Part shown: positions 1 to 64,000 of the stretch, one piece after another
Layout: each line of letters begins with the position of its first letter
Numbering within the stretch: position 1 is the stretch's first letter
Assembly: GCF_011766325.1 (NCBI RefSeq)
Contig: NZ_BLLG01000001.1
Span: forward strand, 1-64,000
Origin: Streptomyces pacificus
GTDB lineage: Bacteria; Actinomycetota; Actinomycetes; Streptomycetales; Streptomycetaceae
DNA length: 64,000 bases
Reading direction: 5' to 3'
Position numbers and translations under genes: made by a program
The notes under the pieces: generated by a model
Databases searched by the model: none
What the model saw: only the letters and a program-made list of their open reading frames with translations
What the model was told of the DNA's origin: nothing

Positions 1-106
1 CTTGATGGGGTAAGGCTCCCAGTAGACGACTGGGTTGATAGGCCGGATATGGAAGCCAGGTGACTGGTGGAGTTGACCGGTACTAATAGGCCGAGGGCTT
101 GTCCTC
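1..106 (+). rRNA. 23S rRNA, 3' end (partial)
   Basis: The window opens inside a 23S rRNA gene. The segment around positions 60-105 (GACTGGTGGAGTTGACCGG, then ACTAATAGGCCGAGGGC) matches the conserved 3' terminus of actinobacterial large-subunit rRNA. The exact 3' end was set at the conserved GTCCTC region and could be off by a few bases. The 5S gene follows about 105 bp downstream, the normal 23S-5S order. Confidence 0.9.
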
Positions 107-212
107 AGTTGCTCGCGTCCACTGTGTTTGTTCTGAAGTAACGAACATGCCGAGACCGTATACCGCCGTTCGTGGTGGGGTGCTGGTCGGCTGGTTCGAT
201 ATTTTCATAGAG

Positions 213-330
213 TTTCGGTGGTCATAGCGTGAGGGAAACGCCCGGTTACATTCCGAACCCGGAAGCTAAGCCTTTCAGCGCCGATGGTACTGCAGGGGGG
301 ACCCTGTGGGAGAGTAGGACACCGCCGAAC
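213..330 (+). rRNA. 5S rRNA
   Basis: A segment of about 117 nt has the typical Streptomyces 5S features: a TTCGGTGGT 5' end that pairs perfectly with the ACCGCCGAA 3' end, and the internal CCCGGTTACATTCCGAACCC and GGGAGAGTAGGAC blocks. It is the last gene of the rRNA operon whose 23S 3' end lies just upstream. The ends were set from the terminal helix and are good to within a base or two. Confidence 0.95.
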
Positions 331-343
331 GATTGTTGTGGGG

Positions 344-373
344 AAGCCCTGGATCTGCTGATCCGGGGCTTTT
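344..373 (+). terminator. rRNA operon terminator
   Basis: A 12-bp stem with a TGCT loop: positions 344-355 pair with 360-371, including one G-U pair, followed by a short T run. It begins 14 nt after the 5S 3' end, as expected for an intrinsic terminator of the rRNA operon. Confidence 0.85.
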
Positions 374-526
374 CCGCGTTTTAGGGGTGGTTCTTCTTGG
401 TGCAGTGCACTGAACTGTCTGTGGTGCGGCGCGGTTTCTGCGGCTTGCGGAGGCAGGTCGGGTTCGGTGTGCGGTGGGGTGCTTTATCGGCTGACCGGGG
501 CGGATCCCGCACGAACCGGCCCACGG

Positions 527-1837
527 TCACAGACGACCATTGGCCTTGAGCGCCAGATAGGCGTCCGCCACAGCCGGGGCGAGGTTCTCCGGCAGGCTGT
601 CCACGACGGTGACGCCGTGGCGCCGGAGTTGTTCCGCCGTACGGCCTCGCTGGAGCTGTGCCTGCGCGCCGGCAGCTGCTCCGTACACCGAGTCCAGGCT
701 GCCACGTCCGCCGGCCATAGTCTCGATCTGAGGGTCCGCTACCGAGGCGACCACCACCGGATGACGCCGGGTGAGCTGTGGCAGCACAGGCAGCAGGCCC
801 TCTTCGACCGGGACGGCGTCCAGGCTGGTCAGCAGCACGACGAGGGCGCGTCGGGGCGCATGCTTGAGCGTTGCCGCACTCAGGCCGCGGGCGTCTGTCT
901 CCACCAGTTCCGGTTCGAGGGGTGCCATCGCGTCGACCATGGCCGGCAGGATCTCCCCGGCGGCCCTGCCCTGGACCCGAGCGCGTACTCGGCGGTCGTA
1001 GGCCAGGAGATCCACACGGTCGCCCGCGCGGGAGGCCAGCGCTGCGAGGAGAAGAGCGGTGTCCATGGCGGCGTCGAGACGGGGGACGTCCCCCACTCGG
1101 CCGGCGGAGGTGCGGCCGGTGTCCAGCACGATCAGGATGTGACGGTCCCGTTCCGGCCTCCAGGTGCGCACCGCGACCGCGGTCCGGCGGGCGGTGGCGC
1201 GCCAGTCGATGGAGCGGGTGTCGTCCCCCGGAACGTAGTCTCGGAGGCTGTCGAACTCGGTGCCTTCCCCGCGGGTCAGGAGGCTCGTCCTGCCGTCGAG
1301 TTCACGTAGTCGGGCCAGCCGGGACGGCAGATGCCTGCGGCTCGTGAAGGGCGGCAGCACGCGGACCGTCCAGGGAACCCGGTGGTTTCCCTGCCGGGCT
1401 GCGAGGCCCAGGGGCCCGTAGGAGCGGACCGTGACGAGCTCCGCGCGCCGCTCACCGCGGCGGGTGGGGTGGAGAACCGTCGTCAGCAGTCGGCGCTCGC
1501 CCGCCGAAACCGCCACCGTGTGCCGTGAACCGGCCTGCTCCGCCCCGGACGGCCAACTGCTCGGGGGCCAGGCGTCCCGTAGGCGGGCACGCAGCCTCCG
1601 GGAGGACGCATTGATGACCGTGAGCTGTACTTCCGCGCTCTCCCCGAGCCGAACCGAAGTGTCACCGCTTCGGGTGAACCGGAGGGTTCGGACTGGTGCG
1701 GCGAGGGCGTAGTCGCACACAATTGCTACTGAGAGTGATGCATTGACGGCAAGGATCCCCGTCCAGCTGGGGGCGAGGAGTCCGACGGGGAGGGAGCCGA
1801 GTGCTGCGATGAGCGCAGCTCGTCCGGTGAGAGCCAT
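527..1837 (-). CDS. DUF58 domain-containing protein
   Basis: 436 aa. Two N-terminal hydrophobic stretches (about residues 5-50) precede a soluble part with the DUF58 signature around EFDSLRDYVPGDDTRSIDWRATAR, split here as GTEFDSLRDYVPGDD and RSIDWRATAR, followed by a VWA-like fold (ILIVLDTGRTSAGRV). DUF58 proteins are routinely encoded next to MoxR AAA+ ATPases, which are thought to act as chaperones for VWA-type partners; the exact role in Streptomyces is unknown. It is the last gene of a five-gene minus-strand operon and starts 11 bp after the moxR stop. The ATG start gives the expected membrane-anchored N terminus. Confidence 0.9.
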   Translation of the reverse strand: MALTGRAALIAALGSLPVGLLAPSWTGILAVNASLSVAIVCDYALAAPVRTLRFTRSGDTSVRLGESAEVQLTVINASSRRLRARLRDAWPPSSWPSGAEQAGSRHTVAVSAGERRLLTTVLHPTRRGERRAELVTVRSYGPLGLAARQGNHRVPWTVRVLPPFTSRRHLPSRLARLRELDGRTSLLTRGEGTEFDSLRDYVPGDDTRSIDWRATARRTAVAVRTWRPERDRHILIVLDTGRTSAGRVGDVPRLDAAMDTALLLAALASRAGDRVDLLAYDRRVRARVQGRAAGEILPAMVDAMAPLEPELVETDARGLSAATLKHAPRRALVVLLTSLDAVPVEEGLLPVLPQLTRRHPVVVASVADPQIETMAGGRGSLDSVYGAAAGAQAQLQRGRTAEQLRRHGVTVVDSLPENLAPAVADAYLALKANGRL

Positions 1838-1848
1838 GGCGTCCTGCC

Positions 1849-2850
1849 TCAGCGGGGGACGGGGACGTGGGCGAGGACGGCGGAGATGACGGAGTCGGCG
1901 GTGACACCCTCCATTTCGGCCTCGGGCCGCAGCCGGATGCGGTGGCGGAGAGTAGGCAGAGCAAGGGCCTTCACATCATCGGGGATGACGTAATCACGGC
2001 CGGTCAGCCAAGCCCAGGCCCGCGCGGCGGAGAGTAGCGCGGTGGCGCCTCGAGGAGAGACACCGAGAGTGAGTGAGGGGGAGTCACGGGTGGCACGGCA
2101 GATATCGACGACGTAGCCCGCGATCTCGCCGGAGACCGAGGTGCCGGCCACGGCCGCACGGGCGGCTTCCAGGTCGGTTGTCGTGGCGACGGGGCGGAGG
2201 CCGGCGGCCCGAAGGTCGCGCGGGTCGAAGCCTTCGGCATGTCTGGCGAGGACGTTGATTTCGTCTTCGCGAGACGGCAGCGACACGGTCAGCTTGAGCA
2301 GAAAGCGGTCGAGCTGTGCCTCAGGCAGGGGATAGGTGCCCTCGTACTCGACCGGGTTCTGAGTCGCGGCGACCAGGAACGGATCGGGAAGAGAGCGAGG
2401 CATGCCGTCGACGGTGACCTGGCGCTCTTCCATGGCCTCAAGAAGGGACGACTGGGTCTTCGGAGGCGTTCTGTTGATCTCGTCGGCGAGCAGGAGATTG
2501 GTGAAGACGGGGCCCTGCTGGAAGGAGAACTCCGCGGTCCGGGCATCGTAGACCAAAGAGCCGGTGACGTCGCTGGGCATGAGATCAGGGGTGAACTGGA
2601 CTCGCTTGGTGTCCAGTTCGAGGGACGCGGCAAGAGCCCTCACCAGCAGGGTCTTGGCCACGCCGGGGACTCCCTCGAGCAGGACATGGCCCCGGCAGAG
2701 CAGGGCTACGACAAGTCCGGTGACTGCGGAGTCCTGGCCCACCACGGCCTTCGCGATCTCGCTGCGCACGGTCTCCAGAGAGGCGCGTGCGCCGTCAGAG
2801 TTCTCGGCGGACTCGGCGGACTCGGCGGACTCGGGGGTCGGAGCGGTCAT
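1849..2850 (-). CDS. MoxR family AAA+ ATPase
   Basis: 333 aa. Walker A is GVPGVAKT and Walker B is LLADEINR; the sensor segment VAATQNPVEYEGTYPLPEAQ and the C-terminal lid helices with SPRG are typical of MoxR ATPases, which remodel VWA-domain partners. The start is the ATG at 2850, whose first bases overlap the stop of the upstream DUF4350 gene by 4 nt, showing translational coupling. The reading frame stays open far upstream, but codon use there belongs to the neighbouring gene. The N terminus has a short repeated AES tripeptide run before the conserved VRSEIAKAVVGQ start of the fold. The DUF58 neighbour downstream is the usual partner. Confidence 0.95.
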   Translation of the reverse strand: MTAPTPESAESAESAENSDGARASLETVRSEIAKAVVGQDSAVTGLVVALLCRGHVLLEGVPGVAKTLLVRALAASLELDTKRVQFTPDLMPSDVTGSLVYDARTAEFSFQQGPVFTNLLLADEINRTPPKTQSSLLEAMEERQVTVDGMPRSLPDPFLVAATQNPVEYEGTYPLPEAQLDRFLLKLTVSLPSREDEINVLARHAEGFDPRDLRAAGLRPVATTTDLEAARAAVAGTSVSGEIAGYVVDICRATRDSPSLTLGVSPRGATALLSAARAWAWLTGRDYVIPDDVKALALPTLRHRIRLRPEAEMEGVTADSVISAVLAHVPVPR

Positions 2851-4043
2851 GGAGTGCGTACCTGTCTTTCTAGGGCGTCCAGTTGGTCGGCCAGACGGAT
2901 CAGCGCGGCGTCGTCGGCAGGGGCCGGTCCGAAGAGCAGAGTCCGGAGATCGTGGTCGCCGCCGGGTAGATGCGCCGAGACGGCCGGGAGGAGGCTTTCG
3001 GGAGAGTGGGCGTCCGCGGAGGTCACTCCCAGAAGAGGGCCGAGCCGGGAGCGTGTGGCCTGGCGGAGGGCCGAGGCGGCGCTGTCGCGGGCGTTCGCCT
3101 TGCGGTAGAGGCGGGCGCGTCCCTCGCTCGACTCGGAAGCGCGAACCGCCACGGGCAGGCGTTCGCTGACGAGTGGTCCCAGCCGACGGCCGCGCCAGAC
3201 GGCGGCGAGTACGGCGGCAACGGTGAGCTGGAGGGTGCCCCAGAGCCATCCCGGGGGGATGAGCCGGCCGATTCCGGTCTCCCCCTCTCCGCGGCCGCCG
3301 GTAGTCGATCCATCGGACAGAGAAGGCAGGTACCAGACCAGATGTGCGCGGGAACCGAGGAGTTGGAGGGCGAGCGACGCGTTGCCGTGGTCGCCGAGGC
3401 GTTCGTTGTACAGGATGTCCGGGGCGCCGAGGAGGACCGTGTCGCCCGTCCCCGGCTCGTCGATCCGGAGGAGTGCGGGCAGACCGCCGACGAGGTAGCA
3501 CGAGTCGCCGCCGCTGGTGCGCTCCGCGGTGTAGCGCCTGCCGCCGAGGTCGGCGCTCCCGGCGCGCCGGGCCGCCGGGAAGGTGCACTGCGGCTCGACG
3601 GCGGAGACCGGGACGGCCGTGTCGGCCGCGGCCCCGGGTGCGAGGGCGCTCACGGAGTTCCCACCCGGGGCGACGAGGACGGTACGGCCGCCGGAGGCGA
3701 CCATGGCGGCGCGCAGAATCTCCTGCTGACGGTCGGTCAGTGCATTCGGTCCGGCGACCAGCAGGGTGGTGTCGCGGCCGGTGGCGCTGGTGGCCTCGTC
3801 GAGGGTGGTCACCACGCGGGTGGTGACGCCTCGCTCCTTGAGGAGTGCGGCGACGGCGCGGCTGCCGGCCGGGTCGGTGGATCGGGGGTCGAGCCGGCCG
3901 AGTCCACCGCCGGAGCGGATGACCGCGATGACGAAGCCGGCCACGACGAGGATCACGAGCACAAGCAGGATGCCCCGGCTGCGGGTCCAGATCTGGCGGG
4001 AGGTGGGGGACATCGCCGTGGTGCCGGACACGACTCCGGTCAT
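2847..4043 (-). CDS. DUF4350 domain-containing membrane protein
   Basis: 398 aa. One N-terminal membrane segment (GILLVLVILVVAGFVIAVI, about residues 23-42) leads into an extracytoplasmic DUF4350-like domain (RLDPRSTDPAGSRAVAALL, TTLLVAGPNAL), and a second membrane segment (WGTLQLTVAAVLAAVWRGR) comes near residue 270 before a cytoplasmic tail. This architecture is common in actinobacterial MoxR-DUF58-DUF4129 operons; no biochemical function is established. Both ends overlap neighbours by 4 nt (the DUF4129 stop and the moxR start), so the three are probably translated together. The ATG at 4043 was chosen because it begins just before the membrane anchor. Confidence 0.85.
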   Translation of the reverse strand: MTGVVSGTTAMSPTSRQIWTRSRGILLVLVILVVAGFVIAVIRSGGGLGRLDPRSTDPAGSRAVAALLKERGVTTRVVTTLDEATSATGRDTTLLVAGPNALTDRQQEILRAAMVASGGRTVLVAPGGNSVSALAPGAAADTAVPVSAVEPQCTFPAARRAGSADLGGRRYTAERTSGGDSCYLVGGLPALLRIDEPGTGDTVLLGAPDILYNERLGDHGNASLALQLLGSRAHLVWYLPSLSDGSTTGGRGEGETGIGRLIPPGWLWGTLQLTVAAVLAAVWRGRRLGPLVSERLPVAVRASESSEGRARLYRKANARDSAASALRQATRSRLGPLLGVTSADAHSPESLLPAVSAHLPGGDHDLRTLLFGPAPADDAALIRLADQLDALERQVRTP

Positions 4044-4729
4044 GTGGGGGCTCCCCGCTCCGTGGTGGTCGGATCGGGCCTGGTGCGCACCAGTTCGACG
4101 TCGAGGTCCCGCAGGCGGGCGTACGCCTGCCGGTCGGCGGTACGCCCGCCGTATGTGACGTCGTCGAAGGTGCGGGCGGCCGCACAGAGCGCCTCGGCGT
4201 GGCCGGGCATGGGGACTCCGGCCTCCCCGGCGGCTTCGTCGGCGGTGCGGCCGGGGCGGGGCTCGAGCAGGGCGCGCTCCTCCAGAGAGCGGACGATGGC
4301 GCGCATGCGTTCCTGGACCGCCTGGTTCCAGCGTCCGGTGGCGGCGGCGGCCTCCGCCGCCGCACGGTGCTCGGCGGCGCTGAGGGTGCGGTGGTGGAAG
4401 AGCGCGCCCCCGACCGCGGCGGCGCGGTTCGGTGTCCCCAGCCGCCACCACAGTCCGGCGATCAGCGCCACGACGACCAGGGCGATCACGACGAGCCCGA
4501 GTGGGCCGCCGGGCGAGGCTCCTGCCGCTGAGTCGAGCACGCCGCTCAGCCACTCCCAGAAGCGGTCCAGGGCGCGTTCGAGCAGGTTGGGGTCGTTCTC
4601 GTGGTACATCGGCTTCGACAGCTCGCGCTCGGCCGCCTCTCTCGCCGGGACGCGAGAGAGGTCCACGGGCACCTCGTCGCCGGCGTGGATCGTCAGCCAC
4701 GCCCCCGTCGGTCCCCCCGGGAAGGACAC
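4040..4729 (-). CDS. DUF4129 domain-containing protein
   Basis: About 229 aa. After a short N-terminal part with VPAREAAERELSKPMYHENDPN there is one membrane segment (PLGLVVIALVVVALIAGLWW, around residue 85) and a C-terminal DUF4129 domain (AAATGRWNQAVQERMRAIVR, FDDVTYGG). DUF4129 is usually found as the C-terminal part of transglutaminase-like proteins in MoxR operons; here it stands alone. The chosen start is a GTG 5 nt downstream of the preceding stop. The frame is open further upstream (to 4858), but that would overlap the preceding gene heavily. Start confidence is moderate, family confidence good. Confidence 0.75.
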   Translation of the reverse strand: MSFPGGPTGAWLTIHAGDEVPVDLSRVPAREAAERELSKPMYHENDPNLLERALDRFWEWLSGVLDSAAGASPGGPLGLVVIALVVVALIAGLWWRLGTPNRAAAVGGALFHHRTLSAAEHRAAAEAAAATGRWNQAVQERMRAIVRSLEERALLEPRPGRTADEAAGEAGVPMPGHAEALCAAARTFDDVTYGGRTADRQAYARLRDLDVELVRTRPDPTTTERGAPT

Positions 4730-4733
4730 CGCA

Positions 4734-5960
4734 TCAGCTCCTGGGGGTATCGTCGCCCGGTGCCGCGCCGTGGCCCGCGGCACCCGCCGCCCTGGCCAGT
4801 TCAAGATCGAGAGCCTCGCGGCGGATGCGCTGGTCCACGTAGAGGAGCACGGTGACACCCGCCGAGATGGGATAGGTGACGGCCGAAGCGATCACCGCTC
4901 CGATGCCGGTGACGATCAGGAACGGCCAGCCGAACTCGGGCGTCCCCCCGGAGAGCATCCCGCTGAGCCCCCCGCCGTCGACGGCGAAGGCGATCAGTCC
5001 GAAGGGGATCGCGATGATCAGCGAGACGATGAAGATCAGCAGCATCGTGAGCAGCAGGATGCCGAAGACCCGCCACCAGGCTCCCCGTACCAGCTTCGCC
5101 GAGCGCCGCATCGACTGGATGACGCCCTGACGCTCCAGCATGAGCGCGGGCGAGGCAAGGGCGAACCGGATCATCAGCCAGACGGTGACGACCAGGCCGG
5201 CGGTCCCGCCGAGGAAGGCGAGGGCGGCGCCGGCAGCGGTGCCGAGAGCAGCGCCGAGGAGCAGCCCGGGCAGCAGACCCACCACGAGTACCGCCATGGC
5301 GATCAGCAACAGCAGCAGGGTGAGGCCGAGGAGCTGGGGCAGCCGCGGCCTGGCCTCGCGCCACACGTCGGACAGCGTGACCTCGCGGCCAAGCACCGAG
5401 CGGCTGATGACCATGGTCAGCAGCGCGGTGGTGAGCAGCGTGGCGATCAGAGTGATCGCCATGGCAGGCGCCGAGCTCACGAGCGTCGCGTTGAGCTGAT
5501 CCCCCAGCTGGCTGAGCACCTCTTCGGGAGAGGCATTCGGGTCCAGCTCGGGCGGTTGCGGGGCGAGATAGCGCTGGATGAGGATGTCGCAGATCTGGGT
5601 GATGACCGAGACGGTGACCGTGATGCCCAGGACGGTGCGCCAGTGGGCGCGCAGTGTCGACACCGCCCCGTCGAGGATCTCGCCGACTCCGAGCGGGCGC
5701 AGCGGGATCACTCCGGGTTTCGCCGCGGGCGGCCGGCCCCAGCCGCCGGGCCGGGGTCCGCTGCCCCAGTCCGGTCCGCCGGCCTGCGGAGGCACAGCGC
5801 CGCCGCCCGGGCCGGTGGGCGGCGCCCACCGGCCCGCGGGCGGCTGCTCTTTCGACCACCTCGAGGGCGTATCGGGAGAGTCGGCCGGACCGGTCGCTGC
5901 GGTACCCCGGTCATCGGACGGGGAGGACCCGGGCGGGGCCCAGCCCGGAGTGTCGTTCAC
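4734..5960 (-). CDS. multi-spanning membrane protein, GPDPase-membrane-domain type
   Basis: 408 aa. A Pro/Gly-rich, probably disordered cytoplasmic N terminus of about 115 residues precedes PLRPLGVGEILDGAVSTLR, the usual opening of actinobacterial proteins related to the glycerophosphoryl diester phosphodiesterase membrane domain. Five or six hydrophobic helices follow (for example LLGLTLLLLLIAMAVLVVGL and VFGILLLTMLLIFIVSLII). No catalytic residues of a phosphodiesterase are present; function unknown. It is the first gene of the minus-strand operon leading to DUF4129, DUF4350, MoxR and DUF58, and is divergent from mtnA with about 180 bp between them for both promoters. Confidence 0.8.
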   Translation of the reverse strand: MNDTPGWAPPGSSPSDDRGTAATGPADSPDTPSRWSKEQPPAGRWAPPTGPGGGAVPPQAGGPDWGSGPRPGGWGRPPAAKPGVIPLRPLGVGEILDGAVSTLRAHWRTVLGITVTVSVITQICDILIQRYLAPQPPELDPNASPEEVLSQLGDQLNATLVSSAPAMAITLIATLLTTALLTMVISRSVLGREVTLSDVWREARPRLPQLLGLTLLLLLIAMAVLVVGLLPGLLLGAALGTAAGAALAFLGGTAGLVVTVWLMIRFALASPALMLERQGVIQSMRRSAKLVRGAWWRVFGILLLTMLLIFIVSLIIAIPFGLIAFAVDGGGLSGMLSGGTPEFGWPFLIVTGIGAVIASAVTYPISAGVTVLLYVDQRIRREALDLELARAAGAAGHGAAPGDDTPRS

Positions 5961-6142
5961 GGTCGTCCACCTCGTGGATGTGTGGTGTGGCCGGCTCGGC
6001 GAGCCGGCTGGGTCGGGGGGCCTGTCCGCATGTCAGGGCGGGGGGCCGGCTGTCATCGTGCCACGCGCCGGCCGGCGGTGGGCCGGGCGGTGGATCTCGT
6101 GCACGCCTTCATTGTCCGGGCGCCAGCGGGCAGACTGGTCGG

Positions 6143-7330
6143 ATGGCTGATCAGTACGCACGAGACTCCGAAGGCGAACAGCCCCCTGGACCCGGCCCGC
6201 TCCGCTGGGAGGAGCCCCCGGAAGGCCCGGTGGTGGTGCTGCTGGACCAGCGCAGACTGCCCGCCGAAGAGGCTGAGCTGGTGTGCACCGACGTTCCCGC
6301 ACTGGTCGACGCGATCCGGACGCTCGCCGTGCGCGGTGCGCCACTGCTCGGGATCGCCGGGGCGTACGGGGTCGCGCTGGCCGCGGCGCGCGGTTACGAC
6401 GTCGCCGAGGCGGCGTCTTTGCTGGAGGGAGCGCGGCCCACCGCCGTGAACCTGGGGTACGGCGCCCGGCGGGCCGCGCAGGCGTACGGGGCTGCGGTCG
6501 GCAGGGGCGCTGACGTGCGGCAGGCGGCAGCCGCCGTGCTCGCCGAGGCGCGTCGGCTGCACCGCGAGGACGCCGAGGCGAGCGAGCGGATGGCCCGGCA
6601 CGGGCTCGCGCTGCTCGACGAGTTGCTGCCCGGGGGAAGTCACCGCATCCTTACGCACTGCAACACCGGGCGGCTGGTCTCGGGCGGGGAGGGGACCGCG
6701 TTCGCCGTGGCGCTTGCCGCGCACCGGGTGGGCCGGCTGCGCCATCTGTGGGTGGACGAGACCCGGCCGCTGCTGCAGGGCGCGCGGCTGACCGCGTACG
6801 AGGCGGCCCGGAGCGGGATGGCGCACACCCTGCTCACCGACAACGCCGCCGGATCCCTGTTCGCGTCGGGTCAGGTCGACGCAGTGCTGGTCGGCGCCGA
6901 CCGGATCGCGGCGGACGGCTCGGTGGCGAACAAGGTGGGCAGCTATCCGCTCGCCGTGCTCGCCCGGTACCACCATGTGCCGTTCATCGTGGTGGCGCCG
7001 ACCACGACCGTGGACCCGGCGACGCGCGACGGCGCGTCGATCGAGGTGGAGCAGCGGCCGGGACAGGAGGTGACGGAGCTGTCGGCACCGTTCCCGCCGG
7101 CGGCGGTGAGCGGCACCACCGGGAGGTTGCCCCGGGTGCCAGAGGCCGCCTCCGGTGTCGCGGCGGCGCTGGTCGCGCCGGTGGGCACCCGGGCCCACAA
7201 CCCTGCTTTCGATGTGACGCCGCCGGAACTCGTGACCGCCGTCGTCACGGAAGAGGGGGTCGTCTGCCCGGTCACCGGGACCGGGATCGCCGAGCTGTGT
7301 GCCAGGTCACGCCAGGTAACGATGAGCTAA
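6143..7330 (+). CDS. mtnA: S-methyl-5-thioribose-1-phosphate isomerase
   Basis: 395 aa. Converts methylthioribose-1-phosphate to methylthioribulose-1-phosphate in the methionine salvage pathway. The eIF2B/MtnA fold is clear: the AVRGAPLLGIAGAYGVALA N-terminal motif, the catalytic Cys in ILTHCNTG and the catalytic Asp in LVGADRIAADG, followed by NKVGSYPLAVLA. The N terminus carries about 30 extra residues of low-complexity lead sequence before EEPPEGPVVVLLDQ. The start is the first ATG in frame close to the conserved part, with no clear ribosome binding site. Only 4 bp separate its stop from mtrA, so mtnA and mtrAB-lpqB may be co-transcribed. Confidence 0.93.
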   Translation: MADQYARDSEGEQPPGPGPLRWEEPPEGPVVVLLDQRRLPAEEAELVCTDVPALVDAIRTLAVRGAPLLGIAGAYGVALAAARGYDVAEAASLLEGARPTAVNLGYGARRAAQAYGAAVGRGADVRQAAAAVLAEARRLHREDAEASERMARHGLALLDELLPGGSHRILTHCNTGRLVSGGEGTAFAVALAAHRVGRLRHLWVDETRPLLQGARLTAYEAARSGMAHTLLTDNAAGSLFASGQVDAVLVGADRIAADGSVANKVGSYPLAVLARYHHVPFIVVAPTTTVDPATRDGASIEVEQRPGQEVTELSAPFPPAAVSGTTGRLPRVPEAASGVAAALVAPVGTRAHNPAFDVTPPELVTAVVTEEGVVCPVTGTGIAELCARSRQVTMS

Positions 7331-7334
7331 TGGG

Positions 7335-8024
7335 ATGATGTCGATTATGAAGGGACGCGTTCTTGTCGTCGACGACGACACCGCACTGGCCGAGATGCTC
7401 GGCATCGTGCTCCGTGGTGAAGGGTTCGAGCCGTCGTTCGTAGCGGACGGCGACAAGGCGCTCGCCGCTTTCCGGGAGAGCAAACCGGACCTGGTGCTGC
7501 TGGATCTCATGCTGCCCGGCAGGGACGGCATCGAGGTGTGCCGGCTCATCCGGGCGGAGTCGGGTGTGCCGATCGTGATGCTCACGGCCAAGAGCGACAC
7601 CGTCGATGTGGTGGTCGGGCTGGAGTCCGGCGCGGACGACTACATCGTGAAGCCGTTCAAGCCCAAGGAGCTGGTGGCCCGGATCCGGGCGCGGCTGCGG
7701 AGGTCCGAGGAGCCCGCGCCCGAGCAGCTCGCCATCGGGGACCTGGTCATCGACGTGGCCGGGCACTCGGTGAAGCGCGACGGCCGGTCGATCGCACTCA
7801 CTCCGCTGGAGTTCGATCTGCTGGTGGCGCTCGCCCGCAAGCCGTGGCAGGTGTTCACCCGCGAGGTGCTGCTCGAGCAGGTGTGGGGCTACCGGCACGC
7901 GGCGGACACGCGTCTGGTGAATGTGCATGTGCAGCGGCTGCGTTCCAAGGTCGAGAAGGATCCGGAGCGGCCGGAGATCGTCGTGACCGTCCGCGGAGTC
8001 GGTTACAAGGCCGGACCGAACTGA
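7335..8024 (+). CDS. mtrA: two-component response regulator MtrA
   Basis: 229 aa, OmpR/PhoB type. Receiver domain with the acidic pocket VVDDD, the phosphoacceptor Asp about residue 57 in LVLLDLML and the conserved Lys in YIVKPFKPKELV; the C-terminal winged helix has FTREVLLEQVWGYRHAADTR. MtrA links cell-wall and cell-cycle control to development and antibiotic production in actinobacteria. Three ATGs lie at the start (residues 1, 2 and 5); the first was kept. The sensor gene mtrB begins 1 bp after the stop. The sequence closely resembles what I recall of the S. coelicolor protein. Confidence 0.97.
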   Translation: MMSIMKGRVLVVDDDTALAEMLGIVLRGEGFEPSFVADGDKALAAFRESKPDLVLLDLMLPGRDGIEVCRLIRAESGVPIVMLTAKSDTVDVVVGLESGADDYIVKPFKPKELVARIRARLRRSEEPAPEQLAIGDLVIDVAGHSVKRDGRSIALTPLEFDLLVALARKPWQVFTREVLLEQVWGYRHAADTRLVNVHVQRLRSKVEKDPERPEIVVTVRGVGYKAGPN

Positions 8025-8025
8025 C

Positions 8026-10071
8026 ATGACCGCGGGCAGCGCTGCTCCGAAACCCGGGGGGCCGGGAGTCCGTACGGGGCGGGCTGCCGGGCAGGGGCAT
8101 GGGTCCTCACGTCTGGGTGACCTGCTCCCTGGCGGTCGACTGCTGCCGGAAGGGGCGCCGGGCGGGCCGGTGCTCCGGCTCGTCGTGCGCTGGACCAGGC
8201 GCCCGCTGCTGCCGGCCGTACGGCTGTGGCGGCGCAACATCCAGCTGCGCGTGGTCGCCACCACGCTGCTGATGTCACTGGGAGTGGTGCTGCTGCTCGG
8301 TCTCGTCGTCATCGGCCAGGTCCGCAACGGTCTGCTTGACGCCAAGGAGCAGGCCGCTCTCAGCCAGGCCGCGGGAGGTTTCGCCGCCGCGCAGGAGAAG
8401 GCGAGCGGGGTGTCCGCCCTCGACGGCCAGGAGGGTGACGCCACGGACGGCAGGCCCAGCCGCGGCTCGGTGAACTGGCGGTCCGAACTGGTGAAGCAGC
8501 TCGCCAGCGGTGGACAGGGCGCGTACCACGTGGTGGCGCTGAGCCCGGACTCCGACGATGCGGGGATGAGCCGGGCCCCGCGGGCGTCCGGGGACGTGGA
8601 TGTGACGAGCGTTCCCCAGGCGCTGCGCAACGCGGTCGCGCAGGGGACGGGCACGTTCCAGACCTACGTCAAGATCAAGTACTCGGTCTCCAAGGAGCCC
8701 GAGGCCGGACTGGTCGTCGGCAAGCGGCTCAGCGATGTCGCGGGCTACTCGTACGAGCTGTACTACTTCTTCCCGCTGACACAGGAAGAGGAGTCGCTGA
8801 GCCTGGTCAAGGGCACGCTGGCGACGGCGGGGCTGTTCGTCGTCGTTCTCCTCGGGGCCATCGCGTGGCTGGTGGTGCGGCAGGTCGTCACACCCGTCCG
8901 GATGGCGGCGGGCATCGCCGAGCGCCTGTCCGCGGGCCGGCTCCAGGAACGGATGAAGGTCACCGGTGAGGACGACATCGCCCGGCTCGGCGAGGCGTTC
9001 AACAAGATGGCGCAGAACCTGCAGCACAAGATCCAGCAGCTCGAGGAGCTGTCGCGGATGCAGCGCCGGTTCGTCTCCGACGTGTCGCACGAGCTGCGCA
9101 CACCGCTGACGACGGTGCGGATGGCGGCGGATCTCATCCACGAGGCACGCAGTGACTTCGATCCCGCGACGGCACGATCCGCGGAGCTGCTTGCCGACCA
9201 GCTGGACCGGTTCGAGTCGCTGCTGGCCGATCTGCTGGAGATCAGCAGGTTCGACGCGGGCGCGGCGGCTCTCGAGGCGGAGGCGATAGACCTGCGCGAG
9301 GTGGTGCACCGGGTGATCGGCGGCGCCGAGCCGCTGGCGGAGCGCAAGGGCAGCCGGATCCGGGTCGTGGGTGACGAGCAGCCGGTGGTGGCCGAGGCCG
9401 ACGCCCGGCGGATCGAGCGGGTGCTGCGCAACCTCGTGGTGAACGCGGTGGAGCACGGTGAGGGCCGTGACGTGGTGGTGCGGATGGCGTCCGCGGGCGG
9501 AGCGGTCGCCGTGGCCGTGCGCGACTACGGAGTCGGGCTGAAGCCGGGCGAGGCGACCCGGGTGTTCAACCGCTTCTGGCGGGCCGATCCGGCGCGGGCG
9601 CGGACCACGGGCGGCACGGGGCTCGGCCTGTCCATCGCGGTGGAGGACGCACGACTGCACGGCGGTTGGCTGCAGGCGTGGGGAGAGCCGGGCGGCGGCT
9701 CGCAGTTCCGGCTGACCCTGCCGCGCACCGCGGACGAGCCGCTGCGGGGATCGCCGATACCCCTGGAGCCCGAGGACTCCCGGCGGGCGCGCGAGTGCGC
9801 CGCAGCCGACGAGGCGAACGACCGTGCGCTGCGGCTGGCGGCGGTGCCGTCGCAGACCGGTGCGCAGCGGCCGGGCCTGGCCATTCCCGCCCGGTCCGCG
9901 GTACCGCCGCACACCGCGCCGTCGGCGGCGGTGGACCCGGCGGCGCTCCCCGGCAGCGGCGCGCGTGTGGTGGCCCGCCCGGTGCCGCAGCGGCAGGGGG
10001 AGGGCGGGGCGGCGGAGTCATCCGTCCCGGGACCGGTTTCACGACGGGAGGACACCAGTGGTGGGCGCTGA
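8026..10071 (+). CDS. mtrB: sensor histidine kinase MtrB
   Basis: 681 aa. Two membrane helices (about residues 80-105 and 265-290) flank an extracytoplasmic sensor domain; a HAMP linker (RQVVTPVRMAAGIAERLSAG) leads to the dimerisation helix with the phosphoacceptor His at about residue 355 in SDVSHELRTPLTTVR, then N, G1 and G2 boxes (NLVVNAVEHG, DYGVGLKPGE, GGTGLGLSIA). A Pro/Ala-rich C-terminal tail of about 110 residues follows. It is the partner of MtrA directly upstream. Its last 14 nt overlap the lpqB start, the conserved MtrAB-LpqB arrangement of actinobacteria. Confidence 0.97.
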   Translation: MTAGSAAPKPGGPGVRTGRAAGQGHGSSRLGDLLPGGRLLPEGAPGGPVLRLVVRWTRRPLLPAVRLWRRNIQLRVVATTLLMSLGVVLLLGLVVIGQVRNGLLDAKEQAALSQAAGGFAAAQEKASGVSALDGQEGDATDGRPSRGSVNWRSELVKQLASGGQGAYHVVALSPDSDDAGMSRAPRASGDVDVTSVPQALRNAVAQGTGTFQTYVKIKYSVSKEPEAGLVVGKRLSDVAGYSYELYYFFPLTQEEESLSLVKGTLATAGLFVVVLLGAIAWLVVRQVVTPVRMAAGIAERLSAGRLQERMKVTGEDDIARLGEAFNKMAQNLQHKIQQLEELSRMQRRFVSDVSHELRTPLTTVRMAADLIHEARSDFDPATARSAELLADQLDRFESLLADLLEISRFDAGAAALEAEAIDLREVVHRVIGGAEPLAERKGSRIRVVGDEQPVVAEADARRIERVLRNLVVNAVEHGEGRDVVVRMASAGGAVAVAVRDYGVGLKPGEATRVFNRFWRADPARARTTGGTGLGLSIAVEDARLHGGWLQAWGEPGGGSQFRLTLPRTADEPLRGSPIPLEPEDSRRARECAAADEANDRALRLAAVPSQTGAQRPGLAIPARSAVPPHTAPSAAVDPAALPGSGARVVARPVPQRQGEGGAAESSVPGPVSRREDTSGGR

Positions 10072-11899
10072 GGGGCGTCGGTGCGGACACGGACGCGCCG
10101 CTCGGGTGGTGGCGCTGCTCGTCTGCGCCGGATTCGTGCTTGCCGGGTGCGCGTCGATGCCGGACAGCGGCGATGTGGAGCAGGTGAGGGCGACCAAGGG
10201 CGCGGACTCGCAGGTGCGGGTGTACGCCGTCCCGCCGCGGGACGGGGCCGGGCCGCAGGAGATCGTCGACGGTTTCCTGGAGGCCATGACCAGTGACGAT
10301 CCGAGCTATGCGACGGCCAGGAAGTACCTCACGAAGCAGTGGACCGGCACATGGCGGCCCGAGTCGCTCACGACCGTGCTGACCGAGGCCCCCGAGTCCT
10401 CGGCCCCGTCCGGCCTTGAGGAGGCAGACGAGCTGACCTACGCGCTGTCCGGCGAGCTGATCGCGACGGTAGACCGGCACGCGTACGAATCGGTCGCGCC
10501 CGCGCAGTACGACGGGGCGCTTCGGCTGGTCCGGGAGAGCACGGGGGACGGCAAGGACAGGGAGTGGCGCATCGACGCGGCACCCCAGGGGCTCGTGCTC
10601 GGCGAGAGCGACTTCCTGCGCAACCATCTGTCCGTCAACAAGTACTACTGGGTGTCGGGGCAGAACACGGTGGTCGCGGATCCGGTGTACATCCGGCAGC
10701 GGCAGGACCCGATGACGGGGATGGATCCCGTCGCCCAGGCGGTCTCGGCGCTCTTCGAGGGCCCCGCCCGCTGGCTGGCGCCGGTGGTGGACTCGCCGCT
10801 TCCCGCGGGCGCGGGGCTGCGGAAGGGGACCACGAGCCTGACACCCGACGACCAGGGTGAGCTGAGGGTGCCGCTCAACGACGAGGCGTCGAACGTCGGT
10901 GGCACGCTGTGCAAGCGGACGGCGACGCAGCTGCTGCTCACCCTGCGCGAACTGTCGGCGCCCCGTGTCGAGCAGGTCAAGCTCCAGCGGGCCGACGGCT
11001 CCCCCCTGTGCGTACTCACCGCCGATCAGGCGGACGCCTACGCCCTGGAGCGGCTGTCGCCCGGTTCCCACGTGTACTTCGTCGACAGCGACCACCGGAT
11101 GGCCGTGGTGGCGACGAAGCCGAAGACCGTCGACGAGACCGAGGTCCGCGGTCCGTTCGGTGACGGCCAGTTGAAGATCGACACGGTGGCGGTGGCACGG
11201 GATCTGCACCGGGCAGCGGCTGTCTCGCAGGACGGCAGGTCCCTGTACGCCGCCTCGATCGTCTCGGACGAGCTGCTGGCCGCGCCGCTGGCGCGGAGCA
11301 ACGCCATCCGGCCCACGGACCGCTTCTCGGCACCGAGCTGGGACGGGAACGACCTGTGGGTCGCGGACCGCGACCCGGCCGGTCCCCGGTTGCTGCGCTT
11401 CGACGGCGGCAAGGGCCCGGCGCGGCCGGTCGAGGTCGAGGGGCTCGACGGTGCGCGGATCGAGTCGCTGCGGGTCTCCGCCGACGGGGTGCGCATGGCG
11501 CTGCTCCTGTCCCAGGACGGCAGGAGCACCCTGCAGGTCGGGCGGGTCGAGCGGCACACGGACGCCGACGGCACGACGACCGTGTCCGTGGTGGAGCTGC
11601 GGGCGGCCGCGCCGCGTCTGGAGTCGGTGAGTGCCCTGTCCTGGGCAGGACCGAGCCGTCTCGTGGTGGTCGGCAAGGAGACGGGCGGAGTGCAGCAGGT
11701 GCGCTATGTCCAGACGGACGGCTCCCTCACACCGGCAGGTGGGCTTCCCGGCCTGAACAAGGTGGCGGCGGTGGCCGCCACGGAGGACGAGGAGCAGCTT
11801 CTGGTCGCGGTGTCGGACGACGGGCTGGTGCGGCTGATGCCGAACGCGAACTGGCAGACGATGGTCGAGAAGGGGACGTGGCCGGTCTATCCGGGCTGA
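10058..11899 (+). CDS. lpqB: lipoprotein LpqB
   Basis: About 613 aa. A signal peptide ends in the lipobox VLAGC (lipidated Cys about residue 31), followed by a GerMN-type domain (PVYIRQRQDPMTGMDPVAQA) and a C-terminal beta-propeller-like part with many short strands. LpqB modulates MtrB signalling at the outer face of the membrane. The GTG at 10058 lies 6-7 nt after a GGGAGGA ribosome binding site; GTG at 10061 is equally possible. The frame is open upstream into mtrB but that is overlap sequence. It is followed by a repeat-rich 377-bp intergenic stretch. Confidence 0.95.
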   Translation: MVGAEGRRCGHGRAARVVALLVCAGFVLAGCASMPDSGDVEQVRATKGADSQVRVYAVPPRDGAGPQEIVDGFLEAMTSDDPSYATARKYLTKQWTGTWRPESLTTVLTEAPESSAPSGLEEADELTYALSGELIATVDRHAYESVAPAQYDGALRLVRESTGDGKDREWRIDAAPQGLVLGESDFLRNHLSVNKYYWVSGQNTVVADPVYIRQRQDPMTGMDPVAQAVSALFEGPARWLAPVVDSPLPAGAGLRKGTTSLTPDDQGELRVPLNDEASNVGGTLCKRTATQLLLTLRELSAPRVEQVKLQRADGSPLCVLTADQADAYALERLSPGSHVYFVDSDHRMAVVATKPKTVDETEVRGPFGDGQLKIDTVAVARDLHRAAAVSQDGRSLYAASIVSDELLAAPLARSNAIRPTDRFSAPSWDGNDLWVADRDPAGPRLLRFDGGKGPARPVEVEGLDGARIESLRVSADGVRMALLLSQDGRSTLQVGRVERHTDADGTTTVSVVELRAAAPRLESVSALSWAGPSRLVVVGKETGGVQQVRYVQTDGSLTPAGGLPGLNKVAAVAATEDEEQLLVAVSDDGLVRLMPNANWQTMVEKGTWPVYPG

Positions 11900-11950
11900 G
11901 GGACTTCCTGCGCCCACTGCCGGAAGGTGCCGACCTGCGTCAACCGGTCT

Positions 11951-12060
11951 ATCGGTCCATGCCCGTCCATGTCCGCCCATGGCGGTCCATGCCCGTCCGC
12001 GCCCGCCCATGCCCGCCCATGCCCGCCCATGCCCGTCCATGCCGCCATGCCGGTCCATGC
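11951..12060. repeat. 10-bp tandem array between lpqB and comF-like gene
   Basis: About eleven imperfect copies of a 10-bp unit close to CCCGCCCATG / CCCGTCCATG, including three exact adjacent copies at about 12002-12031. Reading frames through it give only Pro/His/Met-rich repeats and have no start signal, so it is treated as non-coding. The remainder of the 11900-12276 gap shows no gene; the segment just before 12277 has CACAGT followed closely by the ATG of the next gene, compatible with a leaderless promoter. Confidence 0.85.
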
Positions 12061-12276
12061 CGAACGGAATGGGCCGGTGTCCATGGGCGCCGATCGGCGT
12101 GGATCGCGTCCGGATGGCGCCGGTCAGCGTGCCGACGGTGCCGGCCGGCGGCGGACGCCTGGTGGCGACCGCCGGCGACGTGGTGCGGATGCGTCCCATG
12201 CCGGGATCTCCACAGGTTGCTCCGGGTTGTCCACAGCCTCTGCCCGTGTCCTCCCCGGCCGGGCACAGTGGTGGCC

Positions 12277-13083
12277 ATGAGGTGGTGGTGGGGCGAGATC
12301 TCGGGGCTGGTACTCCCCCCGGTGTGCGCGGGCTGCGGACTGCCCCGTACGCCGCTGTGCGAGCACTGTGCGGCAGAGCTGGCGGGCCGGCCGGCGCGGG
12401 TGCGGCCGTGTCCCGAGCCCGCGGATCTTCCCGTGGTGTACGCGGCGGCGCGGTACGAGGGGGCGGTCCGGTCCGTGCTGCTCGCCCACAAGGAGCGGGG
12501 CGCGCTGGCTCTCGCCCGTCCGCTGGGTGCGGCGCTCGCGGGGGCCGCCGGTGCCGTGTCGCTGCACGGAGGAGGGGCACGGGAACCGCTGCTGCTCGTA
12601 CCGGTGCCGTCCTCGCGGCGGTCGGTACGCGCGCGCGGGCACGACCCGGTACTGCGGACCGCTGCCGCGGCCGCCCTGGCGCTGCGGCGCGCGGGGACAT
12701 ACGCCAGAGCGGTCCCGGCGCTGCGCCACGGCCGGCGGGTGGCCGACCAATCGGGACTCACGGCCCGGGAGCGGCTGGACAACATGGCCGGGGCACTGGA
12801 GGTGGTCCCGTGGGCCGGGCGGTCTCTCGACGCCGGGAGAACGGTACTGGTGGACGATGTGATGACCACGGGAGCCTCGTTGGCCGAAGCGGCGAGGGCA
12901 CTGCGTGCCGCATTCCCCGGGCAGATCGGACAGGTCGGGAGGGTCTGCGAACCCACCCGGCTGTGTGCTGCCGTGGTCGCCGTGCCGCCGATGCCGTGGG
13001 AGACCGGCCGGACAGCCGCCTTCCACCGGTCGGAGACCAGCCGGACGCAGGCAGGACGCGGCCGGGGCGCAGGCCGGAACTGA
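12277..13083 (+). CDS. ComF family phosphoribosyltransferase-like protein
   Basis: 268 aa. N-terminal zinc-type Cys pairs (CAGCGLPRTPLCEHC) precede a phosphoribosyltransferase fold with LLVPVPSSRRSVRARGHD and the PRPP loop RTVLVDDVMTTGASLAEAAR. This matches ComF/GntX-type proteins, linked to DNA uptake in competent bacteria but of unclear role in Streptomyces. The C terminus extends past the family core with a Thr/Arg/Gly-rich tail. No ribosome binding site precedes the ATG; a CACAGT element 5 nt upstream suggests a leaderless transcript. It sits between lpqB and hpf, a place I recall for this gene in other Streptomyces. Confidence 0.88.
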   Translation: MRWWWGEISGLVLPPVCAGCGLPRTPLCEHCAAELAGRPARVRPCPEPADLPVVYAAARYEGAVRSVLLAHKERGALALARPLGAALAGAAGAVSLHGGGAREPLLLVPVPSSRRSVRARGHDPVLRTAAAAALALRRAGTYARAVPALRHGRRVADQSGLTARERLDNMAGALEVVPWAGRSLDAGRTVLVDDVMTTGASLAEAARALRAAFPGQIGQVGRVCEPTRLCAAVVAVPPMPWETGRTAAFHRSETSRTQAGRGRGAGRN

Positions 13084-13222
13084 CAGGGTCGCTTCCACGT
13101 TGCAACCAGTAAGAGAGGGAGGGCGACGAATGGACGTACGCGCTGGTAGCGGGTGCCGACAGGGGGCCCGGCGAGCTATGTTCGGGGGTGAGGGCCGGTG
13201 AACGCTCTCCTTCGTCGAATAC

Positions 13223-13381
13223 ATGGCCGTGTTGCGGTCAGGTGTTCCTGAGGCAATCCAGATCTTTGACATCGATGGGGTGGCGATCTTGCCCATGGGG
13301 GAGGAGGAGGTGAAAGTCGCCAAGTCGGAGGCTCCGGTTCTCATCGGGGCCTGGTGCAAAAGGGAGATGCTCCGCAAGTGA
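13223..13381 (+). CDS. possible small protein, 52 aa, unknown
   Basis: An open frame of 52 codons starting with ATGGCCGTGTTG and ending at TGA 13381. The predicted peptide looks protein-like (EAIQIFDIDGVAILPMGEEE, then VKVAKSEAPVLIGAWCKREM) rather than like the Arg/Pro-rich noise seen in false frames of this genome. Its codons are less GC-biased than those of the neighbours (GTT, CCT, GCA, TTT and AAA occur), so it may be acquired or a remnant. No ribosome binding site is visible before the ATG and I do not recognise the family. Its end overlaps the region upstream of the hpf start. Confidence 0.35.
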   Translation: MAVLRSGVPEAIQIFDIDGVAILPMGEEEVKVAKSEAPVLIGAWCKREMLRK

Positions 13382-13413
13382 AGAGGCGGAGTGATCCGGG
13401 AACGGAGTTCTGC

Positions 13414-14103
13414 GTGGACATCGTCGTCAAGGGCCGCAAGACCGAGGTGCCCGAGCGGTTCCGCAAGCACGTGGCCGAGAAGCTGAAGCTGGACAAGATC
13501 CAGAAGCTCGACGGCAAGGTGATCAGCCTCGACGTCGAGGTGTCCAAGGAGCACAACCCGCGGCAGGCCGACCGTTCCGACCGCGTGGAGATCACGCTTC
13601 TCTCACGCGGCCCGGTGATCCGGGCGGAGGCGGCGGCAGGCGACCCGTACGCAGCGCTCGACCTGGCCACGGCGAAGCTGGAGGCCCGGCTGCGCAAGCA
13701 GCACGACAAGCGGCACACGCGCAGGGGCAACGGGCGGCTGTCGGCAGCGGAGGTCGCCGACGTGGTGCCGGGCGTGGCCCAGTTGAACGGGAACGGTGAG
13801 CCCGTCACCGAGGAGTCGCCGGAAGCCGTGCCCACGACCCGGATGGGCCCGCTCGAGGTGCGGGGCGAAGGGCCCCTGGTGGTCCGGGAGAAGACCCACG
13901 TCGCCGCTCCGATGACGCTTGACCAGGCGCTCTACGAGATGGAGCTGGTCGGGCACGACTTCTATCTGTTCGTCGACTCCGAGACCAAGGAGCCCAGTGT
14001 CGTCTACCGGCGGCACGCCTACGACTACGGCGTCATCCACCTGAGGACCGATCCCCTCGCCGGAGGCGAGTCGAGTGGCGCCGGTGGTGCGCTCGGCGGC
14101 TGA
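13414..14103 (+). CDS. hpf: long-form ribosome hibernation promoting factor
   Basis: 229 aa. The N-terminal HPF/YfiA domain begins directly at the start (DIVVKGRKTEVPERFRKHVA) and ends near residue 105; a linker leads to the C-terminal dimerisation domain (MTLDQALYEMELVGHDFYLF, VVYRRHAYDYGVIHLR). Long HPF dimerises 70S ribosomes into inactive 100S particles in stationary phase. The start is the GTG at 13414, preceded by ACGGAG at a spacing of 6 nt; the frame is open to a GTG at 13354, but the extra 20 residues look non-coding. A strong hairpin follows the stop. Confidence 0.95.
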   Translation: MDIVVKGRKTEVPERFRKHVAEKLKLDKIQKLDGKVISLDVEVSKEHNPRQADRSDRVEITLLSRGPVIRAEAAAGDPYAALDLATAKLEARLRKQHDKRHTRRGNGRLSAAEVADVVPGVAQLNGNGEPVTEESPEAVPTTRMGPLEVRGEGPLVVREKTHVAAPMTLDQALYEMELVGHDFYLFVDSETKEPSVVYRRHAYDYGVIHLRTDPLAGGESSGAGGALGG

Positions 14104-14120
14104 CCCCGTCATGACGCGGT

Positions 14121-14152
14121 GCCCCTGGGAGCGCCTGTGCGCGCCCAGGGGC
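14121..14152 (+). terminator. terminator after hpf
   Basis: Hairpin with arms 14121-14129 and 14144-14152 (GCCCCTGGG / CCCAGGGGC), extended by an inner GCGC/GCGC stem and a CTGT loop. It lies 18 nt after the hpf stop. No T run follows, which is usual in this GC range. Confidence 0.7.
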
Positions 14153-14288
14153 GTCCCTGTGCCGTCGCAAGATCGCCCCTGCCGTCGTGCCGGCATGGAA
14201 TCATGGCGACTCGAGCCAACCGGTGTGCTGTGGACCGCGGTTGGCGGAACACCGACCAACGCAGGCCACGGCCTCAGGGGGAGGAACG

Positions 14289-15035
14289 ATGGCGGACAGC
14301 TTCGGCCCGGTGCACCGGGCGGGAGACACCCGGGCCACCGGCGGTGAGGAGGGCACCCGGGACGGGCGGCGCGAGGAGCCGATCCGGGTACTCGTCGTGG
14401 ACGACCACGCACTCTTCCGCCGGGGGCTGGAGATCGTCCTCGCCCAGGAGGAGGACATCCAGGTCGTCGGTGAGGCCGGGGACGGCGCCGAAGCCGTCGA
14501 CAAGGCGGCGGATCTGCTGCCCGACATCGTCCTGATGGATGTGCGCATGCCGAGGCGCGGGGGCATCGAGGCGTGCACCTCCATCAAGGAGGTCGCCCCG
14601 AGCGCGAAGATCATCATGCTGACGATCAGCGACGAGGAGGCGGACCTCTACGAGGCGATCAAGGCCGGAGCCACCGGATACCTTCTCAAGGAGATCTCCA
14701 CCGACGAGGTGGCGACCGCGATCCGCGCGGTGGCCGACGGGCAGTCGCAGATCAGCCCCTCGATGGCGTCCAAACTGCTCACCGAGTTCAAGTCGATGAT
14801 CCAGCGCACCGACGAGCGCCGCCTGGTGCCCGCGCCCCGGTTGACCGACCGTGAGCTGGAGGTCCTCAAGCTGGTGGCTACCGGCATGAACAACCGTGAC
14901 ATCGCCAAGGAGTTGTTCATCTCCGAGAACACGGTGAAGAACCACGTCCGCAACATCCTGGAGAAGCTTCAGTTGCACTCCAGGATGGAAGCGGTGGTCT
15001 ATGCCATGCGCGAGAAGATCCTCGAGATCCGCTGA
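14289..15035 (+). CDS. NarL/FixJ family response regulator
   Basis: 248 aa. After a 32-residue charged N terminus, the receiver domain has VLVVDDH, the phosphoacceptor Asp near residue 84 in IVLMDVRM, and the Lys in GYLLKEIS; the C-terminal LuxR-type helix-turn-helix is LTDRELEVLKLVATGMNNRD followed by IAKELFISENTVKNHVRNIL. No histidine kinase is adjacent, so it is an orphan regulator here. The ATG is preceded by GGGGGAGGAAC, a good ribosome binding site. It is convergent with the YcaQ-like gene, with 10 bp between stops. A homologue follows hpf in S. coelicolor as far as I recall. Confidence 0.93.
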   Translation: MADSFGPVHRAGDTRATGGEEGTRDGRREEPIRVLVVDDHALFRRGLEIVLAQEEDIQVVGEAGDGAEAVDKAADLLPDIVLMDVRMPRRGGIEACTSIKEVAPSAKIIMLTISDEEADLYEAIKAGATGYLLKEISTDEVATAIRAVADGQSQISPSMASKLLTEFKSMIQRTDERRLVPAPRLTDRELEVLKLVATGMNNRDIAKELFISENTVKNHVRNILEKLQLHSRMEAVVYAMREKILEIR

Positions 15036-15045
15036 CCGTGCCGGT

Positions 15046-16209
15046 TCAGCGGAGTGCGGCGATCAGCGGCGCCGCGAGCTCCGGACGGTCGACCCGCTCC
15101 ACGCGAACCGTGTCGCAGCCGACCCAACGCGCCGCCTCCAGCAGCGCCTGAGCCATCGGTCCGACCGCCTTCGGCGTCTGAAGGGAGACCTGCCTGGCGA
15201 CCAGGGAAGTACCCTCCCGCGCGGGGTCGACCCGGCCCAGCAGGCGCCCACCGGACAGCAGCGGCATCGCGAAATAGCCGTACACGCGCTTGGGCCTGGG
15301 CACATACACCTCCAGGCGATGCCTGAAGCCGAAGATCCGCTCGGTCCTGTCCCGCTCCCAGATCAGTGAGTCGAACGGCGACAGCAGCGTCGTCCGGTGC
15401 CGGCCGCGCGGCTCCGTCCCGAGCGCATCGGGATCGGCCCACGCCGGCTTCTCCCAGCCCTCGACGCGCACCGGCACCAGTCCGGAGTCCTCGACCACGG
15501 CGTCGAACTGCCCGCCCTTCAGCCGGTGGTAGTCCGCGATGTCCGCCCGGGTGCCCACGCCCAGCGACTGCCCGGCGAGCCGCACCAGCCGGCGCAGGCA
15601 CTCCCGGTCGTCCAGGTCGTCATGGCGCACGGCGTCGGGGATGGCGCGCTCGGCGAGGTCGTACACGCGCTTCCAGCCGCGCCGCTGTGTGCACACCACC
15701 TCGCCGTACGTCAGCGCCCGCTCGACGGCGACCTTGGTCTCCGACCAGTCCCACCAGGCGCCGCCGTTCTTCGCCCCGCCCAGCTCGGTGGCGGTCAGCG
15801 GACCCTCGGCGCGCAACCGGCCGAGCACCCTCTCGTACGCCCCGTCCGGCAGGTCGTGGAACCACTGCGGACGCGCCCGGTAGGCACGGCGGCGGAAGGC
15901 GAAGTGGGGCCATTCCTCGACGGGGAGTATGCAGGCCGCGTGGGACCAGTACTCGAAGGCGTGCCCCTCGCTCCAGTAGGCGCTCTCGACCGCCTTGCGG
16001 CCGACCGCCCCCAGCCGGGCATAGGGGATCAGCTCGTGCGAGCGCGCCAGTACGGAGATCGTGTCCAGCTGCACGGCGCCGAGGTGGCGCAGTACTCCCC
16101 GCACGCCGCCCCTGCGGTCGGGGGCGCCGAGGAATCCCTGGGCACGCAGGGCGATTCGACGGGCCTCGTCGGCGGACAGTTCGGCAACGGCGGGCGGCGC
16201 GGTGTTCAT
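15046..16209 (-). CDS. winged-helix protein, YcaQ/AlkX DNA glycosylase family
   Basis: About 387 aa. The family (HTH_42, formerly DUF1006) includes E. coli YcaQ (AlkX), a DNA glycosylase acting on interstrand crosslinks, and the Streptomyces AlkZ resistance glycosylases. The N terminus has AQGFLGAPD and the QxD catalytic-type motif at AVQLDTISVLARSHELIPYA (split here: Q47, D49), followed by YWSHAACILP and the C-terminal LSPFDSLIWERDRTERIFGF block. With QxD rather than QxQ it is closer to the YcaQ branch. Start at 16209 (MNTAPPAV); an upstream ATG at 16239 is also possible. Confidence 0.88.
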   Translation of the reverse strand: MNTAPPAVAELSADEARRIALRAQGFLGAPDRRGGVRGVLRHLGAVQLDTISVLARSHELIPYARLGAVGRKAVESAYWSEGHAFEYWSHAACILPVEEWPHFAFRRRAYRARPQWFHDLPDGAYERVLGRLRAEGPLTATELGGAKNGGAWWDWSETKVAVERALTYGEVVCTQRRGWKRVYDLAERAIPDAVRHDDLDDRECLRRLVRLAGQSLGVGTRADIADYHRLKGGQFDAVVEDSGLVPVRVEGWEKPAWADPDALGTEPRGRHRTTLLSPFDSLIWERDRTERIFGFRHRLEVYVPRPKRVYGYFAMPLLSGGRLLGRVDPAREGTSLVARQVSLQTPKAVGPMAQALLEAARWVGCDTVRVERVDRPELAAPLIAALR

Positions 16210-16350
16210 GCTCCGCACCCTAGAGTGCGGCACCGACATCGATACCGACGGCCGGATCGCCCCCGGCAGCGACCGGCAGCGACGGCAGCCGGCCGCGGCG
16301 GGTTCGGCCCCCCCCGGCCGCCCGCTCCGGCGGGGGCGTCCAGGAACGGG

Positions 16351-16438
16351 CGGCAGCCTCCCGGGCGCGGCACCGGGTATGCCCTCTCCGAGACCGACGC
16401 ACTCGGATTAGCGGCAGCCTCCCGGGCGCGGCACCGGG
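16351..16438. repeat. 27-bp direct repeat pair
   Basis: Two exact 27-bp copies at 16351-16377 and 16412-16438, 61 bp apart, beginning CGGCAGCCTCCCGGG. They lie between the YcaQ-like gene and the acetyltransferase gene, upstream of the former and past the terminator of the latter. No coding function is evident. Confidence 0.8.
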
Positions 16439-16451
16439 GCGCGCCAGCGGG

Positions 16452-16489
16452 GCCCGCGGCCTGGTGCCGTGCGCCACCAGGCCGCGGGC
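16452..16489 (-). terminator. terminator of the acetyltransferase gene
   Basis: A perfect 15-bp inverted repeat (GCCCGCGGCCTGGTG at 16452-16466 with its complement at 16475-16489, 8-nt loop). It begins one base beyond the stop codon of the minus-strand acetyltransferase gene, the right place for its transcription terminator. Confidence 0.8.
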
Positions 16490-16490
16490 G

Positions 16491-17063
16491 TCACAGCTTC
16501 GCCGGGAGGTAGGGGACCGGACCGGGCAGTCCCAGGTCCGAGGGAAGCAGCGAGGCGACCAGGCAGTCACGCAGGGTGCCCCGGTGGCGGAAGCCGGAGC
16601 GCTGGACGCCCTCGACGGTGAAGCCGGCCTTCTCGGCGACGGCGAGCGAGCCCGCGTTGCCGACCTCGGCGCGCCACTCCAGGCGGACGCAGTCCAGCTG
16701 TGTGAACGCCCAGCGCGCCATGGCGAGCGCCACCTCGGTGGCGTACCCCCGGCCCCGCTGCTCCTTGGCCGTCCAGAAGCCGATCTCCCAGCAGCCCGAG
16801 CACGTGCGGTGCAGGCTCGCGGAGGCGATGAGGGCGCCTCCGCCGCGCGGACGTGCGGACAGGGTGTACTCGGTGTCGTCGCGCCAGCCCGCGGGCACCG
16901 TGACCTCGATGAACTCCTCGGCGTGCCGTAGTTCGTACGGCGAGGGCACCGGGATCCAGCGCTGGATGTCGGGGTCCTGGCACGCGGCGCGGACCTCTTC
17001 GGCGTCGCCCGGGGCGAACGGGCTCAGCCGCAGCCGGTCCGTGGTGAGGGTGATGGGCTCCAT
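16491..17063 (-). CDS. GNAT family N-acetyltransferase
   Basis: 190 aa, RimJ/RimL-like. It begins [19 protein letters not shown], and the acetyl-CoA binding motif is [20 protein letters not shown], with the following [20 protein letters not shown] segment typical of ribosomal-protein-type acetyltransferases (substrate not predictable). The ATG at 17063 gives the family length; longer in-frame extension upstream has no support. It is divergent from secA with about 240 bp between. It is 27 kb from the RiPP island, so a role as a peptide N-acetyltransferase there would be speculation. Confidence 0.9.
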
Positions 17064-17301
17064 GGCCGAATTCTGGCCACTCTGCGTCGGTGGTGCGAAC
17101 ACTTTTCGGGTTCGGCGGCACTTTCCGGGTCCTCGGCGCGTTGTCCCGACACGCGGCAGTCCTCCCCGCCGTACCGCGGCTCTCCCGGCCCGGCACCGTC
17201 CTCGCTTACGATGGCCGATGCGGTGGGGTCCGCCTGCCGTGCCCGTGCCCGTGTCCACACGACCCAGTGCCAGGCCCCGACCGGCAAGGAGACCAACCTC
17301 A

Positions 17302-20118
17302 GTGTCCGTCTTCAACAAGCTCATGCGTGCAGGCGAAGGCAAGATCCTGCGCAAACTGCACCGCATCGCGGACCAGGTCAACTCCATCGAGGAAGACTTC
17401 GTCAACCTCTCCGACGCCGAGTTGCGGGCCCTCACCGACGAGTACAAGGAGCGCTTCGCCGACGGCGAGAGCCTCGACGACCTGCTTCCCGAGGCGTTCG
17501 CCACCGTCCGCGAGGCCGCCAAGCGCGTGCTCGGCCAGCGCCACTACGACGTGCAGCTCATGGGCGGGGCCGCGCTGCACCTCGGCTATGTCGCGGAGAT
17601 GAAGACCGGTGAGGGCAAGACCCTCGTCGGCACCCTCCCCGCCTATCTGAACGCGCTGTCCGGCAAGGGCGTGCACCTGATCACGGTCAACGACTACCTG
17701 GCCGAGCGCGACTCCGAGATGATGGGCCGCGTCCACCGGTTCCTCGGCCTGGACGTCGGCTGCATCCTCGCCAACATGACGCCCGCGCAGCGCCGCGAGC
17801 AGTACGCGTGCGACATCACCTACGGCACGAACAACGAGTTCGGTTTCGACTACCTGCGCGACAACATGGCGTGGTCCAAGGAGGAGCTCGTCCAGCGTGG
17901 CCACAACTTCGCGATCGTCGACGAGGTCGACTCCATCCTGGTCGACGAGGCCCGTACGCCGCTGATCATCTCCGGTCCCGCCGACCAGGCCACCAAGTGG
18001 TACGGCGACTTCGCCAAGCTGGTGAAGCGCCTGGACCGGGGCGAGCCGGGCGTCCCGCTGAAGGGCATCGAGGAGACCGGCGACTACGAGGTCGACGAGA
18101 AGAAGCGGACCGTCGGCATCCACGAGTCCGGCGTCTCGAAGGTCGAGGACTGGCTGGGCATCGACAACCTCTACGAGTCGGTGAACACCCCGCTTGTCGG
18201 CTATCTGAACAACGCCATCAAGGCCAAGGAGCTGTTCAAGAAGGACAAGGACTACGTCGTCATCGACGGCGAAGTCATGATCGTCGACGAGCACACCGGC
18301 CGTATCCTGGCCGGCCGCCGCTACAACGAGGGCATGCACCAGGCGATCGAGGCGAAGGAAGGGGTGGACATCAAGGACGAGAACCAGACCCTCGCCACGA
18401 TCACCCTGCAGAACTTCTTCCTCCTCTACGGCAAGCTCTCCGGCATGACGGGTACGGCGATGACCGAGGCCGCGGAGTTCCACCAGATCTACAAGCTGGG
18501 CGTCGTGCCGATCCCGACGAACCGGCCCATGGTCCGCCAGGACCAGTCGGACCTGATCTACCGGACCGAGGTGGCCAAGTTCGCCGCCGTGGTCGACGAC
18601 ATCGAGGAAAAGCACCGCAAGGGCCAGCCGATCCTCGTCGGCACCACCTCGGTCGAGAAGTCCGAGTACCTCTCGCAGCAGCTGCTCAAGCGCGGCATCC
18701 AGCACGAGGTCCTCAACGCCAAGCACCATGAGCGCGAGGCCGTGATCGTCGCCCAGGCCGGCCGCAAGGGCTCTGTGACGGTCGCCACCAACATGGCCGG
18801 CCGCGGTACGGACATCAAGCTCGGCGGCAACCCGGACGATCTCGCCGAGGCGGAGCTGCGCAGGCAGGGGCTGGACCCCGGTGAGCACGTCGAGGAGTGG
18901 GCAGCGGCGCTTCCGGCCGCCCTGGAGAAGGCGGAGCTGGAGGTCAGGGAGGAGTTCGAGGAGGTCAAGTCGCTCGGCGGGCTGTACGTCCTCGGTACCG
19001 AGCGGCACGAGTCGCGGCGCATCGACAACCAGCTGCGCGGTCGTTCCGGCCGGCAGGGAGACCCGGGCGAGTCCCGCTTCTACCTGTCCCTCGGCGACGA
19101 CCTGATGCGGCTGTTCAAGGCGCAGATGGTCGAGCGCGTCATGGCGATGGCCAACGTCCCGGACGACGTCCCGATCGAGAACAAGATGGTCACGCGCGCC
19201 ATCGCGTCCGCCCAGTCCCAGGTCGAGCAGCAGAACTTCGAGACGCGCAAGAACGTGCTCAAGTACGACGACGTGCTCAACCGGCAGCGCAAGGTCATCT
19301 ACGCCGAGCGTCGCCGTGTACTCGAGGGCGAGGACCTGCACGAGCAGATCCGCCACTTCATGGACGACACGATCGACGCCTACATCCAGGCGGAGACCGT
19401 CGAGGGCTTCGCCGAGGAGTGGGACCTCGACCGGCTGTGGGGCGCCTTCAAACAGCTTTACCCGGTGAAGGCGACCATCGAGGAGCTGGAGGACGCAGCG
19501 GGCGACCGGGCCGGCGTCACCGCCGAGTTCATCGCCGAGACGATCAAGGACGACATCCACGAGCAGTACGAGGACCGCGAGAAGCAGCTCGGCTCGGACA
19601 TCATGCGCGAGCTGGAGCGGCGTGTGGTGCTGTCCGTCCTGGACCGCAAGTGGCGTGAGCACCTCTACGAGATGGACTACCTCCAGGAGGGCATCGGCCT
19701 GCGCGCGATGGCGCAGAAGGACCCGCTCGTGGAGTACCAGCGCGAGGGCTTCGACATGTTCACCGCGATGATGGACGGCATCAAGGAGGAGTCCGTCGGC
19801 TACCTGTTCAACCTGGAGGTCCAGGTCGAGCAGCAGGTCGAGGAGATCCCCGTGCAGGACTCCGCGGAGAGGACCTCGCTGACCAAGGAGGAGGCGGTGC
19901 CCGCTGCCGCCGGCCGCCCCGAGATCCGGGCGAAGGGCCTGGACGCCCCGCAGCGTCCGGACCGGCTGCACTTCTCGGCGCCCACGGTCGACGGCGAGGG
20001 CGGCATCGTCGAAGGCGACTTCGCCCACGGCGACGGGGCCCGCTCCGAGACCGACGGCATGACGCGGGCGGAGCGCCGCAAGGCCCAGAAGGGTGCGGGA
20101 CGCCGCCGCAAGAAGTGA
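17302..20118 (+). CDS. secA: preprotein translocase ATPase SecA
   Basis: 938 aa. The motor that drives Sec-dependent export through SecYEG. Walker A is [10 protein letters not shown], Walker [19 protein letters not shown], and motif VI and the helicase core ([30 protein letters not shown]) are intact. The C-terminal end is a basic run ([14 protein letters not shown]) without the zinc-binding Cys cluster found in E. coli SecA, as in other actinobacterial SecA1 proteins. The GTG start at 17302 has AAGGAG about 9 nt upstream. A 19-bp hairpin terminates the gene. Single housekeeping copy in this window. Confidence 0.98.
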
Positions 20119-20175
20119 CTCCGCGGGGAGCGGCACCGCGGGAGTGAGGCCGTGGGAGTGAGGTCGTGGGAGTGA

Positions 20176-20217
20176 GGTCGTGGGGCCGGACGCCGGGTGG
20201 CGTCCGGCCCCACGACC
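20176..20217 (+). terminator. secA terminator, 19-bp perfect hairpin
   Basis: Positions 20176-20194 pair perfectly with 20199-20217 around a GGGT loop. It is preceded by two or three copies of a GTGGGAGTGAGGTC-like unit (about 20149-20183) and lies 58 nt after the secA stop. Confidence 0.9.
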
Positions 20218-20711
20218 GTTCGGCGGGATGTGACGAGCTGCGACGGGGCATCGGCGGGGACCGGGCACAGGCGGGTTTCGCGGGTACGGAGGACAGGCGC
20301 GGGAGAAGCCCTCACGGGGTGGTCAAGGCCGTTGGGGGTGCGATACCCCGCGACGGCGCCGGCCGGGCCGACGGGGCCCGTTGGGCCGTGACGGGGACCG
20401 GCCCGCCCCGTCCGCCCGGGGCGGCCCCGGACGGCCCGGGTGCGCCCGGGTGCGCCCGGGTGCAGACCGGCGCGTAACAGGACCTGCCGGGAGGCCGGGA
20501 CGGGCTCCGGCCGTGGACTGGACGGGCTGGTGCCGTCGTGGTCGTACGGGGTCGACGGGGCCCGCTCCCGCCCGCGCCGGCGCGTGGACCGCGGGCCGGC
20601 CGGCCCGCGGCGGCGTGGTCCTCTGCGAGCCCGGTGAGGCGGGCCCCGCCATCGGCTGGGGCGCCGCGGGGCCGGGGGGTGCGCTCCGGGGCGGTCGGGG
20701 CCGGTCGCCGG
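20218..20711. other. non-coding gap after secA
   Basis: I see no gene here. The sequence is extremely GC-rich with low-complexity stretches, including three adjacent CGGGTGCGCC-like units near 20437-20463. Apparent frames are Arg/Pro/Gly-rich noise without start signals. Confidence 0.6.
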
Positions 20712-21206
20712 TCAGGTCTCGGCCATCAGGCGCTCGCCGCCCAGTTCCACGGCCGCGCAGCGCCAGCGGAGATCGGTCCCCTGTTCGAGACGGAAGGCCA
20801 TGGCGCGTACCCGCTCGCCCGCGGTGATGCGGGCGAAGGCCTCGATGACGCCCGGCTGCGGCACGTACTCGTCGCAGTGGCGGAGGACGGGACGTAGTCC
20901 GTTCATGCTGAGCGGCGCGCCGGGGGCCAGGCGGACGAGCTGCTCGTAGGCGTGGCCGATGGTGTGACCGAGCATCCAGTGGACGGGCCGATGACCGCTG
21001 AGGACGGAGAGCAGCCGTTCCGCGAACCAGTAGCGGGGGAGCCGGGAGCGGCTGCCGACGGAGGCGCCCGGGCCGTGCTCGGCCCCGTGCTCGGCCCCGC
21101 GCCGGCTCGGGGCGCGGCCCGGGGCACGGCTGTCGTGACGGTTCCCGGGCCTCGTCCCCGTCCTTGCCGAGGTGTGCTGCATCGCGGTCGCCCCTTCGGT
21201 ACTCAT
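20712..21206 (-). CDS. Rv3235 family protein
   Basis: About 164 aa. A basic, disordered N-terminal half precedes a conserved C-terminal domain: YWFAERLLSVLSGHRPVHWM, then GHTIGHAYEQLVRLAP, and at the end WRCAAVELGGERLMAE. This matches the small actinobacterial family typified by M. tuberculosis Rv3235, encoded near secA; its function is unknown. The start chosen (MSTEGATAMQ at 21206) fits gene length; the frame stays open to 21293, and a later Met (MQHTSARTG) is also possible. Confidence 0.8.
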   Translation of the reverse strand: MSTEGATAMQHTSARTGTRPGNRHDSRAPGRAPSRRGAEHGAEHGPGASVGSRSRLPRYWFAERLLSVLSGHRPVHWMLGHTIGHAYEQLVRLAPGAPLSMNGLRPVLRHCDEYVPQPGVIEAFARITAGERVRAMAFRLEQGTDLRWRCAAVELGGERLMAET

Positions 21207-21450
21207 AAGTAACTTCTCGGTGGGGTCCTTGTACGGGCCGGTGGGCGGCGGCGCAACGGCCTCTTCTTCGCTCGGCGGTGCGGCCGGGTTCACCTGTCAG
21301 AGTGAGGGGCGGGCTCCGGGGCCCGGAACGGCGCGGCTCGGAAGCACTCGCGGTCATCCGGGGACGACGCCCTGGAGGGGTCGCGGGGCAGCCCGAAAGA
21401 GTACTTCGCACGTATCCTTGGGTGCTCACCCGACGACGAAAGCGGCGATC

Positions 21451-21957
21451 ATGCGCGTCTACGTTCCCCTGACCCTCCCCGGTCTCGCAGAGGCGCACAA
21501 GGCGGGCGAGATCGGCCCGGGTCCGCTGACCGCCTACGCGGTGACGCCCGCACTGCGCGAGTGGTACACGTCCGACGACCTGGAAGAACTCGAGTACGCC
21601 GCGCTGAACCGGGCCGCGGCGGCGTCCCTGCGGTCGCTGGCAGGTGAGCCCGGTGTGCCGCGCCGCCGGGTCGTGGTGGCCGTCGACGTCCCGGACGGCG
21701 TCGCGACCGCGGACCCCGCTGCCGGGCTGGGAGCGGTCTCCCTGGGCGAGGTGCGGATCGCGACCGCGGTACCGCTGGGGAAGGCGGCGTCGGTGCACGT
21801 CGACTCCGAGGAGGCGGAGGGGGACGTGGCCGCCGCCGCGGACGCGCTGGGGGCGGCGGACCACGGCGACGACGACGCGCAGTTCGTCGTGGACGGGGCG
21901 GAGGACCACGAGCTGCTCTGGTACGGGGTGCAGGAGATCCCCGGTCTCGTCGACTGA
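21451..21957 (+). CDS. DUF6912 family protein
   Basis: 168 aa. Opens with the conserved MRVYVPLTLPGLAEAHKAGE, continues through YAVTPALREWYTSDDLEELE and a central valine-rich segment RRVVVAVDVPDG, and ends HELLWYGVQEIPGLVD. The pattern is conserved as a small protein between secA and NAD-GDH in Streptomyces; no activity is known. A TATCCT element 35 bp upstream could be its -10 box. Codon use is normal for the genome. Confidence 0.8.
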   Translation: MRVYVPLTLPGLAEAHKAGEIGPGPLTAYAVTPALREWYTSDDLEELEYAALNRAAAASLRSLAGEPGVPRRRVVVAVDVPDGVATADPAAGLGAVSLGEVRIATAVPLGKAASVHVDSEEAEGDVAAAADALGAADHGDDDAQFVVDGAEDHELLWYGVQEIPGLVD

Positions 21958-22205
21958 GGCCGGACCGACACCGGCACCGGGCACCGGGTCTCGGACGCCG
22001 GACGCCGGACGCCGGACACCCGAGACCGGGCCCCGGGCCGCGGACGCCGGACGCCGGGCACCCCGGTTCCCTCCCGCCGCAGCCGCCCCGCCCCACGCCG
22101 TACGGTGTGCCCGGCATCCCCCCGGCCCTCCACCCGGCCTCGGACCTCTCCGCGCCGCCCGCGCAGGCGGCCGCGTGCCGGACCCGGGCGGTACCGTTGC
22201 CCCCC

Positions 22206-22868
22206 ATGGGGAAGCACAGCGCGCACGTGGTCTGGGACTGGAACGGCACACTCCTCGACGACATCCACACGGTCATCGAGGCGACGAACGCCTCGTTCGC
22301 CGAGATCGGGCTCGGACCGATCTCCCTGGAGCGCTATCGCGAGCTGTACTGCGTGCCCGTGCCGCTGTTCTACGAGCGGCTCATGGGCCGCCTGCCCACG
22401 GACGAGGAGTGGGCGGCCATGGACGCGGTCTTCCACCGCCACTACTGGGGGCTTGCGGGGGCCTGCCTGCTCACGGCAGGCGCGGCGGACCTGCTCGCCT
22501 CCCGCCAGGCGGCGGGGCGTACACAGTCGCTGCTGTCGCTCGCCCCGCACGAGCACCTGGTCCCCATCGTCCGGCGCCACGGCATCGAGGAGCGCTTCGT
22601 GCGGGTGGACGGGCGTGTCGGCTCCTCCCATGCCGGCAAGGCGGAGCACATGGTGCGGCATGTGGCCGCGTTGGGGAACGTGCCGCCGGAGCGGATCGTC
22701 GTCGTCGGGGACGCGGCGGACGACGCGCTCGCGGCGGCGCATGTCGGAGCGAAGGCGGTGCTGTACACGGGGGGCTCGCACAGCAGGGCGAGCCTGCGGT
22801 CCTCGGGGGTTCCGGTCGTCGACAGCCTCGCGGAGGCGGTCGAGGTGGCCGAGGAGCTGGTGGGATAG
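22206..22868 (+). CDS. HAD family hydrolase
   Basis: 220 aa. HAD motif I is VVWDWNGTLLDD (nucleophile Asp of DWNGT), motif III Lys is in SSHAGKAEHMV, and motif IV is VVVGDAADDALAA. A helical cap sits between motifs I and II. Such proteins are phosphatases of the phosphoglycolate phosphatase type, substrate unknown. The first Asp of the usual DxD is followed by W-N, the DWN variant common in actinobacteria. A TACCGT element 8 nt before the ATG and the absence of a ribosome binding site suggest a leaderless transcript. Upstream 21958-22105 holds GGACGCC tandem copies. Confidence 0.88.
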   Translation: MGKHSAHVVWDWNGTLLDDIHTVIEATNASFAEIGLGPISLERYRELYCVPVPLFYERLMGRLPTDEEWAAMDAVFHRHYWGLAGACLLTAGAADLLASRQAAGRTQSLLSLAPHEHLVPIVRRHGIEERFVRVDGRVGSSHAGKAEHMVRHVAALGNVPPERIVVVGDAADDALAAAHVGAKAVLYTGGSHSRASLRSSGVPVVDSLAEAVEVAEELVG

Positions 22869-23106
22869 TCGTGGGTCGGCCGGCGGGCCTGTGCGGAGCG
22901 CCGCCCGCTGGCCGTGCCCCCGACGTCGGGAAGGCCCCGCGAGGGGCCCGGTCGCGCTTGCGACCCGGCCGCGGCGGTGTTCCCGGCTGCGGCGGTGTTC
23001 CCGGCCGCGGCGGTGCTCCCGGGCGAGCCGGTGTCCCCGGGCGCTGTGGTGGCTTCGGCGCGGTCGTGCTTCCGGCCCAGTGGCCCGCGTTCGGCCGGGC
23101 CGTGCT

Positions 23107-23673
23107 TCAGCGAAGCGGCGCCTTCGCCCTCAGCACCCGGAGGAACTCGCGCATCCAGGCCGGGTGGTCGGGCCAGGCCCGGGAGGAGACCAGGGTGCCG
23201 TCCACCACCGCCTCGTTGTCCTGGAAGGACGCGCCGGCCGCCTGCATGTCGAGTTCCAGCGCCGGGTACGACGTCACCCTCCGGCCGGTGAGGCTGCCCG
23301 TGGCCGCGGTCAGCAGCGGGCCGTGGCAGATCTGCGCGACCGGCTTGTCCGCGTCGAAGAAGGACTTGAGGATCTTGCGGAGTTCGGGGTCGTTGCGGAG
23401 GTACTCGGGAGCCCGCCCGCCCGGGATGACGATCGCGGCGTAGTCCCCCGGGTCGACCTCCGAGAACGCCAGGTCGGCCGGCCAGGTGTAGCCCGGCTTC
23501 TCGGTGTAGGTGTCGAATCCCGGTTCGAAGTCGTGGACGACGAACCGGAGCTTCTTGCGCGCAGGGGCCGCCATGTGGACCTCATAGCCCTCCTCGCGGA
23601 GCCGCTGGTACGGGTAGAGGACCTCCAGCGACTCTGCCGCGTCGCCGGTGACGATCAGGATCTTCACGCTCAT
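23107..23673 (-). CDS. DJ-1/PfpI family protein
   Basis: 188 aa. Class I glutamine amidotransferase-like fold with the nucleophile-elbow Cys (about C116) in VAQICHGPLLTAA and the preceding AAIVIPGGRAPEYLR strand-turn. Members act as deglycases, chaperones or proteases; the precise activity cannot be told from sequence. The N terminus MSVKILIVTGDAAESLEVLY is well conserved. It is divergent from the GDH gene across a 481-bp region. Confidence 0.92.
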   Translation of the reverse strand: MSVKILIVTGDAAESLEVLYPYQRLREEGYEVHMAAPARKKLRFVVHDFEPGFDTYTEKPGYTWPADLAFSEVDPGDYAAIVIPGGRAPEYLRNDPELRKILKSFFDADKPVAQICHGPLLTAATGSLTGRRVTSYPALELDMQAAGASFQDNEAVVDGTLVSSRAWPDHPAWMREFLRVLRAKAPLR

Positions 23674-24154
23674 GGCTTCTGCTCCCCTGCAGGGATGTGT
23701 CGGCCTTGGGCCCTTTCAGGGCCAAAGTGCCGTCAGCGCGGCAGTTTGCCAAGGGGGCGCGTGTCGCTGTCCAGAGTGTCAAACTTCCGGCCCCGCTTTT
23801 GTACACATACGGCTCATGACGGCTCAGGGGTGGGGGGCGATAGCCTTGGACCCGTGATCAGCGCGATACGCCAAGGGGGCAGCGGAGCCCCCTGCAGGCG
23901 CCGCCCGGCGGCAGCCGGGGGACCGCGCCCGGGACGCCACGGCGGCCGGGTGCGAGCCGATCCTCCCCGCGCGCCCGGGTCCTCCAGGGGCCCGCGCGAT
24001 CACCTCTCGGGCCGGAGGCCCACCCGGGCCGGCCGGGTCCCGGACTTCTCCCATTCCGGCGCGGCGCCGACACCGAGCGGAGAACCCGTGTCGCGGCGTC
24101 CTGCCATCTTTTCCACCTACGTCACGCAACGGCGCGCGACAGGAGCCAGAGGAC
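23674..24154. promoter_or_regulatory. divergent upstream region of DJ-1 and GDH genes
   Basis: 481 bp without a convincing gene. Near 23843 there is TAGCCT, followed 6 nt later by a GTG that opens a short frame; either a leaderless short upstream frame or the start of a long GDH leader is possible. Immediately downstream (about 23868-23888) a GGGGGC/GCCCCC hairpin with a 6-nt loop could act in that leader. These are readings by eye only. Confidence 0.35.
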
Positions 24155-27100
24155 ATGCAGACCAAGCTGGACGAAGCCAAGGCCGATCTGCTCGAGAGGG
24201 CGGCCCGGGTAGCTGAGCACAGCCCGGGCGGGGGGCGACTTCCGACCGGGTCCGACAGCGGGGAGCGCCCTGACCGGGACCACATCCCCGCGTTCCTCCA
24301 GCGCTACTACCTGCACACCGCACCCGAGGACCTCGCCGACCGCGACCCCGTCGATGTCTTCGGAGCGGCCCTCTCGCACCACCGGCTCGCGGAGAACCGC
24401 CCGCAGGGCACGGCCAACGTCCGGGTGCACACCCCGACCGTCGAGGAGAACGGCTGGACGTCCAGCCACTCGGTCGTCGAGGTCGTGACCGACGACATGC
24501 CGTTCCTGGTCGACTCGGTCACCAACGAGCTGTCCCGTCAGGGCCGCGGTATCCATGTGGTGATCCACCCGCAGGTCGTGGTCCGCCGCGACCTCACCGG
24601 GAGCATGATCGAGGTTCTCGGCGGCGAGCCGAGCGCCGCCGCACTGCCCCACGACGCCCTCGTCGAGTCCTGGATCCACGTCGAGATCGACCGGGAGACC
24701 GACCGGGCCGACCTCAAGCAGATCACCGCCGATCTGCTGCGGGTCCTGTCCGACGTCCGCGAGGCCGTCGAGGACTGGGAGAAGATGCGCGAGGCGGCGC
24801 TGCGCCTCGCCGAGGAGCTTCCGCAGGAGCCCATCGCGGGCGATCTGCGCGAGGAGGAAGTCGACGAGGCGCGGGAGCTGCTGCGCTGGCTCGCCGACGA
24901 CCACTTCACCTTCCTCGGCTACCGCGAGTACAACCTGGTGGACGGCGACGCGCTGTCCGCCGTGCCCGGTACCGGCCTCGGTATCCTCCGCTCCGACCCG
25001 CACCACGCCGACGCCCACGGGCAGCCCGTCAGCCCCTCGTTCAACCGGCTGCCCGCCGACGCCCGGGCCAAGGCCCGCGAGCACAAGCTGCTGATCCTCA
25101 CCAAGGCCAACAGCCGCGCCACCGTCCACCGCCCCAGCTACCTCGACTACGTCGGGGTGAAGAAGTTCGACGCCGAGGGCAACGTCGTCGGCGAGCGCCG
25201 CTTCCTCGGCCTGTTCTCGTCGGCCGCCTACACCGAGTCCGTGCGCCGTGTGCCGGTGATCCGCCGCAAGGTGGCGGAGGTCCTCGACGGCGCCGGGTTC
25301 TCCCCGCACAGCCACGACGGCCGCGATCTGCTGCAGATCCTGGAGACGTACCCGCGCGACGAGCTGTTCCAGACGCCCGTCGGCGAGTTGCGCTCCACCG
25401 TCACCTCCGTCCTCTACCTGCAGGAGCGCCGCCGGCTGCGGCTGTACCTGCGCCAGGAGGAGTACGGCCGGTACTACTCGGCCCTCGTCTACCTGCCGCG
25501 GGACCGCTTCAACACCACCGTGCGCGAGCGGCTGACCGGGATCCTGATGGAGGAGCTCGGCGGCACCAGCGCCGACTTCACCCTGATGAGCACCGAGTCG
25601 GTGCTCACCCGGCTCCACTTCGTCGTCCGTGTTCCGTCCGGCACGGAGCTGACCCATCTCACCGACGCCGACAAGGACCGCCTGGAGGCCCGGCTGGCCG
25701 AGGCGGCCCGCTCCTGGGCCGACGGTTTCACCGAGGCGCTGAACGCGGAACTCGGCGAGGAGCGCGCGGCCGAACTGGCGCGCAAGTACGCGGGCGCCTT
25801 CCCCGAGGGGTACAAGGCCGACCACTCGCCCCGTGCCGCCGTGGCCGATCTGGCGCACCTGGACCAGCTCACCCGTTCCGGCAGCGACTTCTCGCTGTCG
25901 CTGTACGAGCCGGTGGGCGCAGCACCCGGCGAGCGCCGCTTCAAGATCTACCGGTTCGGCGGCCAGGTCTCGCTGTCGTCCGTGCTGCCGGTCCTGAACC
26001 GACTGGGTGTCGAGGTCATCGACGAACGCCCGTACGAGCTGCGGTGCGCGGACCGCACCACCGGCTGGGTCTACGACTTCGGTCTGCGCATGCCGACCGT
26101 GCCGGGCAACGGCGGGGAGTACCTGGGCGACGACGCCCGTGAGCGGTTCCAGGACGCCTTCTCGGCCGTGTGGACCGGGGCCGCCGAGAACGACACGTTC
26201 AACTCGCTGGTGCTGCGGGCCGGGCTCACCTGGCGCGAGGCGATGGTACTGCGCGCGTACGCCAAGTACCTCCGCCAGGCAGGGTCCACCTTCAGCCAGG
26301 ACTACATGGAGGACACCCTCCTCAACAACGTCCACACCACCCGGCTGCTGATCAACCTGTTCGAGGCCCGGATGGCCCCGGACCGCCAGCGGGCCGGCAC
26401 CGAGCTGACGGACGCCCTGCTGGAGGAGCTGGACGCCGCGCTCGACCAGGTCGCCTCGCTCGACGAGGACCGGATCCTGCGCTCCTTCCTCACCCTCATC
26501 AAGGCCACGCTGCGCACCAACTTCTTCCAGAAGGCGACGGCCGGCTCCTGGCACGGCTATGTGTCGATGAAGTTCGACCCGCAGGCCATCCCGGACCTGC
26601 CGGCGCCGCGCCCGGCGTACGAGATCTGGGTGTACTCGCCCCGGGTCGAGGGTGTGCACCTGCGCTACGGCAAGGTCGCCCGCGGCGGCCTGCGCTGGTC
26701 CGACCGGCGCGAGGACTTCCGTACCGAGATCCTGGGCCTGGTCAAGGCGCAGATGGTGAAGAACACCGTCATCGTGCCGGTGGGCGCCAAGGGCGGATTC
26801 GTCGCCAAGCAGCTCCCTGACCCCTCCGCGGACCGCGAGGCGTGGCTCGCGGAGGGCATCGCCTCCTACCGGACGTTCATCTCGGCGCTGCTCGACATCA
26901 CCGACAACATGGCCGGCGGCGAGGTCGTGCCGCCGAGCGACGTGGTGCGCCACGACGGCGACGACACCTATCTGGTCGTCGCGGCCGACAAGGGCACCGC
27001 GACCTTCTCCGACATCGCCAACGAGGTCGCGATCGCCTACGGCTTCTGGCTGGGCGACGCCTTCGCCTCCGGTGGCTCGGCCGGCTACGACCACAAGGGC

Positions 27101-29092
27101 ATGGGCATCACCGCCCGCGGCGCCTGGGAGTCCGTGAAGCGGCACTTCCGGGAGCTCGGCCACGACACCCAGGCCGAGGACTTCACCGTGGTCGGCGTCG
27201 GCGATATGTCGGGTGACGTGTTCGGCAACGGCATGCTCCTCTCCGAGCACATCCGGCTGGTCGCGGCCTTCGACCACCGCCATATCTTCATCGACCCCGA
27301 CCCGGACGCGGCCGTCTCGTACGCCGAGCGCCGCCGGCTGTTCGAGCTGCCCCGCTCCTCGTGGGCCGACTACGACACCGAGCTGCTGTCACCGGGCGGC
27401 GGCATCCACCCCAGGACCGCCAAGTCGATCCCGGTCAACGCGAAGGTCCGCGACGCCCTCGGCATCGAGCCAGGGGTGACGAAGCTGACGCCCGCCGAGT
27501 TGATGAAGGCGATCCTCCAGGCCCCGGTGGACCTGTTGTGGAACGGCGGCATCGGCACCTATGTGAAGGCTTCGGGCGAGTCCCACGCCGATGTCGGCGA
27601 CAAGGCGAACGACGCCATCCGCGTCGACGGCGGGCAACTGCGGGTCAAGGTCGTCGGCGAGGGCGGCAACCTGGGCCTGACCCAGCTCGGCCGTATCGAG
27701 TTCGCCCGCGGCGGCGGCCGGGTCAACACCGACGCCATCGACAACAGCGCAGGCGTGGACACCTCGGACCACGAGGTGAACATCAAGATCCTGCTGAACG
27801 GCCTGGTCGCCGAGGGCGACATGACCGTCAAGCAGCGCAACAGGCTCCTGGCGGAGATGACCGACGAGGTCGGCGGGCTGGTGCTGCGCAACAACTACGC
27901 GCAGAACACGGCTCTGGCCAACGCCGTGGCGCAGTCGCCGAGCCTGCTCCACGCCCACCAGCGCTTCATGCGCCGGCTGGGCCGGGAGGGCGCGCTGGAC
28001 CGCGCGCTGGAGTTCCTGCCCAACGACCGGCAGATCCGCGAGCTGCTCAACAACCGGCACGGCCTGTCCCAGCCCGAACTCGCCGTCCTGCTCGCCTACA
28101 CCAAGATCACGGTGGCCGAGGAGCTGATCGGCACCTCGCTGCCGGACGATCCGTATCTGCGGGGCCTGCTGCACGCGTACTTCCCGAAGCCGCTGCGGGA
28201 GAAGTTCCCCGCGGCCGTCGACGGCCATGCGCTGCGCCGCGAGATCATCACGACCGTGCTGGTCAACGACACCGTCAACACGGGTGGTTCGACCTTCCTG
28301 CACCGCCTGCGCGAGGAGACGGGGGCGTCCGTCGAGGAGATCGTCCGGGCGCAGACCGCGGCCCGTGCGATCTTCGGCCTCGGTGAGGTGTGGGACGCCG
28401 TGGAGGCGCTGGACACCGAGGTCGCCGCCGACGTCCAGATCCGGATGCGGCTGCACTCGCGCCGTCTCGTCGAGCGCGGCACGCGCTGGCTGCTGGGCAA
28501 CCGGCCGCAGCCGCTGGAACTGACGGAGACGACCGACTTCTTCGCCTCCCGGGTCGAGCGGGTGTGGGCCGAGCTGCCGAAGATGCTCAGCGGCGCCGAC
28601 CGGGAGTGGTACGAGGGGCTGCTGGAGGAGTTCACCCTCGCGGGTGTCCCCCAGGAGCTGGCCACGCGGGTCGCCGGGTTCTCGTCCGCCTTCCCGACGC
28701 TCGACATCGTGGCCATCGCCGACCGTACGGGCAAGGACCCGCTCGCCGTCGCCGAGGTCTACTACGACCTGGGCGACCGGCTGAGGATCACCGAGCTGAT
28801 GGACCGGATCATCGAGTTGCCGCGGGCCGACCGCTGGCAGTCCATGGCCCGCGCCTCCATCCGCGAGGACCTGTACGCCGCGCACGCCGCGCTCACCGCC
28901 GACGTCCTCGCCGTGGGCGACGGGGCGGCGACGCCGGAGCAGCGCTTCAAGGCGTGGGAGGAGAAGAACGCGTCGATCCTGGGCCGTGCCCGGATGACGC
29001 TGGAGGAGATCCAGGGGTCGGACACCTTCGACCTGGCGAACCTCTCGGTCGCCATGCGCACGATGCGGCAGCTGCTGCGTACGCACGGCTGA
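24155..29092 (+). CDS. NAD-glutamate dehydrogenase, 180 kDa class
   Basis: 1645 aa. Deaminates glutamate to 2-oxoglutarate and ammonia with NAD. This is the large GDH class (GDH_180) first described in Streptomyces clavuligerus. The catalytic core is about residues 730-1230: [52 protein letters not shown] and [15 protein letters not shown] are all intact. The long N-terminal part contains ACT-like regulatory segments ([20 protein letters not shown]) and the C-terminal part a helical domain. The ATG is preceded by CAGGAGCCAGAGGAC. A hairpin terminator follows the stop. Confidence 0.96.
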   Translation: [1645 protein letters not shown]

Positions 29093-29110
29093 CCGGGTCT
29101 TCGACCGGGT

Positions 29111-29145
29111 GCGGGGGCGTCCACCGCCGGGGTGGGCGCCCCCGC
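29111..29145 (+). terminator. terminator after GDH gene
   Basis: GCGGGGGCG at 29111-29119 pairs with CGCCCCCGC at 29137-29145; the inner CCACC/GGTGG extends the stem. It lies 19 nt after the GDH stop. The remaining sequence to 29444 (about 300 bp) shows no gene. Confidence 0.7.
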
Positions 29146-29444
29146 CGCGTGTCATACCGCGGCCGGCCGCGGTCCTGTCTGCCGGGGCTGCCCCGGCCGG
29201 GGTCGGCCCCGCCGGACGCGCCGGCCGGTCGATCGCCCTCTCAGCCACGGCCGTACCGCTCCTCCGCCTCATCGGTGGTCGCGGCGCTCACCCGCGGTTG
29301 ACGCGCGGTCCTCCGGCGCGGGCGCGCGCCCGAGTCGCGCTCCACCGGGTGGGTGATCGGCCGCTCGCCGCGTAGCTCCCTCCGCGAGCGGGTCGTTGCT
29401 GTGGCGGGCGGGCGCGGAAGGCGCCCGCAGGTGTGGAGGACGCC

Positions 29445-31172
29445 ATGAACTCATCGAGCGTGGCCGGGATCCCGGTCGTCCCCGCGGCTCCGGACGGTAC
29501 GGAGGCACCGGACGTGACCGTCGTCGTAGCGGTCCGAGACGACGATGGGCCGCGCCTCGGCCGCTGCCTGGCCTCCCTCGCGGGCCAGACCATCGGAGTG
29601 GCCCGGATCGAGGTGCTGGTCACGGGTAGGCCGGAGCGGCCGCCTGCCGGTGGAGCCGGGCAGTCCGCCGAAGGCCGGCGCCGACGTGCGGCCGACGACC
29701 GGCACCGGCCCGCGCCGTACGGTCATCGCGTCGGCCCTGACGCCGGTTGCCGGCAACCGGCGGGCGTCGGGTGCGCAGGGCCCGCCGGGATGTCGGCATG
29801 GGCCGCTCGGACGGCCCCGCTCCGGTGGCCGCCCGGCGATGCCGGCGCGGCGCCGTCGCACGGGGCGCACGATCCGCTGGAGACCTCGTCCGCCGCCTGG
29901 TCGCCGTCCGCCGCGGAGCTGTGCGCGGCCGGGCGCGTCGACTCCGTCAACCAGGCCCTGGAGTGTGCGCGCGGCCGCTATCTGTTCTTCCTCGACGCGG
30001 GCGACCTCCTCGGCCGGGAGGCGCTCGCACGGCTGGTCGACGCGGCCGACAGCCGGGGCCACGACGTCGTCTACGCCAAGACCGCCGCCTCGGGGGCCGC
30101 CGTCTTCGCCCGCACGTGCCACGGCGTCGCCCTCGACGGGGCCGGCCCGGCCTGGGAGCTGTCGGCCGCCAAGCTGTTCCGCCGTGAGCCGCTGACCCGC
30201 GAGGGCCTGCGGTTCGCCGAGGACATGCCGGCCGGCCTCGCCGAACAGGCCTTCACCCTCGAAGCGCTCTTCCGGGCGCGCCGTGTCGCCGTCCTCGCCG
30301 ACTACGACTACCGGTTCGCCGGGGAGGGGGCGACCGGCCCCGGACGCCGGTCCGGCACCGAGGCGCGGAACCCCTCGGCGGCCCTGGCGGCGGCCGCTGC
30401 GGATCCGGGCGGTCTGGAGGGCCTGCTGCGCGGTACGGCCGCGGCGATGGCCGTCACCGCCCGCTTCGCGGGACCCGGCCCGCTCGGCGACCGCTTCCGC
30501 CTGCGGTACTTCGCCCACGAGGGCGACGTCCTGACCGGACGGGCCTTCCTCAGGGCGCCGGAACCGGTGCGCGGGCGGGTGTTCGCCGGGGTACGGCGGC
30601 TGGTCGCCGACCACCTCGGGGACTCCGTACTCGCCCGGCTCAGGCCCGGACTCAGGCTCCGGCTCTCCTACGTACGGGCCGGTGACGAGGCCGGGCTGGT
30701 CTCGGTGCTCCGATACGAGGCCGCGCACGGCGCCCCGCCCCTGCGCACCGACCTCGTCTCCGCGGACTGGCAGCGCACCGGGCCCGCCCGCCAGACCCTC
30801 GTCGTCACCGCCCGTACCCCGCTGCCGCACCTCGAGGCCTTCGGCACCGGGCCGGTCCGGCTCACCGGTTGCCCGGAGACCGGCTGCGTGCTGCTGCGGC
30901 CGGCCTCCGGCGGAGCCGGTACGGAGATCGAGGTGCGGATCCCCGCCGAGGCGTTCCCGCCGGGCCGGACCCGGATCGGGCTGAGCACGGCACTCGCCGG
31001 TACCGAGCACACCGCCGCCGTGGCGCCCGGAACCGCGCCCCGGCAGGCCCACGCCCTGCGGGGGCTGCGCCCGTACCGGCTGGGCGTGGGGCCCGACGGC
31101 GGCGACGGGCTGGTCGTGGCCGTCACGCCGGTCGGACTGCGCGTCGGGGCCCGCCGCGCGGAGCCTGCCTGA
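29445..31172 (+). CDS. GT-2-like glycosyltransferase, interrupted or degenerate
   Basis: About 575 aa. The N terminus reads like a family 2 glycosyltransferase (DVTVVVAVRDDDGPRLGRCL, then IEVLVTG) and, after a gap, the fold resumes at VNQALECARGRYLFFLDAGD and continues with EDMPAGLAEQAFTLEALFRA. Between about residues 65 and 165 the sequence is Arg/Gly/Pro-rich, unlike the usual VDDGS...HQ segment, and third-position GC falls in this frame while it is high in the +1 frame. This suggests two compensating frameshifts or a low-complexity insertion. The C-terminal half (residues 350-575) is unrecognised. ATG start with GGAGGA 4 nt upstream. A catalytic DxD is not obvious. Confidence 0.6.
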   Translation: MNSSSVAGIPVVPAAPDGTEAPDVTVVVAVRDDDGPRLGRCLASLAGQTIGVARIEVLVTGRPERPPAGGAGQSAEGRRRRAADDRHRPAPYGHRVGPDAGCRQPAGVGCAGPAGMSAWAARTAPLRWPPGDAGAAPSHGAHDPLETSSAAWSPSAAELCAAGRVDSVNQALECARGRYLFFLDAGDLLGREALARLVDAADSRGHDVVYAKTAASGAAVFARTCHGVALDGAGPAWELSAAKLFRREPLTREGLRFAEDMPAGLAEQAFTLEALFRARRVAVLADYDYRFAGEGATGPGRRSGTEARNPSAALAAAAADPGGLEGLLRGTAAAMAVTARFAGPGPLGDRFRLRYFAHEGDVLTGRAFLRAPEPVRGRVFAGVRRLVADHLGDSVLARLRPGLRLRLSYVRAGDEAGLVSVLRYEAAHGAPPLRTDLVSADWQRTGPARQTLVVTARTPLPHLEAFGTGPVRLTGCPETGCVLLRPASGGAGTEIEVRIPAEAFPPGRTRIGLSTALAGTEHTAAVAPGTAPRQAHALRGLRPYRLGVGPDGGDGLVVAVTPVGLRVGARRAEPA

Positions 31173-31590
31173 GGGCCCGGCGCGGGCCGTGCTCTGCCGC
31201 GCCGCGCGGGAGGTACCGCGCGGTGGGCCGCACAGTTCGGGCTGGGGGCCGGCGGCTCGCGCCGGGGGGCGCGCCCTCGCCGCGTCGGCCGGCCGGCCCG
31301 CCGGGCGGCAACACGACGCGGGTGAGCAGCCGGATCTCACCGGTGCCGGCCGGCCGCGCCGCCTCCGGCAGCTCCCTCCGGATCCCCCTGCCGCCTTCGC
31401 CGTCAACCGGGCCATCGTGAGGGGATCGTGACGTACTGTCACTGCCCGCCGCGGTACCTCGGCCGACGAGCAGCCGTGTCCACCGGCGTCCCGGGCGCGC
31501 GGTGGCACCAGGGACGCCCACCGGCGTCCGGGACGTCCACCGGTGTCAAGGCGAGCAGGCGCCGTGCGTCAGGGAAGACCGGCGCCGGAG
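31173..31590. other. convergent intergenic region
   Basis: 418 bp between the convergent GT-2-like and FHA/FtsK genes. Several GC-rich inverted repeats are present (for example around 31206-31240), but I see no gene. Confidence 0.5.
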
Positions 31591-34500
31591 TCAGCGGCCG
31601 GCGGTGGTCAGCGGTGGGACCGGCGCGGCGTCCACGGAGCGGGCGGCACGGTCCAGCGCACTGGCGAGCAGGGCAAGGTCCGTGGGCCCGTTGCCCAGTT
31701 CGCGCACGGGCCGGCGGGCCGGCGGGTCGCCCATCCGCTCCCATGCCAGCTCCACGACCGTGGGGCGCAGGGTCGCCGTCCTCGGGATGCGGCCCGTCAC
31801 CCGGCCGCCCTGGAACGGTGTCACGCTCCCGTCCGGACGGCCGAGCCTGCCCCGTCCGGGCGCCCGGGCCCCGGGGCCGGGCGTCACGGGCGGTGCTTCC
31901 AGCACCACCCTCAGCCGTGTGCCGCAGGCCAGTTCGGTGTCCGCCGTGTGGTCCGGGCGGGCGGACGTCGCCACCAGATGGACGCCGAGTCGCCGCCCGT
32001 CCCTGGCTGCCGCCTCCAGCACTCTGACGACGGAACCCGCAGCGGGACGGCCCGGACTGCCGAGCGCCGGTGCGATCAGTGCGTCGTAGTCGTCGACCAG
32101 GACGAAGAGCCGGGGCAGCGTCCCGTGTCCCTCCGCGGTCCCGGCCGTGTCCGCCGACTTCGCTGCCTCCGTCGCGTTCGCTCGCGCAGGGTCGCCCACC
32201 GGGCGGAGTCTGAGCGTGCCGCCGGGCGGCGACTTGGGACCACCGCCCGCGCCCGCCCCCGTCTCCGCCGTGGCTCCCGCCGCCTTCTCCTCCCGCGCGC
32301 TCTCCTCCGTGTCCTCCCGCGTGTCCTCCCGCGCGCTCTCCTCCGCGTCCTTCCTCAGGCCCGCCCTCGCCACCGCCCCTGCTTCTGCCCTTGCCACCGG
32401 CCTCGGTTCTGCCGCGGCGCCGGCTCGGGAATCCGCGGCGCCGGGCGGGCACTGACCGATCGGCCGCCCGGCGGCCTCCCGGCCGGTGTGCCACTCCTCG
32501 AACGCCTCCCCGCCCAGCAGTTCCGACCGCCGCTTGAGCTCCGCGCCGAGCGCCTGGGCGAATTCACGCATCCGCAGCGGGTCGGAGGCGACCAGAAGCT
32601 CGGCGACGTGGGGGAGTTCGGTCAGCGCCGACAGGCCCTCCCGGCGTTCGTCTCCGGTGCCGTCCACGAGCAGCAGCCCGAGCTGGTCGGGCCGGCTTCC
32701 CGCGGCCAGCGAGGCCGCGATGGCGCGGAGCAGTTCCGTACGGCCGCTGCCCGCTGGGCCCTCGATGAGCAGATGCGGGTCCTCCGATACGAGGTCCACG
32801 GCGACCGGTCCCCCGGGGCCTGCTCCCAGCATGGCCGTGCCGGGAGCCGCCGACACCCAGCGGGCCATCAACGACGCCGGGGTGGCTCGGGCGAGGCCCA
32901 GCTCGTCCAGCAGCCGCGCGGACCGCGGCAGCGGGGCCGCGGTCGCCCGGCCCGGACCCGAGGCGTCCCCGTCGGGCCGCAGCGGCGCCAGGGCGCGGCC
33001 GAACCGCTCGGCCCACGCCGCCGACACACCGTCCACCGTGGCGACCGTGCCATGGCCCGCCGGTTGCCCGGCGGCGGTGCGCAGCAGCCGCAGCACCGTG
33101 GCCACATCACCGCTGAGCAGTCCGACGGCGCCGCACTCGCGGAAGGCCGGCGATGCCGCACAGGCCTCCTCGTACGTCGCCGCCACCGGGGAGAGCGGGG
33201 AGGCGGGCGGGGTCTCGGCGAGGCAGACGAGATGGATGCCGGCGGCCGCCCCGCCCCCGGCAAGGCGCGCCATGCCCTCGCGCAGTGCGGCGGAACCGGG
33301 GTCGCCGTCCAGGACCACGAGCGTGCGCGGCCCGGTGTGGCGCGCCGCGGCCGTCTCGACAGCGTGACGCTCCGCGCCCGGCCAGCCGGGTCCGAGCGGC
33401 CCGTCGTCCAGCCGGCGGGTCAGTTCGGCGGTCCTGGCGGTCGCCTGGTCGGGTTCGTAGGCGAGGAGCAGCCGGCAGTCCTGGCCGTGGGCCGGCCGCA
33501 GATGCGGCAGCCAGCCGAGCCAGCTCCACGCCCTCTTGCGCTCTTCCAGCGGCCGGGCGGGGTCCGTGCTGATCAGCACGATCTCCAGTTCCGCCGGCGA
33601 GTGGAGCGCCGCGGCCTGGGCGACGACGGAGCGGGCCAGCCCCATGAGCCGGTACCGGGGCCCGGCCAGGCCCAGGGACCCCGACTCCCGGAGGCCGACG
33701 GTGACGGGCACGGCGGGAACGTCCGCGCGGTCGGCCGTGCCGAGGCGGACGACGAGCGACTCGGGATGGCGGGCTTCGCGCTCCCACAGCCGAGGCCCCG
33801 GACCGAGCGCGGTGAGCAGCACGGCGGCGGGATCGGGCCAGATCTCGGCGCCGGGCCCAGCGGCGGCGGGCCCAGCGGCGCCGGGCGGGCTCGCGCCGGC
33901 CGCCTCCGGGGAGCCCGGTGCGTCGCGGCCCCCGGCGAGACGCCGCGCCCAGGCGCCTATCCCGCGCCTGCGCCGCCCGCCGCGGGTGTCGGCCCCCGCC
34001 GGTCCCGCCGGATCGCCCCCGGGGGCCCCGAGGCCGTCCGCCACTCCCGTGCCGTGCGTGGTGGCGGCGGAAGCGGGCGTACGGGCGGGCGGGGTGCCGT
34101 CCGCAGTCCGCGCCGTGGCATCCGCCGCACCGGTGGCGGGCGCGCCTGCAGGGGGGCCGCAGCGCTCGGCGGGGGCCGCGTCGGGGCCCCCGCCGGGCGG
34201 GGTGCCGGCACCGGTCGCGAGGCCCCCGCCGTATGGGACGCCGTCCGTGGCCGGCGGCGCGCCCGGGGCGGCGAGTCCGGGGGCGGTAGCGGGCCGGCCG
34301 CCGTGCGCGGCTCCCCGCGCCGGTCCGGAGCCGTGACCGCCCCGCACGCCCGCCCCGGGACCCCATGCATCCGCCCGTCCGTGCAACGGGCTGCCGTCGC
34401 CCCGGGGCGAGGCCGGTGGCGACGGCACTCCGGGGCCGGCCGCCCCGACGCCCCTCACGCCGACGCCAGCGGCTCCGACGTCAGCCGCCCGCTCGACCGC

Positions 34501-35376
34501 GGCACTCCCGCGCGCCCACGACGGGACCCGGCCCGGGAGGTCTTCCGGTGGTGCGGGCGGCGGTGCCGGGCGGCGCACCCGCAGATGCCCCTCGCCATCC
34601 GGAGCGATCACCGGACCATCTGTGTACGCGGACGAGTCCGGAGACCGGGCGCCGGAAGCCGACGGGCCGGCGCCGGGAGCCGACGGGCGGGAACCCGAAC
34701 CCGGGGCCGACGGGGAAACGGGAGCCGGGGCCGGCCCGAAGGAGGAGCCCCGAGCCGAGGGGAAGGCCTGGCCCGGGGAGGACGCCAGCCGCAGCGTGGA
34801 CTCGCCGATGCGCAGCAGCGCGCCCGGCCCCAGCCGGACCGGCCGCCGCCCGACCTCCGCGCCGTCCAGCGCCGTGCCGTTCGTGGAGCCGAGGTCCGCG
34901 ACCGTGACACCGCCGTCCTCGGCGACCGTGACCTCGCAGTGCAGTCGCGAGACGTCCGGGTCGTCCAGCGGTACGTCCGCCTCCGCCGCGCGCCCGATCC
35001 GGATACGGCCCTCGTGCAGCAGATGCACCCCGCCCGCGTCCGGCCCCGCGACCACATGGAGCTGCGGCCGCTCCGCCGCGCCCTGGTGGTCCGCAGCCTC
35101 GTCCTCGCCCGGTGTGTGCAGCGACAGCACCGCCCCGTCGAGGAGCGGCGGTTCGCCGAGCGCGCATCGCCGGGCGTCGAGCCGCTCCCGCCCCGCGTAC
35201 AGCACGACCGTCCCCGACGGCGGGGCCTCGGGCCCCGAGGCGGCGGCAGCCAGCGCCGCGGCGACCGCCGCCAGCGCCGTACCCGCGGGGGCGGTGACGA
35301 GCACGTCGCTCGCGCGCGCGGCGCCCTGCGAGGACTGGCCGCTGCGCGGCGCGAGGACGGTCAGCCGGATCTGCAT
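31591..35376 (-). CDS. FHA domain FtsK/SpoIIIE-type ATPase
   Basis: 1261 aa. A ubiquitin-like N terminus (MQIRLTVLAPRS) is followed by an FHA phosphothreonine-binding domain with RIRIGRA (about 124), SRLHCEV (143) and LGSTNGT (162). A long low-complexity Pro/Ala/Gly linker leads to an FtsK/EccC-like module with a P-loop-like GPAGSGRTELLRA (about 873), where Arg stands in place of the Walker A Lys, and a Walker B-like LFVLVDDYDAL (about 1090). An acidic/basic repeat (AREDTREDTEESAREE) interrupts the ATPase part. It is divergent from two Ser/Thr kinases, whose phosphorylated targets the FHA domain may bind. Start ATG at 35376 with AAGGGAT upstream. Confidence 0.85.
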   Translation of the reverse strand: MQIRLTVLAPRSGQSSQGAARASDVLVTAPAGTALAAVAAALAAAASGPEAPPSGTVVLYAGRERLDARRCALGEPPLLDGAVLSLHTPGEDEAADHQGAAERPQLHVVAGPDAGGVHLLHEGRIRIGRAAEADVPLDDPDVSRLHCEVTVAEDGGVTVADLGSTNGTALDGAEVGRRPVRLGPGALLRIGESTLRLASSPGQAFPSARGSSFGPAPAPVSPSAPGSGSRPSAPGAGPSASGARSPDSSAYTDGPVIAPDGEGHLRVRRPAPPPAPPEDLPGRVPSWARGSAAVERAADVGAAGVGVRGVGAAGPGVPSPPASPRGDGSPLHGRADAWGPGAGVRGGHGSGPARGAAHGGRPATAPGLAAPGAPPATDGVPYGGGLATGAGTPPGGGPDAAPAERCGPPAGAPATGAADATARTADGTPPARTPASAATTHGTGVADGLGAPGGDPAGPAGADTRGGRRRRGIGAWARRLAGGRDAPGSPEAAGASPPGAAGPAAAGPGAEIWPDPAAVLLTALGPGPRLWEREARHPESLVVRLGTADRADVPAVPVTVGLRESGSLGLAGPRYRLMGLARSVVAQAAALHSPAELEIVLISTDPARPLEERKRAWSWLGWLPHLRPAHGQDCRLLLAYEPDQATARTAELTRRLDDGPLGPGWPGAERHAVETAAARHTGPRTLVVLDGDPGSAALREGMARLAGGGAAAGIHLVCLAETPPASPLSPVAATYEEACAASPAFRECGAVGLLSGDVATVLRLLRTAAGQPAGHGTVATVDGVSAAWAERFGRALAPLRPDGDASGPGRATAAPLPRSARLLDELGLARATPASLMARWVSAAPGTAMLGAGPGGPVAVDLVSEDPHLLIEGPAGSGRTELLRAIAASLAAGSRPDQLGLLLVDGTGDERREGLSALTELPHVAELLVASDPLRMREFAQALGAELKRRSELLGGEAFEEWHTGREAAGRPIGQCPPGAADSRAGAAAEPRPVARAEAGAVARAGLRKDAEESAREDTREDTEESAREEKAAGATAETGAGAGGGPKSPPGGTLRLRPVGDPARANATEAAKSADTAGTAEGHGTLPRLFVLVDDYDALIAPALGSPGRPAAGSVVRVLEAAARDGRRLGVHLVATSARPDHTADTELACGTRLRVVLEAPPVTPGPGARAPGRGRLGRPDGSVTPFQGGRVTGRIPRTATLRPTVVELAWERMGDPPARRPVRELGNGPTDLALLASALDRAARSVDAAPVPPLTTAGR

Positions 35377-35789
35377 CGCCGTCAGCGATCCCTTCTGCGC
35401 GGGGTGCCCGGCAGGGGAGCCGCCCTGTGATTCCCCCCACCCGGCAGGTCGGCACGGCCCGGGGGCTTCAACTGCCCCATGGCTCCGTGCTGGAGGCATC
35501 CTCGCATCCGCCGCGGACAACGCGCCCCGGCCCCGGCCTTATGTGATCTTGATTGGCCTGCTCCGGACCCAAGAGTGCCTGGTGGGGATCGCCTCTGCCG
35601 CGCAGCGGGCTGCCGCCCGGCAACCGCCGGGGCGTTCCCGGCGTCTTAGCCGCCGACCCGCTGATCACTCCGATGACCCGATCGGCGGCACTACAGTGGG
35701 TCCGACCTCCGGACGGTGCCGACCATGGACCGGGGAGACGGAACCACGGGGAACGACGTTCCACCGACGAACAGCAGGGAGCGCATGAC
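35377..35789. promoter_or_regulatory. divergent promoter region, FHA/FtsK gene and pkaA
   Basis: 413 bp shared by two divergent genes. TACAGT at about 35691-35696 is a plausible -10 box for the kinase transcript, giving a leader of roughly 90 nt. The stretch near 35536-35560 is lower in GC (TTATGTGATCTTGATTGGCC). No gene is seen. Confidence 0.4.
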
Positions 35790-37664
35790 GTGCGGCCGGT
35801 AGGGAGCAAGTACCTGCTCGAGGAGCCGCTCGGCCGCGGCGCCACGGGCACCGTCTGGCGGGCTCGCATGGGGGGCTCCCCCGGCGCGGCGGCGCTCGGG
35901 GGGAGCGACCCGGCGGGCGCCGATGCGGCCGTGCCCGGCCGGCCCGGCGAGACGGTCGCGATCAAGGTCCTCAAGGAGGAACTCGCCAACGACCCGGACG
36001 TCGTGATGCGTTTCCTCCGCGAGCGCTCCGTGCTCCTCCGCCTGACCCACCCCAACATCGTGCGCACCCGCGACCTGGTCGTGGAGGGGGATGTCCTGGC
36101 CCTCGTCATGGATCTCGTCGACGGCCCCGACCTGCACCGCTACATCCGCGAGAACGGGCCGTTCAGCCCGGTCGCGGCCGCCCTGCTCACCGCGCAGATC
36201 GCGGATGCGCTCGCCGCAAGCCACGACGACGGCGTGGTCCACCGCGACCTCAAGCCGGCCAATGTGCTGCTCGCGGAACACGACGGCGGGATGCACCCGA
36301 TGCTCACCGACTTCGGGATCGCGCGCCTTGCCGACTCCCCGGGCCTGACGCGTACGCACGAGTTCGTCGGCACACCCGCCTATGTCGCGCCCGAGTCCGC
36401 CGAGGGCCGCCCGCAGACGTCCGCCGTGGACGTCTACGGCGCCGGGATCATGCTGTACGAGCTGGTCACGGGACGCCCCCCGTTCGGTGGGGGCACGGCG
36501 CTCGAGGTGCTCCAGCGCCACCTCAGTGAGGAACCCCGGCGCCCCTCCACCGTTCCCGGCCCGCTGTGGACGGTCATCGAGCGCTGTCTGCGCAAGGAGC
36601 CGTCCGAGCGGCCGAGCGCCGTCAACCTGGCCCGGGGTCTGCGGGTCGTCGCGGCCGGTGTCGGGGTGCACTCCACGTCGGCGCAGATCGAGGCGGCCGA
36701 GGGGGTCGGGGCGCTGCTCGCGCCCGACCCCTCGCCGGCCACCGTCCCCGGGATGCCGGGCGCGGCCGATCCCACCCAGGTGCTGCCGCACAGCGCCGCC
36801 TCGTTCCACCAGGGCGGCGACGGTTCGTTCGACCCGAACGCCGCGACCAGCGTCCTTCCGCAGTCGGGCCCCGCGGGCGCCGGGGACCGGTCCGGTGTGC
36901 CGCCGCGCGGCGCCGCGGGGGACCGGACCGCGGTCATGCCGCCCGTGCCTCCGCGCCCCGACGGTCCCCCGCAGAACGACGGTCCCCCGCAGAACGACGG
37001 ACCGCACCCCTGGCAGTCCCAGCTGCAGGCGGCCCGGGACCGCAACGAGCAGACCCAGGTCCAGTACCTGGATCCGAGCGAGGACCCCCTGCGCCGCCGT
37101 CCGCAGCGCCGCCCGGCCCCGCAGCAGCAGCCGTACCAGCAGCAGGGGCGTCCCCAGCAGCCCCAGCAACCCCAGCAGCCCCAGCAGCAGAGGCAGCAAC
37201 GACAGCAGCAGAGGCAGCAACAGCCGCAGCCGTACGCCCCGCCCCCGCAGCAGGGTTACGCGCAGCCGCAGCCGCAGCCGCAGCCGCAGCCGCAGCCGCA
37301 GCCGCAGCCGCAGCCGCAGCCGCAGCCGCAGCGCCAGCAGCCGCAGCCGCGCCGGAGCGCGCCGCGGCAGCAGCCGCCCCGCCAGGCCCCTCAGCGGCCG
37401 CCCCGCGAGCCGCGTCCGCCCCGGCAGCGGAGCGCCAACCCGATGCGCATCCCGGGCCTCGGCTGCCTCAAGGGCTGCCTGTTCACGCTGCTGCTGTTCT
37501 TCGTGGCGGGCTGGCTGATCTGGGAGCTGACACCGCTCCAGGACTGGATCGCCCAGGGCAAGAGCTACTGGCAGGCCATCGGCGACGCCGTGTCGGGCGT
37601 GACCGACTGGATCTCGGAGTTGAGCGGAGGCACCTCGGGACCCGGTGCCGGCGCGGGTCAGTAG
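35790..37664 (+). CDS. pkaA: serine/threonine protein kinase, PkaA-like
   Basis: 624 aa. Hanks-type kinase: Gly loop LGRGATGTVW, Lys in VAIKVLKEEL, catalytic HRDLKPANV (about residue 151) and LTDFGIAR, then GTPAYVAPE. An unusual Gly/Ala/Pro insertion of about 20 residues separates the Gly loop from the VAIK strand. After residue 290 comes a Pro/Gln-rich juxtamembrane region of about 270 residues with a long Gln-Pro run, a membrane helix (CLFTLLLFFVAGWLIWEL, about 562-580) and a short outer tail. The GTG start has GGGAG 8 nt upstream. Gene order with the next kinase and prfB matches S. coelicolor pkaA-pkaB-prfB from memory. Confidence 0.9.
   Translation: MRPVGSKYLLEEPLGRGATGTVWRARMGGSPGAAALGGSDPAGADAAVPGRPGETVAIKVLKEELANDPDVVMRFLRERSVLLRLTHPNIVRTRDLVVEGDVLALVMDLVDGPDLHRYIRENGPFSPVAAALLTAQIADALAASHDDGVVHRDLKPANVLLAEHDGGMHPMLTDFGIARLADSPGLTRTHEFVGTPAYVAPESAEGRPQTSAVDVYGAGIMLYELVTGRPPFGGGTALEVLQRHLSEEPRRPSTVPGPLWTVIERCLRKEPSERPSAVNLARGLRVVAAGVGVHSTSAQIEAAEGVGALLAPDPSPATVPGMPGAADPTQVLPHSAASFHQGGDGSFDPNAATSVLPQSGPAGAGDRSGVPPRGAAGDRTAVMPPVPPRPDGPPQNDGPPQNDGPHPWQSQLQAARDRNEQTQVQYLDPSEDPLRRRPQRRPAPQQQPYQQQGRPQQPQQPQQPQQQRQQRQQQRQQQPQPYAPPPQQGYAQPQPQPQPQPQPQPQPQPQPQPQRQQPQPRRSAPRQQPPRQAPQRPPREPRPPRQRSANPMRIPGLGCLKGCLFTLLLFFVAGWLIWELTPLQDWIAQGKSYWQAIGDAVSGVTDWISELSGGTSGPGAGAGQ
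37263..37328 (+). repeat. CAGCCG microsatellite inside pkaA
   Basis: Eleven perfect copies of the hexamer CAGCCG in a row, encoding (Gln-Pro)11 in the kinase juxtamembrane linker. Shorter Gln-rich blocks with CAGCAG and AGGCAGCAAC units lie just upstream (about 37125-37235). Copy number changes would keep the frame because the unit is 6 bp. Confidence 0.95.
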
Positions 37665-37820
37665 CCCGCATCGCACGGCCCCTCCGCCGTGCCCCCTGTC
37701 GCCAAATCGACTTCCACGGGGGAAAAAGCCCCGCAGAGGTGACGGTTGGCGCCTCCGGGGCACGAGGCCCCCGACACCCGCGTAGTTTGATGGGCAACGC
37801 CAGCCGCTGAGGGAGCAGTC

Positions 37821-39050
37821 TTGGCACGGAATATCGGCAGCCGGTACGCGGCCCATCAGGTCCTGGGCCGGGGGAGTGCGGGCACGGTGTGGCTCGGCGA
37901 AGGGCCCGAGGGCCCCGTCGCCATCAAGCTGCTGCGTGAGGACCTCGCCTGCGACCAGGAGCTGGTCGGCCGGTTCGTACGGGAGCGCACGGCCCTCCTC
38001 GGACTCGACCACCCCCACGTCGTCGGGGTGCGCGATCTCGTCGTGGACGGCAGCGACCTGGCCCTCGTCATGGATCTCGTCCGCGGCACCGACCTGCGGA
38101 CCCGACTCGACCGGGAGCGCAGGCTCGCGCCCGAGGCCGCCGTCGCGATCGTCGCGGACGTCGCCGACGGACTGGCCGCTGCGCACGCCGCCGGCGTCGT
38201 CCACCGCGACGTCAAACCCGAGAACATCCTGCTGGACATGGAGGGCCCGCTCGGTCCCGGCGGTGCCCATCCCGCCCTGCTCACCGACTTCGGCGTCGCC
38301 AAGCTGATCGACACGCCGCGCCGTACCAAGGCCACCAAGATCATCGGCACGCCCGACTACCTGGCGCCGGAGATCGTCGAGGGCCTGCCCCCGCGCGCCG
38401 CCGTGGACATCTACGCCCTCGCGACCGTGCTCTACGAGTTGCTCGCCGGCTTCACCCCGTTCGGGGGCGGGCACCCGGGTGCCGTGCTGCGCCGCCATGT
38501 CACCGAGACCGTCGTCCCGCTCCCCGGTGTCCCGGACGAGCTGTGGCAGCTGGTCGTCCAGTGCCTGGCCAAGGCGCCCGCCTCCCGTCTGCGCGCCTCC
38601 GAGCTGGCCGCCCGGCTGCACGAACTGCTGCCGGTACTGGCGGGGATGCCGCCGCTCGACGTGGACGAGCCGGACACCGGGTCCACCGAACCGTACGAGG
38701 AGGCCGAGTACGCGGCGCGGCCGGCCGAGCCGCGTCGCCGCGGGGCCGTCCCACTGGTCCGCGGCTCGGCCACGGACTCCAACCGGGACACCCATACCTC
38801 GATGCGTGTGCCCGGTCCCGACGAACTGGCGGGCGGCGCCCGCGGCACGGCCCGGGCTCCGCGCGCATCCGGCCGGCGCCGCCCCGGCTCCGCACGGCAC
38901 CGGGCCGTCCGCAGACGCCGGATCACGCTCGGCGTCGCGGGCCTGGTACTGGCCGCGGCGGCCGGCGTCGGCGGCTGGCTGGCGGTGAGCGGTGGCGACG
39001 GCCCGGCACCGCCGGTGGACTCCGAGCAGTCCGCCCCGGTGCAGCCCTGA
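37821..39050 (+). CDS. pkaB: serine/threonine protein kinase, PkaB-like
   Basis: 409 aa. Kinase core: LGRGSAGTVW, Lys in VAIKLLRED, HRDVKPENI, LTDFGVAK and GTPDYLAPE; all catalytic residues are present. After about residue 280 a charged linker leads to a basic stretch (SARHRAVRRRRITLG) and one membrane helix near the C terminus (VAGLVLAAAAGVGGWLAV), with a very short external tail and no PASTA domains. The TTG start is preceded by GAGGGAGCAG. A TAGTTT element at about 37783 may be its own promoter. It follows pkaA by 156 bp and precedes prfB. Confidence 0.9.
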   Translation: MARNIGSRYAAHQVLGRGSAGTVWLGEGPEGPVAIKLLREDLACDQELVGRFVRERTALLGLDHPHVVGVRDLVVDGSDLALVMDLVRGTDLRTRLDRERRLAPEAAVAIVADVADGLAAAHAAGVVHRDVKPENILLDMEGPLGPGGAHPALLTDFGVAKLIDTPRRTKATKIIGTPDYLAPEIVEGLPPRAAVDIYALATVLYELLAGFTPFGGGHPGAVLRRHVTETVVPLPGVPDELWQLVVQCLAKAPASRLRASELAARLHELLPVLAGMPPLDVDEPDTGSTEPYEEAEYAARPAEPRRRGAVPLVRGSATDSNRDTHTSMRVPGPDELAGGARGTARAPRASGRRRPGSARHRAVRRRRITLGVAGLVLAAAAGVGGWLAVSGGDGPAPPVDSEQSAPVQP

Positions 39051-39315
39051 GCCGGCCTCCCGACTCGCCGGGCGCCGGAGGCGGGGGCTGAGGCCGGGAC
39101 GTGCTCGGGGACGGTGCCGCGGCTGAGGCCCGGACGGCGGCTGTGGCCGGGCCGGGGAGGGAACCGGAGGGGGCTGGAGGGGGCCGGAGCCGGAGGGGGC
39201 CGGAGCGGGTACGCGCTGGGGTCGGAGCTCCTTCCCCGCGGCCGGGGCTGCTGCCGGGCGTCCGTTGTCCACAGGCGCGACAGGCGGGTCGCGCGATGCC
39301 GTTACCCTTGGACGC

Positions 39316-40422
39316 GTGGCAGTCGTCGATGTATCCGAAGAGCTGAAGTCCCTCTCCTCGACCATGGGGTCGATCGAGGCCGTCCTGGACCTCGACAGGA
39401 TGAGGGCAGACATCGCCGTGCTCGAGGAGCAGGCGGCGGCACCGTCCCTCTGGGACGACCCCGAGGCGGCGCAGAAGATCACCAGCAGGCTCTCGCACCT
39501 GCAGGCCGAGGTCCGCAAGACGGAGGCGCTCCGCGGGCGGATCGACGACCTCGAAGTCCTCTTCGAACTCGCCGAGGCCGAGGACGACCCTGACACCCGT
39601 GCCGAGGCCGAGGCCGAACTCGAAGCCGTCCGGAAGGCGCTGGACGAGATGGAGGTCCGCACCCTCCTCTCCGGCGAGTACGACGAGCGTGAGGCACTGG
39701 TCAACATCAGGGCCGAGGCCGGCGGTGTCGACGCCGCGGACTTCGCCGAGCAGCTCCAGCGCATGTATCTGCGCTGGGCCGAGCGCCACGGCTACGGCAC
39801 GGAGGTGTACGAGACCTCGTATGCGGAGGAGGCCGGCATCAAGTCGACCACGTTCGTCGTGAAGGCGCCGTACGCCTACGGCACGCTGTCGGTGGAGCAG
39901 GGTACACACCGTCTGGTCCGCATCTCCCCCTTCGACAACCAGGGCCGGCGCCAGACGTCCTTCGCCGGTGTCGAGGTCCTCCCTGTCGTCGAGCAGTCCG
40001 ACCACGTCGACATCGACGAGTCCGACCTGCGGGTCGACGTCTACCGCGCCTCCGGTCCGGGTGGCCAGGGCGTCAACACCACGGACTCGGCGGTCCGTAT
40101 CACCCACATCCCCACCGGCATCGTCGTCTCCTGCCAGAACGAGCGCTCCCAGATCCAGAACAAGGCGAGCGCGATGAACGTCCTCCAGGCGAAGCTCCTC
40201 GAGCGCCGCCGCCAGGAGGAGCAGGCCAAGATGGACGCCCTCAAGGGCGACGGCGGCAACTCCTGGGGCAACCAGATGAGGTCGTACGTGCTGCACCCAT
40301 ACCAGATGGTCAAGGACCTGCGCACGGAGTTCGAGGTCGGCAACCCGCAGTCGGTGCTCGACGGCGAGATCGACGGCTTCCTTGAGGCGGGCATCCGCTG
40401 GCGGAAGCAGCGGGAGAAGTAG
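39316..40422 (+). CDS. prfB: peptide chain release factor 2
   Basis: 368 aa. Recognises UGA/UAA and releases the peptide. The tripeptide anticodon SPF is in [16 protein letters not shown] and the catalytic GGQ in [15 protein letters not shown]. An in-frame internal stop of the E. coli prfB autoregulatory frameshift type is absent, so expression is not controlled that way here. The GTG start has no ribosome binding site; TACCCT lies 7 nt upstream, compatible with a leaderless mRNA. prfB marks the left edge of the accessory island. Confidence 0.97.
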
Positions 40423-41938
40423 CGGGGGGAGCAGCGGCGGCAGCCGTACAGGACGGTCGCGCTCCGGGACAGGCAAGGGCACTCTCCGGCCTGGTGCTGC
40501 GGCCCGGTCCGCCGTATCGGTTCCGGATGCGGGCCTGTGGGCGGGCGCCTGCGGGCGGCCGTCCTTTGTGACGTGCGCCGCACCGGTGCCCCGGCTCGTC
40601 TCCGGTGCGGGACCGGGCAGGCGCGCGGCCGGGCCGGGCGGTGTGCGCCCCGCGCGCCGAGGCCGCCTCCCTCACTCCGGGCCTCGCGTCGCCTCCGCTC
40701 CGGGGCGGAACGCCAACTCGCGCGAACGAACTCCCCCGGCGCGGCGCGGGCCCCGCACCGCACTGTTCCGGCCACCGGTGCGCTTGCCTCCGAGCGTGTC
40801 GCGGGGCGCTGGTGTGGCGCCGAGCACACCCGCCGCTCCAGCAGCCGGGAGAAGCGAGGCCCGAGCGGCTCCTCCGGCTCCCGGGAGGACCCTGCCCCCA
40901 TTTCGCGCCGTCGCCGTCGCCGTCGCCGTCCCCGTGCCCTGCTCGCGCGTAGCCGTGGCCGTAGCTCTAGCCCAGCCTGCGGGTGCCGGGCCGTGGCCAT
41001 CCCCCGCGGCCCATCCGGCAGCCCGCTTGCGCAAACTCAATTCCTCCTCAAGAAAGCCGAGTTCACCATGCGCGGCCAGACGCTCACGGATAGATTCTCG
41101 AATCCGGGCGCAAGCCGTTGGTGCGACCGTGGGCCGACTGCGCCGGGGCTGCACGTCCGTACCCCTTCTCACGGAGGTGCTTGTGACGATCGGCGCCCCC
41201 GCGCAGTCGCGTCTTCGGCGGCGAGTGTGCGACATCCGCTCCGTTTTCCACCCGGTGTGCCTGCCCTCGCTTATCCGCTCGGCAACTCCTTTCACCGCAC
41301 CCGCTGTGCGGCATTCCGGGATGCGTATGAGGCCGGAATCGTTCTCAACCGTCCCGCCTTGCGTCCCCGCACCGGGCCTGCCGGATCGTCATATGGGTCA
41401 GCGCGCAGGGGATTTGCTGATGCGATCCTCGGGAGGTCAATCGCCGGGATCGGAACTCTGTGGTCGCCGAGCGGGGCCTCATCGCCCGCGGTGGGCGACC
41501 GGATGGTATGGGGAGGGTGCCACGGCGTCCGAAGAATTGATGAATTCACAGGGAATGCATAACGGCGCCCGCTCATTCCGGATGAATCGGGCCCGCATGC
41601 CGCCCTCGATGGCACTCCGTGCTTCCGTGTGAACACTTTCCGTAGTCCGTCTAGGCTGGTAGGTGAATCAGATCACGTGGTGCGGGTGCGCGGGAATGCG
41701 GCGTGCGTGAACTTACGTGGCCCGAGAAATGGATGAATCCTAAACCGATGGCGCCGTTCCTTAAGCGAAGTCTCTTCGGTTGACAAAGAGACGTTCAGGA
41801 AATGCCGCCAAGGATCGAATTTTTGCTTATTGTTTGTGCGGCAGCGGAGTCATCGACGGCCCCCACCATGGGCGGCCGCGAGCATGTTGACGACGGACGT
41901 TCCGCCAAGCACTGCCACGATTCGCAGGAGAGGCAAGG
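40423..41938. other. 1.5-kb region without a supported gene
   Basis: Left part of the RiPP island. 40430-41000 is Arg/Pro-coding noise on every frame; from about 41030 to 41900 GC content drops visibly. The longest plus-strand frame (to 41634) lacks a recognisable domain, a good start and normal codon use. I consider it non-coding, perhaps decayed sequence plus the promoter region of the LuxR-type gene. Confidence 0.5.
41770..41792. promoter_or_regulatory. inverted repeat with TTGACA, upstream of LuxR-type gene
   Basis: GTCTCTT-N9-AAGAGAC, perfect 7-bp arms, with a TTGACA hexamer (41780-41785) inside the spacer and right arm. It is about 150 bp before the regulator start. A matching -10 box is not obvious, so the promoter reading is uncertain, but the palindrome would suit a repressor or autoregulator. 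Confidence 0.45.
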
Positions 41939-43459
41939 ATGGTCGGCCACAGCGGCAGCGGGCCCCCCGCAGAAGGTACCCATTCCGTGTTCCACACACG
42001 ACTCGTACCGCCCGCGCTCGGCCCCCTTCTCGACCGTCCCCGACTGTTCCGGACGCTCGACCGGGGAGTGACGAGACGGCTCACCCTCGTGGTCGGTCCG
42101 CCAGGGGCCGGCAAGAGCGCGCTCCTGGCCTCCTGGGCCGGATCGCTGCCGCAGGGCGAGCCGGCGTGGCTGACTCTCGACGCCGACGACAACCACGTCC
42201 CCCGGCTCCTCACCCACCTCGCCGCAGCCCTGACCCGTGCCACCGCCTCCCAGGGCGGCGAGGCGCTCCGCTTCGGTGACGGGGTGAGTGTGCCGGCCCT
42301 GCTGGACGAGGTCTCCCGGCACCCGCATCCGCTCGTCCTGGTCGTCGACGCCTTCCACGAGCTGAAGCCCGGGCCGGCGCGCAGCGCCCTGCTGCAGTTC
42401 GCCCGCTACGCACCGGGCGGCCTGAGCGTGGTGCTCGCCAGCCGCAGAGAACCCGATCTGCCGCTCCACAAGCTCCGCGCGGGCGGCGAGCTCACCGAGA
42501 TCAGGGGCGCGGATCTCGCGTTCACTCATGCGGAGACGGCCGAGCTGTTCCGGGCGCACGGAGCGAGAGCCGGTGACGACCAGATCGCCGCCGTGGTCCG
42601 GTGCTCCGGAGGCTGGGCCCTCGCAGTCCGCTATGCCTCGGTCAACCCCGTCCGGGGCAATGATCCCCGCTCCTGCCTCGAGGGATGGTCCCAGGCCATC
42701 CGGCACTGCTCCGACTTCCTGCTGTCGGAGCTGCTCGACCCGATGCCCGCGGGCGATCAGGACGTGCTGCTGCGCACCAGTCTGCTCGGCGGGTTCAGCG
42801 CGTCCCTGCTGCGCGCCCTGACGGGCCGGGCCGACCTCAACCGGGTGCTGCGCAGGCTCTCCAACGAGCACGACCTGCTGGTGCGCGACGACGAGTGGAC
42901 CTACCGGCTGCCCAATCCGCTGATGCGAGGGGTGCTCTCGAGGGAACTCGCCGAGCGGTACGGCTGGCCCGAGGTGAGCCGGCTGCTGGGCAAGGCCGCC
43001 CGCTGGTACGAGGACATGGGCGTGGCCTCCGCCGCCCGGAGGTACGCGGCAGCCGCGCAGGCCCACGAGGCGGGGCCCGCGCCGGGGGGCGGCATCCTGC
43101 TCCCGCCGGGACTCGGGCACGTCGACGGGGGAGCACCCCTCCGGGTGCCCGCGGGTGACGCCGGCCTGTCACCCGTCACATCACCCGTCCTCTCACCCGC
43201 TCCGCAGGTCCCCGCCGAGGCTCCCTCGGCGGGCTCCGGGCCGTATGCGGCCGCCGACTCCCTGACGCGAAGCGAACTCGACGTGCTGCGGCTGCTGCCG
43301 CTCGGTCTGACGCTGGACGAGATCGCCGCCCGTCGCCATGTATCCCTGAATACCGTCAAGACGCAGGTGCAGGCCATATACCGCAAGCTGCAGGTCGGCC
43401 GCAGACGCGATGCGGTCCGGGTGGCCGGGGAACGTGGTCTGATCAGTCCTCGGGGCTGA
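41939..43459 (+). CDS. LuxR family ATPase-containing regulator of the island
   Basis: 506 aa. MalT-like N-terminal ATPase: Walker A LVVGPPGAGKSALLASWAG, Walker B-like PLVLVVDAFHEL, and helical segments to about residue 360; a short linker leads to a C-terminal LuxR helix-turn-helix (LTRSELDVLRLLPLGLTLDE, then VSLNTVKTQVQAIYRKLQVG). It is shorter than MalT/LAL regulators (about 900 aa) because the long TPR section is missing. It is the first gene of the island on the same strand as the RiPP genes, 545 bp before the YcaO gene, so it is likely the pathway regulator. ATG with GGAGAGGCAAGG upstream. Confidence 0.88.
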   Translation: MVGHSGSGPPAEGTHSVFHTRLVPPALGPLLDRPRLFRTLDRGVTRRLTLVVGPPGAGKSALLASWAGSLPQGEPAWLTLDADDNHVPRLLTHLAAALTRATASQGGEALRFGDGVSVPALLDEVSRHPHPLVLVVDAFHELKPGPARSALLQFARYAPGGLSVVLASRREPDLPLHKLRAGGELTEIRGADLAFTHAETAELFRAHGARAGDDQIAAVVRCSGGWALAVRYASVNPVRGNDPRSCLEGWSQAIRHCSDFLLSELLDPMPAGDQDVLLRTSLLGGFSASLLRALTGRADLNRVLRRLSNEHDLLVRDDEWTYRLPNPLMRGVLSRELAERYGWPEVSRLLGKAARWYEDMGVASAARRYAAAAQAHEAGPAPGGGILLPPGLGHVDGGAPLRVPAGDAGLSPVTSPVLSPAPQVPAEAPSAGSGPYAAADSLTRSELDVLRLLPLGLTLDEIAARRHVSLNTVKTQVQAIYRKLQVGRRRDAVRVAGERGLISPRG

Positions 43460-43610
43460 TTGCGGACTCGCCGGGGGCCGGTTCCGGCGCGGTGCCGGTG
43501 CGGTTCGGTGCCGGTGCCGCCCGGGTCGCCGGGGCGGGTGCGGTGCCGTGCCGCCCGCTTCGTCGGGGCGGGTGCGCGGCGGGTCGCTGCACCCGTCATC
43601 AAGGCCGTTG

Positions 43611-43710
43611 CCCGCCGTTTCCTGGCGTTGCCCGCCGTTGCCCGGCGCCGCCCGCCGTTTCCTGGCGTTGCCCGGCGCCGCCCGCCGTTGCCCGGCGCCG
43701 CCCGCCGTTG
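43611..43710. repeat. 10-bp periodic array between regulator and YcaO gene
   Basis: Ten consecutive 10-bp units in register, of three related kinds: CCCGCCGTTG/T, CCTGGCGTTG and CCCGGCGCCG. The whole 43460-44004 gap has no supported gene; it also holds low-complexity GC sequence on either side of this array and, near its right end, the YcaO promoter region. Confidence 0.85.
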
Positions 43711-43871
43711 AGGGCCTCGGCGCCGCGTCACCGCCGCCGCGCCATCCGGCGCTACGGGCAGCGCCGCCGCCCCGCCGCCCCACCCCGGGCGCCGCCCCGT
43801 GCCCGCATCCGCATCTCCATCTCCATCCCCGGCTCCGCCGTACCGCCCCGCCGCGCCCCGCCTCGCCTCGC

Positions 43872-43933
43872 GGGTGATGTTCCGTCACCCTCGCCCCGTC
43901 CAGCGCCCGGAACGCGTTTCACCCCCGACGCGT
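43872..43933. promoter_or_regulatory. candidate operator upstream of YcaO gene
   Basis: A perfect inverted repeat GGGTGA-N7-TCACCC at 43872-43890 is followed by two ACGCGT palindromes at 43912-43917 and 43928-43933, 16 bp apart. They lie 70-130 bp before the first RiPP enzyme gene and are candidate binding sites for the LuxR-type regulator. Assignment is inference. Confidence 0.4.
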
Positions 43934-44004
43934 GATGCTTCCTCCACCGGCTCGGATGTTGGCTTCAGCCGATCGCTGCGCACGCAGATGACAGGAGGCA
44001 GCCA

Positions 44005-45369
44005 GTGCTGGATGCACGTGCGAGGGACGGCCGGACCGCTGCCGCGGACCGGGGGGACGGCGCGACGGAGGACGACCTCGCCGGGCTGCGGCGGCTGGAG
44101 GCCGTCGTCGGACCCGCCGGGCGACCGGTGCGAGGGTCCCAGCTCCTCCCCAATCTGCCGGGTGAGCCCCCCTATTCGGTCTTCGTCTCGTCCATCGGCG
44201 ACCCCACCGCGCTCTGGTCCGACACCCCGGCCCAGCCCCAGGGGCTGGACGGGGCCGGCGGCGGCACCGATCCCGAGCGGGCCCGGCTGATCAGCGTCGC
44301 CGAGGCCCTGGAGCGCTACACCAACTCCTTCTACCAGCCGCAACTGGTGCGCTGGGCGACCGCGGACGAACTCGGCGACGAGGCGGTCGACCTCGACACG
44401 CTCCCGCGCTGCTCGGAGACGGAGCTGTCCGACGAGGCGAACTGGCTGATCCGTCCCGACGGTTCGCTGCCGCAGCGCTGGGTCCGCGGCTGGTCGCTGA
44501 CCCGCGGCCGCCCGGTCTGGGTCCCCGCGTCCTACGTCTGGCTGTTCACCGCGCACGAGGCGATGGGGGAGCGGATCGCCAATCCCATCTCGACCGGCTG
44601 CGCGATCCACACGGATCTGCACCAGGCGCTGGTGAACGGCATCTGCGAGGCGATCGAACGCGACGCGATCGCACTGGTGTGGCTCCAGCGCCTTCGGCTG
44701 CCGGAGATCGACGTCACCGGCGAGCCGTCCCTGCGGGAGCAGCACCGGCGGGTCAGGGACGGCTTCGTGGAGTACCGCTTCTACGACGCCACCACGGACG
44801 TGGGCGTCCCCACGGTCTACGCGGTCGTGCTCAGCGACCACAACGACACCCTGGGCCAGCTCGTGATGTGCGCGACGGGCACCGACCCGGCCGAGATCAT
44901 CCGCAAGATCTACCGGGAGGCCGCCTCCTCCCGCATCGCCCTGCAGGCCCCGCATGTCGTCCCCGAGGACCCGCGGGACTTTACCAGCGTTCTGCACGGC
45001 GCGATCCACATGGGGCGCCCGGAGCGGCGCGACGCCTTCGACTTCCTGCTGAGCGGGCCGCGCACCACCCGGGTGCCCGGTGACCTGCCGCGGGCGCCGG
45101 CCGGCCCACCCGCACGGCAGCTGTCCTGGCTCGTGGAGCGGCTGGCCGCGGTGGACGCCGAAGTGGTCGCCGTGGAGCTGACGACGGACGAGGCCCGGCG
45201 TGCGGGGCTCCGCTCGGTACGGGTCGTCGTCCCCCAGCTGATGCCGCTGTCCTTCGTGCACCGCAACCGCTACCTGGCGCACCCCCGGCTCTACCGGGCA
45301 CCGGTCGCGATGGGGCTGACCAGCCACCCGGAACACGAACTCAACCCCCACCCGCAGCCCTTCGCCTAG
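44005..45369 (+). CDS. YcaO cyclodehydratase (azoline-forming)
   Basis: 454 aa. ATP-dependent backbone cyclodehydratase that turns Cys, Ser and Thr of the precursor core into azolines. The YcaO ATP-binding motifs are visible as ISVAEALERYTNSFY and NGICEAIERDAIALVW, followed by IIRKIYREAASSRIALQ. The C terminus reads LNPHPQPFA, a PxPxP-type tail characteristic of azoline-forming YcaO enzymes. The E1-like partner domain is not fused but encoded next door. GTG start with CAGGAGGCAGCCA upstream. It opens a run of seven enzyme genes with overlaps or gaps of at most 12 bp. Confidence 0.92.
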   Translation: MLDARARDGRTAAADRGDGATEDDLAGLRRLEAVVGPAGRPVRGSQLLPNLPGEPPYSVFVSSIGDPTALWSDTPAQPQGLDGAGGGTDPERARLISVAEALERYTNSFYQPQLVRWATADELGDEAVDLDTLPRCSETELSDEANWLIRPDGSLPQRWVRGWSLTRGRPVWVPASYVWLFTAHEAMGERIANPISTGCAIHTDLHQALVNGICEAIERDAIALVWLQRLRLPEIDVTGEPSLREQHRRVRDGFVEYRFYDATTDVGVPTVYAVVLSDHNDTLGQLVMCATGTDPAEIIRKIYREAASSRIALQAPHVVPEDPRDFTSVLHGAIHMGRPERRDAFDFLLSGPRTTRVPGDLPRAPAGPPARQLSWLVERLAAVDAEVVAVELTTDEARRAGLRSVRVVVPQLMPLSFVHRNRYLAHPRLYRAPVAMGLTSHPEHELNPHPQPFA

Positions 45370-45381
45370 GAGACAACCGCC

Positions 45382-46041
45382 GTGCCGTTCACCACCGCAC
45401 CCGCGCACATCCTGTGGACCGGGACGTTCGGCAGGAGGGTCGCCGACCACCTGACCGCGCTCACCGACTGGCCCTCCGCCACCGCCGACGCCCTCGGCAG
45501 CAGGTCCGCCGAGTGGCCCCACACCGGGCTCCGCGTGCTCGCCCTCTGGCGGGACGAACCCGCTCTCCTGGCAAACGTCGCCCGGTTGCACAGCGTGTGC
45601 CGCACGACCTGGCTCCCGGTCGTCCAGGAGTTCCCCCTCATCAGGATCGGCCCCCTGGTCGTGCCGGGCGAGGGCCCCTGCCACTCCTGCTACACCCGGC
45701 GCCGGACCCAGCACGAGCGGGGGCGTGAGGTCTCCCGGGCCCTGCAGGAGTCGAGGGCGGCCGATCCCGGCCACGGGATCGCGGGGTTCACCGACGCGCA
45801 GGCGATGATCGCGGCCGGCCTCGCGGTGGACCTCCTCACCCGCCACCGCACCGGGGACGGTGCCGTGGCCGGGCAGGTGACCTTCTACAACATGCTGACC
45901 CGGTCGCTGTTCTCCGACACGGTCATCGGCGTGCACGGCTGCGAGGAGTGCGGGGCACCGGTGGATCCGGACGACGGCTGGCGGCGGCTGGCCGAAGAGC
46001 TGCCGCTCTCCACGGGCATCGCGGCGGGGGGCGAGCGGTGA
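45382..46041 (+). CDS. small E1/ThiF-like RiPP protein with two Cys pairs
   Basis: 219 aa. It resembles the C-terminal part of ocin-ThiF/E1-like partner proteins: IRIGPLVVPGEGPCHSCYTR with Cys 100/103 and a second pair VHGCEECGAP with Cys 187/190, together a likely structural zinc site. No nucleotide-binding GxGxxG of a full ThiF is seen, and the N terminus is reduced (AHILWTGTFGRRVADHLTAL). It probably works with the YcaO enzyme in precursor recognition or cyclodehydratase assembly. It starts 12 bp after the YcaO stop and its own stop overlaps the next start by 4 nt. Confidence 0.75.
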   Translation: MPFTTAPAHILWTGTFGRRVADHLTALTDWPSATADALGSRSAEWPHTGLRVLALWRDEPALLANVARLHSVCRTTWLPVVQEFPLIRIGPLVVPGEGPCHSCYTRRRTQHERGREVSRALQESRAADPGHGIAGFTDAQAMIAAGLAVDLLTRHRTGDGAVAGQVTFYNMLTRSLFSDTVIGVHGCEECGAPVDPDDGWRRLAEELPLSTGIAAGGER

Positions 46042-47798
46042 GCGCCCTCGCCGGCGAGCCGGGACAGCGCGGCACTCCCGCGGCGGTCGTCGCCGCGGCC
46101 GTGAGCACCGATCCCCAGTTCCGCCTTCCCGTCCGCCCGCAGCTCTGCCGGGGGCTCCACGTCGTGGACACACCGGACGGCGTGGTCATCGACGGAGGCG
46201 CCGAACGCCAGCATCTGCGCGGCGCCTCGGCCTCCACCCTCCGGCGGCTCCTGCTGCCCCTGCTGGACGGCAGCCGGGACATCGCCGGACTGGCCCAGGC
46301 CACCGGATGGCGCGAGCCGGTCGTCCACCAGGCCGTCGCCACCCTCTACTTCGCCGGGGTGCTCGAGGACGCGGCACAGACCGTACCCCCACCGGAGGGC
46401 GAGGGGCCGTCGGAGACGGCCGCGGTCTGGATGTCGCGGACGCTCGACTGCGCCCGCGTCCACCCCCACTCCAGCCACGCGGCGCTCGCCGCGGCACGGG
46501 CCCGGGTGCGGCTGAGCGTACGGGCGTCCTGGCAGCAGCCCCTGCGTACGGCACTGGCCGACCTCGGGATCACCGATGTGCTCCCACTCGCCCCAGGCGA
46601 AGGGGCTCCCGAGGGCGCACTGGTCGTGGCCGACCTCGCCGCGCCCCGCGCGACGGTCGACCGGATCGTCGAGGAGACCGCCCGGCGCGGCAGCCGGCTG
46701 CTGCTGGCGGACGAGCGCGACGGACAGGTCGCCGTGGGGCCCCTGGTGGACCCGTCGGCGACCGCCTGCGCGCACTGCGCCCGTGCCTCCGTCGCGCTTC
46801 GGCCCCTGCCGCCCGAGGGGTTCCTGGACGCGGCCCCCACTCCGGGCGCGGTGACCGCGGCCGGACTGATCGCCGAGGAGCTGCGGGCCCTGCTGCTGCG
46901 GGGCGAGCCGGTCCAGTCGCTCGGCGGGCGGCTCGTGGTGGACCTCGCCGACCTGTCCACCACCCCCTACAAGCTGACCCCCGAGGTCGGCTGCCGCACC
47001 TGCTACCCGACGGCCGAGGGCCGCGACGGCCTCCCGCAGGAGGACGGACCGCTGCACTACGAGCACGCCGTGGCCTTCCCTCCCCGGCATCTGGTCAACC
47101 CCAAGGCGCACCAGCACCACTTCCGCCCGGAGAATGTCGGACTCCAGTTCGAGCGGCTGAGGTATCCCAACAACCCCCGGCAGCCGCTGCCCGACGCGTC
47201 CCTGACGGACCTGGAGAAGCTCGCCGCCGACGCGCAGCAGCCACCGTGGCCGGAGGCCCTGGCGGCCCTGATGCGCTTCACCGCCGGACTGCGCGGCCCC
47301 GGGGACGAGGGGGAGTTCACCGACCCCACCCGGGTCAACCGGTGGGCCCCGACCGGCGGCAACCTGGGTTCGCCCCATGTCTACGCGCTGCTCCGGGGCG
47401 TTCCCGGACTCCCCGACGGCGTCCACTACTACGACGCCGCCGACCACACGCTCACCGCCATGCACCCGCACACCGAACACCTCGACACCCTTCTCACGGC
47501 GCTGGGCGACGGGGCCGAGGACGGCGGGACACGGCCCGGCGTGCATCTGGTCCTCGCCTCGGACGTCGGCCGCGTCGCCCGGAAGTACGGCCCCTTCGCC
47601 TACCGCGTGGGCAACCTCGACACCGGATGCGCGCTCGCGCAGCTCGCTCTCACGGCGCGGGCGATCGGGCTGGCGCACGGTCTGCTCGACCCCCACCCCC
47701 TGCAGCGGCACCGGGAACTCCTCGTGGGCGCCGCCGGGCCCGCGCTCATCACCGCCGCCGTTCGGCTGTACGACGAAGGGAGCGGCTCGTGCCGCTGA
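46038..47798 (+). CDS. RRE-ThiF-like protein fused to SagB-type dehydrogenase
   Basis: 586 aa, GTG start overlapping the previous stop. Residues about 28-110 form a PqqD-like winged-helix unit (HLRGASASTLRRLLLPLLDG, then REPVVHQAVATLYFAG), a likely leader-binding RRE. A ThiF-like middle carries Cys pairs 244/247 (CAHC) and 319/322 (CRTC). From about 345 there is a nitroreductase fold of the McbC/SagB type (RVNRWAPTGGNLGSPHVYAL, VHYYDAADHTLTAMHPHT, YRVGNLDTGCALAQLALTAR), the FMN-dependent dehydrogenase that oxidises azolines to azoles. Such fusions occur in goadsporin- and thiopeptide-type clusters. The C-terminal part joins closely with the next gene. Confidence 0.82.
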   Translation: MSALAGEPGQRGTPAAVVAAAVSTDPQFRLPVRPQLCRGLHVVDTPDGVVIDGGAERQHLRGASASTLRRLLLPLLDGSRDIAGLAQATGWREPVVHQAVATLYFAGVLEDAAQTVPPPEGEGPSETAAVWMSRTLDCARVHPHSSHAALAAARARVRLSVRASWQQPLRTALADLGITDVLPLAPGEGAPEGALVVADLAAPRATVDRIVEETARRGSRLLLADERDGQVAVGPLVDPSATACAHCARASVALRPLPPEGFLDAAPTPGAVTAAGLIAEELRALLLRGEPVQSLGGRLVVDLADLSTTPYKLTPEVGCRTCYPTAEGRDGLPQEDGPLHYEHAVAFPPRHLVNPKAHQHHFRPENVGLQFERLRYPNNPRQPLPDASLTDLEKLAADAQQPPWPEALAALMRFTAGLRGPGDEGEFTDPTRVNRWAPTGGNLGSPHVYALLRGVPGLPDGVHYYDAADHTLTAMHPHTEHLDTLLTALGDGAEDGGTRPGVHLVLASDVGRVARKYGPFAYRVGNLDTGCALAQLALTARAIGLAHGLLDPHPLQRHRELLVGAAGPALITAAVRLYDEGSGSCR

Positions 47799-48619
47799 TC
47801 GAGACGGCCCGCCTCACCGAGGAACTGCTGGCCGCACCACCCACCGGGTCCGCGTCCACCGGGTCCGCGTCCACCGGGTCCGCGTCCACCGGGTCCGCGT
47901 CCACCGGGTCCACCGCCGTCGGTGTCCGGCCCGGAGCGGCCCCCGCGCTGCCCGGCGACCCGGTCCAGGCACTGCGCCGCCGCACCGCCCAGCGGCACTG
48001 GGCACCCGGACCCCTGGACGGGGACGTCCTCGTCCAGGCCCTCGGGTACGCCTTCGAGCAGGACGAGCGGCTGTGGCGGCCGGCCTTCCCCACCCTCCCG
48101 GCGCCGTCCGCGACCGTACTGGTCCAGCGAGTCCTCGGCGTTCCCGGCGGCTGCCACCACTTTGTGCCCGGGGCCCGGCGCCTTGAGGCCGAGCCGCGCG
48201 ATCTGCCGCCGCTCGCCGACCTGGTGCTGCAACTGGAGTTCGGCGATGCACCGGCCCTGGTGGTGGTGCACGGCGACCTGGCGGCGACCGTCGAGCGGCA
48301 TGGGGCGGGGGGCCATCGCCTGCTCCTCGCGCGCGGCGCCGCGCTGGCCCACGCCACCTGGCTCGCGGCCCTCTCCCTCGGCGCCACCGGCTCCGTGTTC
48401 GCCGGTGTGCTCGGCGCGGCGGGACGCACCCATCTGGGCATCGACGGGTCCGGCCGGGCACAGCTGATCGGACTGGCCCTCGGCTCCCCCCACCGGGTTC
48501 GCTCGGCCGAGTCCCAACCTCAGTCCCAGTCCCAGTCCCAACCTCGGTCCCCGTCCCGGGCAGAGGCCCCGCCCACGCCCCCGACCCCGGCTCCGGCCGA
48601 CCGGACGGGGGAGCGGTGA
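47789..48619 (+). CDS. second nitroreductase-like protein
   Basis: 276 aa. Begins with PLIETARLTEELLAAPP, then four and a half copies of a TGSAS pentapeptide, then a nitroreductase-like domain: DPVQALRRRTAQRHWAPGPL, LPPLADLVLQLEFGDAPALV, LLARGAALAHATWLAALSLG and SVFAGVLGAAGRTHLGIDG. It resembles the C-terminal half of SagB/McbC-type dehydrogenases more than the N-terminal half, so with the preceding protein it may form one active heteromeric oxidase. A Gln-Ser/Pro-rich tail ends the protein. GTG start, 10-nt overlap with the preceding gene, GGGAG upstream. Confidence 0.7.
   Translation: MPLIETARLTEELLAAPPTGSASTGSASTGSASTGSASTGSTAVGVRPGAAPALPGDPVQALRRRTAQRHWAPGPLDGDVLVQALGYAFEQDERLWRPAFPTLPAPSATVLVQRVLGVPGGCHHFVPGARRLEAEPRDLPPLADLVLQLEFGDAPALVVVHGDLAATVERHGAGGHRLLLARGAALAHATWLAALSLGATGSVFAGVLGAAGRTHLGIDGSGRAQLIGLALGSPHRVRSAESQPQSQSQSQPRSPSRAEAPPTPPTPAPADRTGER
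47843..47911 (+). repeat. 15-bp tandem repeat (TGSAS codons)
   Basis: Four exact copies of a 15-bp unit beginning ACCGGGTCCGCG plus a 9-bp partial copy, in the N-terminal linker of the second nitroreductase-like gene. The unit length keeps the frame. Confidence 0.95.
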
Positions 48620-49758
48620 TGGCCGGCCCGTCCACCGACGTCGCCTCCGGCAGCGCGGAGCCGTCGTGGCTCGACACCGAGCGCCCGGCGATCCGCCCCG
48701 ATGTCGAGATCACCGAGGGTCTGCACCACCAACCGCTCGCCTACGACCCGGTCAGCGGCCACTACACCCGGCTGTCGAGGAGCGGGGCCGCGATCCTCAC
48801 GGCCCTCGACGGCTCCATGACCGGACGGGAGTTCGCCGTCCGGGCCTCGGGTGCGGGCGGCGGTGACGGCTCCACCCAGCAGGTCGTGCTGGCCTTCCTC
48901 GGGGAACTGCGCGCCGCCGGACTGCTGACCGTGCCCCCGGACGGCGGCCGCGACACCTCGGCCGTGCGCTTCGCACGCCGCAGCCATATGCCGCGCCGGC
49001 CGCTGGTGGGCTCCGGGGTCAACGCCGTGCTGGACCCGCCCGCCGCGCTGCTGCGCCGCGCACCGCTCCCGTTCGGCCTCCTGTGGACCGCCGCCGCCGT
49101 CCTCGCCGTGTGGGGTGCGGTGTCGGTGCTCGCCGCCCCCCTCGCGTCCGGCGGTCCCGACCTGTCCCTCCCGGTGTGGGGCTGGGCGATCGTCGTGTGC
49201 AGCATGCTGCTGCAGACCGGGCTGCACGAACTCGCCCACGGACTGGCGTGCCGCTACTACGGCGTACCCGTCCGGGAGATCGGCGTCGGCCTCCTCTTCT
49301 ACCTGGTCCCCGTGGCCTATGTGGACCGTACCGACGCCCACCGGCTCCCCGGCCGCCGGTCCCGGGTGGTCATCGCCCTGGCCGGAGTGGCCCAGGACGT
49401 GCTCTGGCTGGGCGGCTGGTCGGCGCTGTCGATCTCCGCAGAGGGGCGGTTCGGGCAGCTCTGCGTGCTGATGGTCTGGCTGCAGATCGGCCTGCTGCTG
49501 GCGAACCTGAACCCGCTGCTGCCCACCGACGGCTACCACGCGCTGGAGTCGGCCATGGGCACGCTGAACCTGCGCTCGCGCGCCTTCACCGCGCTGCGGT
49601 GCCGGGTGCTGCGGGAGCCGCCGCCGAGCTGGCTCGCCGTCAGAAGCCGCTCCCGGCAGCTGCGCTACCAGGTGTTCGGCTTCGTCTGCCTGGCCTATGC
49701 GCTGCTCCTCGCGGTCTTCTGCATACGTTCCCTGCTGGTGCTGTTCGGGGGCGCGTGA
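48616..49758 (+). CDS. RRE/PqqD-like domain fused to M50-type membrane metalloprotease
   Basis: 380 aa (GTG 48616, or ATG 48619). Residues about 15-105 resemble PqqD/RRE (IRPDVEITEGLHHQPLAYDP, YTRLSRSGAAILTALDG, VVLAFLGELRAAGLLTV). A membrane domain follows with five or six helices, the zinc-binding HELAH at about residues 204-208 and the second M50 motif NLNPLLPTDGYHAL. The fusion couples leader recognition to an intramembrane-type protease, so leader removal, possibly with export, is the natural guess. Catalytic His, Glu and Asp are intact. It overlaps both neighbours by 1-4 nt, so it belongs to the operon. Confidence 0.8.
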   Translation: MMAGPSTDVASGSAEPSWLDTERPAIRPDVEITEGLHHQPLAYDPVSGHYTRLSRSGAAILTALDGSMTGREFAVRASGAGGGDGSTQQVVLAFLGELRAAGLLTVPPDGGRDTSAVRFARRSHMPRRPLVGSGVNAVLDPPAALLRRAPLPFGLLWTAAAVLAVWGAVSVLAAPLASGGPDLSLPVWGWAIVVCSMLLQTGLHELAHGLACRYYGVPVREIGVGLLFYLVPVAYVDRTDAHRLPGRRSRVVIALAGVAQDVLWLGGWSALSISAEGRFGQLCVLMVWLQIGLLLANLNPLLPTDGYHALESAMGTLNLRSRAFTALRCRVLREPPPSWLAVRSRSRQLRYQVFGFVCLAYALLLAVFCIRSLLVLFGGA

Positions 49759-52547
49759 TGACGGCCTCGACCCAGACGCCGTTCCCGGCGCCGGCGCAGC
49801 CCCCGACGCAGGAGCAGGCTCAGGCGGCGGCCCGAACCCCTCAGGCGGCCCAGCCCCCCACCGCCGTCGGCCCCCCCGCCGAGACGCGGGCCGTGAACAC
49901 CCCCGCCGCCCCCGTCCCTGCCGCCCCCGTCCCTGCCGCCCCCGTCCCTGCCGCCCCCGTCCCCGCCCCTGCCGTCCCCGCCCCCGTCCACCTCCTGGCC
50001 GAGGGCCCCGCCCTGAGCAGGGTCGCCGGGCTCCCGGCAGCCGACGTGGCACCCCTGGCGGCCGAGCAGATCGCCGACGTCCTGGACCGGATCGCCGCGG
50101 TCCACCGGGAACTGGCCGACCTGGCACCCACGGTGACGGGTCTGCTGTACGACGCCGTGCCGCTGATGCCGACCGCGGGCGCGCGACGGTCGGTGCTGCG
50201 CTGGCGGAGGGCGGCGCACGCCGGACGGCCGGACCCCGTGGCGCCGGAGCTGTTCGCGCAGGTCCGCCAGGCACTCGCGCCGTTGCGGAGGGAGACCTCG
50301 GCGCTGGAGCGCTGGACGGAACGGGCGGGGACCCTGGAAGGGCTGCGGCAGCTGCTGCGGCTGCGGGCCGGGGCCGCGGAGGCCGCCGAGGAGCGGACGC
50401 TGCGGCACCTCATGGGCCTGCCCGCCGTGTCCGGCGCGCTGGCGCTGGTCTCCCCCGTGTTCTCCCGGCGCCTGCGGCAGCCGGGCGGGCGGCCGCTGGA
50501 CCGGGGGGAACGCCTCACCGCGTACGGGTACGCCGTACGGTCCGCGCTCAAGGCCAGCCCGCTGTCCTCGCTCACCCATGTCGCCGTGCCCGGAGCGGAC
50601 CACGGCGCGCGGGTACGGGTCGGCCTGCACCCCCTGGTCGTCCGGGTGCTGCTGCGGGCCGCCGCCGTCCGGGACGGGGTGCGCGGCCTGGTCCGCTGGC
50701 GGGCCAACGGCTCCCTGCGCGCCGCCGGCCCCACCGCCCTGCTGAGCGAGCCCCGGCAGTCGGTGACCGACGGCTGGGCCTGGTCGGACGACGAGGTCCT
50801 GGACGCCGGCGGACGCGAGGACCTGTCCGCCGCCCTGCGGGATCCGCGGGGGCTGCCCGCCGTCCGGCTGGCCCGCTACCTGGAGGCCGGTCTGCTGGAC
50901 ATCGACGACCCCTGCCCGCAGGACCGGCTCCTGGACTGGCTCGCCGCCGCACTGGCGACGTCTCCCGACCCTTCGGACCGCCGGGCGGCCGGCCTGCTGC
51001 AGAGCGCCGCGGGCGAGCTTGCGGCCATCGCCCGCGGCGGCCCGGCGGCCCGTGCCGCCGGCCTGGTGCGGCTGCGCGAAGCGCTGGAGGAGGCCCTCGA
51101 CGCGCTCGGCGCCGCGGACGACTGGCCGCTGCGCGAGGTGACCCTGGTCTACGAGGACCGGGCGGGCACCCTTGCGGCCCGGCCGGTGGACGACGAGCGG
51201 GCCGCGGTGCTGCGGCGCCATGCCGGGGCCGCGTGCGACAGCCTGCGGGTGTCCCCCGAGTACCAGGCTCTCACCGACGCGTTCGTGGCCCGGTTCGGGC
51301 CGGACGGCGTCTGCGACGACGTGTTCGGTTTCCTTCAGGAGCTGTCCGCGTCCCCGATCCCCGCCGCGCCCCCGATTCCCGCCGCGTCCCCGATTCCCGC
51401 CGCGTCCCCGATCCCCGCCGGGGCCGTCGCCGGCGCCGGGGACGGCCCCGGCGGGTCCGGTGCCTCCGGCGGCCCCGGCGAACGCCGGGACCCGGGAGAC
51501 CTCGGCGGGCCGGGTGCTTCCGGCGGCCCCGGGGACGCCGGAGCCGCTGTCGGCCCCGCCCCCGGCGACGCCCGCCCCGCACGTCCGGGCCGGTCGAGCT
51601 GCCTGCCCTCCGTCGCGGTCGTCTACCAGGACTGCGAAGAGGGGGACGGCGGCCCGCTCCTGGTCGTCAACCAGGTCTCGTCGGGCACGGGAGGGCTGGT
51701 CGCCCGTTTCCACCGGCTGTACGACGACTCCTCAGGCGGCCCGCGCGGGGCGGGCTTCGGCGACCGGCTCCGCGCCTGGGTGCGCACGCTGCATCCGGAC
51801 GCCGAGTGCCTGGAGTTCGTACCGGCCCGCGAGGCCAATCCCCTGCAGGGGGACAGCTGCGGTGTCCTTCCCGTGTCGCTGCACTGGCCCACCGCGCCGC
51901 GCCCGTCCGGTCCGTGCGTACCGCTGGAGGAGCTGGAACTGGCGCACGACAGCCGGGGGAACACCCTGGAACTGCGCCGCCGCAGCGGTACCCCGGTGGC
52001 ACCCGTCTACCTCGGCACCGTCCCCCGCCATCTGGTCGGCGGGGCGGCCCGGTTCCTGCTCGTCCTGGCGGACCCCTGGTGGCTTCCCCCGGGCCTCGCC
52101 GACGGCAGCCGCCCGGACGACCCGGCGGGGCCGGGGCCGGGGGTGTCGGCCCGGAGCGTCGTGGCGGGTGCGGCGGTCCGGCGGGCGCGGTGGCGGATGG
52201 AGGCGTCCGGGGTGCCGCGCCGGGAACCGGGCGAGGAGACGGCGGACTTCCTGGAGCGGACGGACGCCTGGCGGCGCGGACACGGTATGCCCGCCGAGGT
52301 GTACGTCAGGGGCGAGAGCGGCCCCCCACGGCGCGGTGACAGGGCCCGCAAGCCCCTGTGGCTGGCCTTCGCCTCCGTCACCGGCCTGGATCTGCTGGAC
52401 CGCCTCACCGAACGGCCGGACGCGGTGGTGGTGTTCACCGAGTGCCTGCCGCTGCGCCCCGCCGTGCGGGAACCGGACGCCCGGGTGGTCGAACACTGCG
52501 TGCACTTCGCCCGCCCGGCGCGGGTCGACGACCGGGAGCGGAGCTGA
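49758..52547 (+). CDS. split LanB-type dehydratase, glutamylation component
   Basis: 929 aa. Lant_dehydr_N-type protein that uses glutamyl-tRNA(Glu) to activate Ser/Thr of the precursor for dehydration, as GodF or TbtB do. Recognisable blocks are YGYAVRSALKASPLSSLTHV (the R..S/TP region of the LanB fold), WPLREVTLVYEDRAG, VVYQDCEEGDGG, and EFVPAREANPLQGDSCGVLP, with VYLGTVPRHLVGGAARFLLV and PLWLAFASVTGLDLLDRL near the C terminus. The N terminus (about 80 residues) is Ala/Pro repeat, and a second repeat-rich linker lies around residues 530-600. ATG overlaps the previous stop by 1 nt. Confidence 0.88.
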   Translation: MTASTQTPFPAPAQPPTQEQAQAAARTPQAAQPPTAVGPPAETRAVNTPAAPVPAAPVPAAPVPAAPVPAPAVPAPVHLLAEGPALSRVAGLPAADVAPLAAEQIADVLDRIAAVHRELADLAPTVTGLLYDAVPLMPTAGARRSVLRWRRAAHAGRPDPVAPELFAQVRQALAPLRRETSALERWTERAGTLEGLRQLLRLRAGAAEAAEERTLRHLMGLPAVSGALALVSPVFSRRLRQPGGRPLDRGERLTAYGYAVRSALKASPLSSLTHVAVPGADHGARVRVGLHPLVVRVLLRAAAVRDGVRGLVRWRANGSLRAAGPTALLSEPRQSVTDGWAWSDDEVLDAGGREDLSAALRDPRGLPAVRLARYLEAGLLDIDDPCPQDRLLDWLAAALATSPDPSDRRAAGLLQSAAGELAAIARGGPAARAAGLVRLREALEEALDALGAADDWPLREVTLVYEDRAGTLAARPVDDERAAVLRRHAGAACDSLRVSPEYQALTDAFVARFGPDGVCDDVFGFLQELSASPIPAAPPIPAASPIPAASPIPAGAVAGAGDGPGGSGASGGPGERRDPGDLGGPGASGGPGDAGAAVGPAPGDARPARPGRSSCLPSVAVVYQDCEEGDGGPLLVVNQVSSGTGGLVARFHRLYDDSSGGPRGAGFGDRLRAWVRTLHPDAECLEFVPAREANPLQGDSCGVLPVSLHWPTAPRPSGPCVPLEELELAHDSRGNTLELRRRSGTPVAPVYLGTVPRHLVGGAARFLLVLADPWWLPPGLADGSRPDDPAGPGPGVSARSVVAGAAVRRARWRMEASGVPRREPGEETADFLERTDAWRRGHGMPAEVYVRGESGPPRRGDRARKPLWLAFASVTGLDLLDRLTERPDAVVVFTECLPLRPAVREPDARVVEHCVHFARPARVDDRERS
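49911..49970 (+). repeat. 15-bp tandem repeat (AAPVP codons)
   Basis: Four copies of a CCCGTCCCTGCCGCC-like unit in the N-terminal low-complexity part of the LanB glutamylation gene. A second array of 18-bp units (SPIPAA codons) lies in the same gene at about 51350-51422. Both keep the reading frame. Confidence 0.85.
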
Positions 52548-52548
52548 G

Positions 52549-53616
52549 ATGGCCACCGAGGAATGGCTGTACGCCCGGGTCCACCACACCGGGCACCAGG
52601 ACGGCGAACTCCTGCTGGCGGACCTGGTCCCCCGCTGGGTCGAGACGGCCGAACGGGCCGGCGTCCGGCGGTGGTTCTTCATCCGCTACGCCGACGCGAG
52701 CGGCCCGCATCTGCGGGTGCGCTTCCGGGGCACCCCGGCCGTGCTCGACGACTGCTGGGAGGCCGGCCGTGCGCTGTGGAAGGAGCACCTCCCGCCGCCC
52801 GCCGGGGGAGAGGTGCAGCGGCTGCACCCGCGTGCCGAGGAGGGCCTGCCCGGTCGGGGCAGCCGCCGGCTCAGCCTGGGCCTCTACGGCCGGGAGCACC
52901 ACTACTACGGATCCGCTCCGGCCGTCGACGTCGCCGAGGAGGTCTTCCAGACCAGCAGTGAACTGAGCCTGGCGGCGGTACGGGCGACGGGAGCCGACCG
53001 CACGGCCAGGGCGCACCTCGCGGTGCGGGTGATGCGGTCCTGCCTGGGCACGCTGGGTCCGAGGCAGCGCGACCGGATCTGGCGGCTGCACTGGGGCCAC
53101 TGGACGGGCCTGCTCGCCGGGGATCCGGCCTGGCTCCGGGAGACCGAGCGGATCGCCGAGCGGTGGCCGGCGGGAGCAGGACCGTTCACCGGAGACCAGG
53201 GGGCCGAAGCGCGGCCCGCCCCTGCCGGTGCCGCCGCCAGCGCCAGCCCAGGTGCCGGTGCCGGGCCCGCCGGGCCCGATGCCGGTGCCGGCCGCCTGTC
53301 CGTGCTGCCCGCCGCCGCCGACGCGCTGGGCCGCGACCTCGCCGACGGCGTGCGGCGTGCCCTGGCCGCCGACCCCGAGGCGGTCGCCTCGCGTCTGCTG
53401 CTGATGCAGATGCACATGACGCTCAACCGGCTCGGCTTCCTCCCCCTCGAAGAGGCCGTGCTCGGGCGGGTGGCGGCACGGGCGGAGCACTCCGATCCCC
53501 CCTCGCCGCCCCAGGCGCAAGCCGGCGGGCGCCCCGGCACCACCGCCCCTCAGCGGGCCCCGAGACCCGGCGTCCGGCAGGGCGCCGTAGCGGCCCCGCC
53601 CGGGACCGCAGCCTGA
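52549..53616 (+). CDS. SpaB_C-type elimination protein (thiopeptide-type bacteriocin family)
   Basis: 355 aa. Matches the LanB elimination domain family: WLYARVHHTGHQDGELLLAD, RRWFFIRYADASGPHLRVRF, LYGREHHYYGSAPAVDVAEE and the C-terminal LLMQMHMTLNRLGFLPLEEA. It should remove glutamate to form dehydroalanine/dehydrobutyrine after the upstream protein activates Ser/Thr. The same fold also includes pyridine-forming enzymes of thiopeptides, but only one copy is present here and a split LanB requires it for elimination. A Pro/Ala/Gly linker (about residues 218-245) interrupts the domain and a disordered tail ends it. ATG 1 bp after the preceding stop. Confidence 0.88.
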   Translation: MATEEWLYARVHHTGHQDGELLLADLVPRWVETAERAGVRRWFFIRYADASGPHLRVRFRGTPAVLDDCWEAGRALWKEHLPPPAGGEVQRLHPRAEEGLPGRGSRRLSLGLYGREHHYYGSAPAVDVAEEVFQTSSELSLAAVRATGADRTARAHLAVRVMRSCLGTLGPRQRDRIWRLHWGHWTGLLAGDPAWLRETERIAERWPAGAGPFTGDQGAEARPAPAGAAASASPGAGAGPAGPDAGAGRLSVLPAAADALGRDLADGVRRALAADPEAVASRLLLMQMHMTLNRLGFLPLEEAVLGRVAARAEHSDPPSPPQAQAGGRPGTTAPQRAPRPGVRQGAVAAPPGTAA

Positions 53617-53637
53617 AGATCACGAAAGGACAGCGTG

Positions 53638-53799
53638 ATGAACGAACTCGATCTGCACATCGAGCAGGAGAGCCTCGAGATCGAGGTGCTCCCCGACACC
53701 CAGTCCGCGGGCAACTGCGCCGGTAGCGCCAGCACGGCCGGATCCTTCTCCTGCCCCGGGGGCACCATCGGCAGCGCCGGCTCCGCCAGCTCCACCTGA
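53638..53799 (+). CDS. RiPP precursor peptide 1
   Basis: 53 aa. Leader MNELDLHIEQESLEIEVLP, then DTQSAG; the proposed core after Gly25 has 28 residues with 2 Cys, 8 Ser and 3 Thr. The core segment CPGGTIGSAGSA matches goadsporin CSGGTLSSAGCV at seven of twelve positions (C, G, G, T, S, A, G in identical spacing), using the goadsporin sequence from memory. ATG with AAAGGA upstream; a GTG directly before is an alternative start. First of four precursors, 21 bp after the elimination gene, last in the operon. Confidence 0.88.
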   Translation: MNELDLHIEQESLEIEVLPDTQSAGNCAGSASTAGSFSCPGGTIGSAGSASST

Positions 53800-53886
53800 C
53801 CCGGATCGCCCGCGTCGGGCCGCACGGACCGACCGCGGCTCCGGATCCCCGGAGCCGCACCACCCACCACATGACAGGAGACCGCA

Positions 53887-54045
53887 ATGAACGACCTCGA
53901 CCTGCGCCTGGACCAGGAGATGCCCGAGCTGGAGGTGCTGCCCGAGGAGTACTCGGCCGGCAACGTCTCCTCCGCCGCCACCGTCGGCTCCGGTTCCTGC
54001 CCGGCCATGACCTGGGGGACCGCGAGCACCCTGAGCTCCAAGTAG
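53887..54045 (+). CDS. RiPP precursor peptide 2
   Basis: 52 aa. Leader MNDLDLRLDQEMPELEVLP, then EEYSAG; 27-residue core with 1 Cys, 7 Ser and 4 Thr, plus one Trp and one Met. The stretch ATVGSGSCPAMTWGTA aligns with goadsporin ATVSTILCSGGTLSSA with A, T, V, C, T and A in register. Terminal Lys. ATG with CAGGAG 7 nt upstream. Separated from precursor 1 by 87 bp and from precursor 3 by 99 bp, without obvious promoters. Confidence 0.88.
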   Translation: MNDLDLRLDQEMPELEVLPEEYSAGNVSSAATVGSGSCPAMTWGTASTLSSK

Positions 54046-54144
54046 CCCGCCCGCACCATGGCCGGCCGGGCCGTCCATTCCCGGCCGGCCCCCGAAAGAC
54101 GAGCCGGCGGACCCGCCGGTCTCACGACACGTAGAGGAGAGATC

Positions 54145-54324
54145 ATGGACAGGATGCTCGACACCGACGTACTGGAACTCGTGCTGGAGGGCGAGCGCCC
54201 CGAGCTGGAGGTGCTGCCGGCCGGATACGCCCCGGGGAGCTCCGTCGGCAGCGCGGGAAGCATCAGCTGCGCGTCCTGCCCCGCCGCTTCGATCAGCAGC
54301 GCGTCGACCGCCAGCAGCCACTGA
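54145..54324 (+). CDS. RiPP precursor peptide 3
   Basis: 59 aa. The leader is longer and differs at its start (MDRMLDTDVLELVLEGERP) but keeps PELEVLP and APG at the same spacing; 28-residue core with 2 Cys, 12 Ser and 1 Thr, including SISCASCPAASIS. It is the most Ser-rich of the four and ends SSH. ATG with GAGGAGAGATC upstream, a strong ribosome binding site. Confidence 0.86.
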   Translation: MDRMLDTDVLELVLEGERPELEVLPAGYAPGSSVGSAGSISCASCPAASISSASTASSH

Positions 54325-54480
54325 GACCGCGCAGGCACGGGCGACGGTTTCGAGCCGTTCGCCCCGCCGGCCCGGACGCCTGCGGCGGGTCCGAGGACAT
54401 GCCGCAGACATCGCCGACCCCCGCCGGTTCGCCGGCGGACACCCGAACACACCCCACACACCGATATACGGGAGGGAAAC

Positions 54481-54666
54481 ATGAACGACATCACCCCGGC
54501 CACCGGCCTGGCACTCGACCTTCGCCTCGACCAGGAGGCTCCTGAACTGGAGGTCCTGCCGACGTCCCACTCGCCCGGCAGCACCGTGGGCTGCGCCGCC
54601 ACCGGCAGCTCCATCTCCACGCCGTCGGGTTGCTTCAGCAGCGCGGGCACGGCGAGCAGCGCCTGA
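54481..54666 (+). CDS. RiPP precursor peptide 4
   Basis: 61 aa. Leader MNDITPATGLALDLRLDQEA continues PELEVLP and TSHSPG; 28-residue core with 2 Cys, 9 Ser and 4 Thr. Cys positions differ from the other three (core positions 5 and 18), so ring placement must differ. Ends TASSA. ATG with GGGAGGGAAAC upstream. The 156 bp before it contains only GC-rich spacer. The operon terminator follows about 80 bp after the stop. Confidence 0.86.
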   Translation: MNDITPATGLALDLRLDQEAPELEVLPTSHSPGSTVGCAATGSSISTPSGCFSSAGTASSA

Positions 54667-54745
54667 GTGCGTGCCGTGCCACAGGCCGCTGACGGACAGC
54701 CGGTGACCGGGCCCGTGCCCGGCACCTGAGTCAGTCCCGGCCACC

Positions 54746-54789
54746 GGGGCGGCCGGAACCCACCCGACAAGGGCGGGACCGGCCGCCCC
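54746..54789 (+). terminator. terminator of the RiPP operon
   Basis: Perfect 11-bp inverted repeat GGGGCGGCCGG (54746-54756) and CCGGCCGCCCC (54779-54789), followed by TT. A smaller hairpin (CCGGGC-CCGT-GCCCGG, 54707-54722) precedes it. The rest of 54667-55001 holds the promoter of the next gene (TACGCT at about 54945) and no gene. Confidence 0.75.
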
Positions 54790-55001
54790 TTCCGGGCCTG
54801 CCCGCGGCTGACGCGGGCCTCGTGGCCGACCCGGGGCGCGACACTCCCCACGCGCGCTCCGGGCCGGTCTCCCTGTCCTCCGCGGGGACCGGTGGCCATC
54901 CGGAGACCGCCATCCGATTGCGGTCACGGAAAGAGACGCTGTGCTCTACGCTCGGTAGTGGTGATGGAGGCGACCGCAGCCTCACACCGGGGGAGTTGCA
55001 C

Positions 55002-55826
55002 ATGGCGATCGAGGACAACCCGAAGTCCCGCGAGACGTACGGGGCCGAGCTGAGGCGCCGTCGTGAGGCGGCCGGACTCACCCAGGAGGAGTTGAGCCGG
55101 CGGGTGGTCATGTCCCGCACGCACATCGCGCACATCGAGGCGGGCAGGCGCAGACCGGACGTGGAGGACGCGCGGCGACTTGATCGTGTGATGGACAGCG
55201 GTGGCTTCTTCGAGCGGTTCCTGCCGTCGCTGAAGGAGGGCAAGGTCGCGGAGCACTTCGCGGAGGCGCTGGAACTGGAACGCCAGGCGAAGGCGATTCG
55301 GGAGTACGCGCCGAAGCTCGTGCCGGGCGTCCTCCAGACGGAGTCGTATGCACGTGAGGTGCTCAGCTCGGGCTTCCCGTCCAAGACGGAGGCCGAACGC
55401 GACAGGCTCCTCGGTACGCGACTCGCCCGTGCCCGCATTCTCGACGACTTCCACTCGCCGGTGTTCTGGGCACTGCTCGACGAGGCGGTGCTGCGGAGGG
55501 GCGCCGGGTGTCCGAAAGTCATGAGCGAACAGCTGCGCCATATTGCCGACTTGGGCGAGAGTCGTCGGATCCGGGTGCATGTCCTGCCGTTCTCCCTGGG
55601 CCTCCACTCGCTCCTGGAGGGCTTTGTCTCGCTTATGTGGTTCGACGACCTGCCTCCCGTCGCCTATGTCGAAGCCCTGAAGACGGGCCGGGTGCTCGAA
55701 GTGCTCTCCGTGGTGCGCGAGTGCCAGGCGGTCTACGATCACGCCTTGGGGGACGCGCTCTCGCACCGCGAGTCCCTGGCTCTGATCAGGACCGTCGCGG
55801 AGGAGTACGAGCATGCACAGCAGTGA
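55002..55826 (+). CDS. XRE family regulator, DUF5753/Scr1 type
   Basis: 274 aa. N-terminal helix-turn-helix (YGAELRRRREAAGLTQEELS, then VMSRTHIAHIEAGRRRP) and a C-terminal DUF5753 ligand-type domain (YAPKLVPGVLQTESYAREVL, FVSLMWFDDLPPVAYVEAL). This family is expanded in Streptomyces; its members are paired with DUF397 proteins and described as Scr1-type antitoxin-like regulators. It precedes a DUF397 gene with a 14-nt overlap. It lies just outside the RiPP terminator, so a link to the pathway is not shown. Confidence 0.92.
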   Translation: MAIEDNPKSRETYGAELRRRREAAGLTQEELSRRVVMSRTHIAHIEAGRRRPDVEDARRLDRVMDSGGFFERFLPSLKEGKVAEHFAEALELERQAKAIREYAPKLVPGVLQTESYAREVLSSGFPSKTEAERDRLLGTRLARARILDDFHSPVFWALLDEAVLRRGAGCPKVMSEQLRHIADLGESRRIRVHVLPFSLGLHSLLEGFVSLMWFDDLPPVAYVEALKTGRVLEVLSVVRECQAVYDHALGDALSHRESLALIRTVAEEYEHAQQ

Positions 55827-56049
55827 GCACGTCATCCCCGGCACCGGCACCGACGCCGATCCGACGTGGCGCAAGTCCAGCCACAGCGGCGGCAGCAGCG
55901 GCGAATGCCTTGAGGTCGGCGACATATGCCCCGCCTGCGTCCCCGTCCGGGACAGCAAGAACCCCCATGGCCCCGCCGTGGTGTTCGGCGCGACCGCTTG
56001 GACGGCCTTCGTCGGTTCTCTCAGGGCCCAGCCGATCGCCTCTGAGTAA
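55813..56049 (+). CDS. DUF397 domain-containing protein
   Basis: 78 aa. Typical DUF397: TWRKSSHSGGSSGECLEVGD, then VPVRDSKNPHGPAVVFGATA and WTAFVGSLR. Partner of the upstream DUF5753 regulator in the Scr1/Scr2-like pair; small acidic proteins of this class are thought to be controlled by or bind that regulator. Overlapping start suggests co-translation. Confidence 0.92.
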   Translation: MHSSEHVIPGTGTDADPTWRKSSHSGGSSGECLEVGDICPACVPVRDSKNPHGPAVVFGATAWTAFVGSLRAQPIASE

Positions 56050-56118
56050 CTCCGGTCGCCGTCCCCGTGATTCGCGGACGGGAAGCGAAAAGCCGCTGAC
56101 CGCTCGTTTTGTCGACAA

Positions 56119-56194
56119 GGCAACTGGCCTTGAAGGGGCGGTAGTTACCGTCTTACGTCACAGTTATCTGCTCCCGCCTCGGGCAACTGGCCTT
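56119..56194. promoter_or_regulatory. paired 13-bp direct repeats upstream of LAETG gene
   Basis: Two exact copies of GGCAACTGGCCTT at 56119-56131 and 56182-56194, start-to-start 63 bp, six helical turns. Between them lies GGTAGTTACC (56140-56149), a perfect palindrome with a 2-nt centre, and TTACG/TTATCT-like elements. The 56050-56371 gap has lower GC than its surroundings and no supported gene; it is best read as a regulatory region of the surface-protein gene. Confidence 0.5.
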
Positions 56195-56371
56195 ATTTCG
56201 GGCATCGCGCGCGCAATGGAACTTGACGCGTCCGCGGAAACTGGAAAAGCTGACGCGCGGCATGCGTACCTGTGGGGCGGGTGTGAGTGGGGGAGCGAGA
56301 ACGCGGCCCCTGGACCGTCGCCGCCCCTGACGCTGCACTACGGACGAATGACCTACTGGGGGTAGCAGCAG

Positions 56372-57076
56372 ATGACCAAGAAGACGCGGATTCGCGTCGC
56401 GCGGATCGCGGCCGGCGCGGTGATCGCCGCGGGCGCGTCCCTGACCGCCGCGGGTGCGGCCCAGGCCTTCGGTGAGGACCTGCAGGGCATCAAGGACACG
56501 CCTGATGGCTGTATCCCGGCAGACGCCTCCTGCCCGACCGCGGAGCCGACGGAGCCCACGGCGGAGCCGACGGAGCCGACGACGGAGCCGACGGAGCCCA
56601 CGGCGGAGCCGACGGAGCCCACGACGGAGCCCACGACCCCGACGACGGAACCCACGGAACCGACGACGGAGCCGACGGAGCCCACGACCCCGACGACGGA
56701 GCCCACGACCCCGACGGACCCGGCCGCCACGGGGGGCAACGTCACCGGCGGTGACCAGGGCGGTTCCACCGCGGGGTCCGCGAGTGCCGGCGGGTCCTCC
56801 AGTGCGGGCGGTTCCACCACGACCGGCGGCGGCTCCACCGCGACCGGTGGTGGCGACGGCTGCACCGTGAGTGTCGAGGGTGCCGAGTGCGTCGACAACA
56901 CCGACACCGACTCGGTCGGCTCGCAGCTGGTCGAGCAGGGCAAGGCCAAGGAGGAGCTGGCCGAGACCGGCGCCGCCGAGACCACGTTCCTGCTGGTCGG
57001 CGCCGCGACGATGATCGCCGGCGGTGTCGGTTTCCGTATGCTGCCCCGTCTCGTCGGGGGTCGCGCCGCCGTCTGA
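56372..57076 (+). CDS. LAETG sortase-dependent surface protein
   Basis: 234 aa. Signal peptide (VARIAAGAVIAAGASLTAAG, cleavage near AQA-FG), a short mature head with two Cys (GCIPADASCP), about 65 residues of Thr-Glu-Pro repeats, a Gly/Ser/Thr-rich section, a second Cys pair (GCTVSVEGAEC), then LAETG at about residue 196, a membrane helix (TTFLLVGAATMIAGGVGFRM) and a short basic tail. LAxTG signals are used by class E sortases of actinobacteria for covalent attachment to the peptidoglycan. The Pro-rich stalk probably extends the head through the wall. ATG with GGGGGTAGCAG upstream; terminator hairpin at 57157. Confidence 0.9.
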   Translation: MTKKTRIRVARIAAGAVIAAGASLTAAGAAQAFGEDLQGIKDTPDGCIPADASCPTAEPTEPTAEPTEPTTEPTEPTAEPTEPTTEPTTPTTEPTEPTTEPTEPTTPTTEPTTPTDPAATGGNVTGGDQGGSTAGSASAGGSSSAGGSTTTGGGSTATGGGDGCTVSVEGAECVDNTDTDSVGSQLVEQGKAKEELAETGAAETTFLLVGAATMIAGGVGFRMLPRLVGGRAAV

Positions 57077-57156
57077 TCGCACCCGGCCTGCGCGGTCGGC
57101 AGATGCACCCGGTCGGGTGTGACGCGCGCAAGAGCGGATCGTCGCAGAGAGTGACA

Positions 57157-57188
57157 GGGGTCCGGAAGGCTGCGGCCTTCGGGGCCCC
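57157..57188 (+). terminator. terminator after surface-protein gene
   Basis: Hairpin of GAAGGC/GCCTTC with a TGCG loop, extended after one mismatch by GGGGTCC pairing with GGGCCCC. It lies 80 nt after the LAETG gene stop and before the convergent small gene. Confidence 0.6.
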
Positions 57189-57348
57189 TGCGCCTTTCCG
57201 GCGGGGCCGCGAGGGATACCCGATGCGACCTGCTCCGCCCCGCCTCATCTGGCCCTGCCCGTCCTGCCGTGTCAGGGCCGGCCTCCCAGGCCCTTGCCGG
57301 GCCGTTTCCGGTGCCGGTTGGTGCGGCGCGGGGGCCCCGCTCGGCCCG

Positions 57349-57543
57349 TCAGGCGGTGGTCTGATGCGCCAGGAGGGCGAGCGCCGCCACGAGGACCACC
57401 AGCAGCGCCACCAGCGCCGCAGGGTTCAGGCCACCGAAGGGGCCGCTCTGCTGCAGGCGCTCGCGACTGGCCCGGCAGACCGGGCAGCGGCCTTCGGCGA
57501 CGGGTGCGGCGCAGTTGGCGCATACCAGTCGGTCGTAGGTCAT
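57349..57543 (-). CDS. small zinc-ribbon membrane protein
   Basis: 64 aa. Two CxxC pairs (Cys 8, 11, 20, 23: VCANCAAPVAEGRCPVCRAS) form a zinc ribbon, and the C-terminal third is one membrane helix (PAALVALLVVLVAALALLAH). The ATG at 57543 follows a strong GGAGGAGAG at good spacing, which argues that this short frame is real. Function unknown; I believe similar short proteins occur near ftsE in Streptomyces. It is convergent with the surface-protein gene and divergent from ftsE. Confidence 0.75.
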   Translation of the reverse strand: MTYDRLVCANCAAPVAEGRCPVCRASRERLQQSGPFGGLNPAALVALLVVLVAALALLAHQTTA

Positions 57544-57915
57544 GCGCTCTCCTCCTCCCGCACGGCGGCGCCACCGGCGGAGTCGTTCTTGCGGCGTTTC
57601 CCGGCGTTCCCGGATCTTCGGGCGCTCCCGGACCGTCCGGCGACCCCCCGGTGGTTCTCCGGTGGTTCTCCGGTGGTTCTCCGCGTGCTCTCTTCGCGCA
57701 ACGCTGCGGGAACCGCGTTCGTTCCCGCTACCACTGTGCCAGCTCGCGGGCGATTCGGCGCGTCCCGTCGGATCGGGCCTGCTCCGGGGCTCGAATCGGA
57801 GGCGAACGGGCGCCGTCAATCCGACAAATCGCGCAACTCCGAGCGGTGACTGCACGCGCCATCCTCGTTCGCGTATGGTCACGCACACATACTCCCGGCC
57901 GACCGTGGTGCATCC
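57544..57915. promoter_or_regulatory. upstream region of ftsE and the small zinc-ribbon gene
   Basis: 372 bp without a gene. It contains three adjacent 12-bp CCGGTGGTTCTC units (about 57649-57683). Near 57885-57892 CATACT could be a -10 box for ftsE. Further positions show nothing firm. Confidence 0.4.
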
Positions 57916-58605
57916 GTGATCCGATTCGACAGCGTCTCCAAGAGCTACCCCAAGCAGAACCGTCCAGCCCTGCGCGATGTCTCCCTGGAGATCGAGAAAG
58001 GCGAGTTCGTCTTCCTCGTGGGCTCGTCCGGCTCCGGCAAGTCGACCTTCCTGCGGCTGGTCCTCCGAGAGGAGCGCACCAGCCAGGGGCAGGTGCACGT
58101 GCTCGGCAAGGATCTGGCGCGCCTGTCCAACTGGAAGGTGCCGCACATGCGCCGGCAGCTGGGCACCGTGTTCCAGGACTTCCGCCTGCTGCCGAACAAG
58201 ACCGTCGCCCAGAACGTGGCCTTCGCCCAGGAGGTCATCGGCAAGCCGCGCGGTGAGATCCGCAAGGCCGTGCCCCAGGTCCTCGACCTCGTCGGTCTCG
58301 GCGGCAAGGAGGACCGGATGCCCGGTGAGCTCTCCGGCGGTGAGCAGCAGCGCGTGGCGATCGCCCGGGCGTTCGTCAACCGCCCCATGCTGCTGATCGC
58401 GGACGAGCCGACCGGAAACCTCGACCCCCAGACCTCCGTCGGCATCATGAAACTTCTGGACCGGATCAACCGGACCGGGACCACGGTGGTGATGGCGACC
58501 CACGACCAGAACATCGTCGACCAGATGCGCAAGCGCGTCATCGAGCTCGAACAGGGCCGGCTCGTACGCGACCAGGCGCGCGGTGTCTACGGCTACCAGC
58601 ACTGA
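57916..58605 (+). CDS. ftsE: cell division ATP-binding protein FtsE
   Basis: 229 aa. ABC ATPase with Walker [10 protein letters not shown], signature [12 protein letters not shown], Walker [14 protein letters not shown] and the H-loop ATHD. Together with FtsX it controls peptidoglycan hydrolases (of the NlpC/P60 type in actinobacteria) during division. GTG start; the upstream sequence lacks a good ribosome binding site. It begins the conserved block ftsE-ftsX-S41-smpB-ssrA at the right edge of the accessory island. Confidence 0.97.
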
Positions 58606-58646
58606 GCAGGCACTGAGCAGGTAGAGGAAAGGCTGAAACACTCGCC

Positions 58647-59564
58647 ATGCGCGCCCAGTTCGTACTGTCGGAGATCGGTGTCGGTCTCCGCCGCAACCTG
58701 ACGATGACCTTCGCGGTGATCGTCTCCGTTGCCCTGTCGCTCGCCCTCTTCGGTGGCGCCCTGCTCATGCGTGAACAGGTCAGCACCATGAAGGACTTCT
58801 GGTACGACAAGGTCAACGTCTCCCTCTACCTCTGCAACAAGAACGACGCGAGGACGGGCGGGCAGTGCTCGAAGGGTGCCGTCACCGCCGAGCAGCGGGA
58901 GCAGATCAAGTCCGACCTCGAGGCCATGGCCATCGTCGAGAAGGTCCACCACGAGACCGCCGACGAGGCCTACAAGCACTACCGCGAGCAGTACAGCGAC
59001 ACCGCCATCGCCACGGTCATCACACCCGACCAGATGCAGGAGTCGTTCCGGGTCAAGCTGAAGGACCCGGAGAAGTACAAGGTGGTGGCGACCGCGTTCG
59101 CCGGCCGGGACGGGGTCCAGTCCATCCAGGACCAGCGCAGCATCCTGGAGAACCTCTTCAACATGATGCGCGGCATGAACGTCGCCGCCCTCTTCGTCAT
59201 GGGGCTGATGCTGGTCATCGCGCTGATGCTGATCGTCAACACCGTGCGGGTGTCGGCGTTCAGCCGGCGGCGTGAGACGGGGATCATGCGGCTCGTCGGC
59301 GCGTCCAGCTTCTACATCCAGATGCCGTTCATCATGGAGGCCGCCTTCGCCGGTCTGCTCGGCGGCCTGGTCGCCTGTGTGATGCTGCTGGTCGGCCGGT
59401 ACTTCCTCATCGACGGTGGGCTGGCGCTCTCCGAGAAGATGCCGCTGGTCAACTTCATCGGCTGGGACGCCGTGATAGCGGTACTGCCGCTCGTCCTCGT
59501 GATCGGGCTGCTGATGCCCTCCATGGCCGCTCTCATCGCGTTGCGCAAGTACCTGAAGGTGTGA
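58647..59564 (+). CDS. ftsX: cell division permease-like protein FtsX
   Basis: 305 aa. First membrane helix about residues 22-43, an external domain (about 50-165) with two Cys (LCNKNDARTGGQC) that may form a disulphide, then three membrane helices in the C-terminal FtsX domain (NVAALFVMGLMLVIALMLIV, FIMEAAFAGLLGGLVACVML and DAVIAVLPLVLVIGLLMPSM). Transmits FtsE ATP hydrolysis to cell-wall hydrolases outside. It follows ftsE by 41 bp; GAGGAAAGG lies about 15 nt before the ATG. Confidence 0.97.
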   Translation: MRAQFVLSEIGVGLRRNLTMTFAVIVSVALSLALFGGALLMREQVSTMKDFWYDKVNVSLYLCNKNDARTGGQCSKGAVTAEQREQIKSDLEAMAIVEKVHHETADEAYKHYREQYSDTAIATVITPDQMQESFRVKLKDPEKYKVVATAFAGRDGVQSIQDQRSILENLFNMMRGMNVAALFVMGLMLVIALMLIVNTVRVSAFSRRRETGIMRLVGASSFYIQMPFIMEAAFAGLLGGLVACVMLLVGRYFLIDGGLALSEKMPLVNFIGWDAVIAVLPLVLVIGLLMPSMAALIALRKYLKV

Positions 59565-59632
59565 CGAGCGCCCCGGGCGTCGTACGGGTCAACGACCCTG
59601 CGGCGCCCTTCGCTTGTCCTAGAGTGGGCGCC

Positions 59633-60802
59633 ATGTTGGGCTCTGGATCACCGAAGGTGCCCCGTGGCCTGCGCCAAGGGGCGGTTCTGGCACTGGTGTT
59701 CGCGAGTGCCCTCGCCACCGGTTCCGCGACGGGTCTGATGCCCCGCCCGGAGGTGGAGCCGCCCGAGCAGCGTGTGCGCGCAACCGCCGCCACGGTCGAC
59801 CGCGACGAGATCGCACGCGCCGCCGCCGAGGCCGTCGCGGACGGCAAGTCCGGCGCCAAGGCCGCGGAGGAGGTCGTCAGCCGCAGCGGGGACCGCTGGG
59901 GAGCCGTGTACGACAAGGCCGAGTACGAGGAGTTCGCACGGGCCCTCGACGGCTCCTACACCGGCGTCGGGCTGTGGGCCAGGCGCGGTGCCGACGGCCG
60001 GGTCGAGGTCGCCCGCCTGCAGCGCGGCGGTCCCGCCGACCGGGCCGGTGTCCGCGTAGGGGACCAGCTCCGCACGGTCGACGGGGCCCGGATAGACGGG
60101 CGGCCGGTGAGCGAGGTCGTCCGGCTGCTGCGCGGTGACGGCGGGACCGCAGGGGCCGGCTCGTCCGTGGTGCTGGGGCTCCAGCGCGGCGACCTCGCCT
60201 GGAGCCGGACGGTGCGGCGGGCCCGCCTCGCCACCGAGGCGGTCACCGTCAGGGAGCTTCGGGGCAGGACCGTACTGATCAAGGTCGCGGCCTTCACCAG
60301 GGGCGCCGGGGAGCGGGTGCGGCAGGCGGTGGAGTCGGCGCCCGAGGGCGCCGGCGTCCTGCTGGACCTGCGCGGCAACAGCGGCGGTCTGGTCTCCGAG
60401 GCCGTCACGGCGGCGTCCGCCTTCCTCGACGGCGGGCTGGTGGCCACCTACGACGTGCGCGGCGAGCAGAAGGCCCTCTACGCCAGTCCCGGCGGGGACA
60501 CCGGCCGTCCGGTCGTGGCACTGGTGGACGGTGGCACCATGAGCGCGGCCGAGCTGGTCACCGGTGCCCTGAAGGACCGGGGGCGCGCGGTCACCGTCGG
60601 GGCGCGTACCTTCGGGAAGGGGTCGGTGCAGATGCCCGAGCAGCTGCCCGACGGGTCCGTCGCGGAGCTCACCGTGGGCCACTACCGCACTCCGGCCGGT
60701 CACGACGTGGACGGCCGGGGCATCGCCCCGGACCTGGCCGTCAGCGAGCGGGCCGAGGAGCGGGCGCAGACGGTATTGAGTGGCCTCGGGGCCGGGTCGT
60801 AG
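59633..60802 (+). CDS. S41 family C-terminal processing peptidase
   Basis: About 389 aa. N-terminal membrane anchor or signal (AVLALVFASALATGSATGLM), a PDZ domain (VARLQRGGPADRAGVRVGDQ) and the S41 catalytic domain with the Ser-Lys dyad: Ser about 304 in GGTMSAAEL and Lys about 329 in FGKGSVQMPEQ, 25 residues apart as in CtpA. A periplasm-side protease between ftsX and smpB is the usual Streptomyces order. Start at ATG 59633, 7 nt after TAGAGT, suggesting a leaderless mRNA; a GTG at 59561 overlapping the ftsX stop is the alternative. Confidence 0.92.
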   Translation: MLGSGSPKVPRGLRQGAVLALVFASALATGSATGLMPRPEVEPPEQRVRATAATVDRDEIARAAAEAVADGKSGAKAAEEVVSRSGDRWGAVYDKAEYEEFARALDGSYTGVGLWARRGADGRVEVARLQRGGPADRAGVRVGDQLRTVDGARIDGRPVSEVVRLLRGDGGTAGAGSSVVLGLQRGDLAWSRTVRRARLATEAVTVRELRGRTVLIKVAAFTRGAGERVRQAVESAPEGAGVLLDLRGNSGGLVSEAVTAASAFLDGGLVATYDVRGEQKALYASPGGDTGRPVVALVDGGTMSAAELVTGALKDRGRAVTVGARTFGKGSVQMPEQLPDGSVAELTVGHYRTPAGHDVDGRGIAPDLAVSERAEERAQTVLSGLGAGS

Positions 60803-60820
60803 TGCGAAAATGACCGCACT

Positions 60821-61300
60821 ATGGCTAAGGAAAAAGGGCGCAAGCTGATCGCGCAGAACAAGAAGGCGCGGCACGACTACCACATCCTCGACACCTACGA
60901 GTGCGGTCTCGTGCTGATGGGTACCGAGGTGAAGTCGCTGCGCCAGGGGCGGGCCTCGCTTGCGGACGGGTTCGTCCACATCGACGGCCACGAGGCGTGG
61001 CTGCACAACGTGCATGTGCCGGAGTACAGCCAGGGCACCTGGACCAACCACAGCGCCCGGCGGAAGCGGAAGCTGCTGCTGCACCGGGCGGAGATCGACA
61101 AGCTGGAGTCCAAGTCCCAGGAGACGGGCCACACCATCGTGCCGCTCGCCCTGTACTTCAAGGACGGCAGGGCCAAGGTCGAGATCGCGCTGGCGAAGGG
61201 CAAGAAGGAGTATGACAAGCGGCAGACCCTGCGGGAGAAGCAGGACCGACGCGAGGCCGACCGCGCGATGTCGGCGGCGCGGCGGCGCCAGCGGGCCTGA
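60821..61300 (+). CDS. smpB: SsrA-binding protein SmpB
   Basis: 159 aa. Conserved [40 protein letters not shown] and a basic C-terminal tail ([17 protein letters not shown]) that enters the decoding centre. It delivers tmRNA to stalled ribosomes. Located 18 bp after the protease gene and directly before ssrA, so protein and RNA of trans-translation are adjacent. Confidence 0.98.
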
Positions 61301-61519
61301 GTCGCACATGTGCGCCGGACCCCGGGCGCCGGGCCCTGTGCCCCCGGCCGGACCAGGCCGCCGAGGCGCCGGCCGGGCGCGGGCGCCGCGCCTCTGCCGG
61401 GCCGGGACCGGCCGCACCACCGGCCCCGGGCTGCCGCGCCGCCGGGCCGCAGCACCGGCCGCCGCACCGGGCCGGGCCGGACGCGCGGAATACGCTGGCA
61501 CGTTCGCGCGTTGGTCGCG

Positions 61520-61525
61520 TACGAT
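61520..61525 (+). promoter_or_regulatory. possible ssrA promoter -10 box
   Basis: TACGAT about 45 nt before the mature 5' end of tmRNA; a second candidate, TACGCT, is at 61491-61496. Either would give a precursor needing 5' processing, as usual for tmRNA. No clear -35 box. Confidence 0.3.
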
Positions 61526-61569
61526 GGCTCATGCCCTTCCCGAGAGGGCGGGCATTGAAAAATCAACAT

Positions 61570-61936
61570 GGGGATGATCGGTTTCGACAGCGGATGTCGA
61601 AGCAGGGGAAGCGTGTCGAGGAAGCGGCAATGATCTCGTAAACCATATGTCGCAACCAATAATCGCCAACACCAAGCGCGATTCCTTCGCCCTCGCTGCC
61701 TGAGTAGCGACTCGCGAAGTGTCAGCCCGGGGGTGTTCCCGACCCGGATCCTGGCATCAGCTAGGGAACTTTACCTCTAGACCCGGTCACGGGGTGTAGA
61801 GGGACAACAAGCAGTGACTGAGCCCGTCGGAGACTTGTTCGCGTGATCTCCGGGGCTGAGAAAATCGCAGCGGACTGCACACGGAGAAGCCCTGGTTCCG
61901 CACCGTTGGACGCGGGTTCGATTCCCGCCATCTCCA
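61570..61936 (+). ncRNA. ssrA: transfer-messenger RNA
   Basis: The 5' end GGGGATGATCGGTTTCGACA and the 3' T-arm/acceptor (GGTTCGATTCCCGCCATCTCC) form the tRNA-like domain; GGGGATG pairs with CATCTCC. The tag frame at 61665-61703 reads ANTKRDSFALAA then TGA, a typical actinobacterial degradation tag. The terminal CCA is not encoded and must be added. Directly downstream of smpB. Confidence 0.97.
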
Positions 61937-61953
61937 CTCATCCCATGTGAGCA

Positions 61954-61997
61954 AAGACCCTCTGACCTGCGAGAACTTCGCCAGGACAGGGGGTCTT
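61954..61997 (+). terminator. ssrA terminator
   Basis: AAGACCCTCTG (61954-61964) pairs with CAGGGGGTCTT (61987-61997), 11 bp including one G-U pair. Located 18 nt after the tmRNA 3' end. Confidence 0.75.
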
Positions 61998-62068
61998 CCG
62001 CATGCCGTGGGGCAGAGCGGGTCAGCCGGGACCGGGCTGGGCTCCGGTGCACCGGCCGTGCCGGGTCG

Positions 62069-63436
62069 TCAGGACGCCCGGGTCTTCGTGGTGCCCGCCG
62101 GCAGCAGCGTCAGCGCCAGTGCCAGAGCGGCGGCCGTCACCGGGATGGCGTAGCCGTGGGCGGCGCCTGCCAGCTCGACCGTCCAGCCGCCCGCCGCCGA
62201 ACCGGCCGCGATGCCGCCGAGCAGCGCCGTCACGGCCAGGGTCATGCCCTCGTTCAGCCGCCCCTCGGGGGTGAGGCGCTGGACCGCGCCCATCCCGGTC
62301 ACCATGGCCGGCGCCGTCGCCATCCCGGCGATCAGCAGCGCGCCCGCCAGCGCGGGCAGCGAGCCGGTGCCGGCCGCGGCGAGCAGCGGCAGCGCCATGA
62401 GGACCGTCATCGCGGCCAGGCAGGTCCGCAGCCGGGCCGTCCGGTGGACCCGGCCGTACGCGAGGCCCGCCAGACACGAGCCGGCGGCCTGGAGGGCCAG
62501 CACCGCACCCGCCGCCGGGCCGTCCACGAAGGCGATCGTGACGACCTCCGTCGAACCGAAGACGGCTCCCGTGGCGAGGAAGACGGCGAGCATCGGGACC
62601 ATGCCGGGTGTGCGCAGCGGGGAGCCGGGCTTCGCGGCCCGGCCGGACGCCGGCGGCTCGGTGGAGCGCTGGGCTGCGAACAGGAGCACGCCGGTCAGCA
62701 GCAGCCCCGCGCCGACCAGGGTCCCCGCCTCCGGGAAGAGCCCCGCGCAGAGCCAGGCGGCGAGCACCGGCCCGAGCATGAAGCACAGTTCGTCGGCGGC
62801 CTGCTCGAAGGAGTTCGCGGTGTGCCGGGCGGCCGGGTCGTCCCTCAGCAGATGCGCCCAGCGGGCCCGGGACATCCCGCCCGTGTTGGGGGTCGTGGCG
62901 GTCGCGGCGTAGGCGGCGAACAGCGTCCAGTCGGGGGCCCCGTGGTGGACGCACAGCACCAGGGCGAGCTGGCCGAGCACGGCCGCCGCGGCGGCCGGGA
63001 CGGCGACGCGGGCCTGCCCGTGGCGGTCGACGAGCCGTGCGGTCCAGGGGGCGACGAGGGCCGTGGCGGCCAGGCCGGTCGCCGTGACGGCGCCGGCGAG
63101 GGCGTAGGAGCCGCGTTCCCCGGCAATCATGATCACGGCGCTGACGCCGAACATGCCCATCGGCAGCCGGGCGAGGAGGTTCCCGGCGGTGAACGCCCGT
63201 GCCCCCGGGACGGCGAACAGTCTGCGGTACGGGCCCGGTGGGCGGGAGCGCCCCGGCTCCGGACTCCGGGCCGCCAGGACCAGGGTCCCTCCGGACGTGG
63301 TCATCCGGGGTGAGTGCGCGGAGTCGGCCGTTCGCGGTGAGTGGGCGGACAGGGTGATCCGGGGCGGGGTCCCGGACGTGGTCATCCGGGAGGAGTGCGC
63401 GGACGCGGTGGTCCGGGAGGAGTGCGGCTTCGGCAT
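62069..63436 (-). CDS. MFS transporter
   Basis: Up to 455 aa, about twelve hydrophobic segments. Typical MFS features include LLARLPMGMFGVSAVIMIAG at the first helix, WTARLVDRHGQARVAVPAAA with the loop 2-3 pattern, and KPGSPLRTPGMVPMLAVFLA at the centre. Substrate unknown. The first 44 residues consist of imperfect repeats (SAHSSRMTTSG, SAHSPRMTTSGG) with no ribosome binding site; the Met at 63304 may be the true start, leaving a repeat-containing leader. It is divergent from a LysR gene, which often regulates such a transporter. Confidence 0.85.
   Translation of the reverse strand: MPKPHSSRTTASAHSSRMTTSGTPPRITLSAHSPRTADSAHSPRMTTSGGTLVLAARSPEPGRSRPPGPYRRLFAVPGARAFTAGNLLARLPMGMFGVSAVIMIAGERGSYALAGAVTATGLAATALVAPWTARLVDRHGQARVAVPAAAAAVLGQLALVLCVHHGAPDWTLFAAYAATATTPNTGGMSRARWAHLLRDDPAARHTANSFEQAADELCFMLGPVLAAWLCAGLFPEAGTLVGAGLLLTGVLLFAAQRSTEPPASGRAAKPGSPLRTPGMVPMLAVFLATGAVFGSTEVVTIAFVDGPAAGAVLALQAAGSCLAGLAYGRVHRTARLRTCLAAMTVLMALPLLAAAGTGSLPALAGALLIAGMATAPAMVTGMGAVQRLTPEGRLNEGMTLAVTALLGGIAAGSAAGGWTVELAGAAHGYAIPVTAAALALALTLLPAGTTKTRAS
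63291..63403. repeat. imperfect direct repeats at the MFS 5' end
   Basis: Two nearly identical copies of a unit of about 28 bp beginning CGGACGTGGTCATCCGGG lie at about 63292-63320 and 63370-63402, with degenerate copies between and just after. They fall either in the first codons of the MFS gene or, if translation starts at 63304, in its leader next to the LysR gene. Confidence 0.75.
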
Positions 63437-63519
63437 GGATCAAGGCTCGCCGCGCGGCCCCGCGGAGGTCCAACACCTGTTCGGAGCCTATTGACGCACC
63501 CCCGTTGTAGGTTCTGGGG

Positions 63520-64000
63520 GTGCCCCGGGACCTCGAACCACGTCTGCTCCGCGCCTTCCTCGCCGTCGCGGCCGAACTGCACTTCACCCGGGCCGCCGCC
63601 CGGCTGTACGTCGCCCAGCAGGCGCTCAGCCGCGACATCCGGCGGCTGGAGCGGGAGCTGGGCTCCGAACTGTTCGTACGCACCACCCGGCAGGTGCGGC
63701 TCACCGCCGACGGCGAGCGGCTGCTGCCGTACGCACGGCGGGTGCTGGACGCCCACGAGGCGCTGGCCGCTGCCTTCACCGACACGGAACGGCCGCTGCT
63801 CGTCGATGTGGGCGCCCCGGTGGGGACGGCCTACCGGGTGCTCGGCGAGGCCCGCAGGGCCGCCCCCGGCATGGAGTTCGTCGCCCGCTACCTCAGCGGA
63901 CTCACCGGCGCCGCCGGTGAGATCGCCGCCGGCCGGCTCGACGTCTCCTTCGGCAGGATCGCCGGGATCGACGCGGCGCTGCGCTCGGGGCTGGACCATC
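63520..64000 (+). CDS. LysR family transcriptional regulator (partial, runs off window)
   Basis: First 160 residues only. Starts PRDLEPRLLRAFLAVAAELH and continues with the LysR helix-turn-helix (FTRAAARLYVAQQALSRDIR, then RLERELGSELFVRTTRQVRL); the beginning of the effector domain (LLVDVGAPVGTAYRVLGEAR) follows. GTG start with TAGGTT 6 nt upstream and no ribosome binding site, suggesting a leaderless transcript. Divergent from the MFS transporter, which it may control. The remainder lies beyond the window. Confidence 0.9.
   Translation, partial: MPRDLEPRLLRAFLAVAAELHFTRAAARLYVAQQALSRDIRRLERELGSELFVRTTRQVRLTADGERLLPYARRVLDAHEALAAAFTDTERPLLVDVGAPVGTAYRVLGEARRAAPGMEFVARYLSGLTGAAGEIAAGRLDVSFGRIAGIDAALRSGLDH

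Follow-up and report, generated by a model that had tools for sequence, protein, structure and literature searches.

Thiopeptide pathways of the thiomuracin/GE2270 type employ YcaO, SagB and split LanB proteins. Goadsporin, the product of the god cluster of Streptomyces sp. TP-A0584, derives from a single core of 19 residues that carries six azoles; as set out in the accessible part of the source, its cluster combines YcaO and SagB with GodF and a split SpaB_C protein (PMC5303826). According to the same partial text, azole formation by GodD/E requires an X1-(S/T/C)-X2 motif, Ala1 may not be replaced by E, R, Y or W, position X2 accepts R, Y and W and refuses E, one Ala inserted between motifs is accepted, and Dha arises at S4 and S14, directly before azoles at T5 and S15 that must be formed first (PMC5303826). 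Insertion of Ser-Ala between G10 and G11, two motifs being separated by G10, creates a further GSA motif and raises the azole count to seven, so G10 can be read as a spare residue; these tolerant enzymes have been used for designed azole peptides (PMC5303826, accessible part). Two goadsporin clusters were known in 2015 (PMC4603692, in part). Spongiicolazolicins A and B from Streptomyces sp. CWH03 comprise 29 and 28 residues (PMC8838263) arranged in tripeptide blocks (PMC11583998), and dehydrazoles such as carnazolamide also carry Dha directly before azoles, their dehydratase being of the DUF4135/LanMbC kind (PMC10676384), as far as the accessible text of each source goes.

The window analysed here comprises the first 64,000 nucleotides of contig NZ_BLLG01000001.1 of Streptomyces pacificus, and its positions 43872-54789 carry a set of enzyme and precursor genes, all on the + strand (Table 1). 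Scans of each gene from 44005 to 53616 with Pfam and NCBIfam models at curated cut-offs bear out the set that an initial annotation had named; that list passed over one member, the SagB/nitroreductase-like gene 47795-48619, which has a tblastn match in all 11 related loci (seven near loci, L018, L019, L020 and L084-L087, and four distant ones, L045-L048). The YcaO protein ends in NPHPQPFA (PxPxP). The E1-SagB fusion scores 77.7 bits with TIGR03605, slightly under the cut-off of 78.4, and is over the cut-off of PF00881, while the PqqD match of the RRE-M50 protein reaches 20 bits, under the cut-off of 23.4. The split LanB that had been proposed holds for the SpaB_C protein, which both PF14028 and TIGR03891 recognise; its supposed N-part has no Pfam or NCBIfam match at E up to 1 and is instead a GodF homologue, GodF ranking top by profile (4e-73) and by fold, with TbtB second in the fold ranking.

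Table 1. Features of the cluster, its precursors and the precursor encoded in trans (window positions unless a contig or locus is named).
Feature	Position	Strand	Evidence or sequence
AAA-ATPase/LuxR-type regulator, probable cluster regulator	41939..43459	+	PF00196 and PF13191 over cut-off
YcaO cyclodehydratase	44005..45369	+	TIGR03604 306 bits (over cut-off), PF02624 224 bits
E1-like leader-binding partner	45382..46041	+	TIGR03882 57 bits, cut-off 36.9
E1-like domain fused to SagB-type dehydrogenase	46035..47798, start approximate	+	TIGR03882 39.4 bits, over cut-off
Second, divergent SagB/nitroreductase-like protein	47795..48619	+	PF00881 20.6 bits, under cut-off 23.5
PqqD/RRE-like domain and M50 metalloprotease, predicted leader peptidase	48616..49758	+	PF02163 over cut-off
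GodF-type glutamylase (split LanB N-part)	49755..52547	+	profile and fold homology to GodF
SpaB_C protein, predicted glutamate elimination	52549..53616	+	PF14028 117 bits, TIGR03891 80 bits, both over cut-off
Precursor A	53638..53799	+	NF033482 54.6 bits
Core A	53713-53796	+	NCA-GSA-STA-GSF-SCP-(G)-GTI-GSA-GSA-SST
Precursor B	53887..54045	+	NF033482 62.8 bits
Core B	53968-54042	+	SSA-ATV-GSG-SCP-(A)-MTW-GTA-STL-SSK
Precursor C	54145..54324	+	NF033482 56 bits
Core C	54238-54321	+	SSV-GSA-GSI-SCA-SCP-(A)-ASI-SSA-STA-SSH
Precursor D	54481..54666	+	NF033482 54.3 bits
Core D	54580-54663	+	STV-GCA-ATG-SSI-STP-(S)-GCF-SSA-GTA-SSA
Precursor E	G000:C30:14067-14216 (L017 9068-9217), separate contig		NF033482 38.9 bits
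Type E, other genomes	L061 10020-10169; G275:C1:3755239-3755388		

The regulator gene lies upstream in six of the seven near loci, the seventh (L019) starting at a contig end. The cluster is bordered by a peptide release factor gene (PCRF/RF-1) on one side and an ABC ATPase gene on the other (window 39265-40422 and 57916-61937), and an S41 protease gene and a tmRNA gene follow beyond the ABC ATPase gene (57916-61937 side); the ORFs between these flanking genes we take to be FtsX-like and SmpB-like. Directly 3' of the precursors (54822-56049) stand an HTH/DUF5753 regulator and a short ORF, presumably DUF397-like, a pair that is probably unrelated to the RiPP cluster. A promoter and terminator scan of 53500-55000 found no promoter and a single terminator-like site on the - strand, and a PADLOC scan of two proteins gave no match.

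The locus thus shares with goadsporin the YcaO and SagB proteins, the stand-alone GodF-type glutamylase and the split SpaB_C (PMC5303826, accessible part), and it differs in its extra SagB-like gene and in the means of leader removal and export. Goadsporin's GodB-type peptidase/ABC transporter and GodH acetyltransferase have no operon counterpart, since no ABC transporter or GNAT acetyltransferase was matched among the genes from 44005 to 53616, all of which were scanned; the cluster is of the goadsporin type in its chemistry genes and departs in this respect from god itself. An RRE-M50 protein is present instead, its HExxH and NLNPLxPxDG motifs being kept in all 11 relatives in the alignment, and it falls outside the daptide M50 model NF041824 (141 bits, cut-off 300). 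A review presents the M50 protease EpeP as the presumed agent of both cleavage and export of an epipeptide (PMC10885120, accessible part), and by analogy the RRE-M50 protein may have a similar role in cleavage or export. Dehydrazoles resemble the predicted products in their azoles and preceding Dha residues, and their DUF4135/LanMbC dehydratase contrasts with the GodF-like and SpaB_C pair here (PMC10676384, accessible part), no such Pfam match being found among the operon proteins.

The four short genes that had been noticed for their common leader are all recognised by NF033482, the thiocillin-family RiPP model (A-D 54-63 bits, type E 38.9, cut-off 25), and share the motif LDLxLxxExPELEVLP. 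Each of the five cores, A-E, has S, T or C at eight of eight template positions; 124 to 346 of 40,000 shuffles of each core also reach 8/8, and the five tests are non-independent because the cores are homologous. The X1-(S/T/C)-X2 template, with Ser directly before some Z positions, is present in 42/42 scored sequences, the ten weakest of 47 hits (P0058-P0067) having been left out of the scoring and P0059 and P0065 having given no parse; in P0043 and in some weak hits the parse puts the hinge elsewhere, yet four motifs, hinge and four motifs still fit P0043. The hinge can be likened to goadsporin's G10, read as a spare residue between two motifs, and none of 296 tripeptides violates the goadsporin residue rules, Met at X1 lying outside the residues that the accessible text lists as tested (PMC5303826). 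As all precursors are built from tripeptides that goadsporin's enzymes require, a family of linear azole/Dha peptides is likely to be made and not one compound.

It is highly probable that this is a goadsporin-type cluster whose single enzyme set turns types A-D and, in trans, type E into linear azole/Dha peptides. The E1-like and RRE proteins would bind the common leader motif; YcaO would cyclise the middle Ser, Thr or Cys of each X1-Z-X2 tripeptide and the SagB dehydrogenase would oxidise it, giving 8-9 azoles where goadsporin has six; where X1 is Ser and an azole follows at once, the GodF-like enzyme would glutamylate that Ser and SpaB_C would convert it to Dha; and the RRE-M50 protein would cleave C-terminal to a small residue (..SAG, APG or SPG), perhaps also releasing the product. 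If every Z becomes an azole and every X1 Ser becomes Dha, each core is predicted to hold 8-9 azoles and 3-6 Dha. The predicted neutral masses are 2157.723 Da for A, 2111.816 for B (2324.927 with NV kept), 2180.775 for C, 2180.764 for D and 1869.728 Da for the E product, with 57.021 to be added to A, C and D if one leader Gly is kept.

The proposal that one enzyme set serves four cores is likely for the cluster itself and incomplete in its count, the fifth precursor lying on another contig. Type E and the cluster are 4.5 Mb apart in G199 (Streptomyces sp. I6) and 1.3 Mb apart in G275, and the remaining five near genomes contain no precursor besides the cluster's four. It is conceivable, if rather unlikely, that type E is a solitary relict or belongs to another pathway, outside the reach of this enzyme set: it stands apart from the cluster, only 161-169 bases of the copies of three genomes can be aligned, so that their flanks differ, and the type of SpaB_C gene found on contig C13 of the source genome occurs in all three genomes that have E. 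However, G381 has a C13-type SpaB_C and no E, type E has the same leader and template as A-D and an AAGGAG before its ATG, and the source copy differs from the others with a dN (0.11) that is low relative to dS (0.44-0.49). Because leader and template are common to A-E, type E would be expected to be handled by the enzymes of the cluster on contig C1. The G275 and G199 copies differ at 4 of 150 bases, and ORFs near type E in strain I6 are, we presume, transposase pieces.

Whether the product is linear or macrocyclic depends on the SpaB_C proteins. By profile, the cluster's SpaB_C is closest to MibB (E 1.5e-15), followed by TsrE/TsrL (5.5e-7), with MadB and NisB also aligning and TbtD/PbtD absent from the eight rows up to E 10; by fold it is equally close to TbtD/PbtD, a comparison that does not separate elimination from cycloaddition. 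The motifs HxRxR and HMxxNR are present in 21/21 aligned sequences. At residue 119, aligned to NisB R826, 20 of 21 near sequences have Tyr, and Lys stands there in each of the three distant sequences compared (L045, L046, L047), the other motifs being kept.

The claim of a single SpaB_C protein stands for the cluster and, genome-wide, for three relatives; the source genome has two such domains, one of them on contig C13. This second SpaB_C, which would count against the initial annotation's reading, by its own terms, if it acted on the present precursors, belongs to another YcaO cluster with a nearby precursor-like ORF. That second RiPP cluster (contig C13 of G000, 117903-131928, loci L015 and L016) has three YcaO domains, SagB, SpaB_C, a SARP-like regulator, an ABC-type permease and a protein of 971 residues that matches no family, and an ORF near it on the opposite strand (L016 complement, core near 594) ends in GSTSCSSTSTCSSTTSTTSCSA behind a leader that differs from A-E; rich in Cys, Ser and Thr at its end, this ORF looks like a thiopeptide-type precursor. 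A C13-type SpaB_C gene at G275:C1:5049122-5050105 lies about 7 kb from window-type precursors, and both RiPP clusters can therefore be neighbours.

A thiopeptide or pyritide pathway, in which the cluster's SpaB_C or that of C13 closes the dehydrated azole peptides as a [4+2] pyridine synthase, could draw on the thiocillin-family match of the precursors, the equal fold closeness to TbtD/PbtD and an NF045556 match of the C13 SpaB_C (95 bits, cut-off 325). It is nevertheless very unlikely, mainly in view of G200, G201 and G078, which have the cluster and one PF14028 domain per genome, inside the cluster, and no NF045556 match beyond the cluster's own SpaB_C (a weak one in G200), two models that a divergent synthase could escape; G078 is 100% complete and ISL-10 (G030 = G200) 99%. 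The profile moreover favours MibB over TsrE/TsrL, and the C13 SpaB_C adjoins a precursor-like ORF of its own. A separate pyridine synthase, found in none of these three genomes with PF14028 or NF045556, is thus probably unnecessary, and the C13 SpaB_C is probably not needed for the cluster's products. Unlike the thiomuracin/GE2270 thiopeptides, which it resembles in YcaO, SagB, split LanB and the fold rank of TbtB, the cluster therefore fits the linear, goadsporin-like chemistry first proposed for it, since GodF homology, the tripeptide motif and the three genomes with a single SpaB_C all point that way.

That the precursors form conserved types among relatives is not visible from one sequence alone. 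Enzyme order and several precursors recur in 11/11 related loci (SpaB_C in L047 by motif only, its gene in L048 cut by the locus end), with 2 to 5 template-fitting precursors per locus; G038 (L049), with weak and scattered enzyme matches, was left out of the comparison, P0011 was dropped from the structure alignment for an out-of-frame-like divergence after about residue 490 and kept in alignment A1, and alignment A4 excludes P0068, which is the record of the window protein itself. At E up to 1e-6, NF033482 matches 7 of 199 sampled Streptomyces genomes, the source genome counted. In the distant clade, L045-L048, the same enzymes occur, the precursor genes are placed so as to separate SagB2 from RRE-M50, and X1 is Thr in some of the cores (TSA, for example), unlike in the near clade.

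All eight near-clade genomes, including the source, have types A-D, and seven keep the order A-B-C-D, the exception being ISL-10 with A-D-B-C. Types were assigned by order and sequence and afterwards checked by identity, the relatives' cores being closest to the same type in 30/30 cases; different precursor types within the source genome have 4-13 of 25 positions in common. Mean identity of cores A-D to the source genome is 99% in L018, 94% in L087, 93% in L085, 82% in L020, 87% in L084, 77% in L086 and 66% in L019, values inflated by the few residue kinds that cores use. This mean is higher than the best-segment identity for both the glutamylase and SpaB_C in 7/7 near loci, and higher than that for YcaO in only 4/7. 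Where cores differ at Z, one of S, T and C replaces another, in keeping with the template. That the four genes are recent redundant, gene-dosage copies and not distinct conserved products, as their common leader and tight head-to-tail spacing might suggest, is very improbable given that source cores A-D share only 10-13 of 25 positions pairwise, that each type agrees with its counterparts from seven relatives at 14-25 of 25, and that the order is so widely kept.

Goadsporin-type biosynthesis here thus involves four conserved precursors where goadsporin has one core (PMC5303826, accessible part). At 28 residues, or 29 with one leader Gly, cores A, C and D resemble the spongiicolazolicins of the partly accessible sources, compared by length and block pattern only (PMC8838263, PMC11583998). 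An orthologous cluster is present in G381. We take strain CWH03 to be near S. spongiicola. Spongiicolazolicins likely come from the present cluster family, and the compound class would thus already be known. A multi-precursor goadsporin-like cluster was not described in the literature searched, which did not extend to the majority of subscription articles, Suzuki et al. 2021 among them; nor did any of the texts searched mention a conserved set of four precursor types, a fifth precursor in trans or the variant with M50. Among P0023-P0063, the majority of precursors that carry a source name are labelled 'thiocillin family RiPP', as NF033482 would label them, and those checked have goadsporin-type tripeptide cores at their end. 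The label probably misleads cluster annotation, which suggests that many such database entries are linear azole peptides.

The four or five natural cores per genome show tripeptides that such enzymes probably accept, with S, T and C swapped at the azole position and G, A or S before the azole. Type E precursors, being outside the cluster, would escape cluster-based mining. The chances are about even that the cluster maintains a fixed four-peptide ensemble, whose types show higher average conservation than the dehydratase pair, with a fifth peptide in trans, that the products form a multi-component mixture, either a signal blend or antimicrobials that cooperate, and that the place of the peptidase-exporter is taken by an RRE-guided intramembrane M50 protease. 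The conserved four-peptide set raises the question of whether these products act together.
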